NCBI RefSeq assembly: GCF_001693255.1
Contig: NZ_CP016476.1
Coordinates: forward strand, 1-64,000
DNA length: 64,000 nucleotides
Source of the DNA: Picosynechococcus sp. PCC 7003
GTDB lineage: Bacteria > Cyanobacteriota > Cyanobacteriia > Cyanobacteriales > MRBY01
Direction of reading: 5' to 3'
The notes beneath the pieces are model-generated. The model worked only from the letters and a program-made list of their open reading frames with translations. It was not told the DNA's origin and ran no database searches. How positions within the stretch are numbered: position 1 is the first letter of the stretch; each line of letters begins with the position of its first letter. Shown one piece after another: positions 1-64,000 of the stretch. The translations under genes and the position numbers were made by a program.

Positions 1-588
1 ATGAAAAAAATTGCGATTGTCAGTCGAAAAGGGGGCGTCGGCAAATCCACATTAACAATGAATTTGGCTGTGGTGGCTGGGCCATCAACGATCATTGATA
101 CCGATCCCCAGGCAAGTTGTGCGGATTGGGGCGATCGCCGCGCCGATGATCCGCCGTTAGTCCATACCGTCCCCGCAGGTCGCGTCAAGGTTTCCCTCAA
201 GCGCTGTCAGACCGACTGGCTGTTTGTGGATACCCAACCCAGTGCCGAGGCGAGTTTAATTGAAATTGCCCAAATTGCTGATCTCTGCGTGGTTGTGTTG
301 CGGCCCGGCCAACTGGAACTCGATGCCCTAGGGGCGACCCTTGCAGCGATCCGAGCAGCCCAAGCCCAAGCCGTTTTTTGCATTAACCAAGCCCATCCCC
401 AGGCGAATCTGACGGAGTTGATTGATGGGCTTGCAGCCTATTACCCCGTTGGGCCACTGATTCGCAGTCGGGCTGATTTTCCTGCTTCTGTCGCCGAGGG
501 GCGTGCCGTCACAGAATGGAACCCGGATGGTAAAGCCGCAGCAGAAATTAAAAATTATTGGTTGTGGCTCCAGGAGTACCTACACTAA
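1..588 (+). CDS. parA: ParA-family partition ATPase (first par locus)
   Basis: This 195-residue protein is a short ParA/MinD-type ATPase that would move plasmid copies apart by cycling on the nucleoid with its ParB partner. The deviant Walker A motif KGGVGKST lies at residues 10-17, the Walker A' segment (DTDPQAS) near residue 38, and the Walker B-like strand (LFVDTQPS) near residue 74. It lacks the N-terminal DNA-binding extension of type Ia ParA proteins, so it fits type Ib. The ATG is the first base of the window, so a longer upstream start cannot be excluded. Its stop codon overlaps the start of the ParB-like gene, so the two are translationally coupled. Confidence 0.93.
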   Translation: MKKIAIVSRKGGVGKSTLTMNLAVVAGPSTIIDTDPQASCADWGDRRADDPPLVHTVPAGRVKVSLKRCQTDWLFVDTQPSAEASLIEIAQIADLCVVVLRPGQLELDALGATLAAIRAAQAQAVFCINQAHPQANLTELIDGLAAYYPVGPLIRSRADFPASVAEGRAVTEWNPDGKAAAEIKNYWLWLQEYLH

Positions 589-1343
589 TGGCCCGGAAAA
601 AAGCATCTCTCAATCTTGATCGACTTAACCAACGGGCGACGGCAGACTTCACCGCCGAGAAAGCCTACGAAAACGAAGTCAATCAGAACCTTAAACTTCT
701 GGTGTTTGAGGATATTTTGGATCGGCCGGGGGGAGATGCCCGTCCCCTCAACGATAAACACGTCCAAGAATTAGTGGATTCAATTTTAGTGTTGGGCCTA
801 ATTACCCCCTTAACGGTGGATCGCCATGGCCATCTCCTGGCTGGAGGACATCGCCGGGAGGCCCTCTATCAGATTAAACTAGCCCACCCCGATCAATATG
901 CCCGTTTATTTCCTGAAGGAATTCCGGTGCGGGTGGTGGATATTGATGCGGCGGCGGACGCTGTGGATGCCCTGCAAATTGAAATCGAAGAAAATACACA
1001 ACGGAAAAATTTTACGGTCACGGAGATTCGGGAGGCGGCAAAAAAGTTAGAAACTGCCGGTTATAAACGCTTACGGGGCCGACCCAAGACGGGAGAAAAA
1101 TCTCTGAAACGGGAGCTGGCCAAGGTTTTTCGGCTTTCTGAGGATCGAATTCAGCGCATCCTAAATGATTCTGCCCCAAAAGGTAGGCGTACACCTACCT
1201 TTTCACCGGAGTCGGCGATCGCCACCGTTGAGAAATGGTCAAAACAACTGGCAGATAATGAAGATCTGGCCCTAGGGCCAATCCAAGGGCAATTGAAAAA
1301 ACTCCTGGGGGAACTGCGCAAACTACCACCGTCGAAACCTTAA
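588..1343 (+). CDS. parB: ParB-like centromere-binding protein (first par locus)
   Basis: This 251-residue protein has a ParB/Srx N-terminal fold: the segment LLAGGHRREALYQI (residues about 82-95) matches the conserved GxxRR box that binds CTP in ParB proteins, and a helix-turn-helix-like region follows around residues 165-195 (VFRLSEDRIQRIL). The frame is open upstream to 558, but the ATG at 588 shares its A with the parA stop codon, a standard coupled start, so it was chosen. The gene contains a near-perfect palindrome in its 3' third and is followed by a perfect version of it, which are the likely binding sites of this protein. Confidence 0.85.
   Translation: MARKKASLNLDRLNQRATADFTAEKAYENEVNQNLKLLVFEDILDRPGGDARPLNDKHVQELVDSILVLGLITPLTVDRHGHLLAGGHRREALYQIKLAHPDQYARLFPEGIPVRVVDIDAAADAVDALQIEIEENTQRKNFTVTEIREAAKKLETAGYKRLRGRPKTGEKSLKRELAKVFRLSEDRIQRILNDSAPKGRRTPTFSPESAIATVEKWSKQLADNEDLALGPIQGQLKKLLGELRKLPPSKP
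1178..1203 (+). promoter_or_regulatory. Imperfect palindrome inside the first parB, candidate parS
   Basis: The sequence reads AGGTAGGCGTACACCTACCT in its core with four A before and four T after. Only one base pair of the dyad is mismatched. It is the same site as the perfect palindrome 181 bases downstream. Its position inside the parB coding region parallels the second par locus. Confidence 0.6.
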
Positions 1344-1358
1344 AAAAGGTATTTGTTT

Positions 1359-1384
1359 AAAAGGTAGGTGCGCACCTACCTTTT
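1359..1384 (+). promoter_or_regulatory. Perfect 26-bp palindrome after the first parB, candidate parS and possible terminator
   Basis: The core AGGTAGGTGCGCACCTACCT is flanked by AAA and TTT so that all 26 bases form a perfect dyad, and it is followed by a run of T. It can be a ParB-binding centromere site, a Rho-independent terminator of the parAB transcript, or both. The near-identical copy inside parB favours a protein-binding role. Confidence 0.6.
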
Positions 1385-1441
1385 TTTCTAACTTTCCGAA
1401 AACCCAATGGAATTAACCCAAGACATGGAGTAAAAAGCGCG

Positions 1442-2017
1442 ATGTATCGTCAACCGCCAGAAATTTGTTTTCGTTTGCCCCAATGGTTGCAGGCATACAG
1501 CAGCCAATATCAACCGACCCCAGGCGATCGCCGAAAAATGCGGTTTGTGGTGGGGGCCGCCCGGGAAAATATTATTCAAAAAACAGGGGGGCCTTTTGGA
1601 GCGGGTGTTTTTAACATTGAAACTGGAGAATTGATCGCTCTCGGAGTGAACTTAGTGACTAGCGAAAATTTATCGTTTCTCCACGCGGAGATGGTGGCAA
1701 TGGCGATCGCCCAACGCAAATTTAAGCAATACAATCTCAGTGCTCAAAATTTACCTACCCTGGAATTGGTCACCAGCACCGAACCCTGTGCGATGTGTTT
1801 GGGGGGAATCCATTGGTCTGGCTTAAAGCGCGTGGTCAGTGGGGCTAGAGGCGCTGATGCGGAGGCCATTGGTTTTAACGAAGGGCCAAAACCCCAGAAT
1901 TGGCAAACGGCCCTCGAACAGCGCGGCATTACGGTGAAAACAGAAGTCGAGCTGGCTTTAGCCCAAGGAGTTTTGCAATTTTATCAAAAGCAACAGGGGC
2001 CAATTTATAATGCCTAG
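1442..2017 (+). CDS. Nucleoside/guanine deaminase-like protein
   Basis: This 191-residue zinc enzyme belongs to the cytidine/deoxycytidylate deaminase fold. The zinc ligand and catalytic glutamate lie in HAEMVAM (about residue 80) and the second zinc motif is PCAMC (about residue 116), followed by LGGIHWSG. The segment AEAIGFNEGP resembles the EAGF region of GuaD-type guanine deaminases, so a purine base or nucleoside is the likeliest substrate; tRNA-specific adenosine deaminase is a less likely alternative. Its 3' end overlaps the convergent 2H phosphoesterase gene by four bases. Role on the plasmid is unknown. Confidence 0.82.
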   Translation: MYRQPPEICFRLPQWLQAYSSQYQPTPGDRRKMRFVVGAARENIIQKTGGPFGAGVFNIETGELIALGVNLVTSENLSFLHAEMVAMAIAQRKFKQYNLSAQNLPTLELVTSTEPCAMCLGGIHWSGLKRVVSGARGADAEAIGFNEGPKPQNWQTALEQRGITVKTEVELALAQGVLQFYQKQQGPIYNA

Positions 2018-2568
2018 GCCGGGTGACGCAACGAAAAATTCGCCCGGACTTGCCAATGGCGGCCATTGTGTTGCAGCAAACTTAAACCCCCAGTAGTAAA
2101 GCGATGGTTTAAGGGACGCTCCCGAAAGAAGGCCCAAGCTCGGTCAAAATTAGCACGACTTAAATCCTTAAAGGCGATGGTCACATGGGGACAAAAAGGG
2201 TGATCGCCGTAACGTTGGTTTTGAATATTTAACTGTGTCCCAAAAGCTGTTTTTAATTGGGATTGGCAGTCTTGGAGTTGGGGCGTAAGTTGAACCTCGA
2301 TATAAATCACGCGCGGCGCAAAGCAATTAAAACCCGTCAACTGAATCGAGAAACCCATTTGCATCTGGGCAAAGGTTTGGAGAAAGTTTTCGAGGTGATC
2401 AATGTCCTCAGCTGGAAATTGAAAGGGCGGTTGCAAGGTGATGTGGGGCGGCGAATTGAGAGCCTTTTTAGTTTGGAATCGCTCAACGCAATAATGTTGC
2501 CAGCCAGAGGCGATCGCCCCGAGATCGGGTGACAGTAACAGCGCCACGAAAAATAATGATTGAGCCAT
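2014..2568 (-). CDS. 2'-5' RNA ligase family (2H phosphoesterase) protein
   Basis: The 184-residue product carries the two HxT/S motifs that define 2H phosphoesterases: HITLQPPF near residue 43 and HVTIAF near residue 128. Members of this LigT/ThpR superfamily act on 2',3'-cyclic phosphates or 2'-5' bonds in RNA, and some act as anti-defence or RNA-repair enzymes. The order and spacing of the two motifs are normal and the length is typical, so it is probably active. It is convergent with the deaminase gene and lies just downstream of the broken helicase region. Confidence 0.85.
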   Translation of the reverse strand: MAQSLFFVALLLSPDLGAIASGWQHYCVERFQTKKALNSPPHITLQPPFQFPAEDIDHLENFLQTFAQMQMGFSIQLTGFNCFAPRVIYIEVQLTPQLQDCQSQLKTAFGTQLNIQNQRYGDHPFCPHVTIAFKDLSRANFDRAWAFFRERPLNHRFTTGGLSLLQHNGRHWQVRANFSLRHPA

Positions 2569-2578
2569 AGAGATAAAT

Positions 2579-3118
2579 CTAGCAAGATGACCAAGCCTGT
2601 TGGAAGGCTTCGTAAGGCAAAGTTTTCGACCAGTCCCAGAGCAATTTATAACAGTAACGCCGATTAGGAGAATTTGGGGTAACTGTCTGATAAATGTGTT
2701 TCACCTGGGGCAAAACTAGGGGCAGTTGTTCTAGATCAATTAACTGACCGAGGGTGTCAACGGCCAACTTGAGGGTGCTTTTTCGGCGAGCCTGGCGGAG
2801 GGCTGTGAGCAGATTGGGAATAATCTCTGGATGGTCAGGTACATAAGCGCTAAGACGGGCAACCAGCCTTGTGCGCTGATCGAGGTTGGTTTCTTTGTTT
2901 AATTTTTTTAAGAGACTTTGGCTAGCCAGGGCCTGTTCACGGGACGATTTAGGCTGGAGCGATCTCTCCGAGATCCGCTTTGCGGTGCGCCGTCGTGCTG
3001 GCAAAGTTTGACTAATGGTATCTGTTTGCACCAAGGGATGATCTGGACAAATTTCCTGGAGAGTGGCGCGGGCCTGGGGAGAAGTTGCCGCAAGCTCTAA
3101 GAGAGTGGCGATCGCCAA
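2579..3118 (-). pseudogene. HEAT-repeat-like C-terminal fragment fused out of frame behind the helicase
   Basis: This 179-codon frame begins only at a TTG inside a GGCGATCGCC site and overlaps the end of the helicase frame. Its C-terminal half (residues about 60-175) is a set of short leucine-rich helices resembling HEAT/armadillo repeats, for example LTALRQARRKSTLKLAVDTL and LPLVLPQVKHIYQTV. It has no recognisable start or ribosome-binding site, and it looks like the tail of a different protein brought next to a truncated helicase. The cargo or binding partner is unknown. Confidence 0.5.
2961..2985 (-). repeat. Double-hairpin mini-repeat inside the HEAT-like frame
   Basis: Two adjoining small dyads, GATCTC-TCC-GAGATC and CCGC-TTT-GCGG, lie side by side inside the coding frame. 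This arrangement resembles dispersed cyanobacterial palindromic repeats that insert in frame. The fragment adds only a few arginine- and serine-rich residues. Confidence 0.35.
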
Positions 3119-4490
3119 GGGCTTGGCTTAGTTTTTGCACTTGATGATTGTAGGGCGCAACAAACAACATATCGTCCCAGTCAATGGGCCGCTGTGGCTG
3201 CTCTGACTGACCGGTGTAAAAGGTGCGTCCCAGCAGCGACTGCACAAGGCTTTGAATGGTTGCAACTTTCTCCGGTGAAGCCTGACTATTGCCCTGATGT
3301 TCTACCGGGACGAAGATAATACCGGCTTCTTTTTGAGAAATATCAATGTCGTCATTGGCGACAAGGCTAAGGCGACGTTGATCGTTGTGCTGATGGGCAT
3401 CTAATTCGCCGTCATAGATATGTTCACTAATCACATGATTGATATGGGGGTGCATCCGATAGGTCATCCCTAAAAATACGCCCTGGTCAGCCTGAATCGT
3501 GGCCTGATCTCCCAGGAGATAGTCGAGGCAGGAAAGACCACTATCTGCCGGATGAGATGCTTGGGAGGGTTGTCCCAACTGCATTTGGTCACCCATTAAA
3601 ACGAGGTTTTTCGCACTCCGGCCCATGGCGACAAGATTGGCCACAGATACTTGGCCTGCTTCATCAATGAAAAGGTAATCCAGTTGATCTGCCATCTCAG
3701 CACGGCTAAAGCCCCAGGCCGTCGTACCCAGAACACAGCTAGGCTGAACGTGGTTTATTAATTGGGTATTTGTGATCTGAGTAACGTTGTAGTCGGCAAA
3801 GCGGGCTGCTTCTTGTTCGGGAATTTTGGCACAGGTAAAGGTCGCCTTGATGCCTTGTGCATGGCAATGTTGGGCAGTACTCAACAGCAGATTATTAATC
3901 GCTTTATGGCTATTACTGGTAATCCCTATCCGGGCACCAGTCTTCACCAGTTCAGCAATGATATGTTTGCCTGTGTAAGATTTACCGGCTCCCGGTGGGC
4001 CTTGAATCGTCAGGTAGCTGCAATCTAGGTGGCGTACAGCATTAATGACCTGCTTCAATCGCTCTTGGGGATCACGGCTAGGAGCGATCGCCTTCGTTTG
4101 CTCTGGCCCAGAATATTCTGGTGTGAAGCGGGGTTTAGCACGGGTTAGAAAATCAACAATGGCGGGCGAAGTTTCTGGCAGTTGACCTTGTTCATAATCT
4201 GCCACTATGGCGGCGATCGCCTTACGGGTGTGAGTCTGTTTCTCTGCGAGAGATTGACCCTCGATTTTGACGATTGTGAGACCTTGTTGCCGAAATTCCT
4301 TTTCTAGGGCAGCTTCCACGGCATAGCCTTTTTCCCGCAGAATGCCCATTAGGGGATCTTCTGGATCTTTGGCGGGCGATCGCTCAGGATATTCCAAGCT
4401 AAATCGGTCTAACCAAGCGGTAAAGGGACTTTCCATAAAGCGGGTTAAATCAGAAGGAGAGTAGAAGTATTGACCGTTTACTTTCTGCAT
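3012..4490 (-). pseudogene. Truncated superfamily 1 helicase (AAA_12 type, RecB-like nuclease fusion family)
   Basis: The 492-codon frame begins like proteins of the TM0106 RecB-like nuclease/helicase family (YSPSDLTRFMES), then carries a P-loop (GPPGAGKSYTG, about residue 165), a Walker B/DEAG motif (FIDEAGQVS, about residue 275), the GDQMQLGQP motif and the motif III/IV region (MTYRMHPHIN). The reading frame leaves the family pattern right after VQKLSQALGDR, at a GGCGATCGCC site, so motifs V and VI are absent. The nuclease domain normally placed between the N-terminus and the P-loop is also missing. It is therefore very likely inactive. It lies 68 bases after the pentapeptide gene on the same strand. 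Confidence 0.7.
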
Positions 4491-4558
4491 CGTTTTTCCT
4501 GAAAAAATGAATGGTGATCGATTTTGATGTCTATTTATGGCAAAAGCCCTTTAGCTGC

Positions 4559-5740
4559 TCAGTTTGAAGACTGCACTGTATATTCTTTTGGTAACCAGGT
4601 CATTGCCGCTATGTTGTCCAAGCCAGAGATGCTAGCCTCTGTTAAATCAGCATTTTCTAAATTTAAGTCAGTGCTTTGGATCCCCAACAAATTTGCACCC
4701 CGCAAATCTGCCCAGGCACAGTTCACACGGCTCAAATTTGCTCCCTGAAGATTAGCATCCCGCAAGTCTGCATTAGCGAGGTTACTCCCGGCTAAGTTCG
4801 CACCTGCACCATTGATCCCCGCGCAGTAGGCATGGTTTAGGTTGGTTTCTTTCATAGCGGCTTTTGCTAAATTCGCCCCATTTAAATTGGCATTATCAAA
4901 GACACAACCGCTGAGGTTTGCTCCACTGAGGGTGGCATGGGTCAAATCGGCCCGGGCCCACTGGCTCCCGGCTAAATTGGACTGCTGCAACATGGTGCGC
5001 TTTAACACGGCATCCTGGAGATTGGCCCCTTGTAAGTTGGCTTCTTGCAATTCAGCCCCCGATAAATCACAGCCGACGCCATTGAGTTGAGGGGCTTGGA
5101 TTTCGGCAAAATTGCTATTTTGCAATTGGCTATGGGCAATATTTGCTGCGCCCAATTGTGCCTGGCTAAACACAGCGGCATTGAGAATACTTTGGCTTAA
5201 ATTCACGCCTCGTAAATCAGCACCATGGGCATTGAGACCCTGGCCTTGGATTTCTTTTAAATTAGCGCCCTGGGCCTTGGCCTGTACAAGAATCACTCCT
5301 GTGAGTTGGGCTTGATTGAGGAGGGCATTGCTTAAGTTTGCGGCGGTTAGATTCGCATCTTTGAGGTTACAGTTGGCCAGGTTAGCCCCCTCAAGGTTGG
5401 CATGGCACAGAATGGCATTCTCTAGGTTAGCCCCAGCTAAGTTCACATTCTGCAAAAGGGCCCCCGTTAATTCAGCGCCGGCTAAGTTCGTCCCTGGGGC
5501 AGATAGGTTAGACAGGCGAAAATCGGCTTGGTAGAACACAAATCCCTGGAGGGAATATTGGCTAAAGTCGACTCCCACAAAAACAACACGGCTGAAATCA
5601 CGGCGATCTCGTTGGATGGCTTGTTTAAACTGGGCATTATTGAGGCGTTCTTTAGAGAAAGTCGGGCGAAAAGGAGCAGTGCGGTGCCAGAAGATCAAGG
5701 TATCGAGGCTCTGGACAACGGTACGAACAAAACGTTTCAT
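4559..5740 (-). CDS. Pentapeptide-repeat protein
   Basis: The 393-residue product is dominated from about residue 70 to 375 by pentapeptide repeats of the A(D/N)LXX type (for example ANLEGANLANCNL, GANLQDAVL), which fold as a right-handed quadrilateral beta-helix. The first 60 residues are different, containing a basic amphipathic segment (MKRFVRTVVQSLDTLIFW) that might bind membrane. Some proteins of this fold mimic DNA and bind gyrase, but most cyanobacterial ones have no known function. It lies four bases after the upstream gene, so it is co-transcribed with the 232-aa and 383-aa genes. Confidence 0.9.
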   Translation of the reverse strand: MKRFVRTVVQSLDTLIFWHRTAPFRPTFSKERLNNAQFKQAIQRDRRDFSRVVFVGVDFSQYSLQGFVFYQADFRLSNLSAPGTNLAGAELTGALLQNVNLAGANLENAILCHANLEGANLANCNLKDANLTAANLSNALLNQAQLTGVILVQAKAQGANLKEIQGQGLNAHGADLRGVNLSQSILNAAVFSQAQLGAANIAHSQLQNSNFAEIQAPQLNGVGCDLSGAELQEANLQGANLQDAVLKRTMLQQSNLAGSQWARADLTHATLSGANLSGCVFDNANLNGANLAKAAMKETNLNHAYCAGINGAGANLAGSNLANADLRDANLQGANLSRVNCAWADLRGANLLGIQSTDLNLENADLTEASISGLDNIAAMTWLPKEYTVQSSN

Positions 5741-5744
5741 GGGT

Positions 5745-6443
5745 TTAAATTTCCTCTTGGTTTGGGGTCTCGCTGGCTTGGACGAAAGACAAGGGCACTG
5801 CTCCGTCTTCGCTGGGGACTTCTGTCCACAGGGTTTGCAGGAGTCGGTTGGTCAGGGCGTGATAGAGACTGGGTAATTGGTCGAGATAGCGGTAGATCCG
5901 GTTCAAAAGCTCGGTTGGCTGGAGCGCGGTGTTAAATTCTGCAGTGATTGCGGCGACACTGGTTTTTTGGGCAATGAAGTGGGTGCAGTAGCTGAGGCCG
6001 CGTGTGTAATAACAGTGGGTAATGCCGTCTCGGCGATCGCTCGTTTGAAGTAGTCCTCGATAGCGATAGCTCAAATTCATGATGGGTATGATCGCCCGTT
6101 GAATTTGTTCGATGTGGTTTTGGATTTCGGCTGGCGCGCCAGTAAATGGTGCCTCTGGGATCGTTTCAATCGTCGAAAGGGCTTGGTATAGCTTCTGACA
6201 GTGTTTTTTAAGGGCTGTCCCTTGGATGGATAGTTCTTGTTCATAGGTCGCGATCGCCTCTGGGGAAATAGCAGGAACGGGTGGTTCTTCGCTTAACTCA
6301 CCTTGTTCAGCTTCCTTTCGGACCAACTCTTCAATGAGCAGCACGAGTTCTGGGCATTCGTCCACTTCACCGGTAGCTTCAATATGGTCGAGTAGTTTTA
6401 GACTGGGGCCTGGCTTAGGTTGGGTGGGATGGGGGGTCGTCAT
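5745..6443 (-). CDS. Unknown 232-aa protein of the membrane/pentapeptide operon
   Basis: I do not recognise a family. The first 60 residues are proline-rich and acidic (TEVDECPELVLLIEELVRKEAEQGELSEEPP region), and the remainder is predicted to be mostly helical with no membrane segment. It sits between the membrane protein gene (29-base gap) and the pentapeptide gene (4-base gap) in one leftward operon behind the shared promoter motif. A soluble partner of the membrane protein is a reasonable inference only. Confidence 0.7.
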   Translation of the reverse strand: MTTPHPTQPKPGPSLKLLDHIEATGEVDECPELVLLIEELVRKEAEQGELSEEPPVPAISPEAIATYEQELSIQGTALKKHCQKLYQALSTIETIPEAPFTGAPAEIQNHIEQIQRAIIPIMNLSYRYRGLLQTSDRRDGITHCYYTRGLSYCTHFIAQKTSVAAITAEFNTALQPTELLNRIYRYLDQLPSLYHALTNRLLQTLWTEVPSEDGAVPLSFVQASETPNQEEI

Positions 6444-6472
6444 AACTTTTGGATCTTTTTTAGGGATAGGGC

Positions 6473-7624
6473 TTACTGGGAACGCTGACGGAGGATCTGA
6501 ATTGCTTTTCGGACCAAGGCTTTTTTCTGGGGGTCAAAGCTATCTTGGACGGCGGGGCTCCGGGAAAAGGTATAGGTCAGGACACAGGCGGTGGCACTCA
6601 GGGCAATGGAGATGCCCGCCATCAGCATTGGAAAGGCGAGGCGTTCAAAGCGACCGGCTTTCAGATCGGTGGTAAAGAGTTCAGTGGCGATCGCCGCTCC
6701 ATCAGCAGGGGATTTCAGGTTATGGTCAGGCTGAAAATTGCTGCTAAAGTGGTCGGGCATTTCTGCCTGAAGAAATTGCACGTCATTGCCATATTGGGTG
6801 CGACGACTGAGGCGTTCATCTAGGTCGGTCTTGGCGGCATTGTAGGCGGCCAGATTTTCTGTCTCAAGGCGTTCGAGTTTTTGGGTGAGGGGGAGATTTG
6901 GGGTTTTTACCGTCGTCCAGTCGGTATCGCGCTCTGCGTAGGTGCCATAGAGACTTAGATACAGTCGCTGCCATTCGGGATTGTCTCGGGAGGCTACCTC
7001 CCCTTCTTCAAGGACAATTTGTTGGAGACTGGTTTGGGCTTCATTAATTTGGTCTTTTAGGTCATCTAGTTCACCTGCTGGTTTTAGTACGTCGAGCCGC
7101 TCCCGTTGTGCTTCGATAATGGTGGTCGCCAGCTGCTGTTGGACAGCGGGTTTGTTAGTAAATAGAACAATGCCGGGGCCCGTAAAAACAGTCAGGAGGG
7201 TATTAAGCATCAAAAACCCACTGAGGCCACACCAGGCGTTGGCGCGATAGCCTGGGGCATGTCTGGCGGCGATCGCCCCACAGTGGTTAGAGGCGGCATT
7301 AATTCCACCAAGGACAACAGCGGCAGCGGGGATTGTTGCGATGCCGAAACCACTCAGGGCAATGAGAATAAATGGGGTAATACCAATCGTATTGATCAGG
7401 CTAGAAATTGTGATCAGGCTGGCATTCAAGCGAGCCCGTTGTTTGACTTCTTTGGTAACGATGGCTGTGCCATGGAGATCCTTGGGGGAACAAACAAAGG
7501 CGCATTTCAGAAGAAAAAGCGTTGTTTTGCGGGTGGCTTGAACGGAAGAGGAGATTACTGCGTTACTCGGTAAGCCATAGAAGCGTAGTTTTGAGGAATA
7601 AGTCTGGGGAATTGATGTTTGCAT
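6473..7624 (-). CDS. Membrane protein with central coiled-coil-like domain (DUF4407-like layout)
   Basis: The 383-residue protein has hydrophobic segments at about residues 70-110 and 133-158, a long charged helical region (about 165-320, rich in E, Q, L and R) and a last membrane segment at about 332-357 (FPMLMAGISIALSATACVLT). This arrangement of N-terminal spans, a soluble coiled coil and a C-terminal span recalls DUF4407 proteins, although no strong family motif is visible. It is the first gene of the operon behind the motif at 7683-7712. In the candidate system it is the only clear integral membrane component, so a sensor or pore role can be proposed. Confidence 0.72.
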   Translation of the reverse strand: MQTSIPQTYSSKLRFYGLPSNAVISSSVQATRKTTLFLLKCAFVCSPKDLHGTAIVTKEVKQRARLNASLITISSLINTIGITPFILIALSGFGIATIPAAAVVLGGINAASNHCGAIAARHAPGYRANAWCGLSGFLMLNTLLTVFTGPGIVLFTNKPAVQQQLATTIIEAQRERLDVLKPAGELDDLKDQINEAQTSLQQIVLEEGEVASRDNPEWQRLYLSLYGTYAERDTDWTTVKTPNLPLTQKLERLETENLAAYNAAKTDLDERLSRRTQYGNDVQFLQAEMPDHFSSNFQPDHNLKSPADGAAIATELFTTDLKAGRFERLAFPMLMAGISIALSATACVLTYTFSRSPAVQDSFDPQKKALVRKAIQILRQRSQ

Positions 7625-7682
7625 GGGGGGATGTTGAGAGCAATGGTTATGGCGGGTGAGGATTTTTGTTTCCCTGTTCTTT

Positions 7683-7712
7683 ATATCGACATCGCCTGGA
7701 CGGTTTATGCAA
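7683..7712 (-). promoter_or_regulatory. Shared bipartite promoter-like motif, site A
   Basis: Read on the minus strand it is TTGCATAAA, 15 bases, then CGATAT. It lies 59 bases before the ATG of the 383-aa membrane protein. Four further sites with the same two boxes and N14 spacing precede the other operons of this region. Counted as a normal promoter, TTGCAT and CGATAT are 18 bases apart here. Confidence 0.6.
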
Positions 7713-7726
7713 TCTAGCTTTGACCC

Positions 7727-7762
7727 AAAAAAATGACCTCCGCCTGAATGCTCAGGGGAGGG
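7727..7762 (-). terminator. Rho-independent terminator after the zinc-ribbon gene
   Basis: On the minus strand a GC-rich stem (CCTCCCCTGA paired with TCAGGCGGAGG across the loop GCAT) is followed by TCA and then a run of seven T. It lies 49 bases after the stop of the 57-aa zinc-ribbon gene, so it would end the operon that starts at 9615. Confidence 0.6.
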
Positions 7763-7810
7763 CCAAGAAATTGATGGACAAATATGTTGACTGACAAGAG
7801 TAGCGTTTCA

Positions 7811-7984
7811 CTATAGGCGAACTTTCTTCGTTTCTTTGCGGCAAATAGGACACCAGCGATTCAAACCACCGATTTCACAATTGCCATTAGTACACCCTAC
7901 GGTCTGACAGTTACTGCATTTAATCCGACCTGTGCCAGAGCGACCACAGCTCGGACAGGGTTTGTGGCGTGTCCAGAGAGACAT
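7811..7984 (-). CDS. 57-aa zinc-ribbon protein (DnaJ-like CxxC repeats)
   Basis: This small gene encodes 57 residues with four cysteine pairs or near pairs: CPSC (residues 10-13), CSNC (23-26), C31/C36 and CPIC (45-48). The first two are spaced as CxxCGRSGTGR...CxxC, like the cysteine-rich zinc domain of DnaJ. An AGGAG ribosome-binding site lies at a good distance before the ATG at 7984. It is the last gene of the operon with the two coiled-coil proteins, and a terminator follows it. A zinc-stabilised adaptor or chaperone-like role is an inference. Confidence 0.72.
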   Translation of the reverse strand: MSLWTRHKPCPSCGRSGTGRIKCSNCQTVGCTNGNCEIGGLNRWCPICRKETKKVRL

Positions 7985-8035
7985 AATGATTACTCCTAAT
8001 TTTTTTCTAAATTGGTTGTTGTCCCCAAACTTCGG

Positions 8036-8431
8036 TCAGGAAGAACTCGGTGGGGAAACTAGATTCATGACAATCTCAGACAAGGTTTGTACTGTGTCCT
8101 CCAGTTGGTCGATGCGTTCTGTCTGGGTCTGGGGCATTGGTAGATCCTTCACCTTGGGTAAAAGATGTTTCCAGCCACGACTGCATTTGAGTTGGTAGGT
8201 TTGCTGATAGGCTCGATAGGCTTCGTTATAGGTGCCATAACGCTCTTTCAGGAGCTCCTCACTAATCTGCTCACCAGGGATTTGTGCTGGAGGTGATTGT
8301 TCTTGGGCCTGTACTACCTGTTGCAGTCGTTCATAGAGTTCGGCGGTAACCGCAAAGACCTTGGCCGTATTGCGTAAATCCTGTTGGTCTAGGTCTTCGA
8401 GTTGGTCAATGAGTTTGCTAAAGCGTGACAT
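8036..8431 (-). CDS. Unknown 131-aa helical protein
   Basis: No family is recognised. The protein is helical and charged; the ends look like short amphipathic coiled coils (LIDQLEDLDQQDL at the start, IDQLEDTVQTLSEIVMNLV near the end) and the centre is rich in tyrosine and glutamine (GTYNEAYRAYQQTYQL). It lies 39 bases after the 216-aa coiled-coil gene and 51 bases before the zinc-ribbon gene on the same strand, so it belongs to their operon. Confidence 0.68.
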   Translation of the reverse strand: MSRFSKLIDQLEDLDQQDLRNTAKVFAVTAELYERLQQVVQAQEQSPPAQIPGEQISEELLKERYGTYNEAYRAYQQTYQLKCSRGWKHLLPKVKDLPMPQTQTERIDQLEDTVQTLSEIVMNLVSPPSSS

Positions 8432-8470
8432 AAAGTATTTGGGTTGGGAATTTGGGGAAGGACTAAATAA

Positions 8471-9121
8471 TTAGCGGTCTAACAGATCCCGTTGGATATC
8501 GGCTCTACTAGAACCCATCCAGGGTTTATCGCCACCACTATTCGGGTTCGGGTTGGGATCAATGGAACCGGCGCTGGGAGGAATATCGGGATCATCGTCG
8601 TTGCCAGGTTTGATTTTGCCAAAATCTTGAGGGTCATCGGAAAAGAAGGTGGCCTGGAGGAAGTTCCAAACGATGGAGAATTTGCCATAAAGGCTCTTGG
8701 TAGAACGCACCTTGGCCGCAGTAACTTTTACCTCTCGGTCGATTTCTCTTAATTCGGCACGGATTTTTTCTCGTTCCTGGGCTAGTCGTTGTTTTTCCAA
8801 GGCTAACTGTTGCATCTCCTGTTGTGCCCGAAGTAGATCCTTTTGCAGGGACTCATTGGTGAGCATTTGGTCATTCACTTCGTCTTGAAGATCGGTGATG
8901 TCGCTGCGGTAACGTTGATTCCAGCTTTGCAAGCTCCCTCGGGAACGGCGTAAAAATTTAATCAATTCGACGATTGCTAAAAGATCTTCATCGTCGGGAT
9001 TTTCTCTGGCCGTGTCATAGAGTTGTTTAATGAGTTCTTCAAAGTTTTCTTGTCCGTCCATCGTTGTTACAGGGCTAGGGTTTACAAAAGCTGTAGGGGC
9101 TGAGGGGGTCGTCAGTGGCAT
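8471..9121 (-). CDS. Coiled-coil protein, paralogue of the upstream 149-aa protein
   Basis: The 216-residue product has a long heptad-like region rich in Q, E, L and R (about residues 65-135) and then the segment SLYGKFSIVWNFLQATFFSD. The 149-aa protein encoded just upstream ends in the same kind of segment (SLRQKFKILWDFLQVVFFDE). After it comes a low-complexity acidic, proline- and asparagine-rich tail of about 50 residues, absent from the paralogue. No enzymatic motif is visible. The shared hydrophobic-aromatic end could be a membrane- or partner-binding element. Confidence 0.75.
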   Translation of the reverse strand: MPLTTPSAPTAFVNPSPVTTMDGQENFEELIKQLYDTARENPDDEDLLAIVELIKFLRRSRGSLQSWNQRYRSDITDLQDEVNDQMLTNESLQKDLLRAQQEMQQLALEKQRLAQEREKIRAELREIDREVKVTAAKVRSTKSLYGKFSIVWNFLQATFFSDDPQDFGKIKPGNDDDPDIPPSAGSIDPNPNPNSGGDKPWMGSSRADIQRDLLDR

Positions 9122-9165
9122 TGTTCGCTTTTCCTGAAAAGTTTAGGGGATAGTCGTTTTAATTA

Positions 9166-9615
9166 TTAAGAGGGAGAAATCACTACTGACTCATCAAAGA
9201 AAACAACTTGGAGGAAATCCCAAAGGATCTTGAATTTTTGTCGCAGGGAGCTACTGGCCTTAACCTGGGCGACAGCTTCATGGACGGTGCTTTCGATGGC
9301 CTCTAGTTCACCTCGCAGTTGATTGCGCTTAGCAATAATCTGCTGTTTTTCTTGAATGGCGTGGTTCATCTCTTGGTAAGTGGCTTGGAGATCTTCAGCT
9401 TGGACCTTATAGTTTTCACGACATTCACACAATTGGATTTTGAGTTGTTGCCGCAATTCCCGCTCTTGTTGAGATTGTTCCTGGAGAGTGAGACGTTCAT
9501 GGAGCAAACACTCAAGGATTTCAATCCCGCCTTGAATCGTCAAATCATTAGGTCTTGCTTTGGCGGCTTCTTTGAGGGTAGCGAGGCGGTTGAGTAGTTC
9601 TTGGTGCTTGTCCAT
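9166..9615 (-). CDS. Coiled-coil protein with conserved FKILWDFLQ end
   Basis: This 149-residue protein is the first gene of the operon that ends at the terminator near 7740. Residues about 35-110 form a strongly predicted coiled coil (repeated E/Q/L/R heptads), and residues about 122-142 hold the aromatic segment KFKILWDFLQVVFF, shared with its neighbour. It begins 32 bases after promoter-like site E. Function is unknown; partnership with the 216-aa paralogue is likely from the arrangement. Confidence 0.72.
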   Translation of the reverse strand: MDKHQELLNRLATLKEAAKARPNDLTIQGGIEILECLLHERLTLQEQSQQERELRQQLKIQLCECRENYKVQAEDLQATYQEMNHAIQEKQQIIAKRNQLRGELEAIESTVHEAVAQVKASSSLRQKFKILWDFLQVVFFDESVVISPS

Positions 9616-9646
9616 GGTAGTGGCTCCGTTTTGTGCTTCTACCTTT

Positions 9647-9675
9647 TAATCGCCACCTCAATTTTTTTTATGCAA
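9647..9675 (-). promoter_or_regulatory. Shared bipartite promoter-like motif, site E
   Basis: On the minus strand it reads TTGCATAAA, exactly 14 bases, then CGATTA. It ends 32 bases before the ATG of the 149-aa coiled-coil gene. Only the last two bases of the second box differ from the CGATAT of the other sites. Confidence 0.58.
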
Positions 9676-9789
9676 ATTTCCTAAAGATTTTTTCAGAATT
9701 TTTTGCCTGAGATGATTCAAATGCCGTCATTCGCCTGTCTTACTGTCTTAATTTATATCGTTTGCTGTTGTGATCTGAGTAGAATATTG

Positions 9790-10310
9790 TCAAAAAAGAG
9801 CTTCAATCGACTTCATTGGTAGATAAAGCGTCTTTGGAGACTGAATAAACGGAATAAAGCCATATTTCAAATAAAAACGCTGTGCTTTCTCATTTAATGC
9901 TTCCACTACAATGACTAAAGACCCAATAGACTGGGAAGCTTCCCAGGCCCGACGTAAAGCATCAATCAATAACAGCTCCCCAAAACCCTGACCTCGGCAG
10001 TCTTGATCTACCGCCAACCTTCCCAAAAGCGTTGCTGGTAGGAGGGGATAACGGGGTAAGCCCTTCAAGATATCTGAACTCAGAACACCCACATCAACCG
10101 TATAAGGGGTCATGCCGACAGGGTATAGTAACCTAGCACTGCCATGTCCGGTTCATTCACTAAAACAAAGACCGTAGCCACCTGCTTTTTTACATCCTGG
10201 GAAGCTTGTCTTTGCAAATAGGTATCCAGAGAAATTTCACCGCAAGAAAAATCCCCGCGCCGGTGGACACGTTTATTCAGGGGCTGAATCCTAAGCACCA
10301 TGAACTGCAA
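9790..10310 (-). pseudogene. GNAT toxin of the TacT type, split by a frameshift
   Basis: Two overlapping frames together make one GNAT acetyltransferase like TacT, which acetylates the amino group of aminoacyl-tRNA and blocks translation. The first frame (10110-10310) carries the N-terminus through VLGYYTLSA, and the second (9790-10113) carries the acetyl-CoA motif GRLAVDQDCRGQGFGELLL and the C-terminal YLKYGFIPF. The frames meet at ATGA, so a single-base change has broken the gene, or a programmed shift joins them. The antitoxin gene upstream overlaps the start by 20 bases. In its present form the toxin is probably inactive. Confidence 0.75.
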
Positions 10311-10587
10311 TTTCTTCTTGGTAGCGGACTGCCGCTTGTTTCAGTGTGGCATTTGGTTCTGGTGGCTGTAATAGCGCATTTGCCAAGGCTTCACTGTCTT
10401 CCAAAGTCAATTTCAAAGTGTTATGGCGTTCAATCACTGCGTAGGCTGCGGCTTGGGCACTGGTCACGACAAAATCTGTTAGCGATCGCCCTTCGATGTC
10501 AGCGGCTTTTTGCATGAGAGCTTTTACCTCTGGACTGAGGCGGGCTTCTAAGCGAGCAAGATTTTTAGCTTTGGAAGCGGGTTTCAT
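10291..10587 (-). CDS. DUF1778 ribbon-helix-helix antitoxin (TacA type)
   Basis: The 98-residue protein matches the TacA/DUF1778 pattern: a ribbon-helix-helix N-terminus (LEARLSPEVKALMQKAADIEGRS), the SLTDFVVTSAQAAA helix and the C-terminal toxin-binding tail (LTLEDSEALANALLQPPEP). Such antitoxins bind the GNAT toxin and repress their own operon. It overlaps the broken GNAT gene, as expected for a TacAT pair. With the toxin broken, it might persist as an orphan antitoxin that protects against related modules. Confidence 0.88.
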   Translation of the reverse strand: MKPASKAKNLARLEARLSPEVKALMQKAADIEGRSLTDFVVTSAQAAAYAVIERHNTLKLTLEDSEALANALLQPPEPNATLKQAAVRYQEEIAVHGA

Positions 10588-10677
10588 AGGGATATACGGA
10601 AGTAATGACTAATTATACTCCAACTATATCCGGCAATTTGCCGTATGACCATTAATATGAACATTGCCAAACTAGGA

Positions 10678-13600
10678 CTACACCCCCTGACAGATAAAAC
10701 CACTCCAGTAGTAGGGATCAATGAACGGGTAGGAAGAACCAGGGTTTTTCTTTTTTCGCTCAATAAGAGCTTCCTGGGCAGTCGGAAATTCGGCTAACAA
10801 TTCTGTATAGGTAGCTTTTCTCAGACGTTGTTGTGCTTGTTGAAGGGCGAAAGCTGGTTGCTGGGTCTGTTTCAAGGCTTCATAGTAGTAGCTGCTGAAA
10901 ATTGCCGTTGCTAGGTCATCCACTGCCCACAGGGAAGAAATTACTGTTCTTGCTCCAGCACAGAGGAAGCCTGTCCCCAGGGTGAGTAGGTCATCGGTCA
11001 GCTCGGATTTGCCCAGGTTCGTTTCACAGCAAGACAGGAATACATGGTTCAAGTTCGGGTAACGCTTCAGCATTAGGCTCCCTAGGCTGAATTTTCCATC
11101 CCCTAATTCCAGGGCCGATTCCCTTGGATTGTTGAGGTCTGATTTGGCATGGTGGGAGGAGTGAACATTTTCGACCCGTGTCAAAAGGGCTTGGTAATTA
11201 TGGACGGTTGTCTCTGCTCTGCCCTTGAGGTGATTTTTGGGGAGCACTGGCTCTAACTGTTTCAGGCGATTGGCTTCGATGTGGGTAAATTTCAAATCCT
11301 CCTGGGTATTTTCAACGATGCCATAGTTAGTTTGGGGCAGTGGGGGGCGGTCATGGCAATATTTCAGGATCTGGCAACTGGGCAGCACTCGAATTTGGAA
11401 CAGATCACCCAGGTATTCCTCGTGGAGGAGATTCTGAATGGTTTGTACTCTGGTCTTGGATTTGATCTTGATGCGGGTATTGTCTAACTCTGGTTCCGGG
11501 TGGGTTACTGTCTCTTCGGCGTCGCCAATAGGTAGGGCAGCAAAGGGAATGTGATGAAAACCCAGATGGGGAATGATGATCAGCTCCTGAATACCGTTGA
11601 GGTGGTCTTGGATTAGTTGCTCTAAGTGGAGGGCTTGGGCGATATTTTGCAGGTTTTGTCCCATTGCCTGGCACCAGTGTGAATTATCCTCTTGGTAGGG
11701 AATTAACCATTGTTCTGTGAGCAGTTCCTCAAGCCGACCAAAGGTCAGGTCTGGGCAACTGTGGAGGGTCACTATAGGCTCGGGTTGCTTCGGTTGCTGA
11801 AAAAGCGAAAATAAGCCAGATTTTGTCGGAGAAGTTGCCGGGTGGCGAATGACAAAAATATGGGTTTCAGCGCCAGTGTTGTAGATGCTGAGGATGGCGC
11901 TCTGGAGGTTAGGTAGCAGGGCGGCAATTTCTTCAAAGGAGATCGCCTCTACCTGAATTTGTTGGGCGATGACGGGATCAAAGCGGCGAATTTCCCGCCA
12001 GAGGGTTTGTTTTTCGGCCTGTAGGGCTTGAATTTCTGCGGTTTTCGCTTCCCGTTCTGCTGGGGTAAGGGTGGTTTGGCGAAATCGGCCTAAGCCTCGT
12101 TCGCCAATGCTTCCATCGCTTGAATCTTCTTGCAGGAGGTTATGGAGTTGTCGTTCGACGGCTTCGTAGCGGGTGAGATAGTCCTGAATTTCTGGAGGGA
12201 TTTCGGCATTGGCATAGAGGTCATTGCTGGCGATCAGTTCCACCAGGCGACGACTGCGGCCCCGTTCAGCATAGGCTATTGCTTCGTCATATCTGCCCAG
12301 GGCAACACAGGCTTGAATGATGTTGTCATAGACTGTGATATTTTCGGCCATGATTTGCTGTTTATAGTCATCATCGGTCGCCCAACTGCTTAGCAGTTCA
12401 ATGCATTCAATCGCTGTTCGATATGTTTTAATTACCCTCTGCCAGTTTTCTTCTTGTACATACAAATCACCTAATAAAGAATTAGTGCTTAAACAAGCAT
12501 GAGGGTAACCCTCTTTTGTCCTCACGATTAAGGCTTGTTGGTAGTGATAGATAGCGCGTTCAATGTTCTGCCGCCTCTCCCCCTCTATCCGGTCACTGTA
12601 GGTACTAGCGAGGTTATTCTGGGCCTTTGCCCAATCCTCTGGATAGACTTCTTTTGTATAAACCGTTAAGGCTTGTCGGGAGTGGTAAATAGCCAATTCA
12701 AAGTTCTCTCTTATCTCTTCCTCCATTCGGTTTGCATAGGCCTTTGTCAAGTTCCCCTGGGTCTTCGCCCAATTCTCTGGATCAGCTTCTTTTGTATAAA
12801 CTGTTAGGGCTTGCTGATAGTGGTAAATGGCTTGCTCAATATTCTCCCGTCTATCACCCTCTATCCGGTCACTGTAGGCATTAGCAAGATTACCCTGGGT
12901 TTTTGCCCAATCTTCTGGAAAGGCTTCTTTTGTCCTCACTGTTAAAGCTTGTTGATAGTGGTAAATAGCCAATTCAAGATTTTCTCTCCTACCACCCTCT
13001 ATCCGGTCACTGTAAACATGAGCCAAGCCATGCTCGGTCATTGCCCAATTCTCTGGATCAGCTTCTTTTTTCCTCACTGTTAAGGCTTGTTGGCAGTAGT
13101 ATATGGCCAGTTCAAGATTTTCTCTTCTATCTCCCTCGATTCGCTTCCAGTAGGCATGAGCAAGGCTATGGTAAATTGTTGCCCATTGTTCTGGATACGC
13201 TTCTTTTACATAAATAACTAAGGCTTTCTGGTAATGGTGAATCACTCTTTCTATGATTTCTCGTTTGTTTTGATCGAGATTATCAAAATATTCATAAGCG
13301 ATATCCCACTGGATCTCTGCCCAGTCCTCCGGTGATTTGATCCTCTCCTCTTCAAAATCTTGCAAGATCAAGGGCACTCGAAAAACCTCAAAGACCACCG
13401 CCAGCTTGAGCCTGAGCCACTGCTGTACCGTCTCAATTTCCACATCCGGCAGCATCTCTGGTGACTCTCCGACTACTGCTGCATTGATTGCCTCGACGGT
13501 TTCTACCGATGGCTCCAGGTCATTAAAAATCAACTGAAAAATGTCATGGATTTCCTTTTGGCTCAGCCTTAATAGCGTTTCGCTGAGGTGAAGCTCCGAC

Positions 13601-13767
13601 GCAAACTCAAAGGAATTGAGGAGACAGTCCTGGAGCAACTCAATTGCCCGAAAAATCAGCTCTAACTCCGCCTCCTCGCAGTTCTCCTCCAGATACTCAG
13701 CCAGCTCATCAATCGTCCACTCATCCAGATTGGCATCGAGGGTTTGTTCGTACTCTGTTTTTGACAT
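10678..13767 (-). CDS. TPR-CHAT protein (caspase-like protease fold), shorter copy
   Basis: This 1029-residue protein has an acidic N-terminal domain (residues 1-150), six 46-residue TPR-type units containing P-E-x-W-A and ENIExAIYHYQQAL (about 165-440), one canonical TPR, a linker, and a C-terminal CHAT domain (about 700-1029). CHAT domains are caspase-like cysteine proteases; the likely His is in VHSSHHAKSD (about residue 870) and the likely Cys in VFLSCCETN (about 912), so the dyad appears intact. It is the last gene of the leftward cyclase/GHKL operon, 31 bases after its neighbour. A longer, nearly identical copy lies in inverse orientation at 18652. TPRs would select substrates or partners. 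Confidence 0.9.
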   Translation of the reverse strand: MSKTEYEQTLDANLDEWTIDELAEYLEENCEEAELELIFRAIELLQDCLLNSFEFASELHLSETLLRLSQKEIHDIFQLIFNDLEPSVETVEAINAAVVGESPEMLPDVEIETVQQWLRLKLAVVFEVFRVPLILQDFEEERIKSPEDWAEIQWDIAYEYFDNLDQNKREIIERVIHHYQKALVIYVKEAYPEQWATIYHSLAHAYWKRIEGDRRENLELAIYYCQQALTVRKKEADPENWAMTEHGLAHVYSDRIEGGRRENLELAIYHYQQALTVRTKEAFPEDWAKTQGNLANAYSDRIEGDRRENIEQAIYHYQQALTVYTKEADPENWAKTQGNLTKAYANRMEEEIRENFELAIYHSRQALTVYTKEVYPEDWAKAQNNLASTYSDRIEGERRQNIERAIYHYQQALIVRTKEGYPHACLSTNSLLGDLYVQEENWQRVIKTYRTAIECIELLSSWATDDDYKQQIMAENITVYDNIIQACVALGRYDEAIAYAERGRSRRLVELIASNDLYANAEIPPEIQDYLTRYEAVERQLHNLLQEDSSDGSIGERGLGRFRQTTLTPAEREAKTAEIQALQAEKQTLWREIRRFDPVIAQQIQVEAISFEEIAALLPNLQSAILSIYNTGAETHIFVIRHPATSPTKSGLFSLFQQPKQPEPIVTLHSCPDLTFGRLEELLTEQWLIPYQEDNSHWCQAMGQNLQNIAQALHLEQLIQDHLNGIQELIIIPHLGFHHIPFAALPIGDAEETVTHPEPELDNTRIKIKSKTRVQTIQNLLHEEYLGDLFQIRVLPSCQILKYCHDRPPLPQTNYGIVENTQEDLKFTHIEANRLKQLEPVLPKNHLKGRAETTVHNYQALLTRVENVHSSHHAKSDLNNPRESALELGDGKFSLGSLMLKRYPNLNHVFLSCCETNLGKSELTDDLLTLGTGFLCAGARTVISSLWAVDDLATAIFSSYYYEALKQTQQPAFALQQAQQRLRKATYTELLAEFPTAQEALIERKKKNPGSSYPFIDPYYWSGFICQGV

Positions 13768-13798
13768 TGTTTAAATTCCTTTTGAAAACGTTTCCCTA

Positions 13799-15364
13799 TC
13801 AATAAACCCGGAGAAGCTGATGATACTGTCCATGAATAAACTGATTTTGTATTAGCATCACGTGGGCTGCGACTCCGGCTAAGCGCTCTACTTCCCGCCG
13901 AAAGTCTTCACCATGGTGCATATTCAGCGCATGGGCTGCCTCATGGATAAAAACCTCCAAAGACTCTGGCCCCAAAGGATTACGCCATAGCTCGTCATAG
14001 TCTAAAGCCAAAGTTAACACGTTCTCACTGCTCCAGTGGGCGACAAACCGCTGGCGGCCCTCAGGATTTACTGCCACCTTCCCTGTTACTCGTTGTAGAG
14101 GAAAGGGATAACTATCCAGCAGCTGCTGACAAAACCACACCGCAAAATCTAAACAGCGATTTACATGGTCGATGCCCCCTTGCCGCTCAATCCACATCTG
14201 CCGAGGATCCCGTTCCGGTAGTGGCTGGGCTGGCACAAATCCACTCGCTGTTGCTTCAGCAGCCTTTTGGACTTCATCCTTTTGGACGATTTCCCGGGCA
14301 GTGGGGACTAATTCCTTCAGCATCTCCCGAAAACCACCGCTGGTTTGACTGGTTTTAACAATCTCAACCCCCAGCTCCCGGGCATCTTCATCAAATTGAC
14401 GCGCACCCATTTTCGGCACGGAACGGGCAATATTCTCCCCAAAGGCTTTGGTAATGATTTGTTGTTTTACTGTCTGGTCACATTTTTTCCCGGCATTACC
14501 CACCCAGTCTTGGCGCACCGTTTCAGAGTCCATACTTTCTAACAAGATTGGTAAATAAGCCACGTGGAGCTTCAGGGGATAACCCGTCGCCACGGCGTCA
14601 CGGTTAGGATTCATCGGCACCCGCTGCTGGATATTGCAATGGAATGGCATAGTCCACTCCACTGGCGCTACAGGAATACCCATTTCGTAAATGGTCGGCG
14701 TCTCATTCGCCTGGGCAGGGATTAAGTGGATTGCAGTTTTACGGCTCGGTTTTTTCCAGCTCTGGGCTTGGTGGTCATACACCTCGGTGGTCAAGGATGT
14801 TCCAACGCTATGTTGGACAGGGCGTTGGGTGAGGGCAACTCCATTCAGGCGGAACTGGATTTGCTCTGGAATGATAAATTGCTGAAAATAGCCGTCGAGC
14901 TTAAGCTTTGTTTCAGGGGGCCAAGCCATCTGCATCTTCACCAAGGTTCCTGGTTGCAAGGGACTGATCCCCTCCCGGGTGATGCGCTCTTGACCATCAT
15001 AGAGAAATTCAATTTGCTGACCCTGGCTTTGGACAAGGGCATAGTCAGCGACACAGAGGGCTTCTTTAAAACCCCGGCCAAAGCGACCCCGCTTTAGATG
15101 ACTGTCGGTTTTATGGGTTAGATACACAACCCGAAGATCCGATAAGGATTCGATGCCGCTGCCATTATCCCGGCATTCAACAAAAAATTTATTTTGAACA
15201 TAGCCATAGTTAAGGATAATTTGGCCAGGCTCTCCCTCGGCAATGGAATCCAAGGCGTTTTGTACTAATTCTTTGACAAGATGTTCTGGGGGGCGAGCAG
15301 CGTTCATAGCGGCAAAGCCTTCGGTACTGATGGCAAGCCAGCCTTTGGATGATTGGGTCAGCAT
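13799..15364 (-). CDS. GHKL ATPase fused to an HExxH metallopeptidase-like domain
   Basis: The 521-residue product starts with a GHKL ATP-binding domain: N-box (ELVQNALDSI, about residue 31), G1 box (DNGSGI, about 61) and a glycine-rich lid (RGRFGRGFKEAL, about 91). Its C-terminus carries VFIHEAAHALNMHHG (about residue 470), an HExxH zinc-peptidase signature with a further His downstream. GHKL domains close on ATP to drive dimer changes, so the protein may be an ATP-gated peptidase or its scaffold. It lies between the cyclase-like gene (81-base gap) and the CHAT gene (31-base gap). The pairing is inferred only from sequence and is not one I can name. Confidence 0.82.
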   Translation of the reverse strand: MLTQSSKGWLAISTEGFAAMNAARPPEHLVKELVQNALDSIAEGEPGQIILNYGYVQNKFFVECRDNGSGIESLSDLRVVYLTHKTDSHLKRGRFGRGFKEALCVADYALVQSQGQQIEFLYDGQERITREGISPLQPGTLVKMQMAWPPETKLKLDGYFQQFIIPEQIQFRLNGVALTQRPVQHSVGTSLTTEVYDHQAQSWKKPSRKTAIHLIPAQANETPTIYEMGIPVAPVEWTMPFHCNIQQRVPMNPNRDAVATGYPLKLHVAYLPILLESMDSETVRQDWVGNAGKKCDQTVKQQIITKAFGENIARSVPKMGARQFDEDARELGVEIVKTSQTSGGFREMLKELVPTAREIVQKDEVQKAAEATASGFVPAQPLPERDPRQMWIERQGGIDHVNRCLDFAVWFCQQLLDSYPFPLQRVTGKVAVNPEGRQRFVAHWSSENVLTLALDYDELWRNPLGPESLEVFIHEAAHALNMHHGEDFRREVERLAGVAAHVMLIQNQFIHGQYHQLLRVY

Positions 15365-15445
15365 TGTCTTCTTGATTTCCTTAAATCTAGGTTGTTAATG
15401 AAGTTGGTTTAACCAATGGTTGGATGATCTGTAATGCTTTGCTGG

Positions 15446-15955
15446 TTAGGGCAGTGATTCAGTTGTGGGAGGCAGCAAGAGTTGCTGCAGATAAATTTGT
15501 AGTTGAGGAAGGGTGAGATTATTGTTAAAGCTTCCTTTATGGGTCAGGGTCACCCCGCCGGTTTCCTCGGAGACAACAATCCCAATGCAGCTACTCACTT
15601 GTTCTGAGATTCCTAAGGCGGCCAGGTGTCTTGTGCCATAACGCCGGGGCAAGGGCTGACAGGAGAGCGGCAGAAGCGTACCGGCAGCAATTATCGCTTG
15701 GCCGCGAATTTGGGTTGCACCATCATGGAGGGGCGAGCTCGGTCTAAAGATACGCACCAAATTCTCTTGGGTTAGAGAAAGTTTTAGCAGCACACCGGGT
15801 CTGAGGACATCATGCTCGGTTAGCGGGGTCTGGCGCTCGATGATCATCAAGGCACCAATTTGATGTTGGGACAGGTAATCAATGGTCTGGATTAGGGTCT
15901 GAATGGCTGGGTCATGGCTTAAAGGCATATATTCTGGTTTCGGCAAGGTCATCAT
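15446..15955 (-). CDS. Diadenylate cyclase (DisA_N/DAC) domain protein
   Basis: The 169-residue product consists almost entirely of a DAC domain, which makes the second messenger c-di-AMP from two ATP. The DGA motif is intact (SPLHDGATQI, about residue 75) and so is the VVSEETGG motif (about residue 126). The conserved RHR motif reads RHL (YGTRHLAALGISE, about residue 106), so the second Arg is replaced. There is no membrane segment, unlike CdaA, and no DNA-binding domain, unlike DisA. It is the first gene of the leftward operon, starting 36 bases after site B. It may be a cyclase with altered activity or a nucleotide sensor. Confidence 0.85.
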   Translation of the reverse strand: MMTLPKPEYMPLSHDPAIQTLIQTIDYLSQHQIGALMIIERQTPLTEHDVLRPGVLLKLSLTQENLVRIFRPSSPLHDGATQIRGQAIIAAGTLLPLSCQPLPRRYGTRHLAALGISEQVSSCIGIVVSEETGGVTLTHKGSFNNNLTLPQLQIYLQQLLLPPTTESLP

Positions 15956-15990
15956 TCGGAAAAAGCAATTATTTTGCGGCTGTTAAGGTT

Positions 15991-16019
15991 ATATCGACGC
16001 TTTTTCTAGGTTTATGCAA
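15991..16019 (-). promoter_or_regulatory. Shared bipartite promoter-like motif, site B
   Basis: On the minus strand it reads TTGCATAAA, 14 bases, then CGATAT. It ends 36 bases before the start of the DAC gene and would drive the cyclase/GHKL/CHAT operon. It is the best match to site D on the opposite strand. Confidence 0.65.
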
Positions 16020-16087
16020 TTTTTTGAGGTTCAAGTAGGATTATTGCTTTGGGATCCAGGTGATTCACTCTGGCAAAAATAAACGAA

Positions 16088-16116
16088 TTGCATAAATTTG
16101 GGTGCAAAGACGATCT
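16088..16116 (+). promoter_or_regulatory. Shared bipartite promoter-like motif, site C
   Basis: On the plus strand it reads TTGCATAAA, 14 bases, then CGATCT. It is one of two tandem sites upstream of the sigma-like gene. One base of the second box differs from the consensus. Confidence 0.5.
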
Positions 16117-16161
16117 AGTGGCATGCGATCGCCTAAATTAACCAAAAAATTTTTCTGGAAT

Positions 16162-16190
16162 TTGCATAAATTTTTGGGCGCTGACGATAT
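16162..16190 (+). promoter_or_regulatory. Shared bipartite promoter-like motif, site D
   Basis: On the plus strand it reads TTGCATAAA, 14 bases, then CGATAT. It lies 128 bases before the ATG of the sigma-like gene, leaving a leader of about 120 bases. Autoregulation by that factor is possible. Confidence 0.6.
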
Positions 16191-16318
16191 TACAGTACAT
16201 CGAGCGTTTTGGAGGTCTTTTACAGACTTATACCCTTGATCCCCCATCCCCCATAACCCCTTAGTTATCCTAAAACTATGTTCTCCTCCACTGCCAACAC
16301 TTACTAATACCCGATGCG

Positions 16319-17038
16319 ATGGACAATCACAACCTTTGCAGCCTCATCCTCGATATTTACCACTGCCATGTCGCCAACAAACCCTATGACAATCAGATAG
16401 AAAGCCTGACCTATGGACTAGATCACATACGCCAGCTCAAGGCCTATCTGGGATCTGGATACTTACCCTACTACGAGCAGGCCCTAACCAAGACCATGGA
16501 GGATGTCCAAAAAAACATCACTAAATTCTTTACAGTCAAAGCTCAAGTTAATTTCGGTGAACGACGGGCTGACAATCCCGAAGATGTCACAGTGATTTCT
16601 AAAGCGTTCATTAGTTGGGTCATGGTCATCCTCAAGCGAGACTGCCAGGATGAACGCCGTAGAATAAAGCGTTGCCAGGCATCCGGCAAAGGAGTCCAAA
16701 GCCTTGACACCCCCATCGCTGAAGGGCTGACCCTCCAAGATGTTATTCCCGCTGGTACTAACCCTATGGATAATCTCATTGATGCGGAGACCGCCCGCGA
16801 AAACAAACGCAAGCATGATGAACTCCTCGCCCTACTCCCGGAGAAACTAACCTGCCGTTCTAAAAAATATCCCCAATGCCATTGCTATGACATCTTTGTC
16901 CGTCAATACTTGCAAGAGCCTAAACAAACTTTTAAAGAAATCGCCCAAGAACTAGGTATGGCCCAGGGGACAATCACCGGTCACTGGTATCGCAAATGTC
17001 AGCCTATTCTCGATGAACTGGCTCATCAATATCGTTAA
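16319..17038 (+). CDS. Sigma-70-like regulator
   Basis: The 239-residue protein ends in a sigma region 4-like helix-turn-helix (TFKEIAQELGMAQGTITGHWYRK, residues about 205-228), which normally contacts the -35 box. Its middle has region 2-like helices (VISKAFISWVMVILKRDCQDERRR). The N-terminus is not a standard region 1. It lies at the head of the rightward operon with a DUF1822 gene, an arrangement I recall as common in cyanobacteria, and its leader carries two copies of the shared motif. It is the natural candidate to recognise that motif. The fused cysteine-containing insert (CRSKKYPQCHC) before region 4 is unusual. Confidence 0.7.
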   Translation: MDNHNLCSLILDIYHCHVANKPYDNQIESLTYGLDHIRQLKAYLGSGYLPYYEQALTKTMEDVQKNITKFFTVKAQVNFGERRADNPEDVTVISKAFISWVMVILKRDCQDERRRIKRCQASGKGVQSLDTPIAEGLTLQDVIPAGTNPMDNLIDAETARENKRKHDELLALLPEKLTCRSKKYPQCHCYDIFVRQYLQEPKQTFKEIAQELGMAQGTITGHWYRKCQPILDELAHQYR

Positions 17039-17051
17039 CCCCTTATTTTTT

Positions 17052-18188
17052 ATGAATATTTCTCTTTTAGACAAAACAACCGGCCACACAATCTCTTTTA
17101 GTGCGGCGCAACAACATTTAGCCCGCCGCTATGGCGCCCAGCAACTCAGTGAAGCCCAAGCCCAAGCGGTTTACCTGGGGACCCTGGCCCGCACCGCTGT
17201 TCAGGGATTTCTCGCAGAGATGCTCCATATCGAGGCCGACCTCAACGGCAGTCACAGTGAAAATCCCCTCCTCCGTCAACTCAACCCCACTTTTGATCTA
17301 GAGTTACCGGAGCTTGGCCCCCTGATTTGTATTCCTGTACAAGATAAGGATTTAGCGGATGGCGATCGCCTTTCGTTACCTTTCCACCCGGAACCAGCCC
17401 TCGGCTATGTAGTGGTCCTGTTCAGTGAGGATACAACTTCTTGTCGGGTCTATGGCTACCTGCCTGCTGCCGTCCTTGCTGAAGATGCCACTGATTTTTC
17501 CCTCAGCCAACTCCAGGACATCGGCCAACTCCAGGACGATCTCTATGAGCTGGAGGAATACCTAGAAATTTTGCCGGAGCTGATGGCCACAGAGGTCTTT
17601 GTTTCACCGGCAGATGCCATTGTAATGATGGAACGCCTCAAACATTTACCCGTACACCAGCGAAAAGCGGCATTACTCCAGGCCTATCCCCAACTTAATG
17701 AAAAGGCAAATCATTTCCTCGCCGTCTGGGGAGATTTTGTCGCCCTCGGGGATTGGTTAAAAGATCAATGGCAGGGGGCTTGGGCTAATCTCCAAGACGA
17801 GATCACGGCTCTGACCTACCCCAATCTCACCCTAAATTTTGCGGGTCAAACGCGTTCTAGTGCCGCTCCTGTGCATCAATCCCTTTGTCAGGGAGTCAGC
17901 GTACTTTCCTTGGGGGGTCAGGATTTCTATGTTGTGATTCGTTGCCAACCGCAGGAGGAAAACTTGATGGATGTGGCCGTTGAGATCTCTCCCCAAGAGG
18001 GAGAAGCAGGGCTGCCCGTTGGTCTTAGCCTCCGTCTGCTCGATGATACCGACGCGGTCTTGTATGAAGAAAAGGTAACTGAGGGCGATCGCCAATTGAG
18101 TCTTGAGCTAGAGGGGGAAGTCGGCGAAGGGTTCCTCCTAGAATTTTCCTTTGGCAATACCTTAGTCCAAAAATACGTCCAGATTTAA
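17052..18188 (+). CDS. DUF1822 family protein
   Basis: The 378-residue product matches DUF1822 in its N-terminal half: an opening (ISFSAAQQHLARRY), the YLGTLARTAVQGFLAEMLHIEADL stretch and the VYGYLPAAVL region. The C-terminal part is beta-rich, ending in a sandwich-like domain (residues about 280-378). The ATG at 17052 was chosen over the upstream in-frame start at 17013, which lies inside the previous gene. Genes of this family often follow a sigma-factor gene in cyanobacteria, so regulation of that factor is plausible, but no biochemical role is established. Confidence 0.82.
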   Translation: MNISLLDKTTGHTISFSAAQQHLARRYGAQQLSEAQAQAVYLGTLARTAVQGFLAEMLHIEADLNGSHSENPLLRQLNPTFDLELPELGPLICIPVQDKDLADGDRLSLPFHPEPALGYVVVLFSEDTTSCRVYGYLPAAVLAEDATDFSLSQLQDIGQLQDDLYELEEYLEILPELMATEVFVSPADAIVMMERLKHLPVHQRKAALLQAYPQLNEKANHFLAVWGDFVALGDWLKDQWQGAWANLQDEITALTYPNLTLNFAGQTRSSAAPVHQSLCQGVSVLSLGGQDFYVVIRCQPQEENLMDVAVEISPQEGEAGLPVGLSLRLLDDTDAVLYEEKVTEGDRQLSLELEGEVGEGFLLEFSFGNTLVQKYVQI

Positions 18189-18245
18189 CCCCTTGGGGAG
18201 GTGGCGCGATGCTGCCTCCCGGTCACCTTTCCCACAGAAAAAACC

Positions 18246-18587
18246 ATGACCCAGATTCGCATTTTAGAAGTCTTCCGTTATAACGGTGGCTTAGTTTTTG
18301 ATGATCCAGAAAAGGGCCTCGATAAGGAAGCCTTTGTCGCCGGAATTGACGGGATGCTCGAAACCCTGATGGCGACCAAGGGCATTACGGAACGCTTTAA
18401 ACTCACTTTTTCACCCCAACCTTTTCCGGGTTATGAGTTGTCCTTACAGTGGCAACGGCGAGAGTTTGAGGGCAACTGGTATTACTGCGCCGAACTAGAG
18501 GCAGAAGGGTGGCTTTGTCCGGCTCTCTACCATTATTTCGAAACGGCACCCCAAGCCCTCTATGTCCGGGTTGATCCCCTCGCCTAA
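18246..18587 (+). CDS. Small DUF6717-like protein
   Basis: The 113-residue protein shows conserved blocks I associate with DUF6717: VFDDP-like LVFDDPEKGLDKEAFVAGI, FPGYELSLQW and GWLCPALYHYF. The frame is open to 18201 but the ATG at 18246 begins the recognisable protein. It lies between the DUF1822 gene and the long CHAT gene, so it belongs to the rightward operon. The family assignment comes from memory of its pattern and needs a profile search. Confidence 0.55.
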   Translation: MTQIRILEVFRYNGGLVFDDPEKGLDKEAFVAGIDGMLETLMATKGITERFKLTFSPQPFPGYELSLQWQRREFEGNWYYCAELEAEGWLCPALYHYFETAPQALYVRVDPLA

Positions 18588-18651
18588 TCACCTCTTTTTT
18601 CGGATTATCCCCTCCCATTCATCAAAATTTTTTACAGGAGTCAGCGTCATT

Positions 18652-21600
18652 ATGTCCAAGACAGAGTACGAACAAACCCTCGATGCCAACCTGGATGAGT
18701 GGACGATTGATGAGCTGGCTGAGTATCTGGAGGAGAACTGCGAGGAGGCGGAGTTAGATCTGATTTTTCGGGCGATTGATTTGCTCCAGGACTGTCTCCT
18801 CAATTCCTTTGAGTTTGCGTCGGAGCTTCACCTCACAGAGACGATGTTAAGGCTGAGTCAAAAGGAAATCCACGACATCTTTCAGTTCATTTTTAATGAC
18901 CTGGAGCCACCGGCGGAAACGGTCGAGGCAATCAATGCAGCAGTGGCAAAAGAATTATCAGAGATGCCGCCGGATGTGGAGATTGAGGCGGTACAACAGT
19001 GGCTCAGGCTCAAGCTGGCGGTGGTCTTTGAGGTTTTTCGGGTGCCGTTTATTGTGCAAGACTTTGAAGAAGGGAAGATCAAATCACCGGAAGACTGGGC
19101 AAATCTTCAATTTAATTTGGCTTATGACCATTCTGAAAATATTGAACAAACCAAATCAGAAATAATTGAAAAGCTTATTTACCATTACCAAGAAGCATTA
19201 TTAGTTTACACAAGAGAGACTTGTCCAGAGGATTGGGCAAATACTCAAAATAACCTAGGTTCTGCCTATAACAAGCGGATAGAGGGGGAAAGAAGAGAAA
19301 ATATTGAACGTGCTATCTACCACTACCGGGAAGCCTTAAAGGTCAGTGCAAAAGATGCTCACCCAGAACACTGGGCAATAATGCAGTCTAATCTTGCTTT
19401 TGTCTACAGTAGCCGGGTACAGGGAAACAAAAGAGAGAATATAGAACAGGCTATTTATCATTTTCAACAAGCCTTAACGGTGAGGACAAAAGAATCCTTT
19501 CCAGAAGATTGGGTAATAACCCAGAATAATCTGGCCATTGCCTACTTAGACCGGATAGAGGGAGAGAAACGAGAGAATCTTGAACTCGCCATCTTCCACT
19601 CCCAGCAAGCCTTAGCGGTCAGTACAAAAGAGGCCTATCCAGAGGATTGGGCAAATACTCAAAATAACCTAGGTTCTGCCTATAACAAGCGGATAGAGGG
19701 GGAAAGAAGAGAAAATATTGAACGTGCTATCTACCACTACCAAGAAGCCTTAACGGTTTATACAAAAGAAGCCTTGTCAGAGGATTGGGCAATGACACAG
19801 TATAACCTCGCTAATGCCTATAGTGACCGGATAGAAGGAGAGAGAAGGGAAAACATCGAACTCGCTATCTTCTACTACCAAGAAGCCTTAACGGTTTATA
19901 CAAAAGAAGCTCATCCTAAAGAGTGGGCAGGGACACAAAATAATCTAGCTCGTATTTATGTAGACCGAATTGAGGGAGATAAAAGAGAGAATATTGAACA
20001 GGCTATTTATCATTTTCAACAAGCTTTAATAATTTATAAGCAAGATATCTATCCAAAGCTTTGGGCAATGATTCAGCATAATGTGGCTCTTGTCTATTTA
20101 GACCGGATAGAAGGAGATAAAAGAAAGAATATTGAACGAGCTATTTATCATGCTCAGGAAACCTTAACAGTTTATAAAAAAGAAGCCTATCCTAAAGACT
20201 GGGCAGAGACTCAGAATAGTCTGGCTATTGCTTATATTAAGCGGATAGAGGAAGATAAGCGAGATAACTTAGAATTTGCCATCTGCCATTGTAAAAAAGC
20301 GCTAACTATAATTACTAAGGAAACCTATCCAAAGCTTTGGGCAATGATTCAGCATAATTTAGCTCTTGCTCATTCAGACCGGATAGAAGGAAATAAAAGA
20401 AAGAATATTGAGCTTGCCATTCATTATTACCAGGAAGCCTTGACGGTAAGAACAGAAAAAACCGATCCAGAAGCTTGGGCAACGACCCAGAATAACCTCG
20501 CTCTTGCCTACAGTGACCGAATAGAGGGGGAGAGATGGGAGAACCTCGAACTCGCTATCTTCTGCTACCAGCAAGCCTTAACCGTCAGGACAAAAGAGGC
20601 CTTTCCCCATGACTGTCTAAACAGTAGCTCTTTCCTAGGGAATTTATACCTACAACAGGAAGACTGGCAAAGGGCAATAAAGCCCTATCAAACGGCGATT
20701 GAATGCATTGAACTGCTCACCAGTTGGACGGCCGATGATGACTATAAGCAACAAATCATGGCCGAAAATATCACGGTCTATGACAACATCATCCAAGCCT
20801 GTGTTGCTTTGGGTAAATATGATGAGGCTATTGCCTACGCTGAACGGGGCCGCAGTCGTCGGCTAGTGGAACTGATCGCCAGCAATGACCTCTATGCCGA
20901 TGCCGAAATCCCCCCCGAGATTCAGGCCTATCTCGCCCGCTACGAAGCCATCGAACGACAACTGCATAACCTCCTGCAAGAAGATTCAAACGATGGGAGC
21001 ATTGGCGAACGAGGCTTAGGCCGATTCCGCCAAACCACCGTCACCCCAGCAGAACGGGAAGCGAAAACCGCAGAAATCCAGGCTCTACAGGCTGAGAAAC
21101 AAACCCTCTGGCGGGAAATTCGCCGCTTCGATCCCGTCATCGCCCAACAAATTCAGGTAGAGGCGATCTCCTTTGCAGAAATTGCTGCTCTCCTACCCAA
21201 CCCCCAGAGCGCCATCCTCAGCATCTACAACACCGGCGCCGAGACCCACATTTTTGTCATTCGCCACCCAGCAACTTCTCCAAAAAAATCTGGCTTATTT
21301 TCGCTTTTTCAGCAACTAAACAAACCCCGCCCGGTGATTACCCTCCACAGTTGCCCAGACCTGACCTACCAGAAACTAGAGGACCTGCTCACAGAACAAT
21401 GGTTAATTCCCTACCAAGAGAACAATGAACAATGGCAGGCTGACCTAGGACAAAACCTGCAAAATATCGCCCAAGCCCTCCAGCTAGAGCAACTGATCCA
21501 AGACCACCTCACCGGCATCCAGGAACTGATCATTATTCCCCACCTGGGTTTCCATCACATTCCCTTTGCTGCCCTCCCCACTGGAGAAGCTACAGTCACC

Positions 21601-22413
21601 CAAACAGAACAAACCCTAGACAATACCCGCATTAAGATCAAATCCAAGACCAGAGTACAAACCGTTCAGAATCTCCTCCACGAGCAATACCTGGGTGATC
21701 TGTTCCAAATTCGGGTGCTGCCCAGTTGCCAGATCCTGAAATATTGCCATGACCGTCCCCCACTGCCCCAAAGCAATTACGGCATTGTCGAAAATACCCA
21801 GGAGGATTTGAACTTCACCCACATCGAAGCCAATCGCCTGAAACAATTGGAGCCAGTGCTCCCCCAAAATCACCTCAAGGGCAGAGCAGAAGCAACCGTC
21901 AGTAATTACCAAGATCTTTTGACACGGGTCGAAAATGTTCACTCCTCCCACCATGCCAAATCAGACCTCAACAATCCAAGGGAATCGGCCCTGGAATTAG
22001 GGGATGGAAAATTTAGCCTGGGGAGCCTCATGCTGAAGCGTTACCCGAACTTGAACCATGTATTCCTGTCCTGCTGCGAAACGAACCTGGGCAAATCCGA
22101 GCTAACCGATGACCTGCTGACCTTAGGAACAGGTTTCCTCTGTGCCGGCGCAAGGACAGTCATTTCTTCTCTGTGGGCAGTGGATGACCGAGCGACCGCA
22201 ATCTTCAGCAGCTACTACTATGAAGCCCTCCAGAAAACTCAAAAACCGGCTTTAGCTCTGCAAAAAGCACAACAGCGTTTACGGAATGTGACGGTAGTAG
22301 AGATTTGCCAGGAATTCCCTGAGCTAGAGGAAAGCATGGACTTGAGAGAACCAGAGAATCGCCCCTATGCCGTCCCCTTCTGGTGGGGAGCTTTCATCTG
22401 CCAAGGGGTATAA
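18652..22413 (+). CDS. TPR-CHAT protein (caspase-like protease fold), longer copy
   Basis: This 1253-residue protein shares the acidic N-terminal domain (residues 1-150) and CHAT domain with the copy at 10678-13767, but has eleven 46-residue TPR-type units (about 155-665) in place of six. The candidate His (VHSSHHAKSD, about residue 1096) and Cys (VFLSCCETN, about 1140) are present. An ACAGGAG ribosome-binding site lies before the ATG at 18652; the frame is open to 18562 but the conserved N-terminus begins at 18652. It is the last gene of the sigma/DUF1822 operon. The final 40 residues differ from the other copy. Confidence 0.9.
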   Translation: MSKTEYEQTLDANLDEWTIDELAEYLEENCEEAELDLIFRAIDLLQDCLLNSFEFASELHLTETMLRLSQKEIHDIFQFIFNDLEPPAETVEAINAAVAKELSEMPPDVEIEAVQQWLRLKLAVVFEVFRVPFIVQDFEEGKIKSPEDWANLQFNLAYDHSENIEQTKSEIIEKLIYHYQEALLVYTRETCPEDWANTQNNLGSAYNKRIEGERRENIERAIYHYREALKVSAKDAHPEHWAIMQSNLAFVYSSRVQGNKRENIEQAIYHFQQALTVRTKESFPEDWVITQNNLAIAYLDRIEGEKRENLELAIFHSQQALAVSTKEAYPEDWANTQNNLGSAYNKRIEGERRENIERAIYHYQEALTVYTKEALSEDWAMTQYNLANAYSDRIEGERRENIELAIFYYQEALTVYTKEAHPKEWAGTQNNLARIYVDRIEGDKRENIEQAIYHFQQALIIYKQDIYPKLWAMIQHNVALVYLDRIEGDKRKNIERAIYHAQETLTVYKKEAYPKDWAETQNSLAIAYIKRIEEDKRDNLEFAICHCKKALTIITKETYPKLWAMIQHNLALAHSDRIEGNKRKNIELAIHYYQEALTVRTEKTDPEAWATTQNNLALAYSDRIEGERWENLELAIFCYQQALTVRTKEAFPHDCLNSSSFLGNLYLQQEDWQRAIKPYQTAIECIELLTSWTADDDYKQQIMAENITVYDNIIQACVALGKYDEAIAYAERGRSRRLVELIASNDLYADAEIPPEIQAYLARYEAIERQLHNLLQEDSNDGSIGERGLGRFRQTTVTPAEREAKTAEIQALQAEKQTLWREIRRFDPVIAQQIQVEAISFAEIAALLPNPQSAILSIYNTGAETHIFVIRHPATSPKKSGLFSLFQQLNKPRPVITLHSCPDLTYQKLEDLLTEQWLIPYQENNEQWQADLGQNLQNIAQALQLEQLIQDHLTGIQELIIIPHLGFHHIPFAALPTGEATVTQTEQTLDNTRIKIKSKTRVQTVQNLLHEQYLGDLFQIRVLPSCQILKYCHDRPPLPQSNYGIVENTQEDLNFTHIEANRLKQLEPVLPQNHLKGRAEATVSNYQDLLTRVENVHSSHHAKSDLNNPRESALELGDGKFSLGSLMLKRYPNLNHVFLSCCETNLGKSELTDDLLTLGTGFLCAGARTVISSLWAVDDRATAIFSSYYYEALQKTQKPALALQKAQQRLRNVTVVEICQEFPELEESMDLREPENRPYAVPFWWGAFICQGV
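19224..19327 (+). repeat. 104-bp direct repeat in the long CHAT gene, copy 1
   Basis: These 104 bases are identical to 19638-19741. The copies are 414 bases apart, which equals three 138-base TPR units. Other units in the gene are much more diverged, so this copy is recent or has been homogenised. Confidence 0.85.
19638..19741 (+). repeat. 104-bp direct repeat in the long CHAT gene, copy 2
   Basis: The stretch is identical to 19224-19327 and encodes the same PEDWANTQNNLGSAYNKR unit plus the start of the next helix. Confidence 0.85.
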
Positions 22414-22753
22414 AGCAGCAGTCCTGAATTAACACAAAGCAGTAATTTCTATGCCTCATGCCAATCTTTGTATCGCTTTGTTACAGAAAATTTGCGTTGC
22501 TGGGATGGTGTCTCTGGGTGTGATTTCTAGCTCTAGTACCTTTAAACGTCCCAATAACTCTACAGGACCTCCTCCCGTATTGAGAAAAGATCCTGTAGAA
22601 TTAGATAAATTTAAAAAAGACGAGGGTCAGCAAGAAAGCAAAGCTGCAAGCTCTCACCAACCCACCAAAGAACTTTTTGCACCGGTTCTTGATGGGTACA
22701 TTCTAGCAGCTTTTTTGTTGATTCTCCAACCCCCCCATCTGGAGAATAAAAAA

Positions 22754-24010
22754 ATGACTGCCTTTGCCATGATTACCGCCGATAGTGACTACCTCCTCAA
22801 CCAAGTTAGTCGCTGCGCCGCCACCCTCTACAACTGGCTTCTACGCAAACGCCCCGCTGGTACAACCTTTGAAGCAGACCTCGATACTTTCCGCCACTGG
22901 ACTGGCAAAATCCGCAAGAAACCCTATTGCTTGAAGTGGATTCGCCAGGCCATTACCGAACTCGCAGACATTGGTCTCGTCGATATTCAGCGCCAGTACA
23001 ACAGCAAAATCTACAAACTCGCCGCCTATCGTCCCGGGAATAAAACTTCCCAAACCGAGAACAAAACTTCCCAGTTTGGGAATAAAACTTCCCAAAAACG
23101 CGCCTCAAACCCTGATGCTGCCGTACCTTCTTATATAGATACTAAAGATTCAACAGATCAAGTCTGTTCTGCTGTTCAATTAAAATTTTCTTTTTTGGAT
23201 TCTCAAGTGACTGAGGTACTGGAAGAGAAAACTCAATCTAGCCAAGGAGAAAATATTAAAAACCATAAAGCTGAAAATGCAGTCACTGGTGAAACTCACA
23301 AATTAGACCAAGAGAAAGAAAAAGCGGCGGGCCAAAGTGTAGAAAAAACAAATAAAGATAATGAGAATGGTAAAGATGATAAAGGGCTGGTGGTTGAGCA
23401 ACCGCTGGTTATTGGGCTTAGGGAGCAAGGCCAAAGCCAACCAACCGCCAATTCTGGAAAAAACCGAGAGACGCAAAAGATTAGGGTTTCACCAAAATCA
23501 AGGGACTCGCAGGAAAAAGAGAGGGATAAGCAATCTCCGGTTTCGGCAGTTAAGGACGGCACACTTCAGACAACGGCTGGGGCACAAGATCAACAGACGG
23601 AAAAGGTGGATGCGGTGGTGAATTCCCAAGCTAAGACTCATTTGGAACGGCTTGATGAGCTAGGGATTGTGCTGAATCCTGCTCTGGTGCGGTTGGTGAA
23701 GACAACGGCGGCAGAAATCATTGAAGGGGCGATCGCCGCCTATCGACAATATCGCCGTGACCACTATGTGAAAAATCCAGCGGGCTTTTTTGTCTATGCG
23801 GTAAAAAATGCGGTGGCGAATAATCACACCAGTGAGAAAGCAAATTTCTTTTACTGGTTTGAGGCAATGCGTAAAATTGGCCGCCTGGGTTATTACGAAG
23901 AGGTAGATGGCGATTATCTAGTACGGGATGGTATTCATCTAGTGTCCTGGCAAGTGCTAGTGGAACGGGGCTGGACTTGTGAGTATTTGCAAAAACGACT
24001 GCGGGGCTAA
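22754..24010 (+). CDS. Unknown protein with winged-helix-like N-terminus and 21-bp internal repeats
   Basis: The 418-residue protein begins at an ATG with a good GGAG site; the same frame is open back to 22451 but that extension lacks a ribosome-binding site. Residues 1-95 have a helix pattern (LYNWLLRKRPAG, CLKWIRQAITELADIGLVDIQRQYNSKIYKL) resembling a winged helix with a wing. A long charged disordered middle follows, then a helical C-terminal block (about 275-418). Winged helices with this layout occur in plasmid replication initiators, so a replication role is possible but unproven. It is 340 bases after the long CHAT gene. Confidence 0.55.
   Translation: MTAFAMITADSDYLLNQVSRCAATLYNWLLRKRPAGTTFEADLDTFRHWTGKIRKKPYCLKWIRQAITELADIGLVDIQRQYNSKIYKLAAYRPGNKTSQTENKTSQFGNKTSQKRASNPDAAVPSYIDTKDSTDQVCSAVQLKFSFLDSQVTEVLEEKTQSSQGENIKNHKAENAVTGETHKLDQEKEKAAGQSVEKTNKDNENGKDDKGLVVEQPLVIGLREQGQSQPTANSGKNRETQKIRVSPKSRDSQEKERDKQSPVSAVKDGTLQTTAGAQDQQTEKVDAVVNSQAKTHLERLDELGIVLNPALVRLVKTTAAEIIEGAIAAYRQYRRDHYVKNPAGFFVYAVKNAVANNHTSEKANFFYWFEAMRKIGRLGYYEEVDGDYLVRDGIHLVSWQVLVERGWTCEYLQKRLRG
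23039..23094 (+). repeat. Three 21-bp-spaced direct repeats in the winged-helix gene
   Basis: The unit AA(T/C)AAAACTTCCCA occurs at 23039, 23060 and 23081, a 21-base period, encoding NKTSQ three times. Equal spacing near two helical turns is iteron-like. Confidence 0.5.
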
Positions 24011-24101
24011 CTTAGCTCGCACTCTCGGTAAAGTAGAGATTTACAACGATCTTTGAAATCTGCTTTTCAGATCTCAAACACCAATCACACCACAAAAAAC
24101 C

Positions 24102-24326
24102 ATGGCGATTACTATTGCACTACCCGATGAGCTTGCGGAACAATCCATGGCCCTTGCCGCCCACCTCGACCTTTCCCTTGAGGCTTTGGCGGTGATGGCC
24201 CTAGAAGAAATCCTGGATAAACATCGACGCCAGTCACCAGCGGATTTGGACTTGGCGCAAAAAATGAAAATTGTCCAACGTGGAATTGAGAAATATCAGC
24301 AAGCCTTAATTGAGTTATCCCAATGA
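24102..24326 (+). CDS. Small antitoxin-like protein paired with Doc-like gene
   Basis: The 74-residue protein starts with a beta-strand/ribbon-like segment (MAITIALPDELAEQSMALA) and ends in a charged helix. Its stop overlaps the start of the Doc-like gene by four bases, the usual arrangement of an antitoxin-toxin pair. It would bind and neutralise the Doc-like product and repress the operon. It does not clearly match Phd. Confidence 0.6.
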   Translation: MAITIALPDELAEQSMALAAHLDLSLEALAVMALEEILDKHRRQSPADLDLAQKMKIVQRGIEKYQQALIELSQ

Positions 24327-24715
24327 AAGAACCGATTTGGTTAAATGCCGCAGATATTTATGGCATCCATCAAGCAGTGATTGCAGCATCAGGTGGACAG
24401 CCCGGTATTTTAGCGGCGGGATCCATTACAGCCAGTCTGTATAAAGCGAAAAATGCCTTCTACTATTCCCAGACTCAAGATCTGCGGGATTTAGCAGCAG
24501 TGTATGCTTATGCTTTTACCAAAAATCACTGCTTTGTCGAAGCGAATGAACAAGTAGCCTTGATTGTTGTCTACACTTTTTTAGCAATTAATGGTGTTGA
24601 ATTAAATGCACCGCCAGCGGAGGCTGCCAGGCTGTTTCGGGAAATATCTATGGGCCAAGCCCTCCAGGTTACAGAAATCGAAAAGATATCTCGCTGGTTA
24701 AAACGTCATACCTAG
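24323..24715 (+). CDS. Doc-like protein with degenerate Fic motif
   Basis: The 130-residue product resembles Doc: IHQAVIAASGGQPGIL at residues about 12-27 and the region KNHCFVEANEQVALIVVYTFL (about 73-93) correspond to the Doc/Fic core. Active Doc enzymes phosphorylate EF-Tu and carry HxFx(D/N)xNKRT. Here the residues are HCFVEANEQV, so the Lys-Arg pair is replaced by Glu-Gln. The His, Phe and Asn remain. It is probably inactive as a kinase or has changed chemistry. Confidence 0.7.
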   Translation: MKEPIWLNAADIYGIHQAVIAASGGQPGILAAGSITASLYKAKNAFYYSQTQDLRDLAAVYAYAFTKNHCFVEANEQVALIVVYTFLAINGVELNAPPAEAARLFREISMGQALQVTEIEKISRWLKRHT

Positions 24716-24747
24716 TTCAAAGCCTGGAGATTGGTTGCGCTGGTTGG

Positions 24748-24769
24748 TTACCCATAACGTTATGGGTAA
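24748..24769 (+). promoter_or_regulatory. Distant copy of the second par palindrome
   Basis: A 22-bp perfect palindrome with core TACCCATAACGTTATGGGTA lies between the Doc-like gene and the VirB2-like gene. The other four copies are at 61.6-63.5 kb around the second parAB. It is 150 bases upstream of the first type IV secretion gene. Confidence 0.7.
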
Positions 24770-24918
24770 TCGCGCTAATGATTTATGTTCGGAGCCTAAA
24801 GCCTCTCAAGCTTGGATTATTTCTCTCTTTCGCAATCTTCAAAAAAAAAATTTAGCGACTTTATCCGAATCTGGAACGCCCCTTGCTCTTAGGGATTGAA
24901 GGATTCAATTTTTTTTCT

Positions 24919-25440
24919 ATGTCGCACCCCATTTATCTCAAACCCACTCGTTTGGTGGAAACCCTCAGCATTCCCCTCAGTTTGTTATTGCTGAAATCGG
25001 GACAGCCGTCTTGGGCAATGATTCCCCTCTGTATCTATGCCCTTCTGTTCACTCCCCAAGGGCTACGGGCATTTCAACGGTTAAAACCTCGGTCTAAATT
25101 CCTTGCGGCCCTGACTGGGTTAGCGATGCTGGGTTTATGCATCAGTCCTCCGGTAATGGCGATTGAATATTCTTTCCTCTTGCAAGCCACTCAAACAGCG
25201 ATGGAAACCTGTATTTTTAGTCAGATTGCGGGTTTAGCGGTATTGTCTGGGTTAATTTTTACAGCGATTCGGGGGAGCGTTGTCCTCGGTTTAGCGTTCG
25301 TTGCCTTTGAGGCTTGGCAGGAAAAACGCAAACAGCAGGATTCCTCGGAGCAAATCAAAACCATTGTTTATGCGATTGTCTCCATCGTGGTGGTCGGGGC
25401 AATTGAACCGCTCATCATGGGCAGTGGTTGTGGGGGTTAA
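24919..25440 (+). CDS. VirB2-like pilin candidate of the type IV secretion system
   Basis: The 173-residue protein begins at the ATG 24919 and has three hydrophobic segments (about residues 18-38, 75-92 and 130-165), with a small C-terminal hairpin of membrane spans. This is the size and position (just before VirB3 and VirB4) of VirB2/TrbC pilins, though the sequence identity is not recognisable. The gene ends a few bases before the VirB3-like start. Confidence 0.58.
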   Translation: MSHPIYLKPTRLVETLSIPLSLLLLKSGQPSWAMIPLCIYALLFTPQGLRAFQRLKPRSKFLAALTGLAMLGLCISPPVMAIEYSFLLQATQTAMETCIFSQIAGLAVLSGLIFTAIRGSVVLGLAFVAFEAWQEKRKQQDSSEQIKTIVYAIVSIVVVGAIEPLIMGSGCGG

Positions 25441-25445
25441 GGATC

Positions 25446-25787
25446 ATGTCTGTGAAAAATACGAAGGTTAATAAGTCTTTTCGTCGCCGCGCCAATTTCT
25501 TTATCTTTAGCCCTGAACACATTATCCCGTTTGGCTTGTCGCTGTTTTTTGGCTTTATCGTCGTCGGGGTTTGGTGCCAAGCAAATTTTATCTGGGTGAT
25601 GGTCTATACCTGTGCGCCCTTCGTCACTTGGCTGATTGTTGCGGGTCAGTCTCCCGCCAGAACGGCGGCGAAATATCACCATCCACCCCGGTGGCGGCGT
25701 GGTCGGGGTCGCCATTCTGTGTGGCTCAAACGCCAGTCTACCCCCGCCATTAGTCAGCAAATTTTACGTCAGGAGGATTTACGCTAA
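25446..25787 (+). CDS. VirB3-like type IV secretion protein
   Basis: The 113-residue protein has one or two adjacent hydrophobic segments (about residues 24-64) between a basic N-terminus and a basic arginine-rich C-terminus. It lies between VirB2- and VirB4-like genes and overlaps the VirB4 start at base 25787. The size and location match VirB3/TrbD. Confidence 0.58.
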   Translation: MSVKNTKVNKSFRRRANFFIFSPEHIIPFGLSLFFGFIVVGVWCQANFIWVMVYTCAPFVTWLIVAGQSPARTAAKYHHPPRWRRGRGRHSVWLKRQSTPAISQQILRQEDLR

Positions 25788-28549
25788 TGGGTTTAGCTAC
25801 GGCAATTCAGACGTTACGGGGGAATCTCCCGACGGATTATTTACCAGCAATTGAGAATTTCTTGGATCTTGCCAAAATTGTTTGTCTGCGGAAAGGAGGT
25901 CATGATATTTGGGCGATCGCCAACACCCAGGGGGATTTAACCCAGTTTTCCTTTAGTGCTTCCTATCAATGCATCCATGCCAATGAAGCCCATGAACCTT
26001 CGATGGCGGGTTTGTTGTCGGTGCTGAAGGGTTTAGCAGAACAGGAAAAACTCACTTTCTCAACTCAGGTGAATTCTCATTTTGAGGATGCCAGAACGGA
26101 AGATTTACCGAATCCAGCGGCACAATTACTCTGGCTGAATAAGGACAGCACCCGCCGCAATCTCGCCCACAGTAAACAACGCAAGCACATCAGTTATCGC
26201 ATTGATAGTACTTTTACCGTCGATGGGTCAGCGGTGGATTCCGACAATGGGGTGGAAAAGTTTTTCTCGAAAGTGATTCGTCGTTGGGAATCGCTATTCA
26301 CAGATGCAGAATATGAGCGGGAATATGACTCATTACTCACTCTCTTTCAGTCTGCTTATCGGGCGGGGATTGAGTTTGAGAAAACCCTCTATGCCACCCT
26401 CAAACTGGATCAGGCGCAACTCTATGATGGCGATCGCCTTTGGGAAATGCTCAACCAGGCAATTGGCGGTGATTCGGCATTACCCTACTATTTATTTGTC
26501 GATCTCGATGATCCCCATCCCGAAATTAAGGAGTTTAATCGAGCGGGTGAAAGTCTGACGGGAGAACCTTTGTCATTGTTGTCACAGCTTTTTACCGATG
26601 ACAATTTTCCACGGGCGCACCAGGAACATCTTTGGCTTCCCGCACGGCAACAATATTGCGCGATTCTCGGTTTTGAGGATTTGCCCGATGAGTTCACCTC
26701 ACCGGAGCATAAATACCGTTGGCTCTGGGATTGTTTGATTGCACTGGATCTCAGTGATTATGACCTGATTACCCAGTACAGTTATGCCTCGGTGGATGGC
26801 ATGCGCAAATCCCTGCAAAATTACACCAAACAGCAGCTCCGCACCTCCAACAAAAATGGGCAGGCAGACCAAACGGCGGTGGTCACATCCGAAGAAGCGA
26901 TGGAGGCGCAACGGCTGATTCAGCAGGGGGATTATCCGGTTTATGTCGGTGTGGCGATTCTCGTTTATGCCCCTGATTTAGATATTCTCCGCGACAAACT
27001 GACTCTGATTCGCAAGGGTTTCAATCGTCCGACTCGCCTGTTCCAGGAACGGGATTATGTCTGGCGCATTTGGCTGCAAACTTTGCCGATTAAACTGGAA
27101 TTATTGTGGCGTTGTGCGGGTTTTGTGACAGGCGATTATCGGCTCTCCATCAATGCTTCAGCAGCATTGGGCTTAGTGAATTTGACGGGCATTGTCAATC
27201 AGGCGGAAACTGGGACGGAATTTATCAGTCTTCAGGGGGGCGTACCCTTTCGCGCTAGTTTGGAGGATGAATTTGGTAGTCCGCGCCATGGGGTGGTCTA
27301 TGGTCGGACAGCATCGGGAAAGTCGGTTTTGGTGGGCGATATGCTCGTGGAGGCGGCATTCACGGGGGCACAGATTACCTCGATGGATTTAGTCGTACCG
27401 TCTGAAACTGCGGCGGAGGAAACTCAAAAAACTTCCTCCACTTATTCTGCCCTGATTAAATTTCTCGGTGGCACGGAGTTTGACCCTTCCCGTGAAGCCT
27501 CTAATCTTCTGGAATTGCCAGATTTTTCTAACTTTTCGCCCCAAATTCAACGAGAACGACGGGAGGCGTTTGTGGAATCCATTGAGGCAATGTTGCAAGC
27601 CTTGGTGCTGGATGGGGTCACAGATTCGGGATTGGCGACGCAGGTTGAGTTTATTCTCACCACGGCGATCGCCCGTTTTTATCGTGATCCCGAAATTCTT
27701 GACCGCATTGCCCAGGCTCAAAAACAGGGCATTCACTCGGCGGCATGGCAAGCCTATCCGACCCTTCAGGATTTTTACGAACGGGTTAATTATTCGCTGG
27801 TGCAGAACGATGATGAGGGGCAACGGCAGGCGGTTAATTTCATTCGTTCCGCCCTGATGAGTTGGATTGAAGGAGCGATGGGAAAGCAGATTGCCAGACC
27901 CTCCAGCGTTGATTTTTTCCATACGCCCTACCTGCAATTTTCCTGTCTCAAACCGAGTTCTGAGAAGAAAGCACGGGTTTTAGGGTTGATGATTTGCAAT
28001 ATTGCCCAACGCCGCGCCCTGCAATGTTCTCGCTCTATTTTCTACATCGATGAGGCTTCCATCTGGCTCGAATATGCGGGTCTGGCGAAATATGTCGGCG
28101 TCCAAATGGCAACGGCGCGAAAATCCGGCTTGACGGTCATTTTAACGACTCAGGATCCGGTGATTATCGAAACTAATGCCGCCAGTGCCAAGATGCGCAC
28201 CAATCTTTCACTACGAATTACGGGGCGAATTAACGGGGACGACATCGACCACTACCAACGCATCCATCGCACACCGGAAGCGATCATCAGCGAAAACGTT
28301 GCCAGCACCTTTAAAGCCGATCGCCGTCGGGGCACTTCCCAATGGCTCGTGGATGGCGATCGCCGTTATACCCACGGGCGTTATTTTGCCAGTCCCATTC
28401 TCGTGGGTTTATTGGCAAACAACAAAGAGCAAGTTATTGCCCGCGATCGCTTCTTTGAACAATACCCCAATCCCCTCGAAGCGGCTGCTCGGTGGGGCGC
28501 CCACTTCCAAACCTGTATGCAACGGGGCAAACAATTAGAGGATTTCTAA
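25787..28549 (+). CDS. VirB4-like type IV secretion ATPase
   Basis: The 920-residue protein has the domain layout of VirB4/TraC/TrbE ATPases that energise pilus assembly and DNA transfer. The Walker A motif is GRTASGKSVL (about residue 505), the Walker B strand is IFYIDEASIWL (about 751), and TTQD follows at about 785 in sensor position. The N-terminal 450 residues are a typical poorly conserved assembly domain. It lies at the cytoplasmic face of the membrane channel. Its start overlaps the VirB3-like stop. Confidence 0.92.
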   Translation: MGLATAIQTLRGNLPTDYLPAIENFLDLAKIVCLRKGGHDIWAIANTQGDLTQFSFSASYQCIHANEAHEPSMAGLLSVLKGLAEQEKLTFSTQVNSHFEDARTEDLPNPAAQLLWLNKDSTRRNLAHSKQRKHISYRIDSTFTVDGSAVDSDNGVEKFFSKVIRRWESLFTDAEYEREYDSLLTLFQSAYRAGIEFEKTLYATLKLDQAQLYDGDRLWEMLNQAIGGDSALPYYLFVDLDDPHPEIKEFNRAGESLTGEPLSLLSQLFTDDNFPRAHQEHLWLPARQQYCAILGFEDLPDEFTSPEHKYRWLWDCLIALDLSDYDLITQYSYASVDGMRKSLQNYTKQQLRTSNKNGQADQTAVVTSEEAMEAQRLIQQGDYPVYVGVAILVYAPDLDILRDKLTLIRKGFNRPTRLFQERDYVWRIWLQTLPIKLELLWRCAGFVTGDYRLSINASAALGLVNLTGIVNQAETGTEFISLQGGVPFRASLEDEFGSPRHGVVYGRTASGKSVLVGDMLVEAAFTGAQITSMDLVVPSETAAEETQKTSSTYSALIKFLGGTEFDPSREASNLLELPDFSNFSPQIQRERREAFVESIEAMLQALVLDGVTDSGLATQVEFILTTAIARFYRDPEILDRIAQAQKQGIHSAAWQAYPTLQDFYERVNYSLVQNDDEGQRQAVNFIRSALMSWIEGAMGKQIARPSSVDFFHTPYLQFSCLKPSSEKKARVLGLMICNIAQRRALQCSRSIFYIDEASIWLEYAGLAKYVGVQMATARKSGLTVILTTQDPVIIETNAASAKMRTNLSLRITGRINGDDIDHYQRIHRTPEAIISENVASTFKADRRRGTSQWLVDGDRRYTHGRYFASPILVGLLANNKEQVIARDRFFEQYPNPLEAAARWGAHFQTCMQRGKQLEDF

Positions 28550-28551
28550 CC

Positions 28552-29268
28552 ATGAAAAATCACACCAAAAAGCTACTCATTATCATTCCCCTCTCCACAG
28601 GTATTATCTTGATGTCCACTGCCAAAAGCGAAGCCTCTATTTTGGACATTCTGAAAAACACTTGGAACCAAACCACTCAAATTATTTCTGGTGCCTTTGA
28701 AACCTATGTGGGAAGTCACGTTGAAGACTTCCTTCAAGTCTATGTCCCCCAAGGGATCGAGGCCATCACAGGCGCATTAGGCTTGCCAGATCCCAGCGGT
28801 ATTTTTGCAGAGATTCGTGACCAAGCCACCCTCAACCAAACTGACATAAACGACATTGCAGAAGGCATATTAAGACAAGCCGAGGTCGCTGCCGGTACTT
28901 CCAGTACCCTTGGAGAAATTGTTTTTTCTGCCGAAGGCCAACAGAATACCGAACAATTGTCAGCAACTTCCACGCAAATCTCCACCTCCTCCGGTGAATT
29001 AGCAGACCAATGCCAAACCCTGAACATTACCCAGGAGGTCATGAAATGTATGACGCTCCAGATGGCGAATGAGACCCAGCTTTCCCGGATTCAAGTTGAG
29101 CAAAATCAGCAGATTCTCCAACAACTTGCTGCGAATAATATTGCCCAAGCCAATGTTCTCAAAACCATGGCCCGTGCAGAACGCACTAAACAAGCTGAAC
29201 AGGATCGTGCTACCAATCAAATTCTCCGTGAAGTGCAATTTAACAACGCATTAGTGGATGACCTATGA
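28552..29268 (+). CDS. VirB5/TrbJ-like periplasmic protein
   Basis: The 238-residue protein starts at the ATG 28552, two bases after the VirB4 stop. It has a signal-like N-terminus (KKLLIIIPLSTGIILMSTAKSEA) and a helical, glutamine-rich mature part (about 150-225), like TrbJ/VirB5 proteins. Two Cys (about residues 149 and 162) could form a disulfide. It ends the first secretion cluster. Confidence 0.55.
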   Translation: MKNHTKKLLIIIPLSTGIILMSTAKSEASILDILKNTWNQTTQIISGAFETYVGSHVEDFLQVYVPQGIEAITGALGLPDPSGIFAEIRDQATLNQTDINDIAEGILRQAEVAAGTSSTLGEIVFSAEGQQNTEQLSATSTQISTSSGELADQCQTLNITQEVMKCMTLQMANETQLSRIQVEQNQQILQQLAANNIAQANVLKTMARAERTKQAEQDRATNQILREVQFNNALVDDL

Positions 29269-29573
29269 TGCTTGTCAAGTACCGCAGAGCAGCAAGATTT
29301 TTTAGTCAGCTTTTTTACCGATTTTTTCAGGGCTGATGTTGACTGTCGAGCTATTGCTGGTCTCAAACCTGCCAATAGTTGCCGGGGCGCGAAGCTCCGG
29401 TTCATCCTATCCACAATGACTTTAGAAATCCTATTTCATAGGGAGTCACAACAAACCAAGTTTTGATCGAAAAAAAGACTTGAACAGCGTGACGATTGTC
29501 TAGAAATTTACAACCCCAGGGCAATTTGTTACCTTACCTAATGGCTTGATATACAACCCCTAGGCGATCGCCC
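29269..29573. other. Non-coding stretch between the VirB5-like gene and the P450 gene
   Basis: No gene with a credible start was found here. It ends in a HIP1 octamer just before the P450 ATG. It marks the point where the secretion cluster is interrupted by cargo. Confidence 0.5.
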
Positions 29574-30914
29574 ATGACTTCCCCCAATGAACTGCCCTTA
29601 CCTCCCGGAAAATTCGGTTTGCCTGTCATTGGCGAAACCATTGAATTTTTTACAGATCGTGATTTTCAAAAAAAGCGATTGGCGAAGTATGGTGATGTTT
29701 TTAAAACGAATATTTTCACCAAGCCGACAGTGGTAATGGTTGGGGCAGAAGCCAATGAGGTTTTATTCCGCAACGAGAATAAGTACGTCAAGGCAACCTG
29801 GCCAAAAAGTACGCGAATTCTTCTCGGTGCAGACTCCCTCGCCACCCAAGAAGGCGGTATTCATAGTTCCCGGCGGCGCATTATCTTTCAAGCATTTCAG
29901 CCCCGCGCCTTAGAAAGTTATATTCCCACCATCGAAAAAATCACCCAGCGCTATCTCACTCAATGGGAGCAAAAACAGGAATTTGCTTGGTACGACGAAC
30001 TCCGCAAGTACACATTTGATGTCGCCAGTACCTTATTCATCGGCAAAGATGGCGGTGCGGAAACACCCTTAGCAAATCTGTTCGAGGAATGGGTTAAAGG
30101 ATTATTTTCCCTACCCATCAATCTTCCCTGGACAGCCTTCGGTAAGGCGATGAAGTGTCGGCGAAAACTGCTGCGTGAGCTAGAAATGATCATTGGCGAT
30201 CGCCTGAAGACCTACAATGCTGATGCAGAACCCACCGATGCCCTTGACCTATTGATTCAGGCAAAAGACGAAGACGGTAATTCCCTTTCGATTGATGAAC
30301 TCAAAGATCAAATCCTGCTGCTATTATTTGCTGGTCACGAAACCCTTACTTCGTCTCTAGTTTCCTTTGGATTATTAGTCGGACAACACCGCGACGTTTT
30401 TGAAAAAATTCGTGCAGAACAAGACGCATTAGGCATTAATAATGGGTTGGATATGGCGACCCTCCAACAGATGACCTACCTAGATCAAGTTTTTAAAGAA
30501 GTCCTACGTCTTGTCCCACCAGTAGGCGGTGGCTTCCGGGAGGTAATTAACACCTTCGAATACAAAAATTTCCAAATTCCTAAAGGTTGGGCTGTACAGT
30601 ACCAAATTGTCCAAACCCATAAGGACGAGGCCCTCTATCCCGACCACGAAAAATTTGACCCCGAGCGTTTTTCGCCAGAACGCCTTGCAGATAAACAGAA
30701 AAAGTTTGGCTTTATTCCCTTCGGTGGCGGTATGCGCGAATGTATTGGCAAAGAGTTTGCCCGTCTAGAAGCAAAAATTTTGGCATCAATGCTCGCCCGT
30801 GATTATGAGTGGGAATTATTGCCTGACCAAGATCTATCGATGCAAGTGATTCCGACGCCATTACCGAAAGATGGTTTACAGATACGCTTTTATCGGCGGG
30901 AAAAATCCTCATAA
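29574..30914 (+). CDS. Cytochrome P450, CYP120-like
   Basis: The 446-residue haem monooxygenase carries the I-helix AGHET (about residue 258), the ExxR salt-bridge (EVLR, about 308) and the haem-binding loop FGGGMRECIGKEF (about 383, thiolate Cys included). It lacks an N-terminal membrane anchor, as in soluble bacterial P450s, and its proline-rich start (LPLPPGKFGLPVIG) is like CYP120A1, the retinoic-acid hydroxylase of Synechocystis. It is likely to hydroxylate a retinoid or lipid. The gene sits alone between secretion genes and may be cargo. Confidence 0.9.
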   Translation: MTSPNELPLPPGKFGLPVIGETIEFFTDRDFQKKRLAKYGDVFKTNIFTKPTVVMVGAEANEVLFRNENKYVKATWPKSTRILLGADSLATQEGGIHSSRRRIIFQAFQPRALESYIPTIEKITQRYLTQWEQKQEFAWYDELRKYTFDVASTLFIGKDGGAETPLANLFEEWVKGLFSLPINLPWTAFGKAMKCRRKLLRELEMIIGDRLKTYNADAEPTDALDLLIQAKDEDGNSLSIDELKDQILLLLFAGHETLTSSLVSFGLLVGQHRDVFEKIRAEQDALGINNGLDMATLQQMTYLDQVFKEVLRLVPPVGGGFREVINTFEYKNFQIPKGWAVQYQIVQTHKDEALYPDHEKFDPERFSPERLADKQKKFGFIPFGGGMRECIGKEFARLEAKILASMLARDYEWELLPDQDLSMQVIPTPLPKDGLQIRFYRREKSS

Positions 30915-31043
30915 ATGAGAGAATAGGGCAGTGCTTAAAGCTGTCTAGAAAATTAAGTCTACTGCAAAATGCTACGTCTTTTATCATTGAAAAATTCTAC
31001 TACAGTCATTTCAAATAGTGATGAAATGATCAAGAATCTCAAG

Positions 31044-31075
31044 TCCCTCTTAATAAGGGGGATTTAGGGGGATCC
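31044..31075. repeat. CCCTCTTAATAAGGGGG-type cyanobacterial repeat
   Basis: The stretch is a dyad-bearing GGGGGATTTAGGGGGATC sequence next to CCCTCTTAATAAG. Similar palindromic fragments are dispersed in several cyanobacterial genomes. It is likely a relic of a small mobile repeat. Confidence 0.4.
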
Positions 31076-31214
31076 AAATTCTTGGACTCAACTGACATAA
31101 CTATAATTTTTTCTTTAACTCAATTGCAGCTAATTCTTATTCTCAAGTTTTACCCACTCGCAAACTATCCACCAAACAAAGCAATTCATCGAGATGATTT
31201 TTGTTGGCATTGGT

Positions 31215-31595
31215 TTAGACTAATTTCTCTTCAGCAACTTCAATAAACTTTTGACTTTGCTCAATCAGCTTGGTTACATCCTCCGCAGATAATTCAGCAT
31301 TATCCTCAATCGAATAATCCCCTTGGGTTCTTTTGTCCTGGGCATCAATCAAATATCGATGAAAGTTTGCTGGCACTAATCCTTTGCGAGCAATATCACG
31401 CCCAAATGCAGCGATCACAGCAGCATGACTGGAAAATGCCATGTCCTGCTCCCACAAAAAAGCTTCGGCAATATAAAACATAGTGTAGTAAGCTCTTGAA
31501 CCCGCAAAATTATACATTTCACCTGCTGCTAACATTTGGGATGCCTTGAGGCTTTCGCGGGCTTTTCGGATGAACTTCTGCGTTTCAGGTTTCAT
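31215..31595 (-). CDS. HEPN-domain protein of a HEPN-MNT module
   Basis: The 126-residue protein has the HEPN-like SRAYYTMFYIAEAFL helix (about residue 34) and is directly downstream of an MNT nucleotidyltransferase, overlapping it by four bases. In HEPN-MNT toxin-antitoxin systems the HEPN protein is the RNase toxin and the MNT adenylylates and inhibits it. The conserved helices are recognisable; a strict RNase RxxxxH motif is not obvious to me, so activity is uncertain. Confidence 0.78.
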   Translation of the reverse strand: MKPETQKFIRKARESLKASQMLAAGEMYNFAGSRAYYTMFYIAEAFLWEQDMAFSSHAAVIAAFGRDIARKGLVPANFHRYLIDAQDKRTQGDYSIEDNAELSAEDVTKLIEQSQKFIEVAEEKLV

Positions 31596-31915
31596 ATCAC
31601 AATGCCTTCCTGTCTAATATTGTGGAGAAACGGAGAATTTTGAGTCGTAAAAGCTTCGGCGGAAATAAAGTGGCGAGAAATTACTGCGTCATAGTCTAGA
31701 CACAACTGGCTGATAAATTCGCTTGTTCTGTCAATCTCAGCATAGGGATTTATCGCTGACTTTAGGACGACTAGAATATCGATATCCGAGTCCATTTTTG
31801 CTTCCCCTCTCGCTTGGGAACCATACAAAATAATTGATTCAAGCTGTTCTTCATACAGTTCGTTTAGTTTTGATTTGACCTGCTGAAGAATGACTTCTAG
31901 TTTTTGTCTAGTCAT
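31592..31915 (-). CDS. MNT nucleotidyltransferase antitoxin
   Basis: The 107-residue protein has the minimal nucleotidyltransferase motif GSQARGEAKMDSDIDILV (about residue 32), with the two catalytic Asp of DSDID. It belongs to the family of MNT antitoxins that modify partner HEPN proteins, and its gene overlaps that of the HEPN partner. It may also repress the module: a 12-base direct repeat (CTTTTCGGATAC) occurs twice just upstream. Confidence 0.85.
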   Translation of the reverse strand: MTRQKLEVILQQVKSKLNELYEEQLESIILYGSQARGEAKMDSDIDILVVLKSAINPYAEIDRTSEFISQLCLDYDAVISRHFISAEAFTTQNSPFLHNIRQEGIVI

Positions 31916-31930
31916 AGTGAAGCCCGGTAA

Positions 31931-31982
31931 CTTTTCGGATACTCTCCTACTAGGCTACCTGACCTCTAGACTTTTCGGATAC
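31931..31982. promoter_or_regulatory. Direct repeat CTTTTCGGATAC upstream of the HEPN-MNT module
   Basis: The 12-base unit occurs at 31931-31942 and 31971-31982, 40 bases apart, directly upstream of the MNT start. It may be an operator for autoregulation or a chance repeat. Confidence 0.35.
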
Positions 31983-32002
31983 CTAAAACAAGGCCAGCAG
32001 CA

Positions 32003-32197
32003 TCACCGGAATAGGTCTGGACTCTTCCTCTGCACACTCGACAGATTCCCATATGCCAACTTTGGCAATGAAGAGTACTGGGGAGACGCAACTACCCGAA
32101 AACCGATATTGTGTTGTTGCGATTCGCAGAATGGCAATGCTCTGGATTGTTCAAACACCACTGCAAAGAATTTTACTAGCTTCTTCGTTTGAGTCAT
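32003..32197 (-). pseudogene. C-terminal remnant of a formylglycine-generating-enzyme-like gene
   Basis: The frame contains NIGFRVVAS, the hallmark end of FGE-sulfatase (SUMF1) proteins, but nothing upstream of the C-terminal 50 or so residues of the family. The bases just before it (AACAATCCAGA, then GCGAATCGCAACAACA) resemble the mutable-adenine repeats of diversity-generating retroelement target genes. No reverse transcriptase is in the window, so it is a relic. Confidence 0.5.
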
Positions 32198-32216
32198 CTA
32201 CCCATGCTGACCCCAA

Positions 32217-32531
32217 TTAGAACTTTATCTCTTCATGGGTTGGGATTAGGGGGTTTAGATTAGTTATCAATTCTTGCAGTAGATCTCGTTCTGGGTAAGT
32301 TTTGAGCAGTGCTTGTATGGCTTCATCATCCAGAATTTCCCGCATTTCTGAGAGTTTTAGGGATGCTTCGGATAGTTTGTCTTGGATGTGAGCATTTTGG
32401 GCGCGGGTCGCTCTAGCGTAGGCGTAATTAAGGCGGGATTGACAGGATTGTAGATTGCTTGTCAATTTACTGAGGGCAGTGATGAGTACGGCTTGGTTGA
32501 GATCGTGGACATTTTTTTGTGGGTTATTCAT
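32217..32531 (-). CDS. Unknown 104-aa helical protein
   Basis: The 104-residue product is helical and glutamine/alanine/leucine-rich (for example LTSNLQSCQSRLNYAYARATRA) with no recognised family. It lies five bases downstream of the coding fragment at 32537-32707 on the same strand, so it could be the next gene of the same operon. Confidence 0.5.
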   Translation of the reverse strand: MNNPQKNVHDLNQAVLITALSKLTSNLQSCQSRLNYAYARATRAQNAHIQDKLSEASLKLSEMREILDDEAIQALLKTYPERDLLQELITNLNPLIPTHEEIKF

Positions 32532-32536
32532 GGTGT

Positions 32537-32707
32537 TTATAGCTTGGGATGATGGTGGTGACGTTGTTCGTTGGCGACTGGAATGGGTACGGGTTGTGTC
32601 TGTTCTCTGGTGAATAATTGCTCGGCGGTGGTTAAGATTTTTTGGAGGTAGGCTTGGGTCGATTGGGGCTGAATTTTATGAATATCTCGCAGAGCTGGAT
32701 CACCTTG
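32537..32707 (-). pseudogene. C-terminal coding fragment interrupted by the insertion sequence
   Basis: Reading leftwards from the IS end there is an open frame of 57 codons, ending in NEQRHHHHPKL and a stop at 32537. It starts abruptly at the IS terminal repeat, so its N-terminal part is lost or lies elsewhere. It might be the far end of the truncated methylase-helicase gene at 35507, with the middle deleted, but no overlap proves this. Confidence 0.5.
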
Positions 32708-32759
32708 GAGAGTGATTAAAACTGGGGGAAACTATATGAGGCAAGGATTCCAAGAGCCA

Positions 32760-33314
32760 TTAAACATCTGACTCTTGGTTGAGATATCGATACACACTGG
32801 CTTTTGAGAGATGATATTCTGCCATCAAAGTTTTGATGAGTTCACCCCCTTGTCGCTTGCGCCTTAACTCTTTACATTGAGTCTCTGTAAGCTGCTTTTT
32901 GCGACCAAACTGAACACCGCGAGCTTTTGCCTTCTGGATTCCATCTATTTGTCGTTCAGCTCGGATTTCAGTTTCAAACTGTGCAATCGCCCCCAGCATA
33001 TTAAATAAAAGTCGTCCCGTTGCATCTCCAGTATCAATGTTCTGGTCAAGCACCTGGAAGTTCACACCCTTCTTTTCCAGTTTCTTGGCCAGCTGACAGA
33101 GGTGGAGTGTCGAACGTGCCAATCGATCTAATCGAGTAACAACAAGCGTGTCACCGTCTCGGACGTATTCAATACAAGCCTTGAGTCGGGGTCTTGTATT
33201 CGACACTCCACTCCGCTTTTCCTTGAAGATTTTGTCGCAATGCCGGAGTTTATCGAGTTGCACATCAAGACTCTGTCCCACAGAACTGACTCTTGCATAG
33301 CTGACCATCGCCAT
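32760..33314 (-). CDS. Serine recombinase (resolvase) of the insertion sequence
   Basis: The 184-residue protein has the serine resolvase N-terminus YARVSSVGQSLDVQ with the catalytic Ser, the core VVTRLDRLARS, and the C-terminal helix-turn-helix (LIKTLMAEYHLSKASVYRYL). It would cut and rejoin DNA at a res site. A GAGGT site before the first ATG at 33314 supports this start. It lies divergent from the transposase genes inside the IS. Confidence 0.88.
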   Translation of the reverse strand: MAMVSYARVSSVGQSLDVQLDKLRHCDKIFKEKRSGVSNTRPRLKACIEYVRDGDTLVVTRLDRLARSTLHLCQLAKKLEKKGVNFQVLDQNIDTGDATGRLLFNMLGAIAQFETEIRAERQIDGIQKAKARGVQFGRKKQLTETQCKELRRKRQGGELIKTLMAEYHLSKASVYRYLNQESDV

Positions 33315-33442
33315 GACGACTTACCTCAATGTTTCGTAATATCTAAGACCCTTTGATAATTGCATAATAAAACATGAATTGAGACTTAGTTTTAGGGAGT
33401 CTCGCAAACTTTACTTTCTGAGACTATTAGTCGAGACAGCTC

Positions 33443-34096
33443 ATGAAAATGAATGGCAGCTCAGCCCCAAGTATTATTCAGTTAAAAGCCGTCATTTCGG
33501 GAATTAGCCCCATGATTTGGCGTCGTTTTCTGGTCACTGCAGATACGACCATTGCTCAGCTGCATTACATTCTTCAGATCGCCTTTGGCTGGACTGATGA
33601 GTATTTACATCGCTTTGTCATCCATGCTAAGCCCTACGGTATTCATCACATTGGGGGTGAGTGGTTTAGTGATGACGCCAATACTGTAACGCTGTTAGAT
33701 CTAGGCTTACGAGTCCGAGAAAAATTTCTCTATGAATACAATTTCTTTGATAATTGGCAGGTGCAACTGCGGGTTGAAAAGATTACTGAATTCGAGGCTG
33801 AGCAGACTTATCCAGTTTGTATCGAAGGCAAACGGAATGGCCCGATTGAAGATTGTGGCGGGGCTTGGGCCTTTCAGGAACTCAGGCAGGAGTTCTCTGA
33901 AGCGTCGGTAGCCTATCGAATGGCTAAAATCCTTGTGAATGATGAGATTACGCAACGTCGAGGTGAACTTCGACAACTGAGTTATTGGCTGCTATTGGAC
34001 AGACTTGATCTCCGAAAACTCAATCAACGCTTGCAGCAGAGTCCCTTGAGCGAAGATCCAGCTTTTCGAGAGGAGATTATTTTCATAGACACATGA
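33443..34096 (+). CDS. pRiA4b ORF-3 family protein
   Basis: The 217-residue protein matches the pRiA4b ORF-3 family: ISPMIWRRFLV near residue 21, the QLHYILQIAFGWTDEYLHRF motif, and the LGLRVREKFLYEYNFFDNWQVQLRVEKI segment. Members commonly sit next to transposases in mobile DNA. Function is unknown. The gene overlaps the transposase frame by four bases. Confidence 0.85.
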   Translation: MKMNGSSAPSIIQLKAVISGISPMIWRRFLVTADTTIAQLHYILQIAFGWTDEYLHRFVIHAKPYGIHHIGGEWFSDDANTVTLLDLGLRVREKFLYEYNFFDNWQVQLRVEKITEFEAEQTYPVCIEGKRNGPIEDCGGAWAFQELRQEFSEASVAYRMAKILVNDEITQRRGELRQLSYWLLLDRLDLRKLNQRLQQSPLSEDPAFREEIIFIDT

Positions 34097-35495
34097 ATAT
34101 CAAAATCAGCATCAAGATTGAATCCGATAATGGAACCCTACAAGTCTCCAAAGATGTAGCTCAATTCGAGCGAGGTCAATTGACTCTCGCCAACCTAGGA
34201 TTGACTTTGGAGGAATCAAAACAGATTCTGCAAGGGATTCAACAAGAAATTGTCTCGTCACAAGTGAGTCAATATATGGAGCAGCAAACGCCTTGTCCAG
34301 ACTGCGGTCTACCGCGTAAATGTAAAGGAAAGCATAAGCTGGTTTATCGGTCCGTTTTTGGCAAGCTGGAGTTAACGAGTCCACGATTGTTTCATTGCTC
34401 TTGCCAAACCCATCAGCAAAAAAGTATCAGCCCTTTAGCTTTGCTGCTGACTGAGCGACAATCACCTGAATATCTTTATCTTCAAACGAAATTTGCGTCA
34501 TTGGTCTCCTATGGTCTGAGTGTTCAGCTGCTGAATGAAGTGCTGCCATTAGATGGAACACTCAATGCCTCCAGTGTGCGTTACAAGCTCCACCAGATGG
34601 GTCAAAGGCTCGATGATGAATTGGACGAGGAACAGTACATTTATGTGGAGGGGTGTCCTATGGAATGGGAGGAATTACCGCGTCCAGATCTGCCACTCAA
34701 TGTCGGAATTGATGGGGCTTATATCCATGCCTATCGTCCGAAAAACAGTGAGCAACAAAAGTCTTTTGAGGTGATTGTTGGAAAAAGCATCCCAGAAGCA
34801 AGGGGGCTTCAAAGAGTTTTGGCTTTGTCCAAACCTATGACACCAAATCCAAGCGGCGATTATTCGAACTGCTTAAATCCCAGGGAATGCAAATGAATCA
34901 GCAGGTCACATTCTTTTCTGACGGAGGTGACACTGTGCGCGATCTACAAATGTTTCTCAATCCCCAAGCGGAATATCTGCTGGATTGGTTTCACGTCACA
35001 ATGCGGATTACGCTGCTTAGCCACTACATCAAAGGTGTGAAACATTACGACCCTGACCAAGCGACATCAATGGCAGAGAGGCTCAAGAGCCTAAAATGGT
35101 ATTTCTGGCATGGCAATGTCTTCAGAGCGTTGCAGAAAATAGAGTCAATTGAGTGGGATGCGGAAGACTTAGAAATTGATTATCCAAAACTCAGTAAGAT
35201 GCGGAAGGCGATTACCGAATTTCGGATTTATATTCAAAATAATGGAGGGTACATTCCCAACTATGGTGAGCGTTACCGTTGTGGAGAGCGTATCTCAACG
35301 GGATTTGTTGAATCAGCGGTCAATCAAGTCATTGCCAAACGCATGGAAAAAAAACAACAGATGCGTTGGACTCCAAAAGGGGCTCATTTATTGATTCAAG
35401 TCAGGACAAAGGTACTCAATCAAGAATGGAAGAATATCGTTCATCAATGGTATTCAAATTCAGATGAGGATGCTGAAATACCTATGGCTGCTTAA
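34093..35495 (+). pseudogene. ISKra4-family transposase, frameshifted
   Basis: The first frame (34093-34896) holds a zinc-ribbon-like CPDCGLPRKC and a DDE-like domain start (PLNVGIDGAYIHAYRP); the second (34887-35495) holds the rest (FFSDGGDTVRDLQMFL, DWFHVTMR, SAVNQVIAKRM). In the intended reading, KSFGFVQTYDTKSKRRLFE joins the two, one base out of register, at the GGGGG run 34802-34806. Either the gene is broken or a slippage at this run makes the full protein. Confidence 0.8.
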
Positions 35496-35506
35496 TTCCC
35501 CCGTTT

Positions 35507-38500
35507 TTAATCACTCTCGGCAACAATCATGTGCCGGGGGCGCTGGTCGGTAAATTTTTCGGAGGCATGGAGACTGATTCCGGTTGCGCCACTGCGATTC
35601 AAAATGACGACATCGAGCTGTCCACTGTTAAAGCGATTGACGATATCCAGTTTGGCTTGGGGACTGGTGTCTTTAGCAGAACGGAGGGCATAGGTCATTC
35701 CTTCATCGTTGTACTGGAGAATACTGCTGCGTCCCGTAATTTCATCGACGCGATAGCCCGCCTGTGCCAAGCGGTACTTCATGTAATCGATGGAGCTGAG
35801 GGGAATTTTGGAAAAATCAGCGTTAGCAAGGATTTCCTTGGCTTCTTCAAAGGCGGCGATCGCCTCTTCTCCCAACTGGTCAGCGGTCATCGGCATTCGG
35901 GTTCGTTTGCCGAGGTAGTCGGTAATAATGACATCGCGGGAACGTTCAAGATAACGGTTCAGCACATCGCCAAAGGTAATCTCAATGGCTTCCCCTGCCT
36001 CGATCCCCTGGTCTTTGGCATAACTGCCGATAAAGCTATCCATGGTATTAGACAGGGCAATTAAGGGTTTTTCGCCTCGCTCTAGGGCGGCGATCGCCTC
36101 TTGGACAGTCGCTTCCGCTTTTTGGGAAAGTAATCCCTGTTCAATGGCATTGTGCATGAGAGAAGTAAAATTTACCGACTGCACACTAGCCTGCCCAATG
36201 GAATTATCCTCGCTAAGACTCTTCGCTTCTGCCCTCACCTCTTTGCGCAATTCTTTCATTGCCTGGGCTTTGGTAATATCAAAGCGATCAATAGCCCGCA
36301 TTACAGCGGAAATATTGTCTGCTACTTCCTGATCCACGGGAACAGTCTTGGCATCGAAACTGATATTGTCGAAGCTCCGTTCCCGCCGCAGCATATTGCC
36401 CGCACTGACAAACTGGGTTGCCATCATCTGTTGGAGCGGAATTCCCCCTGCTTTTAGGGTATTTTCCAAGCGATACATGCTGTCTACCGCATGGATTGCA
36501 TCGGTTCCCCTAGCGTACAAATCCATCACGGCGGGATTTTTAGTGGCAGTGGCGGACATAAACACTGCACCAGCACTGAGATCTACTAATTCCCGCACAA
36601 ATTCGGCGCGGTTGGGAGCCTGTCCGGCATTCCAGGTTTCAGCTTGACTACCACCAGCTTCGTGGGCTTCATCGAAAATAAAAACCGAACGGTGGGCGAT
36701 CGCCCTCAAAAATTCTCGACGATAAGGCTCTTGATTACTCACCGTTTGTAGCTGGTTATAGGTGGTGAAGACTGCATCATAACTCCCTAGATCCATGCGT
36801 TTGGCGAGTTGGAACATTTCCGCTTCCTGACTCGCCTTGTCGCCTGTGGTTAGCACGGCTCCATTTTTCAAGGCAAGTCTTTCACCGTTATTAGTGATAA
36901 ATGGCGTGAGTCCACCATGACCGATATCCGCCAAATCTTCTAGCATCGCCGCATAGAGATTGGGTTTCTGGGTTACAAACACGGGAATATAACCCTGCCG
37001 TTTCGCATCAATGATATTGGCAGCACCAAAGCGTCCTTTGCCGTTGCCGGTCTGGTCGCCATTGAGGAAAATTTTGCCTTTATCCTTCTGGGCAAAGGCT
37101 AGAGCTAGGGCATCGATCTGCTCGGCATACAACACCCCAAACATCGCTGCTTTGGATTCATACCCCAACCTCGTCTGCACAAACTCGTCGAGATTGCCAT
37201 ATTCCGTTTCCAACTGATCCAGGGCTTTCTGGGCTGCTACCGCCATATTGGTGGGAATCAAGGTTTGCGGCGATCGCCCTTGGCTACGGGGTTGGTAGGG
37301 GATATTAAATTCTTCACTCATAATCTGAACTGCATCTATTGCATAGGTGTCCTGAGTTCCGACAGAAATTGGGAGATTGTCACTGCGTCGTGCTGTGCCA
37401 TCGCTTCGGGATTCGCTTCTAAACCGGCTAGATTCACGGGAAATTCCACCATTGAGTTGGTCGTCTGCCACCAGTCCAGCCATGTTGAATCGAATTCCAG
37501 CAGATTCACTGCCCAGTTCATCACCCAGTTGCTGATTTCGTCGGTGTCCTCTTTCTGATAGAGCAAAGGAGCCATTAAAAACGGATTGAGTTGCTGTAAT
37601 GTTTGCTCCAGATCCTGCTGCAAGCTCTTCACTTCCTTGTATTTTTCCAACCATTGGTGGCACATCCATTCCACCCGCACCTTCATCAATTCGAGATACA
37701 TTTGCCAGTCGAGGGTTGTTAGGTTGGCTGGAATCCGCACCATAAACAGCGCCTGATCCCCCTCCACTGAAGGAATCCACACTCGGTCGGCTGTTTGGTA
37801 CTCGCTGTAACTCGGCAATTGGATGGTGCTGGAGATAGTCATCGAGAAATCCTCGTAATTGGTTAAAACTGGTGTAAATTCTGGGCGGTTCCACGGCGGG
37901 TAAGGGTCGTTCTGATTGCCCTCTTCCAGCGATCTGAATGATGTCAATCGCCCAACCTGCCCCCTGTTTTCGATACAAATCACCGCTGATGGTGAAATGA
38001 TCAGTAACTTTATACTGCTGCTGCAAGATGTAGAAAAATCTTCTTGTTTCCAGACTGTTATAGGCTTCTGCCCGTTCCGCTGGGGTAATTTCTGGTTTGC
38101 CTCCCAAAATCAAAACTGCTCTACCATCGTCTTTCATCGCCTGCAACGAATGGAGGGCGATCGCCTGATCAATTTGGCTCGTTGTCCCTGTAGCACCGGC
38201 GAGGCGAAATCGTTTGCCCTTCACCCGACCAAACGGCGGATTCATGATCACCACATCATGCAATTTTTCCGGCAGATATACTGTTGCATCCTGCTCTGTC
38301 ACGGTAAACCCTTGGGTTCTCAATTGCTCTGCTCGTGCTGGATTCAGTTCATTGACTGTGCACTTTTCCGGTGCTGACCCCAGCAATAACACCCCATTTC
38401 CCGCCGTTGGTTCATAAATTGTTGAAGTCAGTTTTATCTCTGCTAAGATTGAGGTCAAGTATGCAATCGGTAAAGCTGTACTATAAGCTTGCTGTCTGAC

Positions 38501-38848
38501 ACTTGTTGATGAACGCACGCCCAAACGTGGTTGGCGATCATATAAATCTACTAGTAAATCAAATGCTGTGAGTGGTTCTTTTGCTTGAACGATTTCCCTT
38601 GCGACTTCCACCAATGACAGTTCCACAAGTTCGTCAATGACTTTTGCGCTCTGGGTGCCTGGCTTTATAGTGATGCCTAATTCCGCTTGAATCGCTTTTC
38701 TTGCTGCTGTGATTGAATAAAATTTGCCTCCTTGTCGCCACCAATTTGTTAAATAGCTTTTCAGTTGCATCCGTTCTAGATCTGTTTTTGTCACATCTTG
38801 ACCGTAGACTTGCCGCCATACCCTAACGAATATTTCTTGCCATGCCAC
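35507..38848 (-). pseudogene. Methylase-helicase fusion (strawberry-notch type), C-terminus cut by the IS
   Basis: The 1113-codon frame has an N-terminal adenine-methyltransferase-like domain (PTAGNGVLLLG at about residue 145, NPPF at about 203), a glycine- and serine-rich linker (about 340-500), and a helicase of the Sbno type: GDQTGNGKGRFG (about residue 598), FDEAHEAGG (about 722) and SATATKNP. The frame ends at SLHASEKFTDQRPRHMIVAESD just where the IS repeat begins, so several hundred helicase residues are missing. Full-length relatives are much longer. The linker overlaps another credible reading frame on the same strand. Confidence 0.8.
37336..37842 (-). CDS. Candidate overprinted 168-aa protein nested in the methylase-helicase linker
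   Basis: In the linker of the methylase-helicase gene, a second frame on the same strand runs 168 codons from an ATG at 37842. It is rich in tryptophan, leucine and charged helices (VEWMCHQWLEKYKEVKSL, ISNWVMNWAVNLLEF) and uses common codons, while the longer frame over the same bases is a glycine-, serine- and arginine-rich string with many GGA, CGA and AGA codons. It may be a real overlapping gene. I do not recognise its family. Confidence 0.5.
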   Translation of the reverse strand: MTISSTIQLPSYSEYQTADRVWIPSVEGDQALFMVRIPANLTTLDWQMYLELMKVRVEWMCHQWLEKYKEVKSLQQDLEQTLQQLNPFLMAPLLYQKEDTDEISNWVMNWAVNLLEFDSTWLDWWQTTNSMVEFPVNLAGLEANPEAMAQHDAVTISQFLSELRTPMQ

Positions 38849-39923
38849 TAGAATTTAATCTCTTCTATAGAATCTACGTCAGCGGCGACATGCTCATCTA
38901 TAGTGGCGTATTCTAGATGTTGATGCTGATCACAAAGCGCTCACTTCCTTATCCCGTTTTTTAGTTAGAGGATGCCTCTACTTTTCTCGTGAGTATCCTA
39001 AAGTTTATGTTCCACAGTATAAGCGCATCAAAGCGGGAACAAAAATGCTGGCATAGCAGTCAAGAAAATGTTTTAGGTATTTAATCGAGACATATTGAAG
39101 AATATGAGAGTTTACTCGCAAGATTGTTCTTTAGGATCAACTCTTGGGCTTTCGCAATTTTGCTGAGAAGAATTTTATGCAAATGTCCTACTATTCTTGC
39201 ATCCATAAAGCCACTGATTATACTACTGAAAGCTTACCCTCTATGGCTTTAGATAAATTGTTTTTGATCTCAAATTTCGCATTAGTCACCGTATATGTTT
39301 GCGATTAACGATTAACCTAATATCCCCTCTGTTTCAATACTATGCCATTTATCTGTTTGGAATATTCGTAGAATCACAGTATCGAGTATCGCAATTATGC
39401 ACAAATGTATATGCTTATTTTTTTGTTCCCTATTTTTATGAATTGTCATATTTTTTTACATCACACTATATTCTCTAGATCCGGGGTCTGCTTTTAACAT
39501 TATTTTAAGATTTAAAAATTGATTCTTGTTGTTTTGTCGAAATTGGGGTGTTTTTTTTAAAAGAGGTTCCAAAAATCTATTTTTTACGCTAAATTCTATT
39601 TATCCAGAGTTTCCAATTACACTACATGATTTTTGGGATTCCTGGTTTGATACTCAAACTTATGGAGGACTAAACTATTCTTTTACAATTCTTTGAGAAT
39701 AAAGCTTATTCATCGATTTAGGTTTTTAACTTACCTTAACCTAAACTCTTTATTTTCTGTTTATCTCACAACACAAAGACCCTCATCCATACAGCCTGGA
39801 AAACTTCTGGATAAGAGTCTTTATCTCGGCAAATTAAATACAAGTACTTCACTTGCCTGCTCTTATTATACTCGATGAGCGGGCGAAGTCCTTGAATTGC
39901 CATGCAATTTTAGGAATCTTTTC
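38849..39923. other. AT-rich stretch with one small coding remnant
   Basis: About 1.1 kb lacks credible intact genes and has no HIP1 site that I noticed. At 38904-39056 a frame without a start codes 50 residues (SLSRFLVRGCLYFSREYPKV) ending in a stop, which looks like a piece of a lost gene. The rest is AT-rich and precedes the secretion operon, so it may hold its promoter. Confidence 0.45.
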
Positions 39924-41102
39924 ATGTCTTCTTTTGCTCTTAAATCGGATTCTTCGTGCCTTTCTCTCTCCTGGGAATCTACCTGCCAACTCCTTCAGGA
40001 TGTTAAGCAACCCCATACTCGCCAGCGAGCGCTTGATTTACTGCTTCAAGCCCATGCTGATGATATTGCTGCGATGTGTCGCACTACTGCCTGGGCTAGG
40101 CAATGGGGCTTTGAAGATGCTTATCAAGAAGCAGTTACACACTTTTTTGAAACGGCTCTTCGCACTGATGATCCGGCTGAGTTAACGTCCTACTGGAATC
40201 TTCGAAATGCCGTCAGGAGAGAGGCTGCACGCAATCTTTATCCTATTTCTGTCAGTCCCCACTTTGCCCAAAAGTTACAGTCCTATTCTTTTTCCCGGGA
40301 CTTGGATGTACTCTATTTACCCCATGCTCATCCACCTTCTTTTGATGAGCTGGACTGGCACTTTTTACAGGCTTTATGTGAACCGTTTTTAACAAAACGT
40401 CAACAGTCAATTTTGACTTTCATCTGTCAGATTCCTGGAGAGGTGCCATCTATTTTGGAATTGGCTGATTATCTGCGTCTCTCTAAAGCTAGTGCACAAC
40501 GAGCTTGGAATTATTTTCAAAAGGTTTTTAAAGTGAATGTTGATTTAGTTCAGCATTTATATCGTTTTATCAACTTTGATTTCCTTCAGGCTTATTTTCC
40601 TCAACTCACACTTACTTTAGACCAATGTCAGCAGGGTAAAAATACAAGGAAACCTTTACGACAATTTTTAGATTTTCACTCACCCCTGGCATCTTTCAAG
40701 CGCCTTGCACTTCAGTATTCACAACCACTGATTGATCTTGGTTATCTTCTAGCTTCAGATTTTTCGTCGGATTTTGGCTTGGGATTTCGCACCATTTATT
40801 CTCGTTTATCACAAGGAAAATTCACTTTTCAATTATTCAAGTTAAATATGTTGAACGGGCAATTATGTTTTGATTTTCAGGATAGCCCAGATTTTTTCAT
40901 GGATCAGATTGGTGATTTGAACCATTCTAAACTACCTCAAATGAGCTTTTTGAAAACATTGATCTTGATCCATTTATTGCTCTTTCTAGACCGGATTCAT
41001 TGTCGAAATTTTTCATTAATTAATTTATGTCAACAATTTTTAGTTCGTTGTTTGACTCCTCTGAGGCGTACAAGGGGAAGTCCTCTTTGTTTAATTTCAT
41101 GA
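39924..41102 (+). CDS. Sigma-factor-like regulator at the head of the second secretion operon
   Basis: The 392-residue protein starts at ATG 39924, preceded by an AGGAA site. Residues about 50-110 resemble sigma region 2 (EDAYQEAVTHFFETAL, YWNLRNAVRREAARN), and a region 4-like helix-turn-helix follows (LTKRQQSILTFICQ to LADYLRLSKASAQRAWNYFQKVF, about 165-215). The C-terminal 170 residues are unlike sigma factors. It could direct transcription of the transfer genes that follow. An intact -10-binding core is not certain. Confidence 0.6.
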   Translation: MSSFALKSDSSCLSLSWESTCQLLQDVKQPHTRQRALDLLLQAHADDIAAMCRTTAWARQWGFEDAYQEAVTHFFETALRTDDPAELTSYWNLRNAVRREAARNLYPISVSPHFAQKLQSYSFSRDLDVLYLPHAHPPSFDELDWHFLQALCEPFLTKRQQSILTFICQIPGEVPSILELADYLRLSKASAQRAWNYFQKVFKVNVDLVQHLYRFINFDFLQAYFPQLTLTLDQCQQGKNTRKPLRQFLDFHSPLASFKRLALQYSQPLIDLGYLLASDFSSDFGLGFRTIYSRLSQGKFTFQLFKLNMLNGQLCFDFQDSPDFFMDQIGDLNHSKLPQMSFLKTLILIHLLLFLDRIHCRNFSLINLCQQFLVRCLTPLRRTRGSPLCLIS

Positions 41103-41169
41103 TTTCAATCTGCTTTTCTCATTTTTATTGTTACTGAATTTTTACCACTTGGGGTAAAGATAGTTTTCT

Positions 41170-42342
41170 ATGTTTTTGACGCTTCATCAAACAATTTATC
41201 ATGCTGTTCAACTTCATTGTTTCGATTGTTTTCGTTTGATGCCTTCTGTATGGCTGCGGCTTTATTGTCGGCTGTGTTGGCTCTTGCAATGGGCTTTTTT
41301 GGGCCTACTGATAGTTTTGAACTGCCGTCCCCTTCCACTTCTTGCCCAGTCTGGGGTTCCTTTTCCGGCAGGTACCGATGGAATTGCTGGGGATGCCACC
41401 CTTGATTCACAGATTTGGATTAGTGATCTTGCTGGTTCCTTCGATATCCTCTGGGACACTTATCTTTCTCTTGACTCGCCCTATTTCGCGATTTTGCTAC
41501 AGGCAACTTCCTATATTGTTGCTGTGGGTTTTCTCTCCTGGGCGATCGCCGCTGTTTATAAGTGGCAGGCTGCTAGTTACAAACAGTTTCCTTGGCAAAT
41601 GATCTACACCCCCCTTGTAGTGGTTTTGCTTTTTACCAATGGAGGTCAGCTGACTTTATTGGGTCTACAGGCTTACAAAAATCTGGTCTATGGGGCGAAT
41701 AATTATCTCCTTTCCCAAACCTACAACGGGGTCGCTGGGCGAGATTTAATCAAGAATGCCAATCTCCAGCAGGGTCTTAATCAGGCTTATCAGCAAAAAC
41801 GAGAATCTTGTTTTTCCCTCAGTGGTTTAGAACAGGAGCAATGCCTCGCTGAGGTTGATTCAGAAATGGATGCAGCGGCGGCAGAATTGGGGACTGACTC
41901 TACTTCGGGTTGGTCATTTCTGAATCCGGTTGGTCGCTTCTTCAATGATTTTACCCAGTTGGTGGTGACGGGTTTTCTCAGTTTCGTCGCAGGGACATTT
42001 CACATCATCATGGCCTATGCCCTTGCGGTTTGGGCTTCTTCTGCGCCCCTCTGGATTGCTATTTCTCTCTATCCGGCGGCAAAAAGTGGTCTGCAAATTT
42101 TTATCAGTGGGCTGTTTGCAGGGATGTTGAGTATTTGGATGTTCACTATTCTCCAGATTGCCCTCGCCAGTCAACAGAGCACGGCCCTTGGTTTTCACGG
42201 TTTGCTCTACCCGTTTTTAGGGGGATTAGTTAATCCTTTCCTTGCCCTTTTTGCAGGCAGTATGGGCTTTTCTGCTGTTTTTGCGGCCGCAGGGGCAGCT
42301 TTCACCACGAGTCTCAAGGCTGTTCATGGAGGGAAACGCTGA
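41170..42342 (+). CDS. VirB6/TrbL-like integral membrane protein
   Basis: The 390-residue protein has at least six hydrophobic stretches: about residues 25-50, 105-130, 140-155, 255-275, 280-305 and 310-385. A long soluble loop (about 160-250) lies between. Multi-span VirB6/TrbL proteins form the inner-membrane part of the secretion channel. The position, before VirB8- and VirB10-like genes, fits. Its stop codon overlaps the next start. Confidence 0.7.
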   Translation: MFLTLHQTIYHAVQLHCFDCFRLMPSVWLRLYCRLCWLLQWAFLGLLIVLNCRPLPLLAQSGVPFPAGTDGIAGDATLDSQIWISDLAGSFDILWDTYLSLDSPYFAILLQATSYIVAVGFLSWAIAAVYKWQAASYKQFPWQMIYTPLVVVLLFTNGGQLTLLGLQAYKNLVYGANNYLLSQTYNGVAGRDLIKNANLQQGLNQAYQQKRESCFSLSGLEQEQCLAEVDSEMDAAAAELGTDSTSGWSFLNPVGRFFNDFTQLVVTGFLSFVAGTFHIIMAYALAVWASSAPLWIAISLYPAAKSGLQIFISGLFAGMLSIWMFTILQIALASQQSTALGFHGLLYPFLGGLVNPFLALFAGSMGFSAVFAAAGAAFTTSLKAVHGGKR

Positions 42343-43091
42343 TGAAACTCTTACCCCAACGTTCTCCTAATTTTCTGCCCCTCTGTGTGGTTGCTGGTCT
42401 CGTTTTGGGTGGCTTGAATCTCTTGATCAGTCTCGGTGTGATGGGCACGGTGATTAGCCTCCTAAATCAACCTGCACCAAGGTTGGTAGAAACGGCTGAT
42501 GGGCTGACGCGTCATGTGGTTGCCCTAGACCATGCTGAACCAACCCCGGAATCAATTCGTCAGTTCGTGGCTTCGACCCTCTATAGCCTCTATGATTGGC
42601 GCGGCATTCTTCCCCCTGATGCACCGGAGGATCTGGGTTCGCCTCAGCCTGACCTTGGTGTGCCGATTTCTACGGGCAATGGTGAACTGAAAATTACAAC
42701 AGCGACCTGGCGGGCTGGGTTTCGGCTTAGTGATGGGATTCGCAAGGATATTCTCACGCAGATTGCACTTTTGACGCCCCAGGATATTTTTACGATGCAA
42801 CCCCGCACCCAGACAGCAATGACTTCTCCGGTGATTGGCGTGCCTCAAAAGGTAGAAGCAGATCTCTGGAAAGTTGACTACACAGGCCTCCTCATGGTTT
42901 TCGCGAATGGTGACAATTTAGGCGATCAAGTAGTACGTGAGCATGAAATTTATGTTCGGGTGATCGATCCCCTCGTTCCCGTTGATCAGGCGATTGACAA
43001 TCCCCAAATTTCTGACCTTCAGCGGGTTGTGATGGAAGAACGGCGTGCTGGTTTAGTGATTGAGTCTATGCCGGAACGCTTACGAAATTAA
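42342..43091 (+). CDS. VirB8/TraE-like bitopic membrane protein
   Basis: The 249-residue product has one N-terminal membrane span (about residues 12-36) and then a periplasmic-type domain. This layout and the gene order (after VirB6, before VirB10) match VirB8/TraE assembly factors, although the sequence itself shows no diagnostic motif. Its start overlaps the previous stop. Confidence 0.55.
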   Translation: MKLLPQRSPNFLPLCVVAGLVLGGLNLLISLGVMGTVISLLNQPAPRLVETADGLTRHVVALDHAEPTPESIRQFVASTLYSLYDWRGILPPDAPEDLGSPQPDLGVPISTGNGELKITTATWRAGFRLSDGIRKDILTQIALLTPQDIFTMQPRTQTAMTSPVIGVPQKVEADLWKVDYTGLLMVFANGDNLGDQVVREHEIYVRVIDPLVPVDQAIDNPQISDLQRVVMEERRAGLVIESMPERLRN

Positions 43092-43112
43092 GCAATTTAT
43101 TAAGAATGAATT

Positions 43113-44534
43113 ATGTCAGAAAATTTTCAGTCCTTAGACTTGGAACGTTGGGCTAATTTTGATTTTGAGACAGCAACCCCTGCTGAAAAGAGTCCGGCTT
43201 CTTTCGCGACGGATTATGCACCGTCTGATCTCTCCCAAAGTGACGTATCGGAACGTGATGCTACGACTGCGTTAGAGGATATTCCATCACTGCCACCCGC
43301 TTATCAGGAAGATTTAGAAATTGAGGTGGGTAAGGTACCTCTGTATAAACGTCCTCACCTGAAGGCGATCTTTTTTGGTTCCGGTGTTTTGCTGGTTTGT
43401 GCGCTCCTTGGGGCTGCTTTAACGCAGGGCAATAGTATTCAACTGGGCAATGCTAATCCAGAGGCGATCGCCCCTGATGTTGCTCTGGAGGAGGAAGAGG
43501 TTGATCCCGACCAGGCTAAGCTTGCGGAATTGGAGGGGGAGATTGCCTTTAGTTCCCTCAAAAATCGGGCGGCGCTCTTAGAAGAACAGCAAAAACAGCA
43601 AGTTCTCACAGGTCAATTGCAGGAACAATCCCAGCAATCAGAAGTTGCCCGAGCACCGCTGCCACCGATGGATTCAAGGACTTCGGTTTCCTCAACAGTA
43701 CCTAGTCCACCACCACGGCAAAATTTTATTCCGCCTGCCCCTACGCCGATGCGTGCGGTTCCGCCTATTCCGATTACACCCACTGCCTCTCTACCAACCT
43801 CCGCCCCGCCACCGAAACAAATGATGAGTTTTGGCGCGTTGCCGGAAAATTCGGTTCAGTCTGGGGTTTCATGGCCTCGTTCTGCGCCATCGTCTTCTTC
43901 TGTTGAGGAAACGATGCGGGATGATTCGATTTTGTTGGTGCAGCAGGAAACATCTTTTCTGCAAGGCGATCGCCAATTTTTAGTGGAAGGCGGTCAATCC
44001 CTCACTGGCACGGTGACGCAACAACTGATTGCAGCAGAGAAAGCAATTCTCCATATCCACACGACGGAAGCAATTTTGGGCCTGCCTGCGAATTCACGGC
44101 TGCTGGCGGAAATTATCCAGGTGATGGATGGCTATCTGGTGGCGGAGGTGCGGGCAATTCTCCAAGGCGATCGCCCAGCTATCTTACTACCTGCTGGCAC
44201 AATGACAGTTTCGGCTGCGAATGGACGGCTTTTGCAAGCCAAGACAGATCAAGGGTTTTTGCAGACTCCCCTTGGTCGGGCGTTATTGGGGGCGGGTCGA
44301 GGACTGGCGGATCAGTATATTAGCCGCTCAGAAACATTTTTCCAAACAGAATCAAGCACTTCCATCACAAAGGCTGGGGGAAATAAAGATTGGACGAGCC
44401 TTGGCAGTGCGGCCCTCAAGGGTTTAACAGATTCACTGCTGGCCGAACCGGATGCCGGATCAGCGGTGCAATTGATCCAGCCCAATACCTCTGTGCAGTT
44501 AACGATTCACGCTCCTTTTGTTCTTTCTTTATAA
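43113..44534 (+). CDS. VirB10/TrbI-like channel protein
   Basis: The 473-residue protein has a cytoplasmic N-terminus, a membrane span (about residues 88-108: AIFFGSGVLLVCALLGAAL), a proline-rich periplasmic stretch (about 190-260) and a C-terminal domain with the VirB10-like segment PANSRLLAEIIQVMDGYLVAEVRA. The span from inner membrane to outer channel is the typical VirB10 role. It would link ATP use inside to the channel outside. Confidence 0.7.
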   Translation: MSENFQSLDLERWANFDFETATPAEKSPASFATDYAPSDLSQSDVSERDATTALEDIPSLPPAYQEDLEIEVGKVPLYKRPHLKAIFFGSGVLLVCALLGAALTQGNSIQLGNANPEAIAPDVALEEEEVDPDQAKLAELEGEIAFSSLKNRAALLEEQQKQQVLTGQLQEQSQQSEVARAPLPPMDSRTSVSSTVPSPPPRQNFIPPAPTPMRAVPPIPITPTASLPTSAPPPKQMMSFGALPENSVQSGVSWPRSAPSSSSVEETMRDDSILLVQQETSFLQGDRQFLVEGGQSLTGTVTQQLIAAEKAILHIHTTEAILGLPANSRLLAEIIQVMDGYLVAEVRAILQGDRPAILLPAGTMTVSAANGRLLQAKTDQGFLQTPLGRALLGAGRGLADQYISRSETFFQTESSTSITKAGGNKDWTSLGSAALKGLTDSLLAEPDAGSAVQLIQPNTSVQLTIHAPFVLSL

Positions 44535-44545
44535 GGTTATTTTCG

Positions 44546-45718
44546 ATGAAATCTTTCGCAAAGCTTTCGATGTTGACACTGATTTTCGGACTGTGGGGGG
44601 AGCCTGTCTTGGCGCAAACCCAACGGATTTCATCCGAGGCAGCACAACGTCAGGTTCCTACCATTGCGCTCAAGGTCAACCAGGGAGTTAATCTCACCTT
44701 GCCAGATGGGGTTTTGGCCTATAAAGGCTGGCTGGATGATGGTTCGCTGATTCAACTCGATGGCGATCGCCCCTTCGAGCAGGGGGCGTCTATCCTGCAT
44801 TTGGTCGCTAATCAAGCAGGACAAGCCCAACTCAGCCTGGTGACCCGTGATGCAAATCAAGTGGAATCGCTCTATGTTTTTAAGCTGGTGGCAGGTTCCC
44901 AAGGCAATAGCATCGTCAATGTCACGGCCCACCCTATTAACACTACGCGAGCTTCAACGGCTCAAACTCTGAATGCGGCACAACAACTCCAACAGGGAGT
45001 TACTTTGGCGATTGAGCGACAGTTATTGGTAGAAAATTCGGAATTACATCGGGCGATTCAGGGGGCAATTGCCAAGGTTGACCAAGGCATGGCCATGGAA
45101 CAAGCGGCGACTACTTTCCAACTGGATCCCCGCACCCTCGCCCAGCTTTTCCACATGGGTCAAGGCGAATCTTTACCAAATAATCCCACGCGCCAGGAAC
45201 CACTATTAGTCAGAGTTGAGGGGGTTTCCGAAACTAATAATGCCGACGTTGAGGCCAGACTGACGGCTTTGGAAAATCAGGTGGAACGTTTAGATGGTCG
45301 CGTAGCCAGCTTGGATTCCCAGCAATCAGAATTTTTGGCACAATTGCAAACCCTAGACCAGCAGCAGGAAATTTTCGCCACCCTCCTGCAACGGCAAAAC
45401 CAGGTAGCCCAGCGTCTTGATTCACCAAAAAGTGACCCCATTACCCTGGCGATCAATAGAGTACAGCCTCCTAGAGCTGCTTCTGCTCCTCAGGTTTTAG
45501 ATCATCATCAGATTGCCAATGCGATCGCCAGAGGGCTAACAACCCATCCCGATACCCCCTACCGGAGTAGACTTTATCTGCGTTACCAAACGATGATTCG
45601 TAGTCTACGGCGTGGCTCTACCCTCTCCCAAGCAGCCCGCAGAAGTAATGTTCAACTCACCCATGTGAAATCGGTGCTGAAAAATGCGGGGGTTACACCG
45701 GAGGCGGTGGGGCTATGA
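44546..45718 (+). CDS. VirB9/TraK-like secreted protein with coiled coil and HTH-like tail
   Basis: The 390-residue protein starts at ATG 44546; its signal peptide ends near AQTQRIS. A beta-rich domain (about 30-130: VNLTLPDGVLAYKGWLDDGSLIQLD) is VirB9/TraK-like. A coiled coil with heptads (about 230-310: LTALENQVERLDGRVASLDSQ) follows. The last 50 residues form basic helices (TLSQAARRSNVQLTHVKSVLKNAG) that look like a helix-turn-helix, odd for a secreted protein. It lies between VirB10 and the M23 gene. Confidence 0.58.
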   Translation: MKSFAKLSMLTLIFGLWGEPVLAQTQRISSEAAQRQVPTIALKVNQGVNLTLPDGVLAYKGWLDDGSLIQLDGDRPFEQGASILHLVANQAGQAQLSLVTRDANQVESLYVFKLVAGSQGNSIVNVTAHPINTTRASTAQTLNAAQQLQQGVTLAIERQLLVENSELHRAIQGAIAKVDQGMAMEQAATTFQLDPRTLAQLFHMGQGESLPNNPTRQEPLLVRVEGVSETNNADVEARLTALENQVERLDGRVASLDSQQSEFLAQLQTLDQQQEIFATLLQRQNQVAQRLDSPKSDPITLAINRVQPPRAASAPQVLDHHQIANAIARGLTTHPDTPYRSRLYLRYQTMIRSLRRGSTLSQAARRSNVQLTHVKSVLKNAGVTPEAVGL

Positions 45719-47685
45719 AATTGCCGTTTTTTTGGATCTTGCTGGTCTTAATATTGCTGCTGAGTTTTGGCTGGGGCACCCGCAGCGCCGCGACTTCTGC
45801 GCCGACAGTCAATCTGGAAACGTTACGTTGGGCTGATTTACCGCCGATTCAAACCAGTGCTGTCTATCAAGTTGATACGGGTTTATCGGCGCAGGTTGGG
45901 TATTCCCTCGATAAACAAATTCAAGCGGGCGATCGCCTGACAGATATTTTTACCCTGGGGGATATGGCGAATACGGGAATTGCGGATTTATCGCCGCTGC
46001 AAATCGCATCCTTGGCACAGCTTGATTTACAAGATATTGCCCTGTCAACTTTTTCCCATTTCACCCAGCAATCTTTAGGTTCTCTGGTTGAGGCATTACC
46101 GACGATCAAAAATCTACCTCTAGCCAATGTTCCGCCACTAGCGGATTTGGTGACAAGTCAGGTAAGTGGGGGATTACAAGATTTACTGTCTGACAATCTT
46201 GGGACATTGCTGAACAATCCGGCGATCGCCCAACTACCTCTTTCCCAAATTCCGAATTTATCTGCTTTGTCAGTGACAGATATTCCAGGTTTGGCAGAGA
46301 CAGCCCTCAAAGAATTTACAAATTGGCAGGGGATTTCTCTTAAGGATATTCCTGGTTTGGATCTAATTCCCCTGGCTGATTTGGGCATTCTATCTCCTTC
46401 GGCGATCGCCACATTGGATATTGTTTGGGGAGCGGGTGAGGCAAATGCGACCTTTCAACCCATTTCTGGCAGTACCAAAGTTGGGTTTCGTTATCCTTGC
46501 CAACAGGAAAACTGCGCCTACATCGAACTTTCGGGGCAGGGACGCCAGGGCGATCGCTGGATCAAAGGCGGCGATTCAGAGACAGGTGGGCAAATGGTGC
46601 CAGGCGGTTCTGGCTTACTGGGTCAAGCGTTCGGCAGCTTGGAACCCACAGGACGGATGCTCGGCTCAGAATTTAAGCTGATTTTGATGGATACCGATGA
46701 AACTGCGGGAACAGCGGAGTTTGGTTTGTCCACAAGGTTTTGTCAAAAAGGATTGCTTGATCTCGGTTGTACGCCCTTTATTTTTGGCCCATGGTCATTG
46801 TTTCACGCCAGGGAAAAAGATGGCATTTTTCTGGGTTTTGATAATCAACAAGCTCTTCCTAATCCCCAGGTGAGCGTCCCAGACTCGGTTCAGGCACAAC
46901 TGCAAGCGGCCCAGGCCCAATACGGTGATTCGGTGTCTTCTGATGACGGTGACGATGACTGTTTGCAAAAAATACTCCAAACAGTTCCTCCTGCCCAACG
47001 CTCTGGGGTCGCCTCTCGATTGCCCTCCCTACTGGAACAGGCAGAAACCCTCAATCTTACTGAATCTCAAACGGCCTATGCGATCGCCTATCTCCTGCCC
47101 CGTAACAATCCATCTATGGAGGCGATGATCCCCAAATTAAAACAATTCATCACAACCACCAAAGTTGATTTCTTTGGAATGGGGGCAGCCTTAAATTTAC
47201 CCTCAGATCAGACGACAACCCTTGCCTATAAAGCCTCTGATTACCAGGCAGTGCTCAAAGATTGCTTTTTCGGCGGTTCCTGCGGGGGCGGTAAGATGCA
47301 GCGTCCTTCGAAAGGCGTGGTCACTAGCGAGATGGGTAATCGTCTCCACCCGATTTATGGCACGTGGCGACTCCATGCGGGCATTGATGTCAGTGCAGGG
47401 ATGGGAGCGCCGATCTTAGCAGCGGACTGTGGCATGGCCACCTATGTGGGCTGGGAATCAGGCTACGGCAATGTGGTTATCCTCAAGCATCAAAACAATC
47501 TCTTTACCCGCTATGCCCACATGAGTACCCAAAAAGTAGACCAGAATCAGACGGTCAAAAAAGGTCAATTGATCGGCTTGGAGGGCTCCACGGGCGGCAG
47601 CACAGGCGCACACCTCCATTTTGAAGTCCGTGACGGCGATCGCTTTGGCACTCCTCTCAATCCTCGTAATTATGTCAATTTCTAA
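45715..47685 (+). CDS. M23 peptidase of the secretion cluster (LytM-like)
   Basis: The 656-residue protein has an N-terminal membrane span or signal, a long leucine/proline-rich region with short LADL and LPL repeats (about residues 70-230), and a C-terminal LytM domain: HAGID (about residue 554) and HLHFEV (about 633), which bind zinc in M23 peptidases. It would cut peptidoglycan so that the channel can pass the wall, replacing VirB1-type glycosylases. Its start overlaps the previous gene by four bases and its end overlaps the next gene by 14. Confidence 0.8.
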   Translation: MKLPFFWILLVLILLLSFGWGTRSAATSAPTVNLETLRWADLPPIQTSAVYQVDTGLSAQVGYSLDKQIQAGDRLTDIFTLGDMANTGIADLSPLQIASLAQLDLQDIALSTFSHFTQQSLGSLVEALPTIKNLPLANVPPLADLVTSQVSGGLQDLLSDNLGTLLNNPAIAQLPLSQIPNLSALSVTDIPGLAETALKEFTNWQGISLKDIPGLDLIPLADLGILSPSAIATLDIVWGAGEANATFQPISGSTKVGFRYPCQQENCAYIELSGQGRQGDRWIKGGDSETGGQMVPGGSGLLGQAFGSLEPTGRMLGSEFKLILMDTDETAGTAEFGLSTRFCQKGLLDLGCTPFIFGPWSLFHAREKDGIFLGFDNQQALPNPQVSVPDSVQAQLQAAQAQYGDSVSSDDGDDDCLQKILQTVPPAQRSGVASRLPSLLEQAETLNLTESQTAYAIAYLLPRNNPSMEAMIPKLKQFITTTKVDFFGMGAALNLPSDQTTTLAYKASDYQAVLKDCFFGGSCGGGKMQRPSKGVVTSEMGNRLHPIYGTWRLHAGIDVSAGMGAPILAADCGMATYVGWESGYGNVVILKHQNNLFTRYAHMSTQKVDQNQTVKKGQLIGLEGSTGGSTGAHLHFEVRDGDRFGTPLNPRNYVNF

Positions 47686-48211
47686 TCTTTTTAAAAAGCA
47701 TTCTTTCCTTTTCTGTTGTGTACTCATGCTTGTGGGTTTCTTAGGGGTGATGCTCTCAGTCCGTTCCGACTCCGGCGATCACTCCTATCAAAGTAGTTGC
47801 CTCGCTCAACCTTTTATCGTCCTCGCTGAATACCAACAATATCAAGTGATTCAGGCGACTTCGACAGACGGGCATGGACATCATCCAGAGGAGATTTTGG
47901 TCACTGTTCAAAATGACATTTGTAGTCGCCTCAATCCCCATAGTGATAACGATTATCCCTTTAGTCGATACATCGATCCCGAAGCGGCGATCGCCCTCAA
48001 TGAACAGCTCTGGCGACGCAAAATCGATGCCCAGGGCGGCAAGGAGGAGTTTGAAGCGGGTTTCGCTGCCTTTGCCCGAGAGTCCGACGAAATTTTGTAT
48101 ATGCCCGCTGACCGTTACCAAGCCTTGAAAAATCTAGCCATTGAGATTCCCAATAATGTCCAACCCGCAGACGAACCGCCCGCCTTCTCCGACTCCCCAA
48201 CCCGACCTTAA
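47672..48211 (+). CDS. Unknown secretion-cluster protein with N-terminal membrane anchor
   Basis: The 179-residue protein starts inside the M23 gene and has one N-terminal hydrophobic segment (about residues 8-30: HSFLFCCVLMLVGFLGVML), followed by an extracytoplasmic-looking domain and an acidic proline-rich end. No family is recognised. It overlaps both neighbouring secretion genes, so it is part of the operon. Confidence 0.65.
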   Translation: MSISNLFKKHSFLFCCVLMLVGFLGVMLSVRSDSGDHSYQSSCLAQPFIVLAEYQQYQVIQATSTDGHGHHPEEILVTVQNDICSRLNPHSDNDYPFSRYIDPEAAIALNEQLWRRKIDAQGGKEEFEAGFAAFARESDEILYMPADRYQALKNLAIEIPNNVQPADEPPAFSDSPTRP

Positions 48212-50003
48212 CGCCTATGTCAGCGAATTGATTTTTTCGCCGCTTGGTTTACTGTTACTGGGTTGTGGGGTTTTATTGGCGTTCATGACTTTTAAGGGCG
48301 ATCGCCGCAAATCAGCCAGTCTCGGCAAAGGCAAACTCGCTACACCGCAGCAGGTCAAAAATGGCGCATTGCGCACCCTCAAACAGGTTCAAGCAGCAAA
48401 ACGAGCGGATGTTGGGCTTTGGGTAGGTACACCGCAAGAGTCGGTTTTTCATTGCCACAAAGGAAAATGGCACATCGATCTTTGCTATGACTTGCGCACG
48501 CTCTATCTCAGCGACTGTACTTCTGGGATTTCTGTCCTCGGTGGTGCGGGTTCGGGGAAAAGTTTTTCGGCATTGAATCCGCTCTTTTTATCGGGGTTAG
48601 CCCAGGGCATTCCGGGGCTTTATTTCGATATCAAATATTCCACCCACTCGCCGGAAGACCCATCCCCCACGGCTTTGATTGCGGGTTATGCCAAGCGGTT
48701 GAATTACGAAGTCGGCTTATTTGCACCGGGTAAACCGGAATCTCTTTGCTGCAATGTTCTTGATTTTATTCGTCACCCAGAAGATGCGGCAATGGCACGA
48801 CAAATCGCGAAAGTCCTCTATCTAAACCTAAATCCTCAAGCTCTGAAGGGCGGTTCGAATCCCTTTTTCACAGAGGCAACGACCTCATTTTTAGCGGGGG
48901 TGATGCTGCTGGCAAAACAAACGGACTGCCCAGATCTGGTGATGTGCCGCGCCTTAACCCGCCTGCCCAGCCCCCAACTTCAAGCCATTGTCGATTCCCA
49001 ACCGGAGGCGATTCGCATGGTGTTTGATGCGGTGGTGGATGTGTTTGGCGTTGAGGAAACCTATGGCAGTATCAAGGCGACATTTGCCAATCTCTTGAGC
49101 GGCTTATTGATGCCTGATTTGCTGCCGGCGATCTGCGGTAAAACAACGATTCCCTTGGATTTGGATGAACGCAAAATCCTCATCTGTGGCAGTGATGCGG
49201 AACGGGGCGAGATTGTGAACCCGATTTTGGCGACGGTGATCCACCTTCTCACAAACCGTAATTTGCTCAAACCCCGTCAACGCCCTTTTTTACTCTGGCT
49301 GGATGAAATTTCCCAGATTTATCTTCCCTCGGCGGAAGATTGGCCGAATATTCACCGCTCGGCGGGTTTGGTGATGGCAATCGGGGTGCAATTTCCTGAA
49401 GTCCTTGAAAAACGGTATGGCAAGGATGGGGCGAGTCGTCTATTAAAAGCCTGTGCGACGCAATTGGTGTTTCAGGCGAATGATATTGCGGATGCGGAAA
49501 AGTACTCGAAGTCGGTCGGTAATCGGGATGTGGAGTACGACACCAAAGGGCGATCTCGGCAAAAGAGCGGCAGTTCCACCAGTGATACGGAGCATAAACA
49601 ATCTGTTGCCATCATTGACCCTAGTGAAATTCTGCAACTCTCCCAGGGTAAAGCCATCATCTGGAATCGCGGGATCGGCGATCGCCACGGTTCCCGCATC
49701 CCCTTAATTCAGACCATTCGCATTCCAGAACATGATCTCAAAGCCTTCAAGGCATCCACTGCCGACTGGGAAATCCTCAAACAGCAGTTTTTAAAGACGG
49801 CATTGCCCCATTTCACGCAGCGAGATTTTCAACGACGGGACTTGGCTCTAGTTTCTGCCTATCAAGGGATTTGTCCTGAACTAGAAACAGCCATAAGCCC
49901 GATAAATCAAGAAGTTGACCTCGACCAACTCCGCCAAGATGCCCATGCTTTTCGGGCGATCGATGCCCCAGAAACTGCCGACTTAATTGCTGCTGTTTTT
50001 TAA
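48156..50003 (+). CDS. VirD4/TraG-like coupling protein
   Basis: The 615-residue ATPase has a membrane segment near residues 20-45, Walker A GGAGSGKSFSALN (about residue 130) and Walker B LLWLDEISQI (about 380), and then the NIHRSAG region. VirD4/TraG proteins recruit the relaxase-DNA complex to the channel. The gene overlaps its predecessor by 56 bases. Its position at the end of the second secretion cluster and the relaxase gene 5 kb away complete a transfer set. Confidence 0.88.
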   Translation: MSNPQTNRPPSPTPQPDLNAYVSELIFSPLGLLLLGCGVLLAFMTFKGDRRKSASLGKGKLATPQQVKNGALRTLKQVQAAKRADVGLWVGTPQESVFHCHKGKWHIDLCYDLRTLYLSDCTSGISVLGGAGSGKSFSALNPLFLSGLAQGIPGLYFDIKYSTHSPEDPSPTALIAGYAKRLNYEVGLFAPGKPESLCCNVLDFIRHPEDAAMARQIAKVLYLNLNPQALKGGSNPFFTEATTSFLAGVMLLAKQTDCPDLVMCRALTRLPSPQLQAIVDSQPEAIRMVFDAVVDVFGVEETYGSIKATFANLLSGLLMPDLLPAICGKTTIPLDLDERKILICGSDAERGEIVNPILATVIHLLTNRNLLKPRQRPFLLWLDEISQIYLPSAEDWPNIHRSAGLVMAIGVQFPEVLEKRYGKDGASRLLKACATQLVFQANDIADAEKYSKSVGNRDVEYDTKGRSRQKSGSSTSDTEHKQSVAIIDPSEILQLSQGKAIIWNRGIGDRHGSRIPLIQTIRIPEHDLKAFKASTADWEILKQQFLKTALPHFTQRDFQRRDLALVSAYQGICPELETAISPINQEVDLDQLRQDAHAFRAIDAPETADLIAAVF

Positions 50004-50108
50004 GTCTGAAATTAATTTCAATTCTTTGTCCGAATTCTCGCCTCCTTTTTCTCTTACTCCATAGAAGGCAGTTTTTGCCTTTATACCAATACTTTGAGGT
50101 ACTCTCCC

Positions 50109-50504
50109 ATGCTTATGGATTCCGACCAAAAACTCATTGACGACCTCCCAGAAGTAATCCGTGCCAAGGTCGATTTTTCTGAATCTCTCGGTTTGCTCAC
50201 AGGTCAAGGTTGGGACGCTGAACCGCTGCCTGACGGTTACCTGCCTGAATTCGTTGAGATCTATGCCAATGGTGCAGATGACACCTGTTTGATGATTCAA
50301 GATGGTCGTCTGGCCTACATTGATCCTGACTTTCTTGGCGATCGCACTACCTCCACCTTTGTCCTCGTCATCGACGAAATCCCCCGCTATGTCCAAGTCC
50401 ACGGCGAACTCATTCTTGACACTTTAGGTGGCTGTTTATTACCCGATATTTTATTATCTCCCGCTGCTCAAATGTCTTGTTTACTCAAGGCTTTAAAACA
50501 ATAG
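50109..50504 (+). CDS. Unknown 131-aa plasmid protein
   Basis: The 131-residue acidic product shows beta-strand-rich sequence (DTCLMIQDGRLAYIDPDFLG) but no known family. A GAGGTA site supports the ATG at 50109. It follows the VirD4-like gene by about 105 bases. Confidence 0.6.
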   Translation: MLMDSDQKLIDDLPEVIRAKVDFSESLGLLTGQGWDAEPLPDGYLPEFVEIYANGADDTCLMIQDGRLAYIDPDFLGDRTTSTFVLVIDEIPRYVQVHGELILDTLGGCLLPDILLSPAAQMSCLLKALKQ

Positions 50505-50540
50505 TCTCGATTTTTGTTTGACTTTATTTTTGAGGAATCT

Positions 50541-51641
50541 ATGGATATTCAACAATCTAGTGACCAGCAATCTGCCCGTGACATTACCAACAGTTCCGTT
50601 GAAGCAACTCAACTGACCCTTTCAGCCCTTGATCAATTTCTTCAAAAGCTCCTTCAATTGGGTATGAAAGATGATCAAGAGATCACCATTCGGGTCGGCT
50701 CTAAGAAAATTTATGATGGTGCTGTTGGCGGAAATGGCAAACGCTCTAAACTCACCCCGAAAGAAACCAAAACTCTCAGGGAAGCTTTTTCGCCTCAGAA
50801 AAATTCCGGTTCTGTGCGCATTCTTGACAAGAAGAATACCCTCTTATTTAAGAGTAAAGAAGGACAGATTGCCAAGAACTTACTGTCTCATTTCCAAGCT
50901 GAAACTATTACCCCTAAAACCCCTGATCCTGATGCTATAGTATCGCCTTCATCTGAAACTACGTCTAGGGTAGTGGCAGAACCGGAAATTGCGTCGCCTG
51001 TCTCCCAGGAACAGTTTGATGACCTACAAAATCAGCTTCATGTAACGAATGAAAAACTTCATGAGCTGCAAGCACGGTTGGATAATTTGGTGAAAAGTCG
51101 TCCCTTTAATCCCACCCCGGTTCATACTCCGAATCAACGGGTTGGTGACTGGTTTAATCAGCAGCGCAACATGGTCGCCGATAAACTGCGTGGTTTAGCA
51201 AATCAGTTTTCTGTCACTGCCTCCCAGAAGTTTAAGCAAACCCACAACCAGGTCAAGCAACAAATCCATCAAACCCTTAGCCATACTGGACAACAGGCAG
51301 CAACAGTTTTTATGCAAAATTTTGTTGAACCTGCGGTTAAGGTCGTTGTCAGTCAGATGGAAAAAATTGGCGAGGTGGAGGTCGCTCAAGACGGCACTAA
51401 AACTTTCCAAACCAACGCTATTTCTTGGCAAATTACCCCTGACGGTGGCGTGAATTTAACCCGCAAGACTGACAATCAAAAAATTACGCCGACCTCTGCA
51501 ACCCCGAAGGACATGAACATTCTCCAGAGTTTTGTTCAACAAGCCCATGAACGCTATGGACAATCCCAGAAGCTGCTCCCCCAGGCGGCTTCAGTGGAAA
51601 ATCACCCACCTAGCCACCGTTCCCAGATTCAGAAGGCATAG
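50541..51641 (+). CDS. Unknown 366-aa coiled-coil plasmid protein
   Basis: The protein begins at ATG 50541 after a GAGGA site. It has a helical N-terminus, an acidic proline/serine-rich stretch, a coiled coil (about residues 165-190: LQNQLHVTNEKLHELQARL) and a long glutamine- and histidine-rich helical domain (about 210-285). No catalytic motif is visible. It lies four bases before a small membrane-protein gene on the same strand. Confidence 0.55.
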   Translation: MDIQQSSDQQSARDITNSSVEATQLTLSALDQFLQKLLQLGMKDDQEITIRVGSKKIYDGAVGGNGKRSKLTPKETKTLREAFSPQKNSGSVRILDKKNTLLFKSKEGQIAKNLLSHFQAETITPKTPDPDAIVSPSSETTSRVVAEPEIASPVSQEQFDDLQNQLHVTNEKLHELQARLDNLVKSRPFNPTPVHTPNQRVGDWFNQQRNMVADKLRGLANQFSVTASQKFKQTHNQVKQQIHQTLSHTGQQAATVFMQNFVEPAVKVVVSQMEKIGEVEVAQDGTKTFQTNAISWQITPDGGVNLTRKTDNQKITPTSATPKDMNILQSFVQQAHERYGQSQKLLPQAASVENHPPSHRSQIQKA

Positions 51642-51644
51642 ATC

Positions 51645-51836
51645 ATGGAAGCATTTGCCCTTATCTATTTTGCTCACAAACTGATCTCGTTTATGGGATT
51701 TATCCTCTATCGAGGTCGCTGGCTTTGGGTCTGTCTGCTGGTCATCGAAGGAACGGGCAGTTTTGTCCTTAATCGTTCCTTTCTACGGATAGCTTTTGGC
51801 TCTCCTCCCGCCCTTGAATGTCCGGTACAACGCTAA
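51645..51836 (+). CDS. Small 63-aa membrane protein
   Basis: The product is largely hydrophobic (residues about 3-25 and 27-44) with aromatic and basic flanks. It lies three bases after the 366-aa gene and just before a strong terminator. Function is unknown. Confidence 0.5.
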   Translation: MEAFALIYFAHKLISFMGFILYRGRWLWVCLLVIEGTGSFVLNRSFLRIAFGSPPALECPVQR

Positions 51837-51849
51837 ATTTTCGTTTTTG

Positions 51850-51871
51850 ACATCCTTCGGGATGTTTTTTT
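51850..51871 (+). terminator. Rho-independent terminator with UUCG tetraloop
   Basis: The stem ACATCC-TTCG-GGATGT (51850-51865) is followed by a run of T to 51871. It would end transcription of the secretion-side operon before the PIN module. Confidence 0.85.
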
Positions 51872-51910
51872 ACGGAGGTCATTTGATAGCGTATATGCTA
51901 TCTTTAGGGC

Positions 51911-52366
51911 ATGGTTCCCCGCATTGTCTTAAATACCAATGTTTTTGTGAGTGCTTTAATTAGTGCTTCTGGCTTGAGTCGAGAGCTGCTTCGTCGCTGC
52001 CTTCAGGGTCAATGCTTACCACTCATGGGCAATGCTTTGTTTACTGAGTACGAATCAGTGATTCACCGCAAAGATGTTCTCACTCGATGCCCTCTCTCTC
52101 CTGATGAAATTCAGACGTTATTGGCGGCACTTATGGGGGTTTGTCAGTGGGTTTCTATTTACTATCTCTGGCGACCTAATCTACAGGATGAAGGCGATAA
52201 TCATTTGCTGGAATTGGCGATCGCCGGCAATGCGCGAGCCATTATTACGGGGAATACCAAAGATTTCCAAAGGGCTGAACTACTCTTTCCTGATTTATTA
52301 ATTCTTACACCAGAAATGTTTATACGGAGGTTACAAGATGGCAACATTAACAATTCGTCTTCCTGA
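51911..52366 (+). CDS. PIN-domain toxin
   Basis: The 151-residue protein has the PIN core: IVLNTNVFVSALIS (acidic site partly substituted, LNTN in place of LDTN), the middle acidic residues around FTEYESVI, and the C-terminal EGDNHLLELAIAGNARAIITGNTKDF. PIN toxins are Mg-dependent ribonucleases. It overlaps the downstream ribbon-helix-helix-like antitoxin by 29 bases, with the toxin gene first. Confidence 0.85.
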   Translation: MVPRIVLNTNVFVSALISASGLSRELLRRCLQGQCLPLMGNALFTEYESVIHRKDVLTRCPLSPDEIQTLLAALMGVCQWVSIYYLWRPNLQDEGDNHLLELAIAGNARAIITGNTKDFQRAELLFPDLLILTPEMFIRRLQDGNINNSSS

Positions 52367-52562
52367 TGATAAACACTCTCGTCTCAAGGAATTAGCGAAG
52401 GCAAGGGGGATTAGCCTAAATAAATTGATGGAAGAATTTTCTAATATTGCTCTCGCTGAGTTTGATGCCCACACTCGCTTTAAGGTACTAGCTGCAATGG
52501 GTAATCAGGCTCAGGGTTTAGCCCTGTTAGATAAGCTTGATCTGCATTTTTCGCAATCTTAA
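52338..52562 (+). CDS. Ribbon-helix-helix antitoxin
   Basis: The 74-residue protein begins MATLTIRLPDDKHSRLKELA, a typical ribbon-helix-helix start, and has a helical C-terminus. It overlaps the PIN gene and is expected to neutralise that toxin and repress the pair. Confidence 0.8.
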   Translation: MATLTIRLPDDKHSRLKELAKARGISLNKLMEEFSNIALAEFDAHTRFKVLAAMGNQAQGLALLDKLDLHFSQS

Positions 52563-52680
52563 TTTAGCCTTCTTGTGAGCTGACTCCTTTCAGTTCCAGA
52601 GTATAGATGAGGATTACCTCAACCTTCATCCCTTTTAACTATGAATCTAGAGGTGTGCGTGACAAGCACCAAATCATTGA

Positions 52681-52756
52681 GAAGCCTATGGAGCGAAAGT
52701 TTCACGTCCGATTCTGGAGACGAGTGGTTCTAGCGAGGGAATCACTTAGCTTAACC
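52681..52756 (+). pseudogene. Possible group II intron 3' end (domain V/VI-like)
   Basis: The stretch contains GGAGC-GAAA-GTTTC (a tetraloop stem as in domain V), followed by ACGTCCGATTCTGGAGACGAG and a tail that ends ACTTAGCTTAACC. This pattern recalls group II intron ends. The lower stem does not pair well, and no intron-encoded reverse transcriptase is nearby. Confidence 0.3.
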
Positions 52757-52758
52757 AA

Positions 52759-53907
52759 TTACCCATCTTTAAACACCGCCAGATATGGAGCATAGCAAAA
52801 AGCTCTATTCCGTTTCTGTCCTGTGATTTCCTCCAGTAAACCAATATTACAAAGGTCTTTCACCAATCTATTCGCATTGGGATAGGATAACCTCGTCACC
52901 TCCATGGCATGTTCCACCGTGAAGATCGGCTTAAAATAAAGCGTTTCTAATAAAGCGATGGCATTCCCCGACTTTCGCCCCATCCGCTCCAACAGTAAAA
53001 TACGGTGCTCCTCCTTTAGTTGGACAATCTGCCGTGCTGTCCTTGCCGCCTCATTTGCCGTTTCTGCAATCCCCCGCAGGAAAAACTTTAACCAACTCTC
53101 CCAATCCCCTGCATCTCGAACCCCCTGCAACAGGTCGTAATAACGAGTTCGATACTTCTTAAAATAGTAGGAAATATAAAGTAAAGGTCGCTGGAGGATT
53201 TGCTGCTCACAGAGCAAAAAAGTAATCAATAAACGACCCGCCCGACCATTCCCATCCAAAAACGGGTGAATCGTCTCGAACTGCGCATGGGCTAAACCAA
53301 TCTTGAGCAACGGCGGCATAGGTCGCGGATCATGTAAAAACTTTTCTAAATTATCCAAACACAGCTTCATCTCATGGGGTGGCGGCGGTACATAACTCGC
53401 ATCTTGAAGCGTACAACCACCCGCCCCAATCCAATTCTGAGTACGGCGAAACTCCCCCGGACTCCGTTCAGCACCTCGAACTCCCTGCATCAATTTTTTA
53501 TGGATTTCTCGAATTAAGCGCAAGGAGACAGGTAACGACTGTAAACGCTCCAAACCGTAATTCACCGCCGCAATATAGTTAACGACTTCCTCCACATCCT
53601 GTGGATTATCCGGATCCAAAGTCTGAGATTCAAACTCCAGTACATCAATCAGAGAAGCCTGAGTCCCTTCAATCTGACTCGATAATACTGCCTCTTTACG
53701 AACATACATAAAAACAAATAGATCAGGATTCGGTAATGCATCCGTCGAACCATCCAGACGACCCAATGCCCGATCTGCCAAAGAAAGTAAATTCCACATT
53801 TCCTGATCCATCTCAATCTCAGGACTTGGTGGCAATGGCTTCGGAATAAACGCCCGATAGCCCTCTACTTGTTGCACATACTGACCCGCTCGGTTGGCGA
53901 TCGCCAT
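52759..53907 (-). CDS. Fic-domain protein with inhibitory motif and C-terminal winged helix
   Basis: The 382-residue protein has the Fic motif HPFLDGNGRAGR (about residue 214) for AMP transfer to proteins. An N-terminal inhibitory motif of the (S/T)xxxE(G/N) type appears as SSQIEG (about residue 72), so it is self-inhibited until activated. The C-terminus is a winged helix-turn-helix (about 320-380: TVEHAMEVTRLSYPNANRLVKDL) that could bind the three TTTCG(T/A)TAATA sites upstream. Confidence 0.88.
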   Translation of the reverse strand: MAIANRAGQYVQQVEGYRAFIPKPLPPSPEIEMDQEMWNLLSLADRALGRLDGSTDALPNPDLFVFMYVRKEAVLSSQIEGTQASLIDVLEFESQTLDPDNPQDVEEVVNYIAAVNYGLERLQSLPVSLRLIREIHKKLMQGVRGAERSPGEFRRTQNWIGAGGCTLQDASYVPPPPHEMKLCLDNLEKFLHDPRPMPPLLKIGLAHAQFETIHPFLDGNGRAGRLLITFLLCEQQILQRPLLYISYYFKKYRTRYYDLLQGVRDAGDWESWLKFFLRGIAETANEAARTARQIVQLKEEHRILLLERMGRKSGNAIALLETLYFKPIFTVEHAMEVTRLSYPNANRLVKDLCNIGLLEEITGQKRNRAFCYAPYLAVFKDG

Positions 53908-53916
53908 AATTATCGC

Positions 53917-53978
53917 TTTCGTTAATACTGAACCAATTCCAAGGTTATATTATCGAAAAAGTGCTTATTTCGTTAATA
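53917..53978. promoter_or_regulatory. Three TTTCG(T/A)TAATA sites upstream of the Fic gene
   Basis: The 11-base unit occurs at 53917-53927 and 53968-53978 on the plus strand, and inverted at 53948-53958 as TTTCGATAATA. They are just upstream of the Fic start codon. They could be operators for the Fic winged helix. Confidence 0.5.
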
Positions 53979-54378
53979 TGACGGCAGTCCTACAGGAATA
54001 AGGATAGCTTCAGAAGCAAAGACAATTTTCAAGCATTGCCATAATTTTCGTGATAAGCGAGGAAATGGGCTTAGAAGATTAATTCACCGTTAAACACTCC
54101 GGCTTTAGTCGACCCTCATCAAAATTCTTCTTGCTCTGAAGCCTTTGCCTCATAAGTTTTTCAAGATATCTTTACATTTTTAGGACTACCAATTTTTTCA
54201 GAATTGCCGATCTGTTGATGACCCTTACCATGGATGTCTTTTTTTATAGGCTAGCCGAGTCAAGTTAGACTAAGGAAAGATTGTTATTGCATTACCCATT
54301 GTTAGTGAAGCTATCACCAACAAAATTAGAGTCCTTGACCTTGTTGCCTTGAATTGAAACTAAGTTCCAGAACTAGCT
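53979..54378. other. Gap between the Fic operator-like sites and the next module
   Basis: No credible gene was seen. The region is AT-rich and precedes the antitoxin gene at 54379. Confidence 0.4.
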
Positions 54379-54633
54379 ATGACTTTTCAAGATATTCAAA
54401 CCCAAGTCCGGCAACTCCCTGATGCTGACAAATGGCAACTGGTCAGAATCCTGTTGGATGAACTCCAACCACACGAAACAACACCATCAATGGCTGACAT
54501 TTCAACCACTCCCTCAGAAGCAGCAGATGACCTGAGCCCTTGGATTCAGCAACTAATTGGCATTGCTCAGCTCGAACCTGTGACAGATCCTACGGAACTA
54601 TACATCGATTATCTAGAGGAGAAATACAGTTGA
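54379..54633 (+). CDS. Antitoxin-like 84-aa protein
   Basis: The protein has a helical N-terminus (FQDIQTQVRQLPDADKWQLVRILLDEL) of the type found in many antitoxins of PIN modules and an acidic C-terminus. Its stop overlaps the TTG start of the PIN gene by three bases, the usual arrangement. Confidence 0.72.
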   Translation: MTFQDIQTQVRQLPDADKWQLVRILLDELQPHETTPSMADISTTPSEAADDLSPWIQQLIGIAQLEPVTDPTELYIDYLEEKYS

Positions 54634-55052
54634 GAAATATCCTTTTTGATAGTGATGTCATCATCGATGTCCTAACCAAACGGGAACCTTTCTTCATAGA
54701 GTCTGCCAGAGCCCTAGACTTTGCCGCCCACGACCCAGGGATAAACTTATATATTGCTGCCCATGCCGTCACCAATATTTTCTACATTGTTCGTCGTTCC
54801 CTGGGGGTAACTGAAACCCGTCAGAGTATCAAACACCTACTACAGAAAATAGAAGTCGCTGGGGTTAACGATGCCATTATTCGCGATGCTCTAGCTACTA
54901 ACCTCAAGGACTTTGAAGATGCTGTTAACATTAAAACTGCTGAGGCAATCAACGCAGAACTGATCATCACTAGAAATCTCCCAGATTATGAGGGTGCTGA
55001 TGTACCAGCTATTTCCCCAACTACCTTTCTAGGAATGAGTACAAAATCTTGA
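54630..55052 (+). CDS. PIN-domain toxin with TTG start
   Basis: The 140-residue protein has the PIN acidic core NILFDSDVIIDVLTKREPF at its start, the middle helix VTNIFYIVRR, and the later acidic segment (NLKDFEDAVNIKTAEAI). The frame is open to 54540, but the TTG at 54630 follows an AGAGGAGA site and overlaps the antitoxin stop, so it was chosen. It is expected to be a ribonuclease toxin. Confidence 0.85.
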   Translation: MRNILFDSDVIIDVLTKREPFFIESARALDFAAHDPGINLYIAAHAVTNIFYIVRRSLGVTETRQSIKHLLQKIEVAGVNDAIIRDALATNLKDFEDAVNIKTAEAINAELIITRNLPDYEGADVPAISPTTFLGMSTKS

Positions 55053-55151
55053 ATGGAGTCCATGCGAACGGGACTCAGGCAAAAGAAAATGGGAGATCGG
55101 GAGAGCCTACTGACAGCCAATCAGACTATGAGCGCTGAGATCACCCATGGA

Positions 55152-58100
55152 TTAGATGTTTAATCTGTGCTTGGGATTTAGTTTCCATTGTAAACGCTGT
55201 AACTCTTGTTCTATCTGTATTTGATAGCTTTTGACATCTTCGGGAATCCCTTGCTTTCGCCGTGCATCGAGGGTGTTGCTCTGGTGCAGGATTTTGGTTC
55301 TATCCTGGGGATGGGCCGTGTAGGAGATCGCCGTATCGATCATGAGTTCAGTCAACTTCCGTCCCTGTCCTTGGGTTTTGAGCAGATAATTCCTCAGTTT
55401 GAGATATTCATTGCGATAGTGCTGATCGGCTTCCCAAGTTAATGGGATGGCATGATCTAATACATCTAAAAACCGCTCTTTGCCTTGTTTGACAATCAAA
55501 TCATCGATGCCTTTGCCTTCGTGGGACTGCCATTTCAAAACTGAAACTTTACAGCCTGCTTCGGCTAATAATTCTCCGGTTCGTACTAAATCACGGCGTA
55601 CATTTTGCACGGTGCTTTGTTTGGTGTCTTGGTCAAAGGCCATCAGGATTTTTCGTCCGCTTGTTGCGAATACCGCCAATTCTGGATGGAGTCTACGTTT
55701 CGGCAATTCCACGCCATTCTCCCTTGATCGATATCCCCCCGTGACACTGGGCAGGGCGATCGCCGCATAGCCTTGACTAAGAACCGATTCTGCTTTTTTC
55801 TTTCCTTCCACTGGGATAATAGGAATTTCTGGGTACCAGTAGACACAGGGCCAAAAACCGCTCCTTCGTTCTTCAGTACTAGGGTTGACACCGTATCTTG
55901 TATAGATTTTTTCAGCAAGTTGTTCAGGCACCCTGGGAAAGATAATGCCCTTCGGGATCCCTCTGGGAGCTTCATATTTACGGTATTGGTCACTGCCTTT
56001 TTGCTGGGTTTTGCGCCAATCGAGACGAGGATGATCCGCTTTAAATTCCCCAAAGGTCTTTTCTGGAGGGATTTCACCGATCTGTAACGTTGGTAATTTT
56101 GTGGCATCAATGCCGCCATCAGCCCAGACGCCCCCCTCCGCAACAGTGGCATATTGATCCATCACCCGCTTCATGGGTTGGGTGACATACTGACCACTGC
56201 CTAGAGTCGCCAAATGGTCTTCCAGCAGCCGTTCATAGACATCCATCCCTGCCAATGATTCAGCGTTGAGGGCAGCTACCTCTGGGGCAATGCCTGATTT
56301 TTCTACGCGCTCTAACCAATGTTCTTCTGTCAAATGTAATGGTGCTGGAGGTGGCGTTAATTTGATGCCTTGTTCCTTAAGGAGTTCAGAGGGATTGAGC
56401 TGATTATGGGAAATGTCTGCCAGTTCACCCAGTTTCTGGGCATTGGTTGTCCAGATTTTGACATCATATTTGGCTCGGGATAAGGCGACCAAAACGCTTT
56501 CACGGTTGACGGTGGGGTCATTGCCAAAACTGACGAAGACTTGTTTCGCGGTTTTACCCTGACTAGAGTAGACGGTGCCTACCAGGGCATGGTCACAGTG
56601 GTTCAAGTTATCCAGGGAGAATTGATCCAATCTTTCCTTATCATCAACAACGCTGACTAAGCGGGTCAGGGGATCAATGCCGATGATCGTAAACTCCCGG
56701 CCATTGGTACGTTTCTGGGGGCGGTTATTCCTCGTCCACTTCAGGCGATCGCCCACGGCAATCGATAAATTATGTTTCACAAAAACCTCTGTTTTGAGGG
56801 GATATCGCAAACCCTTCATATTGAGGGTGATGTGGTCATTGAGGGTCACGTCATCACCAGAGATTTTCGTGATCTGATAACGTTTGGAGCGTTTGAGGCA
56901 ATTGTGGTCTTTGAGCGGAATCAAGACATCGCCGACAGTATAGAAGCGGGCATGCTGCTTCTGCTCCTCGGTCGTATCCTTGCGGCTCAAGGTTTCGGTT
57001 AGGTATTCAGTTTCCTGAATCTTGCCTGCTTGTTTTAATCCCTGGCGAAGCTGCTGGATAAGGGCATGGCGTTCCCGGTGGGTGCCAGACAATAGCAACG
57101 TTTCGACCCGTTCTGCTTCACTCAACTTCAGGTAGGCTGTGGCCATCTGTTGGGCACGGTCTTCGATATCTGGGGTTTCAGAGACTTTCTCATGTTTCTG
57201 CAACCAGGCGATCGCCTCCCCGCCGAGGTTGTGATAGGTCAGTTGAACGGCTCTGGCGATGATGGAATCTTTCTGGCGGAGGAAATCCTTGAGGTGACTG
57301 GCACTGAGGCCATTATCAATCAAAGATTTAAAGGGAGCACCAGCATTGATGGCGGTTAACTGTTTTGGATCTCCCACCAGCAGAATTTGAGCATTATGCT
57401 GGCTAGACTTTTGTAGGATCAGGTAGGCTTCTTGGGCAGACAGTTTTCCAGCTTCATCAATGATCCACAGCTGTCGTCTTTTGGTTGGTTCATTCTGTTG
57501 GAGGAGATGGTAAGCAACCGTATCTGTACCAATGTCAACCTCATCAGCGAGGACTTCGGCGCTACTGGCATCAGGGGCGAAACCAGATACTTCAATGCCT
57601 TGGGCCTTGGCGATATTCACCAGGGTTTGGAGGGTAAAGGTTTTGCCAGCACCGGCGACTCCCACCCAACCAATAATGCGGTCTTGACTTGTCAAAGTAT
57701 GCTTCACAGCATCAGCTTGGGAGGAGGTTAGATTTTCTGGAAGGTGAATTTCTTGATTTTTGAGCATCGGTGACAGTTGATTTTGGCCCTTTTCCATCAA
57801 GGCAATGGTGATTCTTTCCCGCGCTAGACTTTCTGCTGTTGCCAATCGCCGCCCTTCACGGAGCAATCGATGCGAATTCTCGATTGCTGCTTCAATTGCC
57901 TCAAAAGTCTTGCCTGTTGGTTCCGCTACGATAAAAGCCTCTAGATCTTCCTGAGTAAAAATGGCAGTTCGTTCCTCGCTGTGACGAATGGCTTGGTCAA
58001 CCAATACCGTTAGATTCTTCTCAATGACCGCATTACTGGGGTTTGGGATGGGATGTTCAATGTCTAGTTCTGTCGCTGTGTTTTGCCATTCTGCTAGCAA

Positions 58101-58904
58101 TACTTGCCGGTCTACATCATGCTGTTTGATTTTTCGGGTAGCAAATAAAGCCCTGACCCGATTTGCTGTTGTGTCTTCTAGTCCTTCTGTTTTCAGATAC
58201 TCCAGAATCTGCTGATGGCGATCGCTAAATCCTTCGATCTGCTCCCGTGTATAGCCTTGTAGTTCAAAATAGCCATCTCCTCTCATTTCAATCCCATAGC
58301 CCAGTTTTTGGACTTCATGGGCCAGCTCATTTTGATAGAGTCTCCCCAGCAATATTCTGTGTTGATAGAGCTTTTGGTTTACCCCTGAACGCCAGACACC
58401 TACTTCATCCTGGGCAATATTCATCACCAGGCAATGGGTATGTAGATTTGGCTCTAGTTCACGGTTCGTATCATGGAGAAATTTCGCTACACATAGATTA
58501 TCCACTGACGTAATTTGTTTATTGATTCGCGTCTCGGCATAGCGCGTTTCAACTAAGCTTAAGATTCGGTTCACAACTTTGTCATGGGCTGCAACCAGTC
58601 GTTGGTCTCCTCCCACCAAAGCAGCAATTGAAATGGACTTTGGCGCAGAAAAAGTTAGATCCGTACCGGCCCTCGCTTCTTTTCCTTTTGGTGGAGCGGC
58701 CCGTAACTGTCGCTGACCATCTGGCGTTAAACCCTGCAATACATGGCGAACAACCTTGGGCGTATGGATCTGCCCTGACAACCCCAATGATTCAGCTCCC
58801 TTTCCCCACCATTCTGAAAATTCAACTTGTTCTGCCTCGGCGTAATAATTTTCCTTGTAGTAGCTCCCCGCTTTTGCTGGGGTCATCGTGGCGATGGTCA
58901 ACAT
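55152..58904 (-). CDS. MobF (TrwC/TraI-type) relaxase-helicase with C-terminal Toprim-like domain
   Basis: The 1250-residue protein starts at ATG 58904 (MLTIATMTPAKAG). Residues 1-300 are the MobF HUH relaxase: YYKENYYAE with the catalytic tyrosines (about 14-21) and HTHCLVMN (about 155) of the metal-binding triad. A RecD-like helicase follows: GVAGAGKTFTL (about 415) and WIIDEAGKLS (about 481). A third region (about 1000-1180: PVEGKKKAESVLSQGYAAI, ILMAFDQD, GKGIDDLIVKQG) resembles a Toprim/DUF3854 domain, as in plasmid primases. The frame is open to 59120, but that extension overlaps iterons. It nicks and unwinds plasmid DNA for transfer. Confidence 0.88.
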   Translation of the reverse strand: MLTIATMTPAKAGSYYKENYYAEAEQVEFSEWWGKGAESLGLSGQIHTPKVVRHVLQGLTPDGQRQLRAAPPKGKEARAGTDLTFSAPKSISIAALVGGDQRLVAAHDKVVNRILSLVETRYAETRINKQITSVDNLCVAKFLHDTNRELEPNLHTHCLVMNIAQDEVGVWRSGVNQKLYQHRILLGRLYQNELAHEVQKLGYGIEMRGDGYFELQGYTREQIEGFSDRHQQILEYLKTEGLEDTTANRVRALFATRKIKQHDVDRQVLLAEWQNTATELDIEHPIPNPSNAVIEKNLTVLVDQAIRHSEERTAIFTQEDLEAFIVAEPTGKTFEAIEAAIENSHRLLREGRRLATAESLARERITIALMEKGQNQLSPMLKNQEIHLPENLTSSQADAVKHTLTSQDRIIGWVGVAGAGKTFTLQTLVNIAKAQGIEVSGFAPDASSAEVLADEVDIGTDTVAYHLLQQNEPTKRRQLWIIDEAGKLSAQEAYLILQKSSQHNAQILLVGDPKQLTAINAGAPFKSLIDNGLSASHLKDFLRQKDSIIARAVQLTYHNLGGEAIAWLQKHEKVSETPDIEDRAQQMATAYLKLSEAERVETLLLSGTHRERHALIQQLRQGLKQAGKIQETEYLTETLSRKDTTEEQKQHARFYTVGDVLIPLKDHNCLKRSKRYQITKISGDDVTLNDHITLNMKGLRYPLKTEVFVKHNLSIAVGDRLKWTRNNRPQKRTNGREFTIIGIDPLTRLVSVVDDKERLDQFSLDNLNHCDHALVGTVYSSQGKTAKQVFVSFGNDPTVNRESVLVALSRAKYDVKIWTTNAQKLGELADISHNQLNPSELLKEQGIKLTPPPAPLHLTEEHWLERVEKSGIAPEVAALNAESLAGMDVYERLLEDHLATLGSGQYVTQPMKRVMDQYATVAEGGVWADGGIDATKLPTLQIGEIPPEKTFGEFKADHPRLDWRKTQQKGSDQYRKYEAPRGIPKGIIFPRVPEQLAEKIYTRYGVNPSTEERRSGFWPCVYWYPEIPIIPVEGKKKAESVLSQGYAAIALPSVTGGYRSRENGVELPKRRLHPELAVFATSGRKILMAFDQDTKQSTVQNVRRDLVRTGELLAEAGCKVSVLKWQSHEGKGIDDLIVKQGKERFLDVLDHAIPLTWEADQHYRNEYLKLRNYLLKTQGQGRKLTELMIDTAISYTAHPQDRTKILHQSNTLDARRKQGIPEDVKSYQIQIEQELQRLQWKLNPKHRLNI

Positions 58905-59055
58905 ACCTAAAATTTCCTCTGTTTTTAGGTAAGAGAGAATCCGCCTCAAAATTCGGATATTTTTTGCTGAATTTAAAAAAACTTCCAGAGGTGCGTAATG
59001 TGTGGGGAAATTTCCTCGGCTTGACCAGTGGGCTACGCTTTTGCTGATAGACAAG

Positions 59056-59132
59056 TTTGCGCCAATATCTCGCCACTTTTGCGCCAACTTTTGACCTATT
59101 TTGCGCCATATTTGAGCCAACTTTTGTCTATA
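59056..59132 (+). repeat. Seven tandem 11-bp iterons, candidate parC
   Basis: Reading in 11-base steps from 59056, the units TTTGCGCCAAT, ATCTCGCCACT, TTTGCGCCAAC, TTTTGACCTAT, TTTGCGCCATA, TTTGAGCCAAC and TTTTGTCTATA follow one another. The cleaner copies (1, 3, 5) repeat every 22 bases. ParR centromeres (parC of plasmid R1) consist of 11-bp direct repeats upstream of parM, and this array lies 240 bases upstream of a ParM-like gene. Confidence 0.6.
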
Positions 59133-59371
59133 TTCTCAATAGCTTGCCATTTTTGTCTATTAATTGAGAATCAAATTCTCTTTTCAGCTCGTAAATTCCG
59201 GCGATCGCCTAAAAATGGCGCATTTGTGGCGCAAACTTGGCGAATAATTGGCACCCTCCCAAAAACTCCTTTTCCCCTGCAAAACTTTTTTTTCTAACTT
59301 TCCCAAAAATTTTTCTGATTTTTATCCGAACTTTCTTGCCTCTTCGCTCTATTCAGACAGGAGGTATTTCT

Positions 59372-60382
59372 ATGACGTTACTCAAAATTGCCATTGACCC
59401 TGGTAGTAGTGCCACTAAAGTCGCCTATCAGCTGCCAAACCATTCCATTAAATGTTTTGCGATGACGCCTTACTGTGCCGAGGTTCCCCTCGACTATCCC
59501 CATCATTGTCGTCTTCAGCCCAATCATGCCTATCCGCACATTGAAAATGCTTGGGTGAGTGATCCTGATGGCTGTTATCTGCTTGGGGCTGCTGCGAAAA
59601 AATTTTACGGTTCAGCTATTCGCAATCAGGATCGTAAATTTACAAAAGCGCTCTACAAAATTTTGGGGGTTTTATCCCACATTCAAAACCATGAGCATTG
59701 TGCCTTGCCGATTGAGCTGGGGATTCTCTTGCCCTTTGATGAATATGCCACCAAAGAGCAGCTGACCCAAAACTTACAATTGGCTGCTGCCGCTGTTGAA
59801 TATTGCGGTCGGGCTCAATCGTTCACCTTTACTAAAATTGCTATCCGACCTGAAGGGGCTGGACTCTTTTTAAAGGGTCTGCCGAAAACCCTCGATATCC
59901 GTGCCGCACGAGTCGCTATTTTTGTGATCGGTCATCGTAATGCCTCGTGGCTTGTGACTGAAAATGGTTTTCCTGTTTTAGAAGAATCCGTCACCAATGA
60001 TCTGGGTTTTCGTTGGTTTGTCCAAGAGGTCAAGGCCCGCACTGGCTATAAGGATGAGATTGCGTTGGCTCAAATGCTTTTTACGGGTCGCCATTTTCCC
60101 CGGGATCTGCAAGGGGCTGCTGACGCTGTTTTACCTGCCTATTGGCAACAGCTGCAGGATTTTTTGGCTGAACAATATCCTGCTGATTATGTACTTTGTG
60201 GTGGTGGGACTGCGCTTTTACTCCAGCGTCAAGTTGCTGATTTTTTCTCCTGTAAGTTGGGCTGGGCCAAACATCTTTCCCGTGCTGTCCTTAAATCTGG
60301 GATTGCCGATTCTGTGATGGCCCATCGTTTTACTGATTGTTATGGCTTATTACTTAGTTTGGAAGGGTCTACCCATGTCTAG
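59372..60382 (+). CDS. ParM/StbA-like actin-family partition ATPase
   Basis: The 336-residue protein has the actin/ParM fold: an N-terminal phosphate loop (IAIDPGSSATKVAY) and a later nucleotide-binding loop (VLCGGGTALLL, about residue 274). It has a strong AGGAGG site before ATG 59372; the frame is open to 59237 but that part is not protein-like. ParM filaments push plasmid copies apart with ParR. The next gene overlaps its end by eight bases. Confidence 0.78.
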   Translation: MTLLKIAIDPGSSATKVAYQLPNHSIKCFAMTPYCAEVPLDYPHHCRLQPNHAYPHIENAWVSDPDGCYLLGAAAKKFYGSAIRNQDRKFTKALYKILGVLSHIQNHEHCALPIELGILLPFDEYATKEQLTQNLQLAAAAVEYCGRAQSFTFTKIAIRPEGAGLFLKGLPKTLDIRAARVAIFVIGHRNASWLVTENGFPVLEESVTNDLGFRWFVQEVKARTGYKDEIALAQMLFTGRHFPRDLQGAADAVLPAYWQQLQDFLAEQYPADYVLCGGGTALLLQRQVADFFSCKLGWAKHLSRAVLKSGIADSVMAHRFTDCYGLLLSLEGSTHV

Positions 60383-60719
60383 AGAGCGGCTTCGACATTC
60401 TTTTTATTCTGCTGCCCATAGCCCACTCCGTCAGGTCATTGACGATCTCAAAAGTTGTTCTGGCTGCACCTTACAAGGAGAATTGGAGGACGCCTTACTC
60501 ATCTTGCGTTACCCCTACGTTTTGCAGCGAATGGGAGCTTCGTCGCACCAGGTTGCAGCACAGGCGCAAGAATCTATTCGCCGTCTAGAACAGGAAATTT
60601 CTGCCCTCAGAACCTTATTGGCAACTTATGGAACTTCATCTAATGCTGTTCGATTTCAGCCTGATGCGGTGGTACAGGAAGATTCCCTGAACATTTTTGA
60701 CATTCAAGACAATTTTTAG
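60375..60719 (+). CDS. ParR-like centromere-binding candidate
   Basis: The 114-residue protein is close to the usual ParR length and follows parM with an eight-base overlap. It has a helical core (about 15-80: LRQVIDDLKSCSGC, LEDALLILRYPYVLQRM, SIRRLEQEISALRTLL) and an acidic/aromatic C-terminal tail (EDSLNIFDIQDNF) like those that bind ParM ends. I cannot see a ribbon-helix-helix clearly. Confidence 0.5.
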   Translation: MSRERLRHSFYSAAHSPLRQVIDDLKSCSGCTLQGELEDALLILRYPYVLQRMGASSHQVAAQAQESIRRLEQEISALRTLLATYGTSSNAVRFQPDAVVQEDSLNIFDIQDNF

Positions 60720-60730
60720 GTTTTTACATC

Positions 60731-61252
60731 ATGGATAAGCAAACTCTTGTTTCTCGTTACGCTACTTCGACTGCTAAGGTCAATAAAATTCTTAAGGCTC
60801 TTGGTTTTGACCATAATGCCGTAGATTTTTTACCTGAACAAATTGATATGTTTGATCAAGTTTGGCAGCTGATGGATAAAGATAATCTTTCCTGTAAAGA
60901 AGCTCTTGATGTCCTCCATTATCAAACTCCCACAACTCAGACCTTAGATTCTGCGAATCTTTCAGAGCCAACTTTAGCTTTAGAGCCGGAACTCACTGAC
61001 TTCCTACAGCAGAAATCGACGACTTTTGCTGAGCACATCATTCAGGAAACCCCTGATGTTCTCAAGGAGCAACGGGCTGCTGCTCGTAAAATTGTTGTTG
61101 AGTCTTTCTGGAAGCGTATTAATGAGATTGGACGCTCCGAAGAGTTCCAACGCAAGTTTGATGCTGCTCTCTATGGGGATGATATCCTTGATATTTCTGT
61201 ATTGCCGGGGGAGTCGTCTGCGCTGCCAGAGAGTTCATCCTCCGATTCTTAA
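60731..61252 (+). CDS. Unknown 173-aa protein of the ParM operon
   Basis: The product is mostly helical and acidic, with a serine-rich tail and no known family. It lies 11 bases after the ParR-like gene on the same strand. It may be an accessory partition or replication factor. Confidence 0.5.
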   Translation: MDKQTLVSRYATSTAKVNKILKALGFDHNAVDFLPEQIDMFDQVWQLMDKDNLSCKEALDVLHYQTPTTQTLDSANLSEPTLALEPELTDFLQQKSTTFAEHIIQETPDVLKEQRAAARKIVVESFWKRINEIGRSEEFQRKFDAALYGDDILDISVLPGESSALPESSSSDS

Positions 61253-61461
61253 TGGATTTCTGTCGGGAGCATGAACGAGCTTTAAGGATTCAGGAAAAAC
61301 AACTGCAGCTTAAACAGGTTGAGATTGAACAGAAAATCTCTTTTCGGCGGCGTAAACGGCGGGAATTTGACCATTTCTGTGAGTCATTATTTACCATCTT
61401 GGTTTTGATGGCGATCGCCTTTGTTCTCGGCATCCTTTTTGTACAGCTCTTTTTCCCTTAA
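61252..61461 (+). CDS. Small 69-aa membrane-anchored protein
   Basis: Residues 10-40 form a basic amphipathic helix (ALRIQEKQLQLKQVEIEQK, RRRKRREF) and the C-terminus is a membrane span (LFTILVLMAIAFVLGILFVQLF). The start overlaps the preceding stop by one base. Function is unknown. Confidence 0.5.
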   Translation: MDFCREHERALRIQEKQLQLKQVEIEQKISFRRRKRREFDHFCESLFTILVLMAIAFVLGILFVQLFFP

Positions 61462-61596
61462 CTCATCTAAGGCGATCGCCTTTTGATTGTGGAGGTGATC
61501 GCCATCATCCAAAACCCTTTATCGGATGATTGGGTAATCAGACTGTTTTTCATGCTACCTATTGGACTGAATACCCGAAAATTTGAGGCTGGAAGC

Positions 61597-61616
61597 TACC
61601 CATAACGTTATGGGTA
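61597..61616 (+). promoter_or_regulatory. Palindrome upstream of the second parA
   Basis: The perfect 20-bp palindrome TACCCATAACGTTATGGGTA lies 36 bases before the parA start. It could be a ParB binding site or an operator of the parAB promoter. Confidence 0.75.
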
Positions 61617-61652
61617 ATATAAAATATGTTCAGGTAAATCTTAGGTTGATTT

Positions 61653-62291
61653 GTGAGCATTATCAGCATCGTGAACCAAAAAGGCGGCTGCGGTAAGAGT
61701 ACGACAGCAGTACATCTTGCCTATTGGCTGGCCCAAAATAAAAACGTTACGTTGATTGATGCCGATGCGCAGCAATCGAGTTCGAGCTGGCTGGCACGTT
61801 TGCCCAAGGAAATTCCGAACGCCGCAATCCTTGATCCCGAAGCCCTTTTTGATGCGATCGAGGAGGCGAGTAATCAGTATGATGTGGTGGTGGTTGATGG
61901 CCCCGGTAGCCTGAGTGAAATTACTAAAACAATTCTGGATATCTCTGACCTCACTCTTGTTCCTTGCCAACCATCCGGTCTCGATCTCAGTAGTAGTAGT
62001 AAGATTCTGCAAGTAATTCGTCAGCGACAGAAGGTGCGTGGTGGTCAGCCCCATGTTGGCTTATTTCTGAGCCGTGCCGTCAAAGGCACCGTTTTATTAA
62101 AAGAAGCACAGCAGGCCCTCAGTCAAGACCAGCGGTTTCCACTCATTAATTCCATTGTCTATCAGCGGCAATGTATTTCTGATGCGCCAATTCAAGAGGC
62201 AACCGTTTTTGATTTAGCGGGCTCTGCCGCAAAAGCAGCTCAACAAGACTATGAAAATTTATTTATGGAGGCTTTGAGTTACCTTGGCTAG
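61653..62291 (+). CDS. parA: ParA-family partition ATPase (second par locus)
   Basis: The 212-residue protein starts with GTG and carries the deviant Walker A motif KGGCGKST (residues 10-17), the VTLIDADAQQSS segment and the VVVDGPGS Walker B-like strand. It lacks a DNA-binding N-terminus, so it is a type Ib ParA. It overlaps the downstream parB by eight bases. It is distinct in sequence from the parA at the start of the window. Confidence 0.92.
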   Translation: MSIISIVNQKGGCGKSTTAVHLAYWLAQNKNVTLIDADAQQSSSSWLARLPKEIPNAAILDPEALFDAIEEASNQYDVVVVDGPGSLSEITKTILDISDLTLVPCQPSGLDLSSSSKILQVIRQRQKVRGGQPHVGLFLSRAVKGTVLLKEAQQALSQDQRFPLINSIVYQRQCISDAPIQEATVFDLAGSAAKAAQQDYENLFMEALSYLG

Positions 62292-63183
62292 ACGTACCGT
62301 CGGAAATTATTTAGCAGAGCTACCCACTGAGCCAGAGTCTTCCGTGGCGATCGCCAATATTCGCTTGCCGGAGAGTCAACCTCGTCATTACTTCGACCCG
62401 GAGAAAATTCAACGGCTCGCTGCTTCGATTCAAGAATATGGCATCTTAGAGCCTCTCCTGGTTCGACCGATTCGCCATCAAACTAACCGCTATGAATTGG
62501 TTGCAGGGGAAAGACGTTATCGAGCAGCGAAGCAGCTAGACCTACCCACTGTTCCGGTTGTAATTCGCGAACTGAATGATCAACAGGCGCTGGCGATCGC
62601 CCTTGTGGAAAATCTCACCCGCGAAGATCTCAACCCCGTCGAAGAAGCAGAAGGTATCCTTAATCTCCTCGCAATAGAATTGCAGCTTCAACCCCAGGAG
62701 GTAAAAAGCCTACTTTACCGGCTGGAAAATGAGAAAAAAGGAAAAACAATTACCCATAACGTTATGGGTAGTGAAATTGGTGAGCAGATTCAATCGATTT
62801 TTACAAACTTAGGTCAGAATTGGTCGTCATTTACGGCGAATCGTTTGCCCTTACTAAATTTACCTGACGATATTTTAGAAGTGCTCCGCCAGGGCAAGAT
62901 TGCCTACACCAAAGCAAAGGCGATCACCCGTCTACAAGATGCCGAATCACGAAGAAACTTATTAGAGACTGCCATCCAAGAAAATCTCTCCTTAAATGAG
63001 ATCAGGCAGCGTATTAATGAGCTAAAGTCGAATTCCATAGAACAAAAGCCCCAGTCACGCATTGATCAAACGGTCAAACGGCTTAAGGCTGCGCGTCTTT
63101 GGGAAAAAAATCCTGATAAATGGAATCAGATGCAGGCATTACTCGCCCAGATTGATGAACTAATTTCTGAGGCATCACGTTAG
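62284..63183 (+). CDS. parB: ParB-like centromere-binding protein (second par locus)
   Basis: The 299-residue protein starts with TTG after a GGAGG site. It has the ParB N-terminal CTP-binding motif LVAGERRYRAAKQL (about residue 78), the ENLTREDLNPVEEA helix (about 111) and a helix-turn-helix region, so it is a canonical chromosome-type ParB. The gene contains a palindrome at 62751 (translated as THNVMG), and others flank it. Confidence 0.92.
   Translation: MARRTVGNYLAELPTEPESSVAIANIRLPESQPRHYFDPEKIQRLAASIQEYGILEPLLVRPIRHQTNRYELVAGERRYRAAKQLDLPTVPVVIRELNDQQALAIALVENLTREDLNPVEEAEGILNLLAIELQLQPQEVKSLLYRLENEKKGKTITHNVMGSEIGEQIQSIFTNLGQNWSSFTANRLPLLNLPDDILEVLRQGKIAYTKAKAITRLQDAESRRNLLETAIQENLSLNEIRQRINELKSNSIEQKPQSRIDQTVKRLKAARLWEKNPDKWNQMQALLAQIDELISEASR
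62751..62770 (+). promoter_or_regulatory. Palindrome inside the second parB
   Basis: The 20-bp palindrome TACCCATAACGTTATGGGTA occurs within the coding region of parB. It is the second example in the window of a palindrome embedded in its own parB gene. Confidence 0.75.
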
Positions 63184-63279
63184 TTTGGGTAGTGACTGCC
63201 CGCCGAGATAAAAAACGAAACTGCCTGGAATTCCTTTCCCATGAGACTCTGTTTCGTTCCAGGAAAAGGGAAAAATAAT

Positions 63280-63299
63280 TACCCATAACGTTATGGGTA
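63280..63299 (+). promoter_or_regulatory. Palindrome downstream of the second parB, copy 1
   Basis: The 20-bp core TACCCATAACGTTATGGGTA lies 97 bases after parB. It is part of a pair, the other being at 63429. Confidence 0.75.
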
Positions 63300-63428
63300 G
63301 TTGCTATGGTCTTCAAAAAAGGCGATCGCCTCACAAGAGTAGTTTAGATAATTTTTTTATTCAATCTGAGTCGCTAAAGTTTTTTATTTGGTAAGTTCTG
63401 AGAATTGGGTTTAAAAAGCTTGTGTGAA

Positions 63429-63450
63429 TTACCCATAACGTTATGGGTAA
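63429..63450 (+). promoter_or_regulatory. Palindrome downstream of the second parB, copy 2
   Basis: This copy is palindromic over 22 bases (one extra pair on each side of the 20-bp core). Together with the other three copies near parAB it forms a site cluster consistent with parS. Confidence 0.75.
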
Positions 63451-63729
63451 CTTTCTCCAAATGATGCGCACTTCATTCCTATATCAATGGTGATGGCTCT
63501 GTGAAGGAATTAGGTCAGCGTTTACTGAATAAAGAAGTACCCACTAGCGATCACTGAAACCACTATTCTTTCGTTAAAATCAGTAAAAAAGGTCGAGCCT
63601 TGAAACGATCTCTATACAAGACTCTCAGGCAATATTTTTTCTATAATCCTAGGTTTCTGTCGAGATGCGCCCTCTAGTCCATCGCTGAATGCAACTAAAC
63701 GACACTGAATATGGTGCTATAGTGGTGTC
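63451..63729. other. Gap between the second par locus and the terminal PIN gene
   Basis: No credible gene was seen. The stretch is AT-rich and would carry the promoter of the PIN gene. Confidence 0.4.
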
Positions 63730-64000
63730 ATGACAGAGCAAGCCCCATTACACTCGTTATTGACACCAACATTGTTCTAGAAGGCTTAACCAAACAGGGG
63801 AGCGCATCAGGGCTGATCATCGAAGCTTGGTTAGCCGAATTATTCATCGTTCACATTTCCACGGCGATTGCCTATGAATACCAAGATGTTCTAAGTCGTA
63901 AACTATCCCCTACCCGCTGGCAAACCCTAAAACCTGTTCTTGGTCGGTTACTCACCCTCACTAAATTCACCGAAATCCATTTTACATGGCGACCCACTTC
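63730..64000 (+). pseudogene. PIN-domain toxin, frameshifted at its start and cut by the window end
   Basis: The ATG at 63730 runs MTEQAPLHSLL and stops, but one base out of register the frame reads ITLVIDTNIVLEGLTKQGS and then a PIN-like protein (VHISTAIAYEYQDVLSRKL) to the end of the window. Restoring one C in the CCCC run would give MTEQAPITLVIDTNIV. Either it is a pseudogene or a homopolymer sequencing error. Confidence 0.7.

Follow-up and report, generated by a model that had tools for sequence, protein, structure and literature searches.

The window analysed here is a 64,000-nt stretch of a plasmid of Picosynechococcus sp. PCC 7003 (contig NZ_CP016476.1, positions 1 to 64,000), and the features of interest are collected in Table 1. 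Two divergent operons share a control region of 363 bp (15956-16318; ca 360 bp in the first-pass annotation), and both end, as had been proposed, in TPR-CHAT genes. One begins with the gene of an ECF-like sigma factor, the other with that of a DAC protein. All of the named genes are intact open reading frames according to the ORF list and the Pfam search of the window, and for the right TPR-CHAT gene a start at 18652 fits its paralogue better than one at 18562. The first-pass annotation had confined the system to 10678-22413. The genes that it placed there are real, but its list missed the DUF6717 gene, and the promoter boxes and operons described below widen the unit to about 4.6-22.4 kb, including output operons that it had left out. 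Between the units, the DUF1778 gene and a GNAT gene (9790-10113) form a toxin-antitoxin pair, whose membership in the system is unsure.

Table 1. Genes and candidate promoter boxes of the cluster, in window coordinates.
Feature	Coordinates	Strand	Support and remarks
Pentapeptide-repeat protein	4559..5740	-	Pfam 1e-59
232-aa partner protein	5745..6443	-	
Membrane protein (putative output) with four TM-like stretches	6473..7624	-	
Candidate promoter box, TTGCATAAA-N15-CGAT	7685..7712	-	88 bp before membrane-protein operon; same place in 7002 and 7117
Operon of the regulon: three small proteins, coiled-coil in part (149/216/131 aa)	8036..9615	-	ORFs
Candidate promoter box	9649..9675	-	60 bp before coiled-coil operon; same place in 7002 and 7117
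DUF1778 antitoxin (TacA1-like)	10291..10587	-	Pfam 1e-27
TPR-CHAT protease, left copy, 1029 aa	10678..13767	-	Pfam CHAT 6e-37, TPRs; SSHHAKSD and LSCCET
GHKL ATPase, Hsp90-like, carrying a zincin-type HExxHx5H site near the C-terminus	13799..15364	-	HATPase_c 9e-6
Soluble stand-alone DAC (diadenylate cyclase) domain	15446..15955	-	Pfam DAC 2e-31
Candidate promoter box, TTGCATAAA-N14-CGAT	15993..16019	-	64 bp before DAC; conserved in 7117, with a single mismatch in 7002
Candidate promoter box of lost TPR gene	16088..16114	+	Precedes TPR gene in 7002 and 7117
Candidate promoter box, sigma operon	16162..16188	+	157 bp before sigma gene
ECF-like sigma factor	16319..17038	+	NCBIfam sigma70-ECF 4.5e-5; SYNPCC7002_RS15030 in PCC 7002
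DUF1822 protein (predicted to inhibit sigma and to be cut by protease)	17052..18188	+	Pfam 2e-32; directly after sigma
DUF6717 protein	18246..18587	+	Pfam 8e-13; single copy in genome
TPR-CHAT protease, right copy	18652..22413	+	Pfam CHAT 9e-39; tandem 138-bp/46-aa TPR units

The gene set is kept in the same order in three Picosynechococcus plasmids, namely that of the window, pAQ6 of PCC 7002 and that of PCC 7117, which represent one lineage and not three independent origins. The latter two carry an additional TPR gene between sigma and DAC, which the window has lost cleanly. Across the three plasmids dN/dS is 0.07-0.10 for DAC, 0.04-0.09 for GHKL and 0.08-0.17 for sigma and DUF1822; judged by these ratios, DAC and GHKL-HExxH are under strong purifying selection. 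The measurable CHAT pairs give 0.14-0.24, a range that excludes pairs involving the left CHAT of 7002, for which dS is saturated. Among the genomes searched, only this one plasmid lineage has the DAC-GHKL-CHAT arm. PHROGs gave no match for DAC, GHKL, DUF1822 or DUF6717 and weak matches only for sigma.

A bipartite box, TTGCATAAA-N14/15-CGAT, occurs five times in the window, where 0.01 occurrences are expected, and its spacer is always 14 or 15 long. The units that bear it are the DAC operon, the sigma operon and two neighbouring operons, and the two other plasmids have boxes at orthologous positions. Together with the conservation in three plasmids, this shared motif speaks against chance adjacency, and the earlier proposal that the two divergent operons make up one system thus holds. 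The whole 3.35 Mb genome contains six boxes and the chromosome none; the sixth belongs to a second sigma-DUF1822-CHAT cassette on the same plasmid, where it precedes the sigma gene by ~61 bp. None was found in three related strains or, for most other DUF1822 operons, ahead of their sigma gene, which indicates that the box is lineage-specific. Two further genomes have chromosomal matches, but these lie away from any sigma, DUF1822 or CHAT gene and appear fortuitous. The genes of the cluster are probably switched on together by their own sigma factor, which would use the boxes as promoters.

In profile comparisons the window sigma matches the sigma genes that belong to other DUF1822 operons, and hhalign gives 97.9% for one group of them. 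Among 37 genes that occupy the sigma position, 25 match sigma70-ECF and nine the type III-E CRISPR sigma model. Of 117 cyanobacterial genomes, 81 encode DUF1822, frequently in several copies. Many of the sigma-DUF1822 cassettes are closed by a CHAT or DUF928 gene, and no defence genes were seen beside them. The recurrence of sigma-DUF1822 pairs with caspase-like proteins, noted in the first-pass annotation, is borne out across the cyanobacterial loci surveyed. This part of the set is not undescribed: Kaur et al. 2021 (PMC8195603) already mention sigma and DUF1822 alongside caspase-like proteins. What is new is the regulon, its output module and the addition of DAC and GHKL-HExxHx5H. A search of the DUF1822 profile against solved structures returned no related chain.

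In the left TPR-CHAT protein the catalytic H and C motifs are present. The alignment of the right copy to Craspase (7zoq) spans the dyad (SHHAKSDLNNP/CCET versus YCHGQSDVNNP/ACET), and the His-Cys pair is intact. The NCBIfam Csx29 model matches the left copy at E 5e-11 and 42 bits, far below the cut-off of 300, and does not match the right copy.

We now consider the two proteins encoded upstream of the left CHAT. In the GHKL protein the ATP-site residues E32, N36, D39, G70, G98 and K100 are invariant in 66 relatives, as are H474, E475, H478 and H484, i.e. HExxH plus a third ligand; the HExxH motif is found in 122 of 126 relatives. The AlphaFold2 model (pLDDT 91.5) has TRAP1/Hsp90 as best Foldseek matches. 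On this residue pattern and model the ATP site is of the Hsp90-like Bergerat fold, and the C-terminal site is of zincin type, making the protein a putative peptidase. The Bergerat residues and the Hsp90-like model are common to Hsp90/TRAP1, sacsin and MutL; what differs here is the fusion to the HExxHx5H domain. The analysis thereby brings to light a large GHKL-HExxH family, frequent in phage contigs, for which a literature search gave no publication. No fixed partner gene was found for it in phage contigs, and in freshwater relatives its members pair with macro-DUF4145 and TIR genes. In the suggested neighbourhood survey of DAC, GHKL-HExxH and CHAT genes, the order DAC-GHKL-CHAT was fixed in the three plasmids, but relatives elsewhere have other partners and no DAC nearby, so a constant association of GHKL-HExxH with DAC was rejected.

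The DAC protein has 169 aa and no TM-like stretch. It shares the DAC domain, 36-45% identity and the DGA motif (HDGATQI) with cyanobacterial CdaA; it differs in being soluble, in lacking the N-terminal membrane part and in its catalytic RHR motif, which reads RHL in all three plasmid copies. Changing RHR to AAA in M. tuberculosis DacA abolishes activity (PMC3328451), and RHL may lower or abolish activity here. The DAC fold noted earlier is confirmed, and a c-di-AMP output is uncertain because of the RHL. An Rfam scan of the window gave no RNA family at the gathering threshold, hence no c-di-AMP riboswitch there. A second DAC occurs in 2 of 386 cyanobacterial genomes. The plasmid DAC falls outside the cyanobacterial CdaA clade, albeit on a long branch, and recent duplication of the host's own CdaA was therefore rejected as its source. 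As in CBASS and Panoptes, a small nucleotide cyclase is encoded with possible effectors; however, DAC belongs to another enzyme family than CD-NTase or mCpol, no known receptor was found and PADLOC gave no match for it.

Of the box-bearing neighbours, the coiled-coil operon encodes two paralogues as its first proteins, and the 216-aa protein occurs in PLSDB in Picosynechococcus plasmids only. The membrane protein adjoins CHAT-sigma-DUF1822 at four loci elsewhere and CRISPR genes at two (L280 and L307); a detectable homologue of the 232-aa protein follows its gene at four loci, L307 among them. In several plasmids the membrane-protein gene stands beside type III CRISPR genes, one position being between csm6 and csx18-cas1-cas2, and csx18-cas1 is also found near the cluster in PCC 7117. 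Four other cyanobacteria have on the chromosome a single operon of TPR-CHAT, sigma, DUF1822 and the membrane protein, in this order, followed in some by a ~250-aa and a pentapeptide-like protein. The TPR-CHAT of one of them (L286 in G390) is 32% identical to the left copy over 912 aa.

This organisation is close to that of type III-E CASP/Craspase, in which Csx29 cleaves the sigma inhibitor Csx30 and so relieves an ECF sigma factor with motifs in its own locus (PMC10028731). Common to both are an ECF-like sigma, a third protein encoded alongside, a TPR-CHAT protease, sigma-type boxes in the own locus and a similar gene order. The differences are that DUF1822 has no detectable relation to any solved chain, that the output genes are others and that DAC and GHKL-HExxH are added; the annotated genes around the cluster in 7002 and 7117 include no Cas7-11/gRAMP crRNA effector. 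By this analogy, the system looks like a CRISPR-free relative of the type III-E protease-sigma circuit. The EACC2-caspase neighbourhoods of Kaur et al. 2021 (PMC8195603) likewise have an ECF sigma and DUF1822 beside a caspase-fold protein; here that protein is a TPR-CHAT in two copies, with a divergent DAC-GHKL operon and a membrane-protein output operon.

From the computed gene content, conservation, boxes, intact catalytic motifs and recurrent neighbourhoods, we tentatively favour, with slightly less than even confidence, a plasmid-borne, protease-gated sigma-factor circuit whose purpose is most likely defence of the cell or the plasmid. At rest, DUF1822 would bind the sigma factor and keep it inactive. 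A trigger, perhaps infection or stress, would activate the TPR-CHAT proteases, one of which would cut DUF1822. The freed sigma would then read the TTGCATAAA-N14/15-CGAT promoters, amplify both the sigma operon and that of DAC-GHKL-CHAT, and turn on the coiled-coil operon and that of the membrane, 232-aa and pentapeptide proteins, whose products probably have the membrane as their target. Upstream of CHAT, the part of sensor or switch would most likely fall to the GHKL-HExxH protein, whose Hsp90-like ATP clamp is joined to a zincin-type site, and DAC would supply or modulate a nucleotide signal for that protein. The defensive, possibly anti-phage, reading is drawn from the CRISPR genes beside the membrane protein, the TIR and macro-DUF4145 genes beside GHKL relatives and the csx18-cas1 of 7117.

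The same circuit might instead serve stress adaptation or plasmid maintenance, sigma-DUF1822-CHAT being a general cyanobacterial signalling cassette tied by DAC (c-di-AMP, osmotic/potassium control) to envelope or ion stress. We regard this as a real possibility, if on the doubtful side: the wide, multicopy distribution of DUF1822, the cassettes without defence neighbours and the PADLOC result for the cluster (weak matches only) favour it, whereas the type III CRISPR genes beside the membrane protein and the TIR and macro-DUF4145 genes beside GHKL relatives speak against it, as do the plasmid-borne nature of the set and the lack of the plasmid DAC in four further genomes of the genus.

Somewhat unlikely, in our judgement, is that the boxes are operators or promoters for another sigma or a DNA-binding regulator, DUF1822 being no inhibitor. 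In its favour, the link from box to own sigma is an indirect one, and the exact box is missing from most other sigma-DUF1822 loci; the strict spacing, the ECF-like -35/-10 form and the presence of the box before two different cassettes of one plasmid but nowhere on the chromosome speak against it. It is still less probable that DAC and GHKL-HExxH are a separate module that shares only the promoter type with the sigma circuit and is not its partner, the left CHAT being a gene-conversion copy of the right one. Over the C-terminal 560 aa the left CHAT is indeed 87% identical to the right CHAT and 76% to its positional counterpart in 7117, and it varies from strain to strain among the three, unlike DAC and GHKL; the want of DAC near GHKL-HExxH relatives elsewhere points the same way. 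Against this, DAC has the same box in all three plasmids (with the one mismatch in 7002), and the gene order of its arm is fixed.

One may speculate further, as a distinctly unlikely extension of the favoured circuit, that this is a CRISPR-independent immune system, in which the GHKL clamp and the RHL DAC sense infection and activate TPR-CHAT, the DUF1822 anti-sigma is cut, and the released sigma switches on membrane-active outputs; type III-E would then have captured a sigma-inhibitor-caspase circuit of this kind at a later stage. The protease-gated circuit itself would extend the caspase-sigma logic beyond CRISPR and give the widespread, unexplained sigma-DUF1822 pair of cyanobacteria a concrete, testable mechanism. 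For plasmid pAQ6 of the genetically tractable PCC 7002, it leads one to expect a regulon whose promoter is defined.

Judged from its sequence, the system in the window is most likely a sigma-factor circuit gated by proteolysis, and its role is probably defence. The first-pass annotation had proposed a set of DAC, GHKL-HExxH, CHAT, sigma-factor and DUF1822 genes in two divergent operons, and every ORF and family that it named was found in the window by ORF calls and Pfam/NCBIfam matches. The system is real, but a DUF6717 gene inside the interval (18246-18587) had been overlooked, and the extent is larger, since the positions of the promoter boxes described below delimit a putative regulon of ca 4.6-22.4 kb.

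The window covers the start (64 kb) of contig C3, which is 253 kb long and belongs to a 3.35-Mb genome of three contigs. Its best matches are PCC 7117 plasmid unnamed5 and PCC 7002 pAQ6, which places it in Picosynechococcus. The same pair of divergent operons is present in both plasmids, together with an additional TPR gene between sigma and DAC that has been lost from the window, where the flanking control sequence is retained. Synonymous divergence across the three plasmids is high and protein change low (dN/dS of 0.07-0.10 for DAC and 0.04-0.09 for GHKL); by this sequence comparison the gene set is under selection. It nevertheless represents a single plasmid lineage: of 386 cyanobacterial genomes sampled, just two have the GHKL protein, and just two have a second DAC match.

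Conserved boxes in the control region yielded the bipartite motif TTGCATAAA-N14/15-CGAT, which was observed five times in the window against 0.01 expected from shuffles. Because the motif was drawn from the control region, the count there is not in itself an independent test; independent evidence comes from the constant spacer length and from the boxes at the second cassette and at the two adjacent operons. The PCC 7117 plasmid has boxes at all five orthologous places, and that of PCC 7002 has four exact ones and a DAC box with one mismatch. The window's own genome has six boxes in total, none on the chromosome; the sixth lies on the window's plasmid, where it directly precedes the sigma gene of a second cassette. 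A search of three other strains of the genus gave no matches, while two further strains gave single or double chromosomal matches that look like chance. We infer that the boxes are read by the cluster's own sigma factor.

Promoter boxes of the putative regulon and the second cassette
Feature	Location	Remark
Box before DAC	control region	
Box before lost TPR gene	control region	
Box before sigma	control region	
Box 60 bp before 9615	upstream of coiled-coil operon	
Box 88 bp before 7624	upstream of membrane-protein operon	
Second cassette, sigma-DUF1822-CHAT-DUF928-TPR-CHAT	G000 C3:197552-206245 (L206)	same promoter box before sigma

Gene order in other genomes provides independent support for the regulon. 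The membrane protein singled out by its box (6473-7624) is rare, occurring in 12 of 291 sampled genomes, and in four of them (G066, G390, G405 and G205; loci L282, L286, L289 and L306) it stands directly or nearly directly after CHAT-sigma-DUF1822. Downstream of it at these loci are a protein of ~230-270 aa and a short pentapeptide-like protein, both assigned by position and by eye; homologues of the 232-aa partner were also matched by sequence at L279, L285, L287 and L307. A fifth genome, G002, retains only DUF1822 and the membrane protein of the cassette and its output. The membrane protein is flanked by a csm6-like gene and csx18-cas1-cas2 on a C. aponinum plasmid, and lies near cas1 in Planktothrix and near a ring-nuclease-like gene at L284. 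Synechocystis pSYSA carries a homologue, and the window's own plasmid a copy with 73% identity (L285, G000 C3:108000-124000). L285 is a second membrane protein-232 aa-pentapeptide operon, near a Cmr6-like type III-B CRISPR gene. Genes with a kinase-like N-terminal ATPase domain recur beside the trio (L279, L287 and L285, the last PSTK/Pnkp-like), and also adjoin GHKL-HExxH genes in freshwater cyanobacteria (L028, L029, L034, L035).

The sigma-DUF1822-CHAT cassette itself is ordinary in cyanobacteria: among 36 DUF1822 genes of other genomes, CHAT is the next gene in 21 and a same-strand gene lies <200 bp upstream in 33, and the 37 sigma-position proteins, which include the window's sigma and its two orthologues, match sigma70-ECF in 25 cases and the type III-E CRISPR sigma model in nine. 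ECF sigma and DUF1822 genes adjoining EACC2-caspase proteins were already noted by Kaur et al. 2021 (PMC8195603). In profile matches to the sigma-position proteins of other cassettes, the window sigma scored 97.9% with one group and more weakly, 62-82%, with two. The left TPR-CHAT shares 32% identity over 912 residues with that of L286.

Among mechanisms that have been worked out, that of type III-E CRISPR comes closest: there Csx30 inhibits an ECF sigma factor, which has binding motifs within its own locus, and is itself cut by Csx29 (PMC10028731). Near the catalytic His and Cys, the window CHAT proteins can be aligned with the TPR-CHAT of Craspase, but a search with the Csx29 model shows that they are not Csx29 members. 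From gene order and by analogy, DUF1822 is predicted to be both sigma inhibitor and protease substrate; a search of solved chains with the DUF1822 profile gave no relative, and no relation to Csx30 was seen.

Each of the three strains has its own version of the left CHAT, in contrast to the nearly unchanging DAC and GHKL. The window's version resembles a copy of the right CHAT made by gene conversion, and the number of 46-aa TPR units varies. Conflict systems typically combine a constant core with variable ends, so this pattern is suggestive, though only that, of a conflict system.

The plasmid DAC is a soluble protein of 169 aa outside the cyanobacterial CdaA clade, with an intact DGA motif and RHL in place of RHR. 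RHR is required for ATP binding in M. tuberculosis DacA, where all three residues were replaced, compared with one change here (PMC3328451). In three Picosynechococcus genomes the chromosomal CdaA (L018, L019 and L020, the last at G000 C1:98730-99161), fast-evolving and on a long branch, has the same R-to-L change though not closely related to the plasmid DAC; that of G000 also has DGS for DGA.

The GHKL-HExxH family is large: searches gave 47 genomic loci and 112 loci from viral contigs, of which 80 were kept, and a further member in a 485-kb uncultured phage. HExxH is kept in 122 of 126 near-full-length members, mostly as HExxHx5H, and an alignment of 66 sequences shows no variation at the main ATP-site residues or at the four positions of HExxH...H. 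The structure model (pLDDT 91.5) matches TRAP1/Hsp90. Some close relatives in freshwater picocyanobacteria (L024, L027) lie between a TIR protein and a macro-DUF4145 protein, whose macro fold was assigned with Foldseek from a model of modest quality (pLDDT 64). The protein thus switches partners, with DAC and CHAT in the window and these two in picocyanobacteria; no fixed partner was seen in phage contigs. In one 194-kb viral contig (L123:7962-9877) a GHKL-HExxH gene overlaps a DUF6717 gene, a family also present in the window's right operon and near the membrane-protein homologue on Synechocystis pSYSA (L278).

Elsewhere in the window, the perfect palindrome TACCCATAACGTTATGGGTA has five copies (24748-24773; 61596-63454), four of them within 2 kb, and is probably a regulator or partition site.
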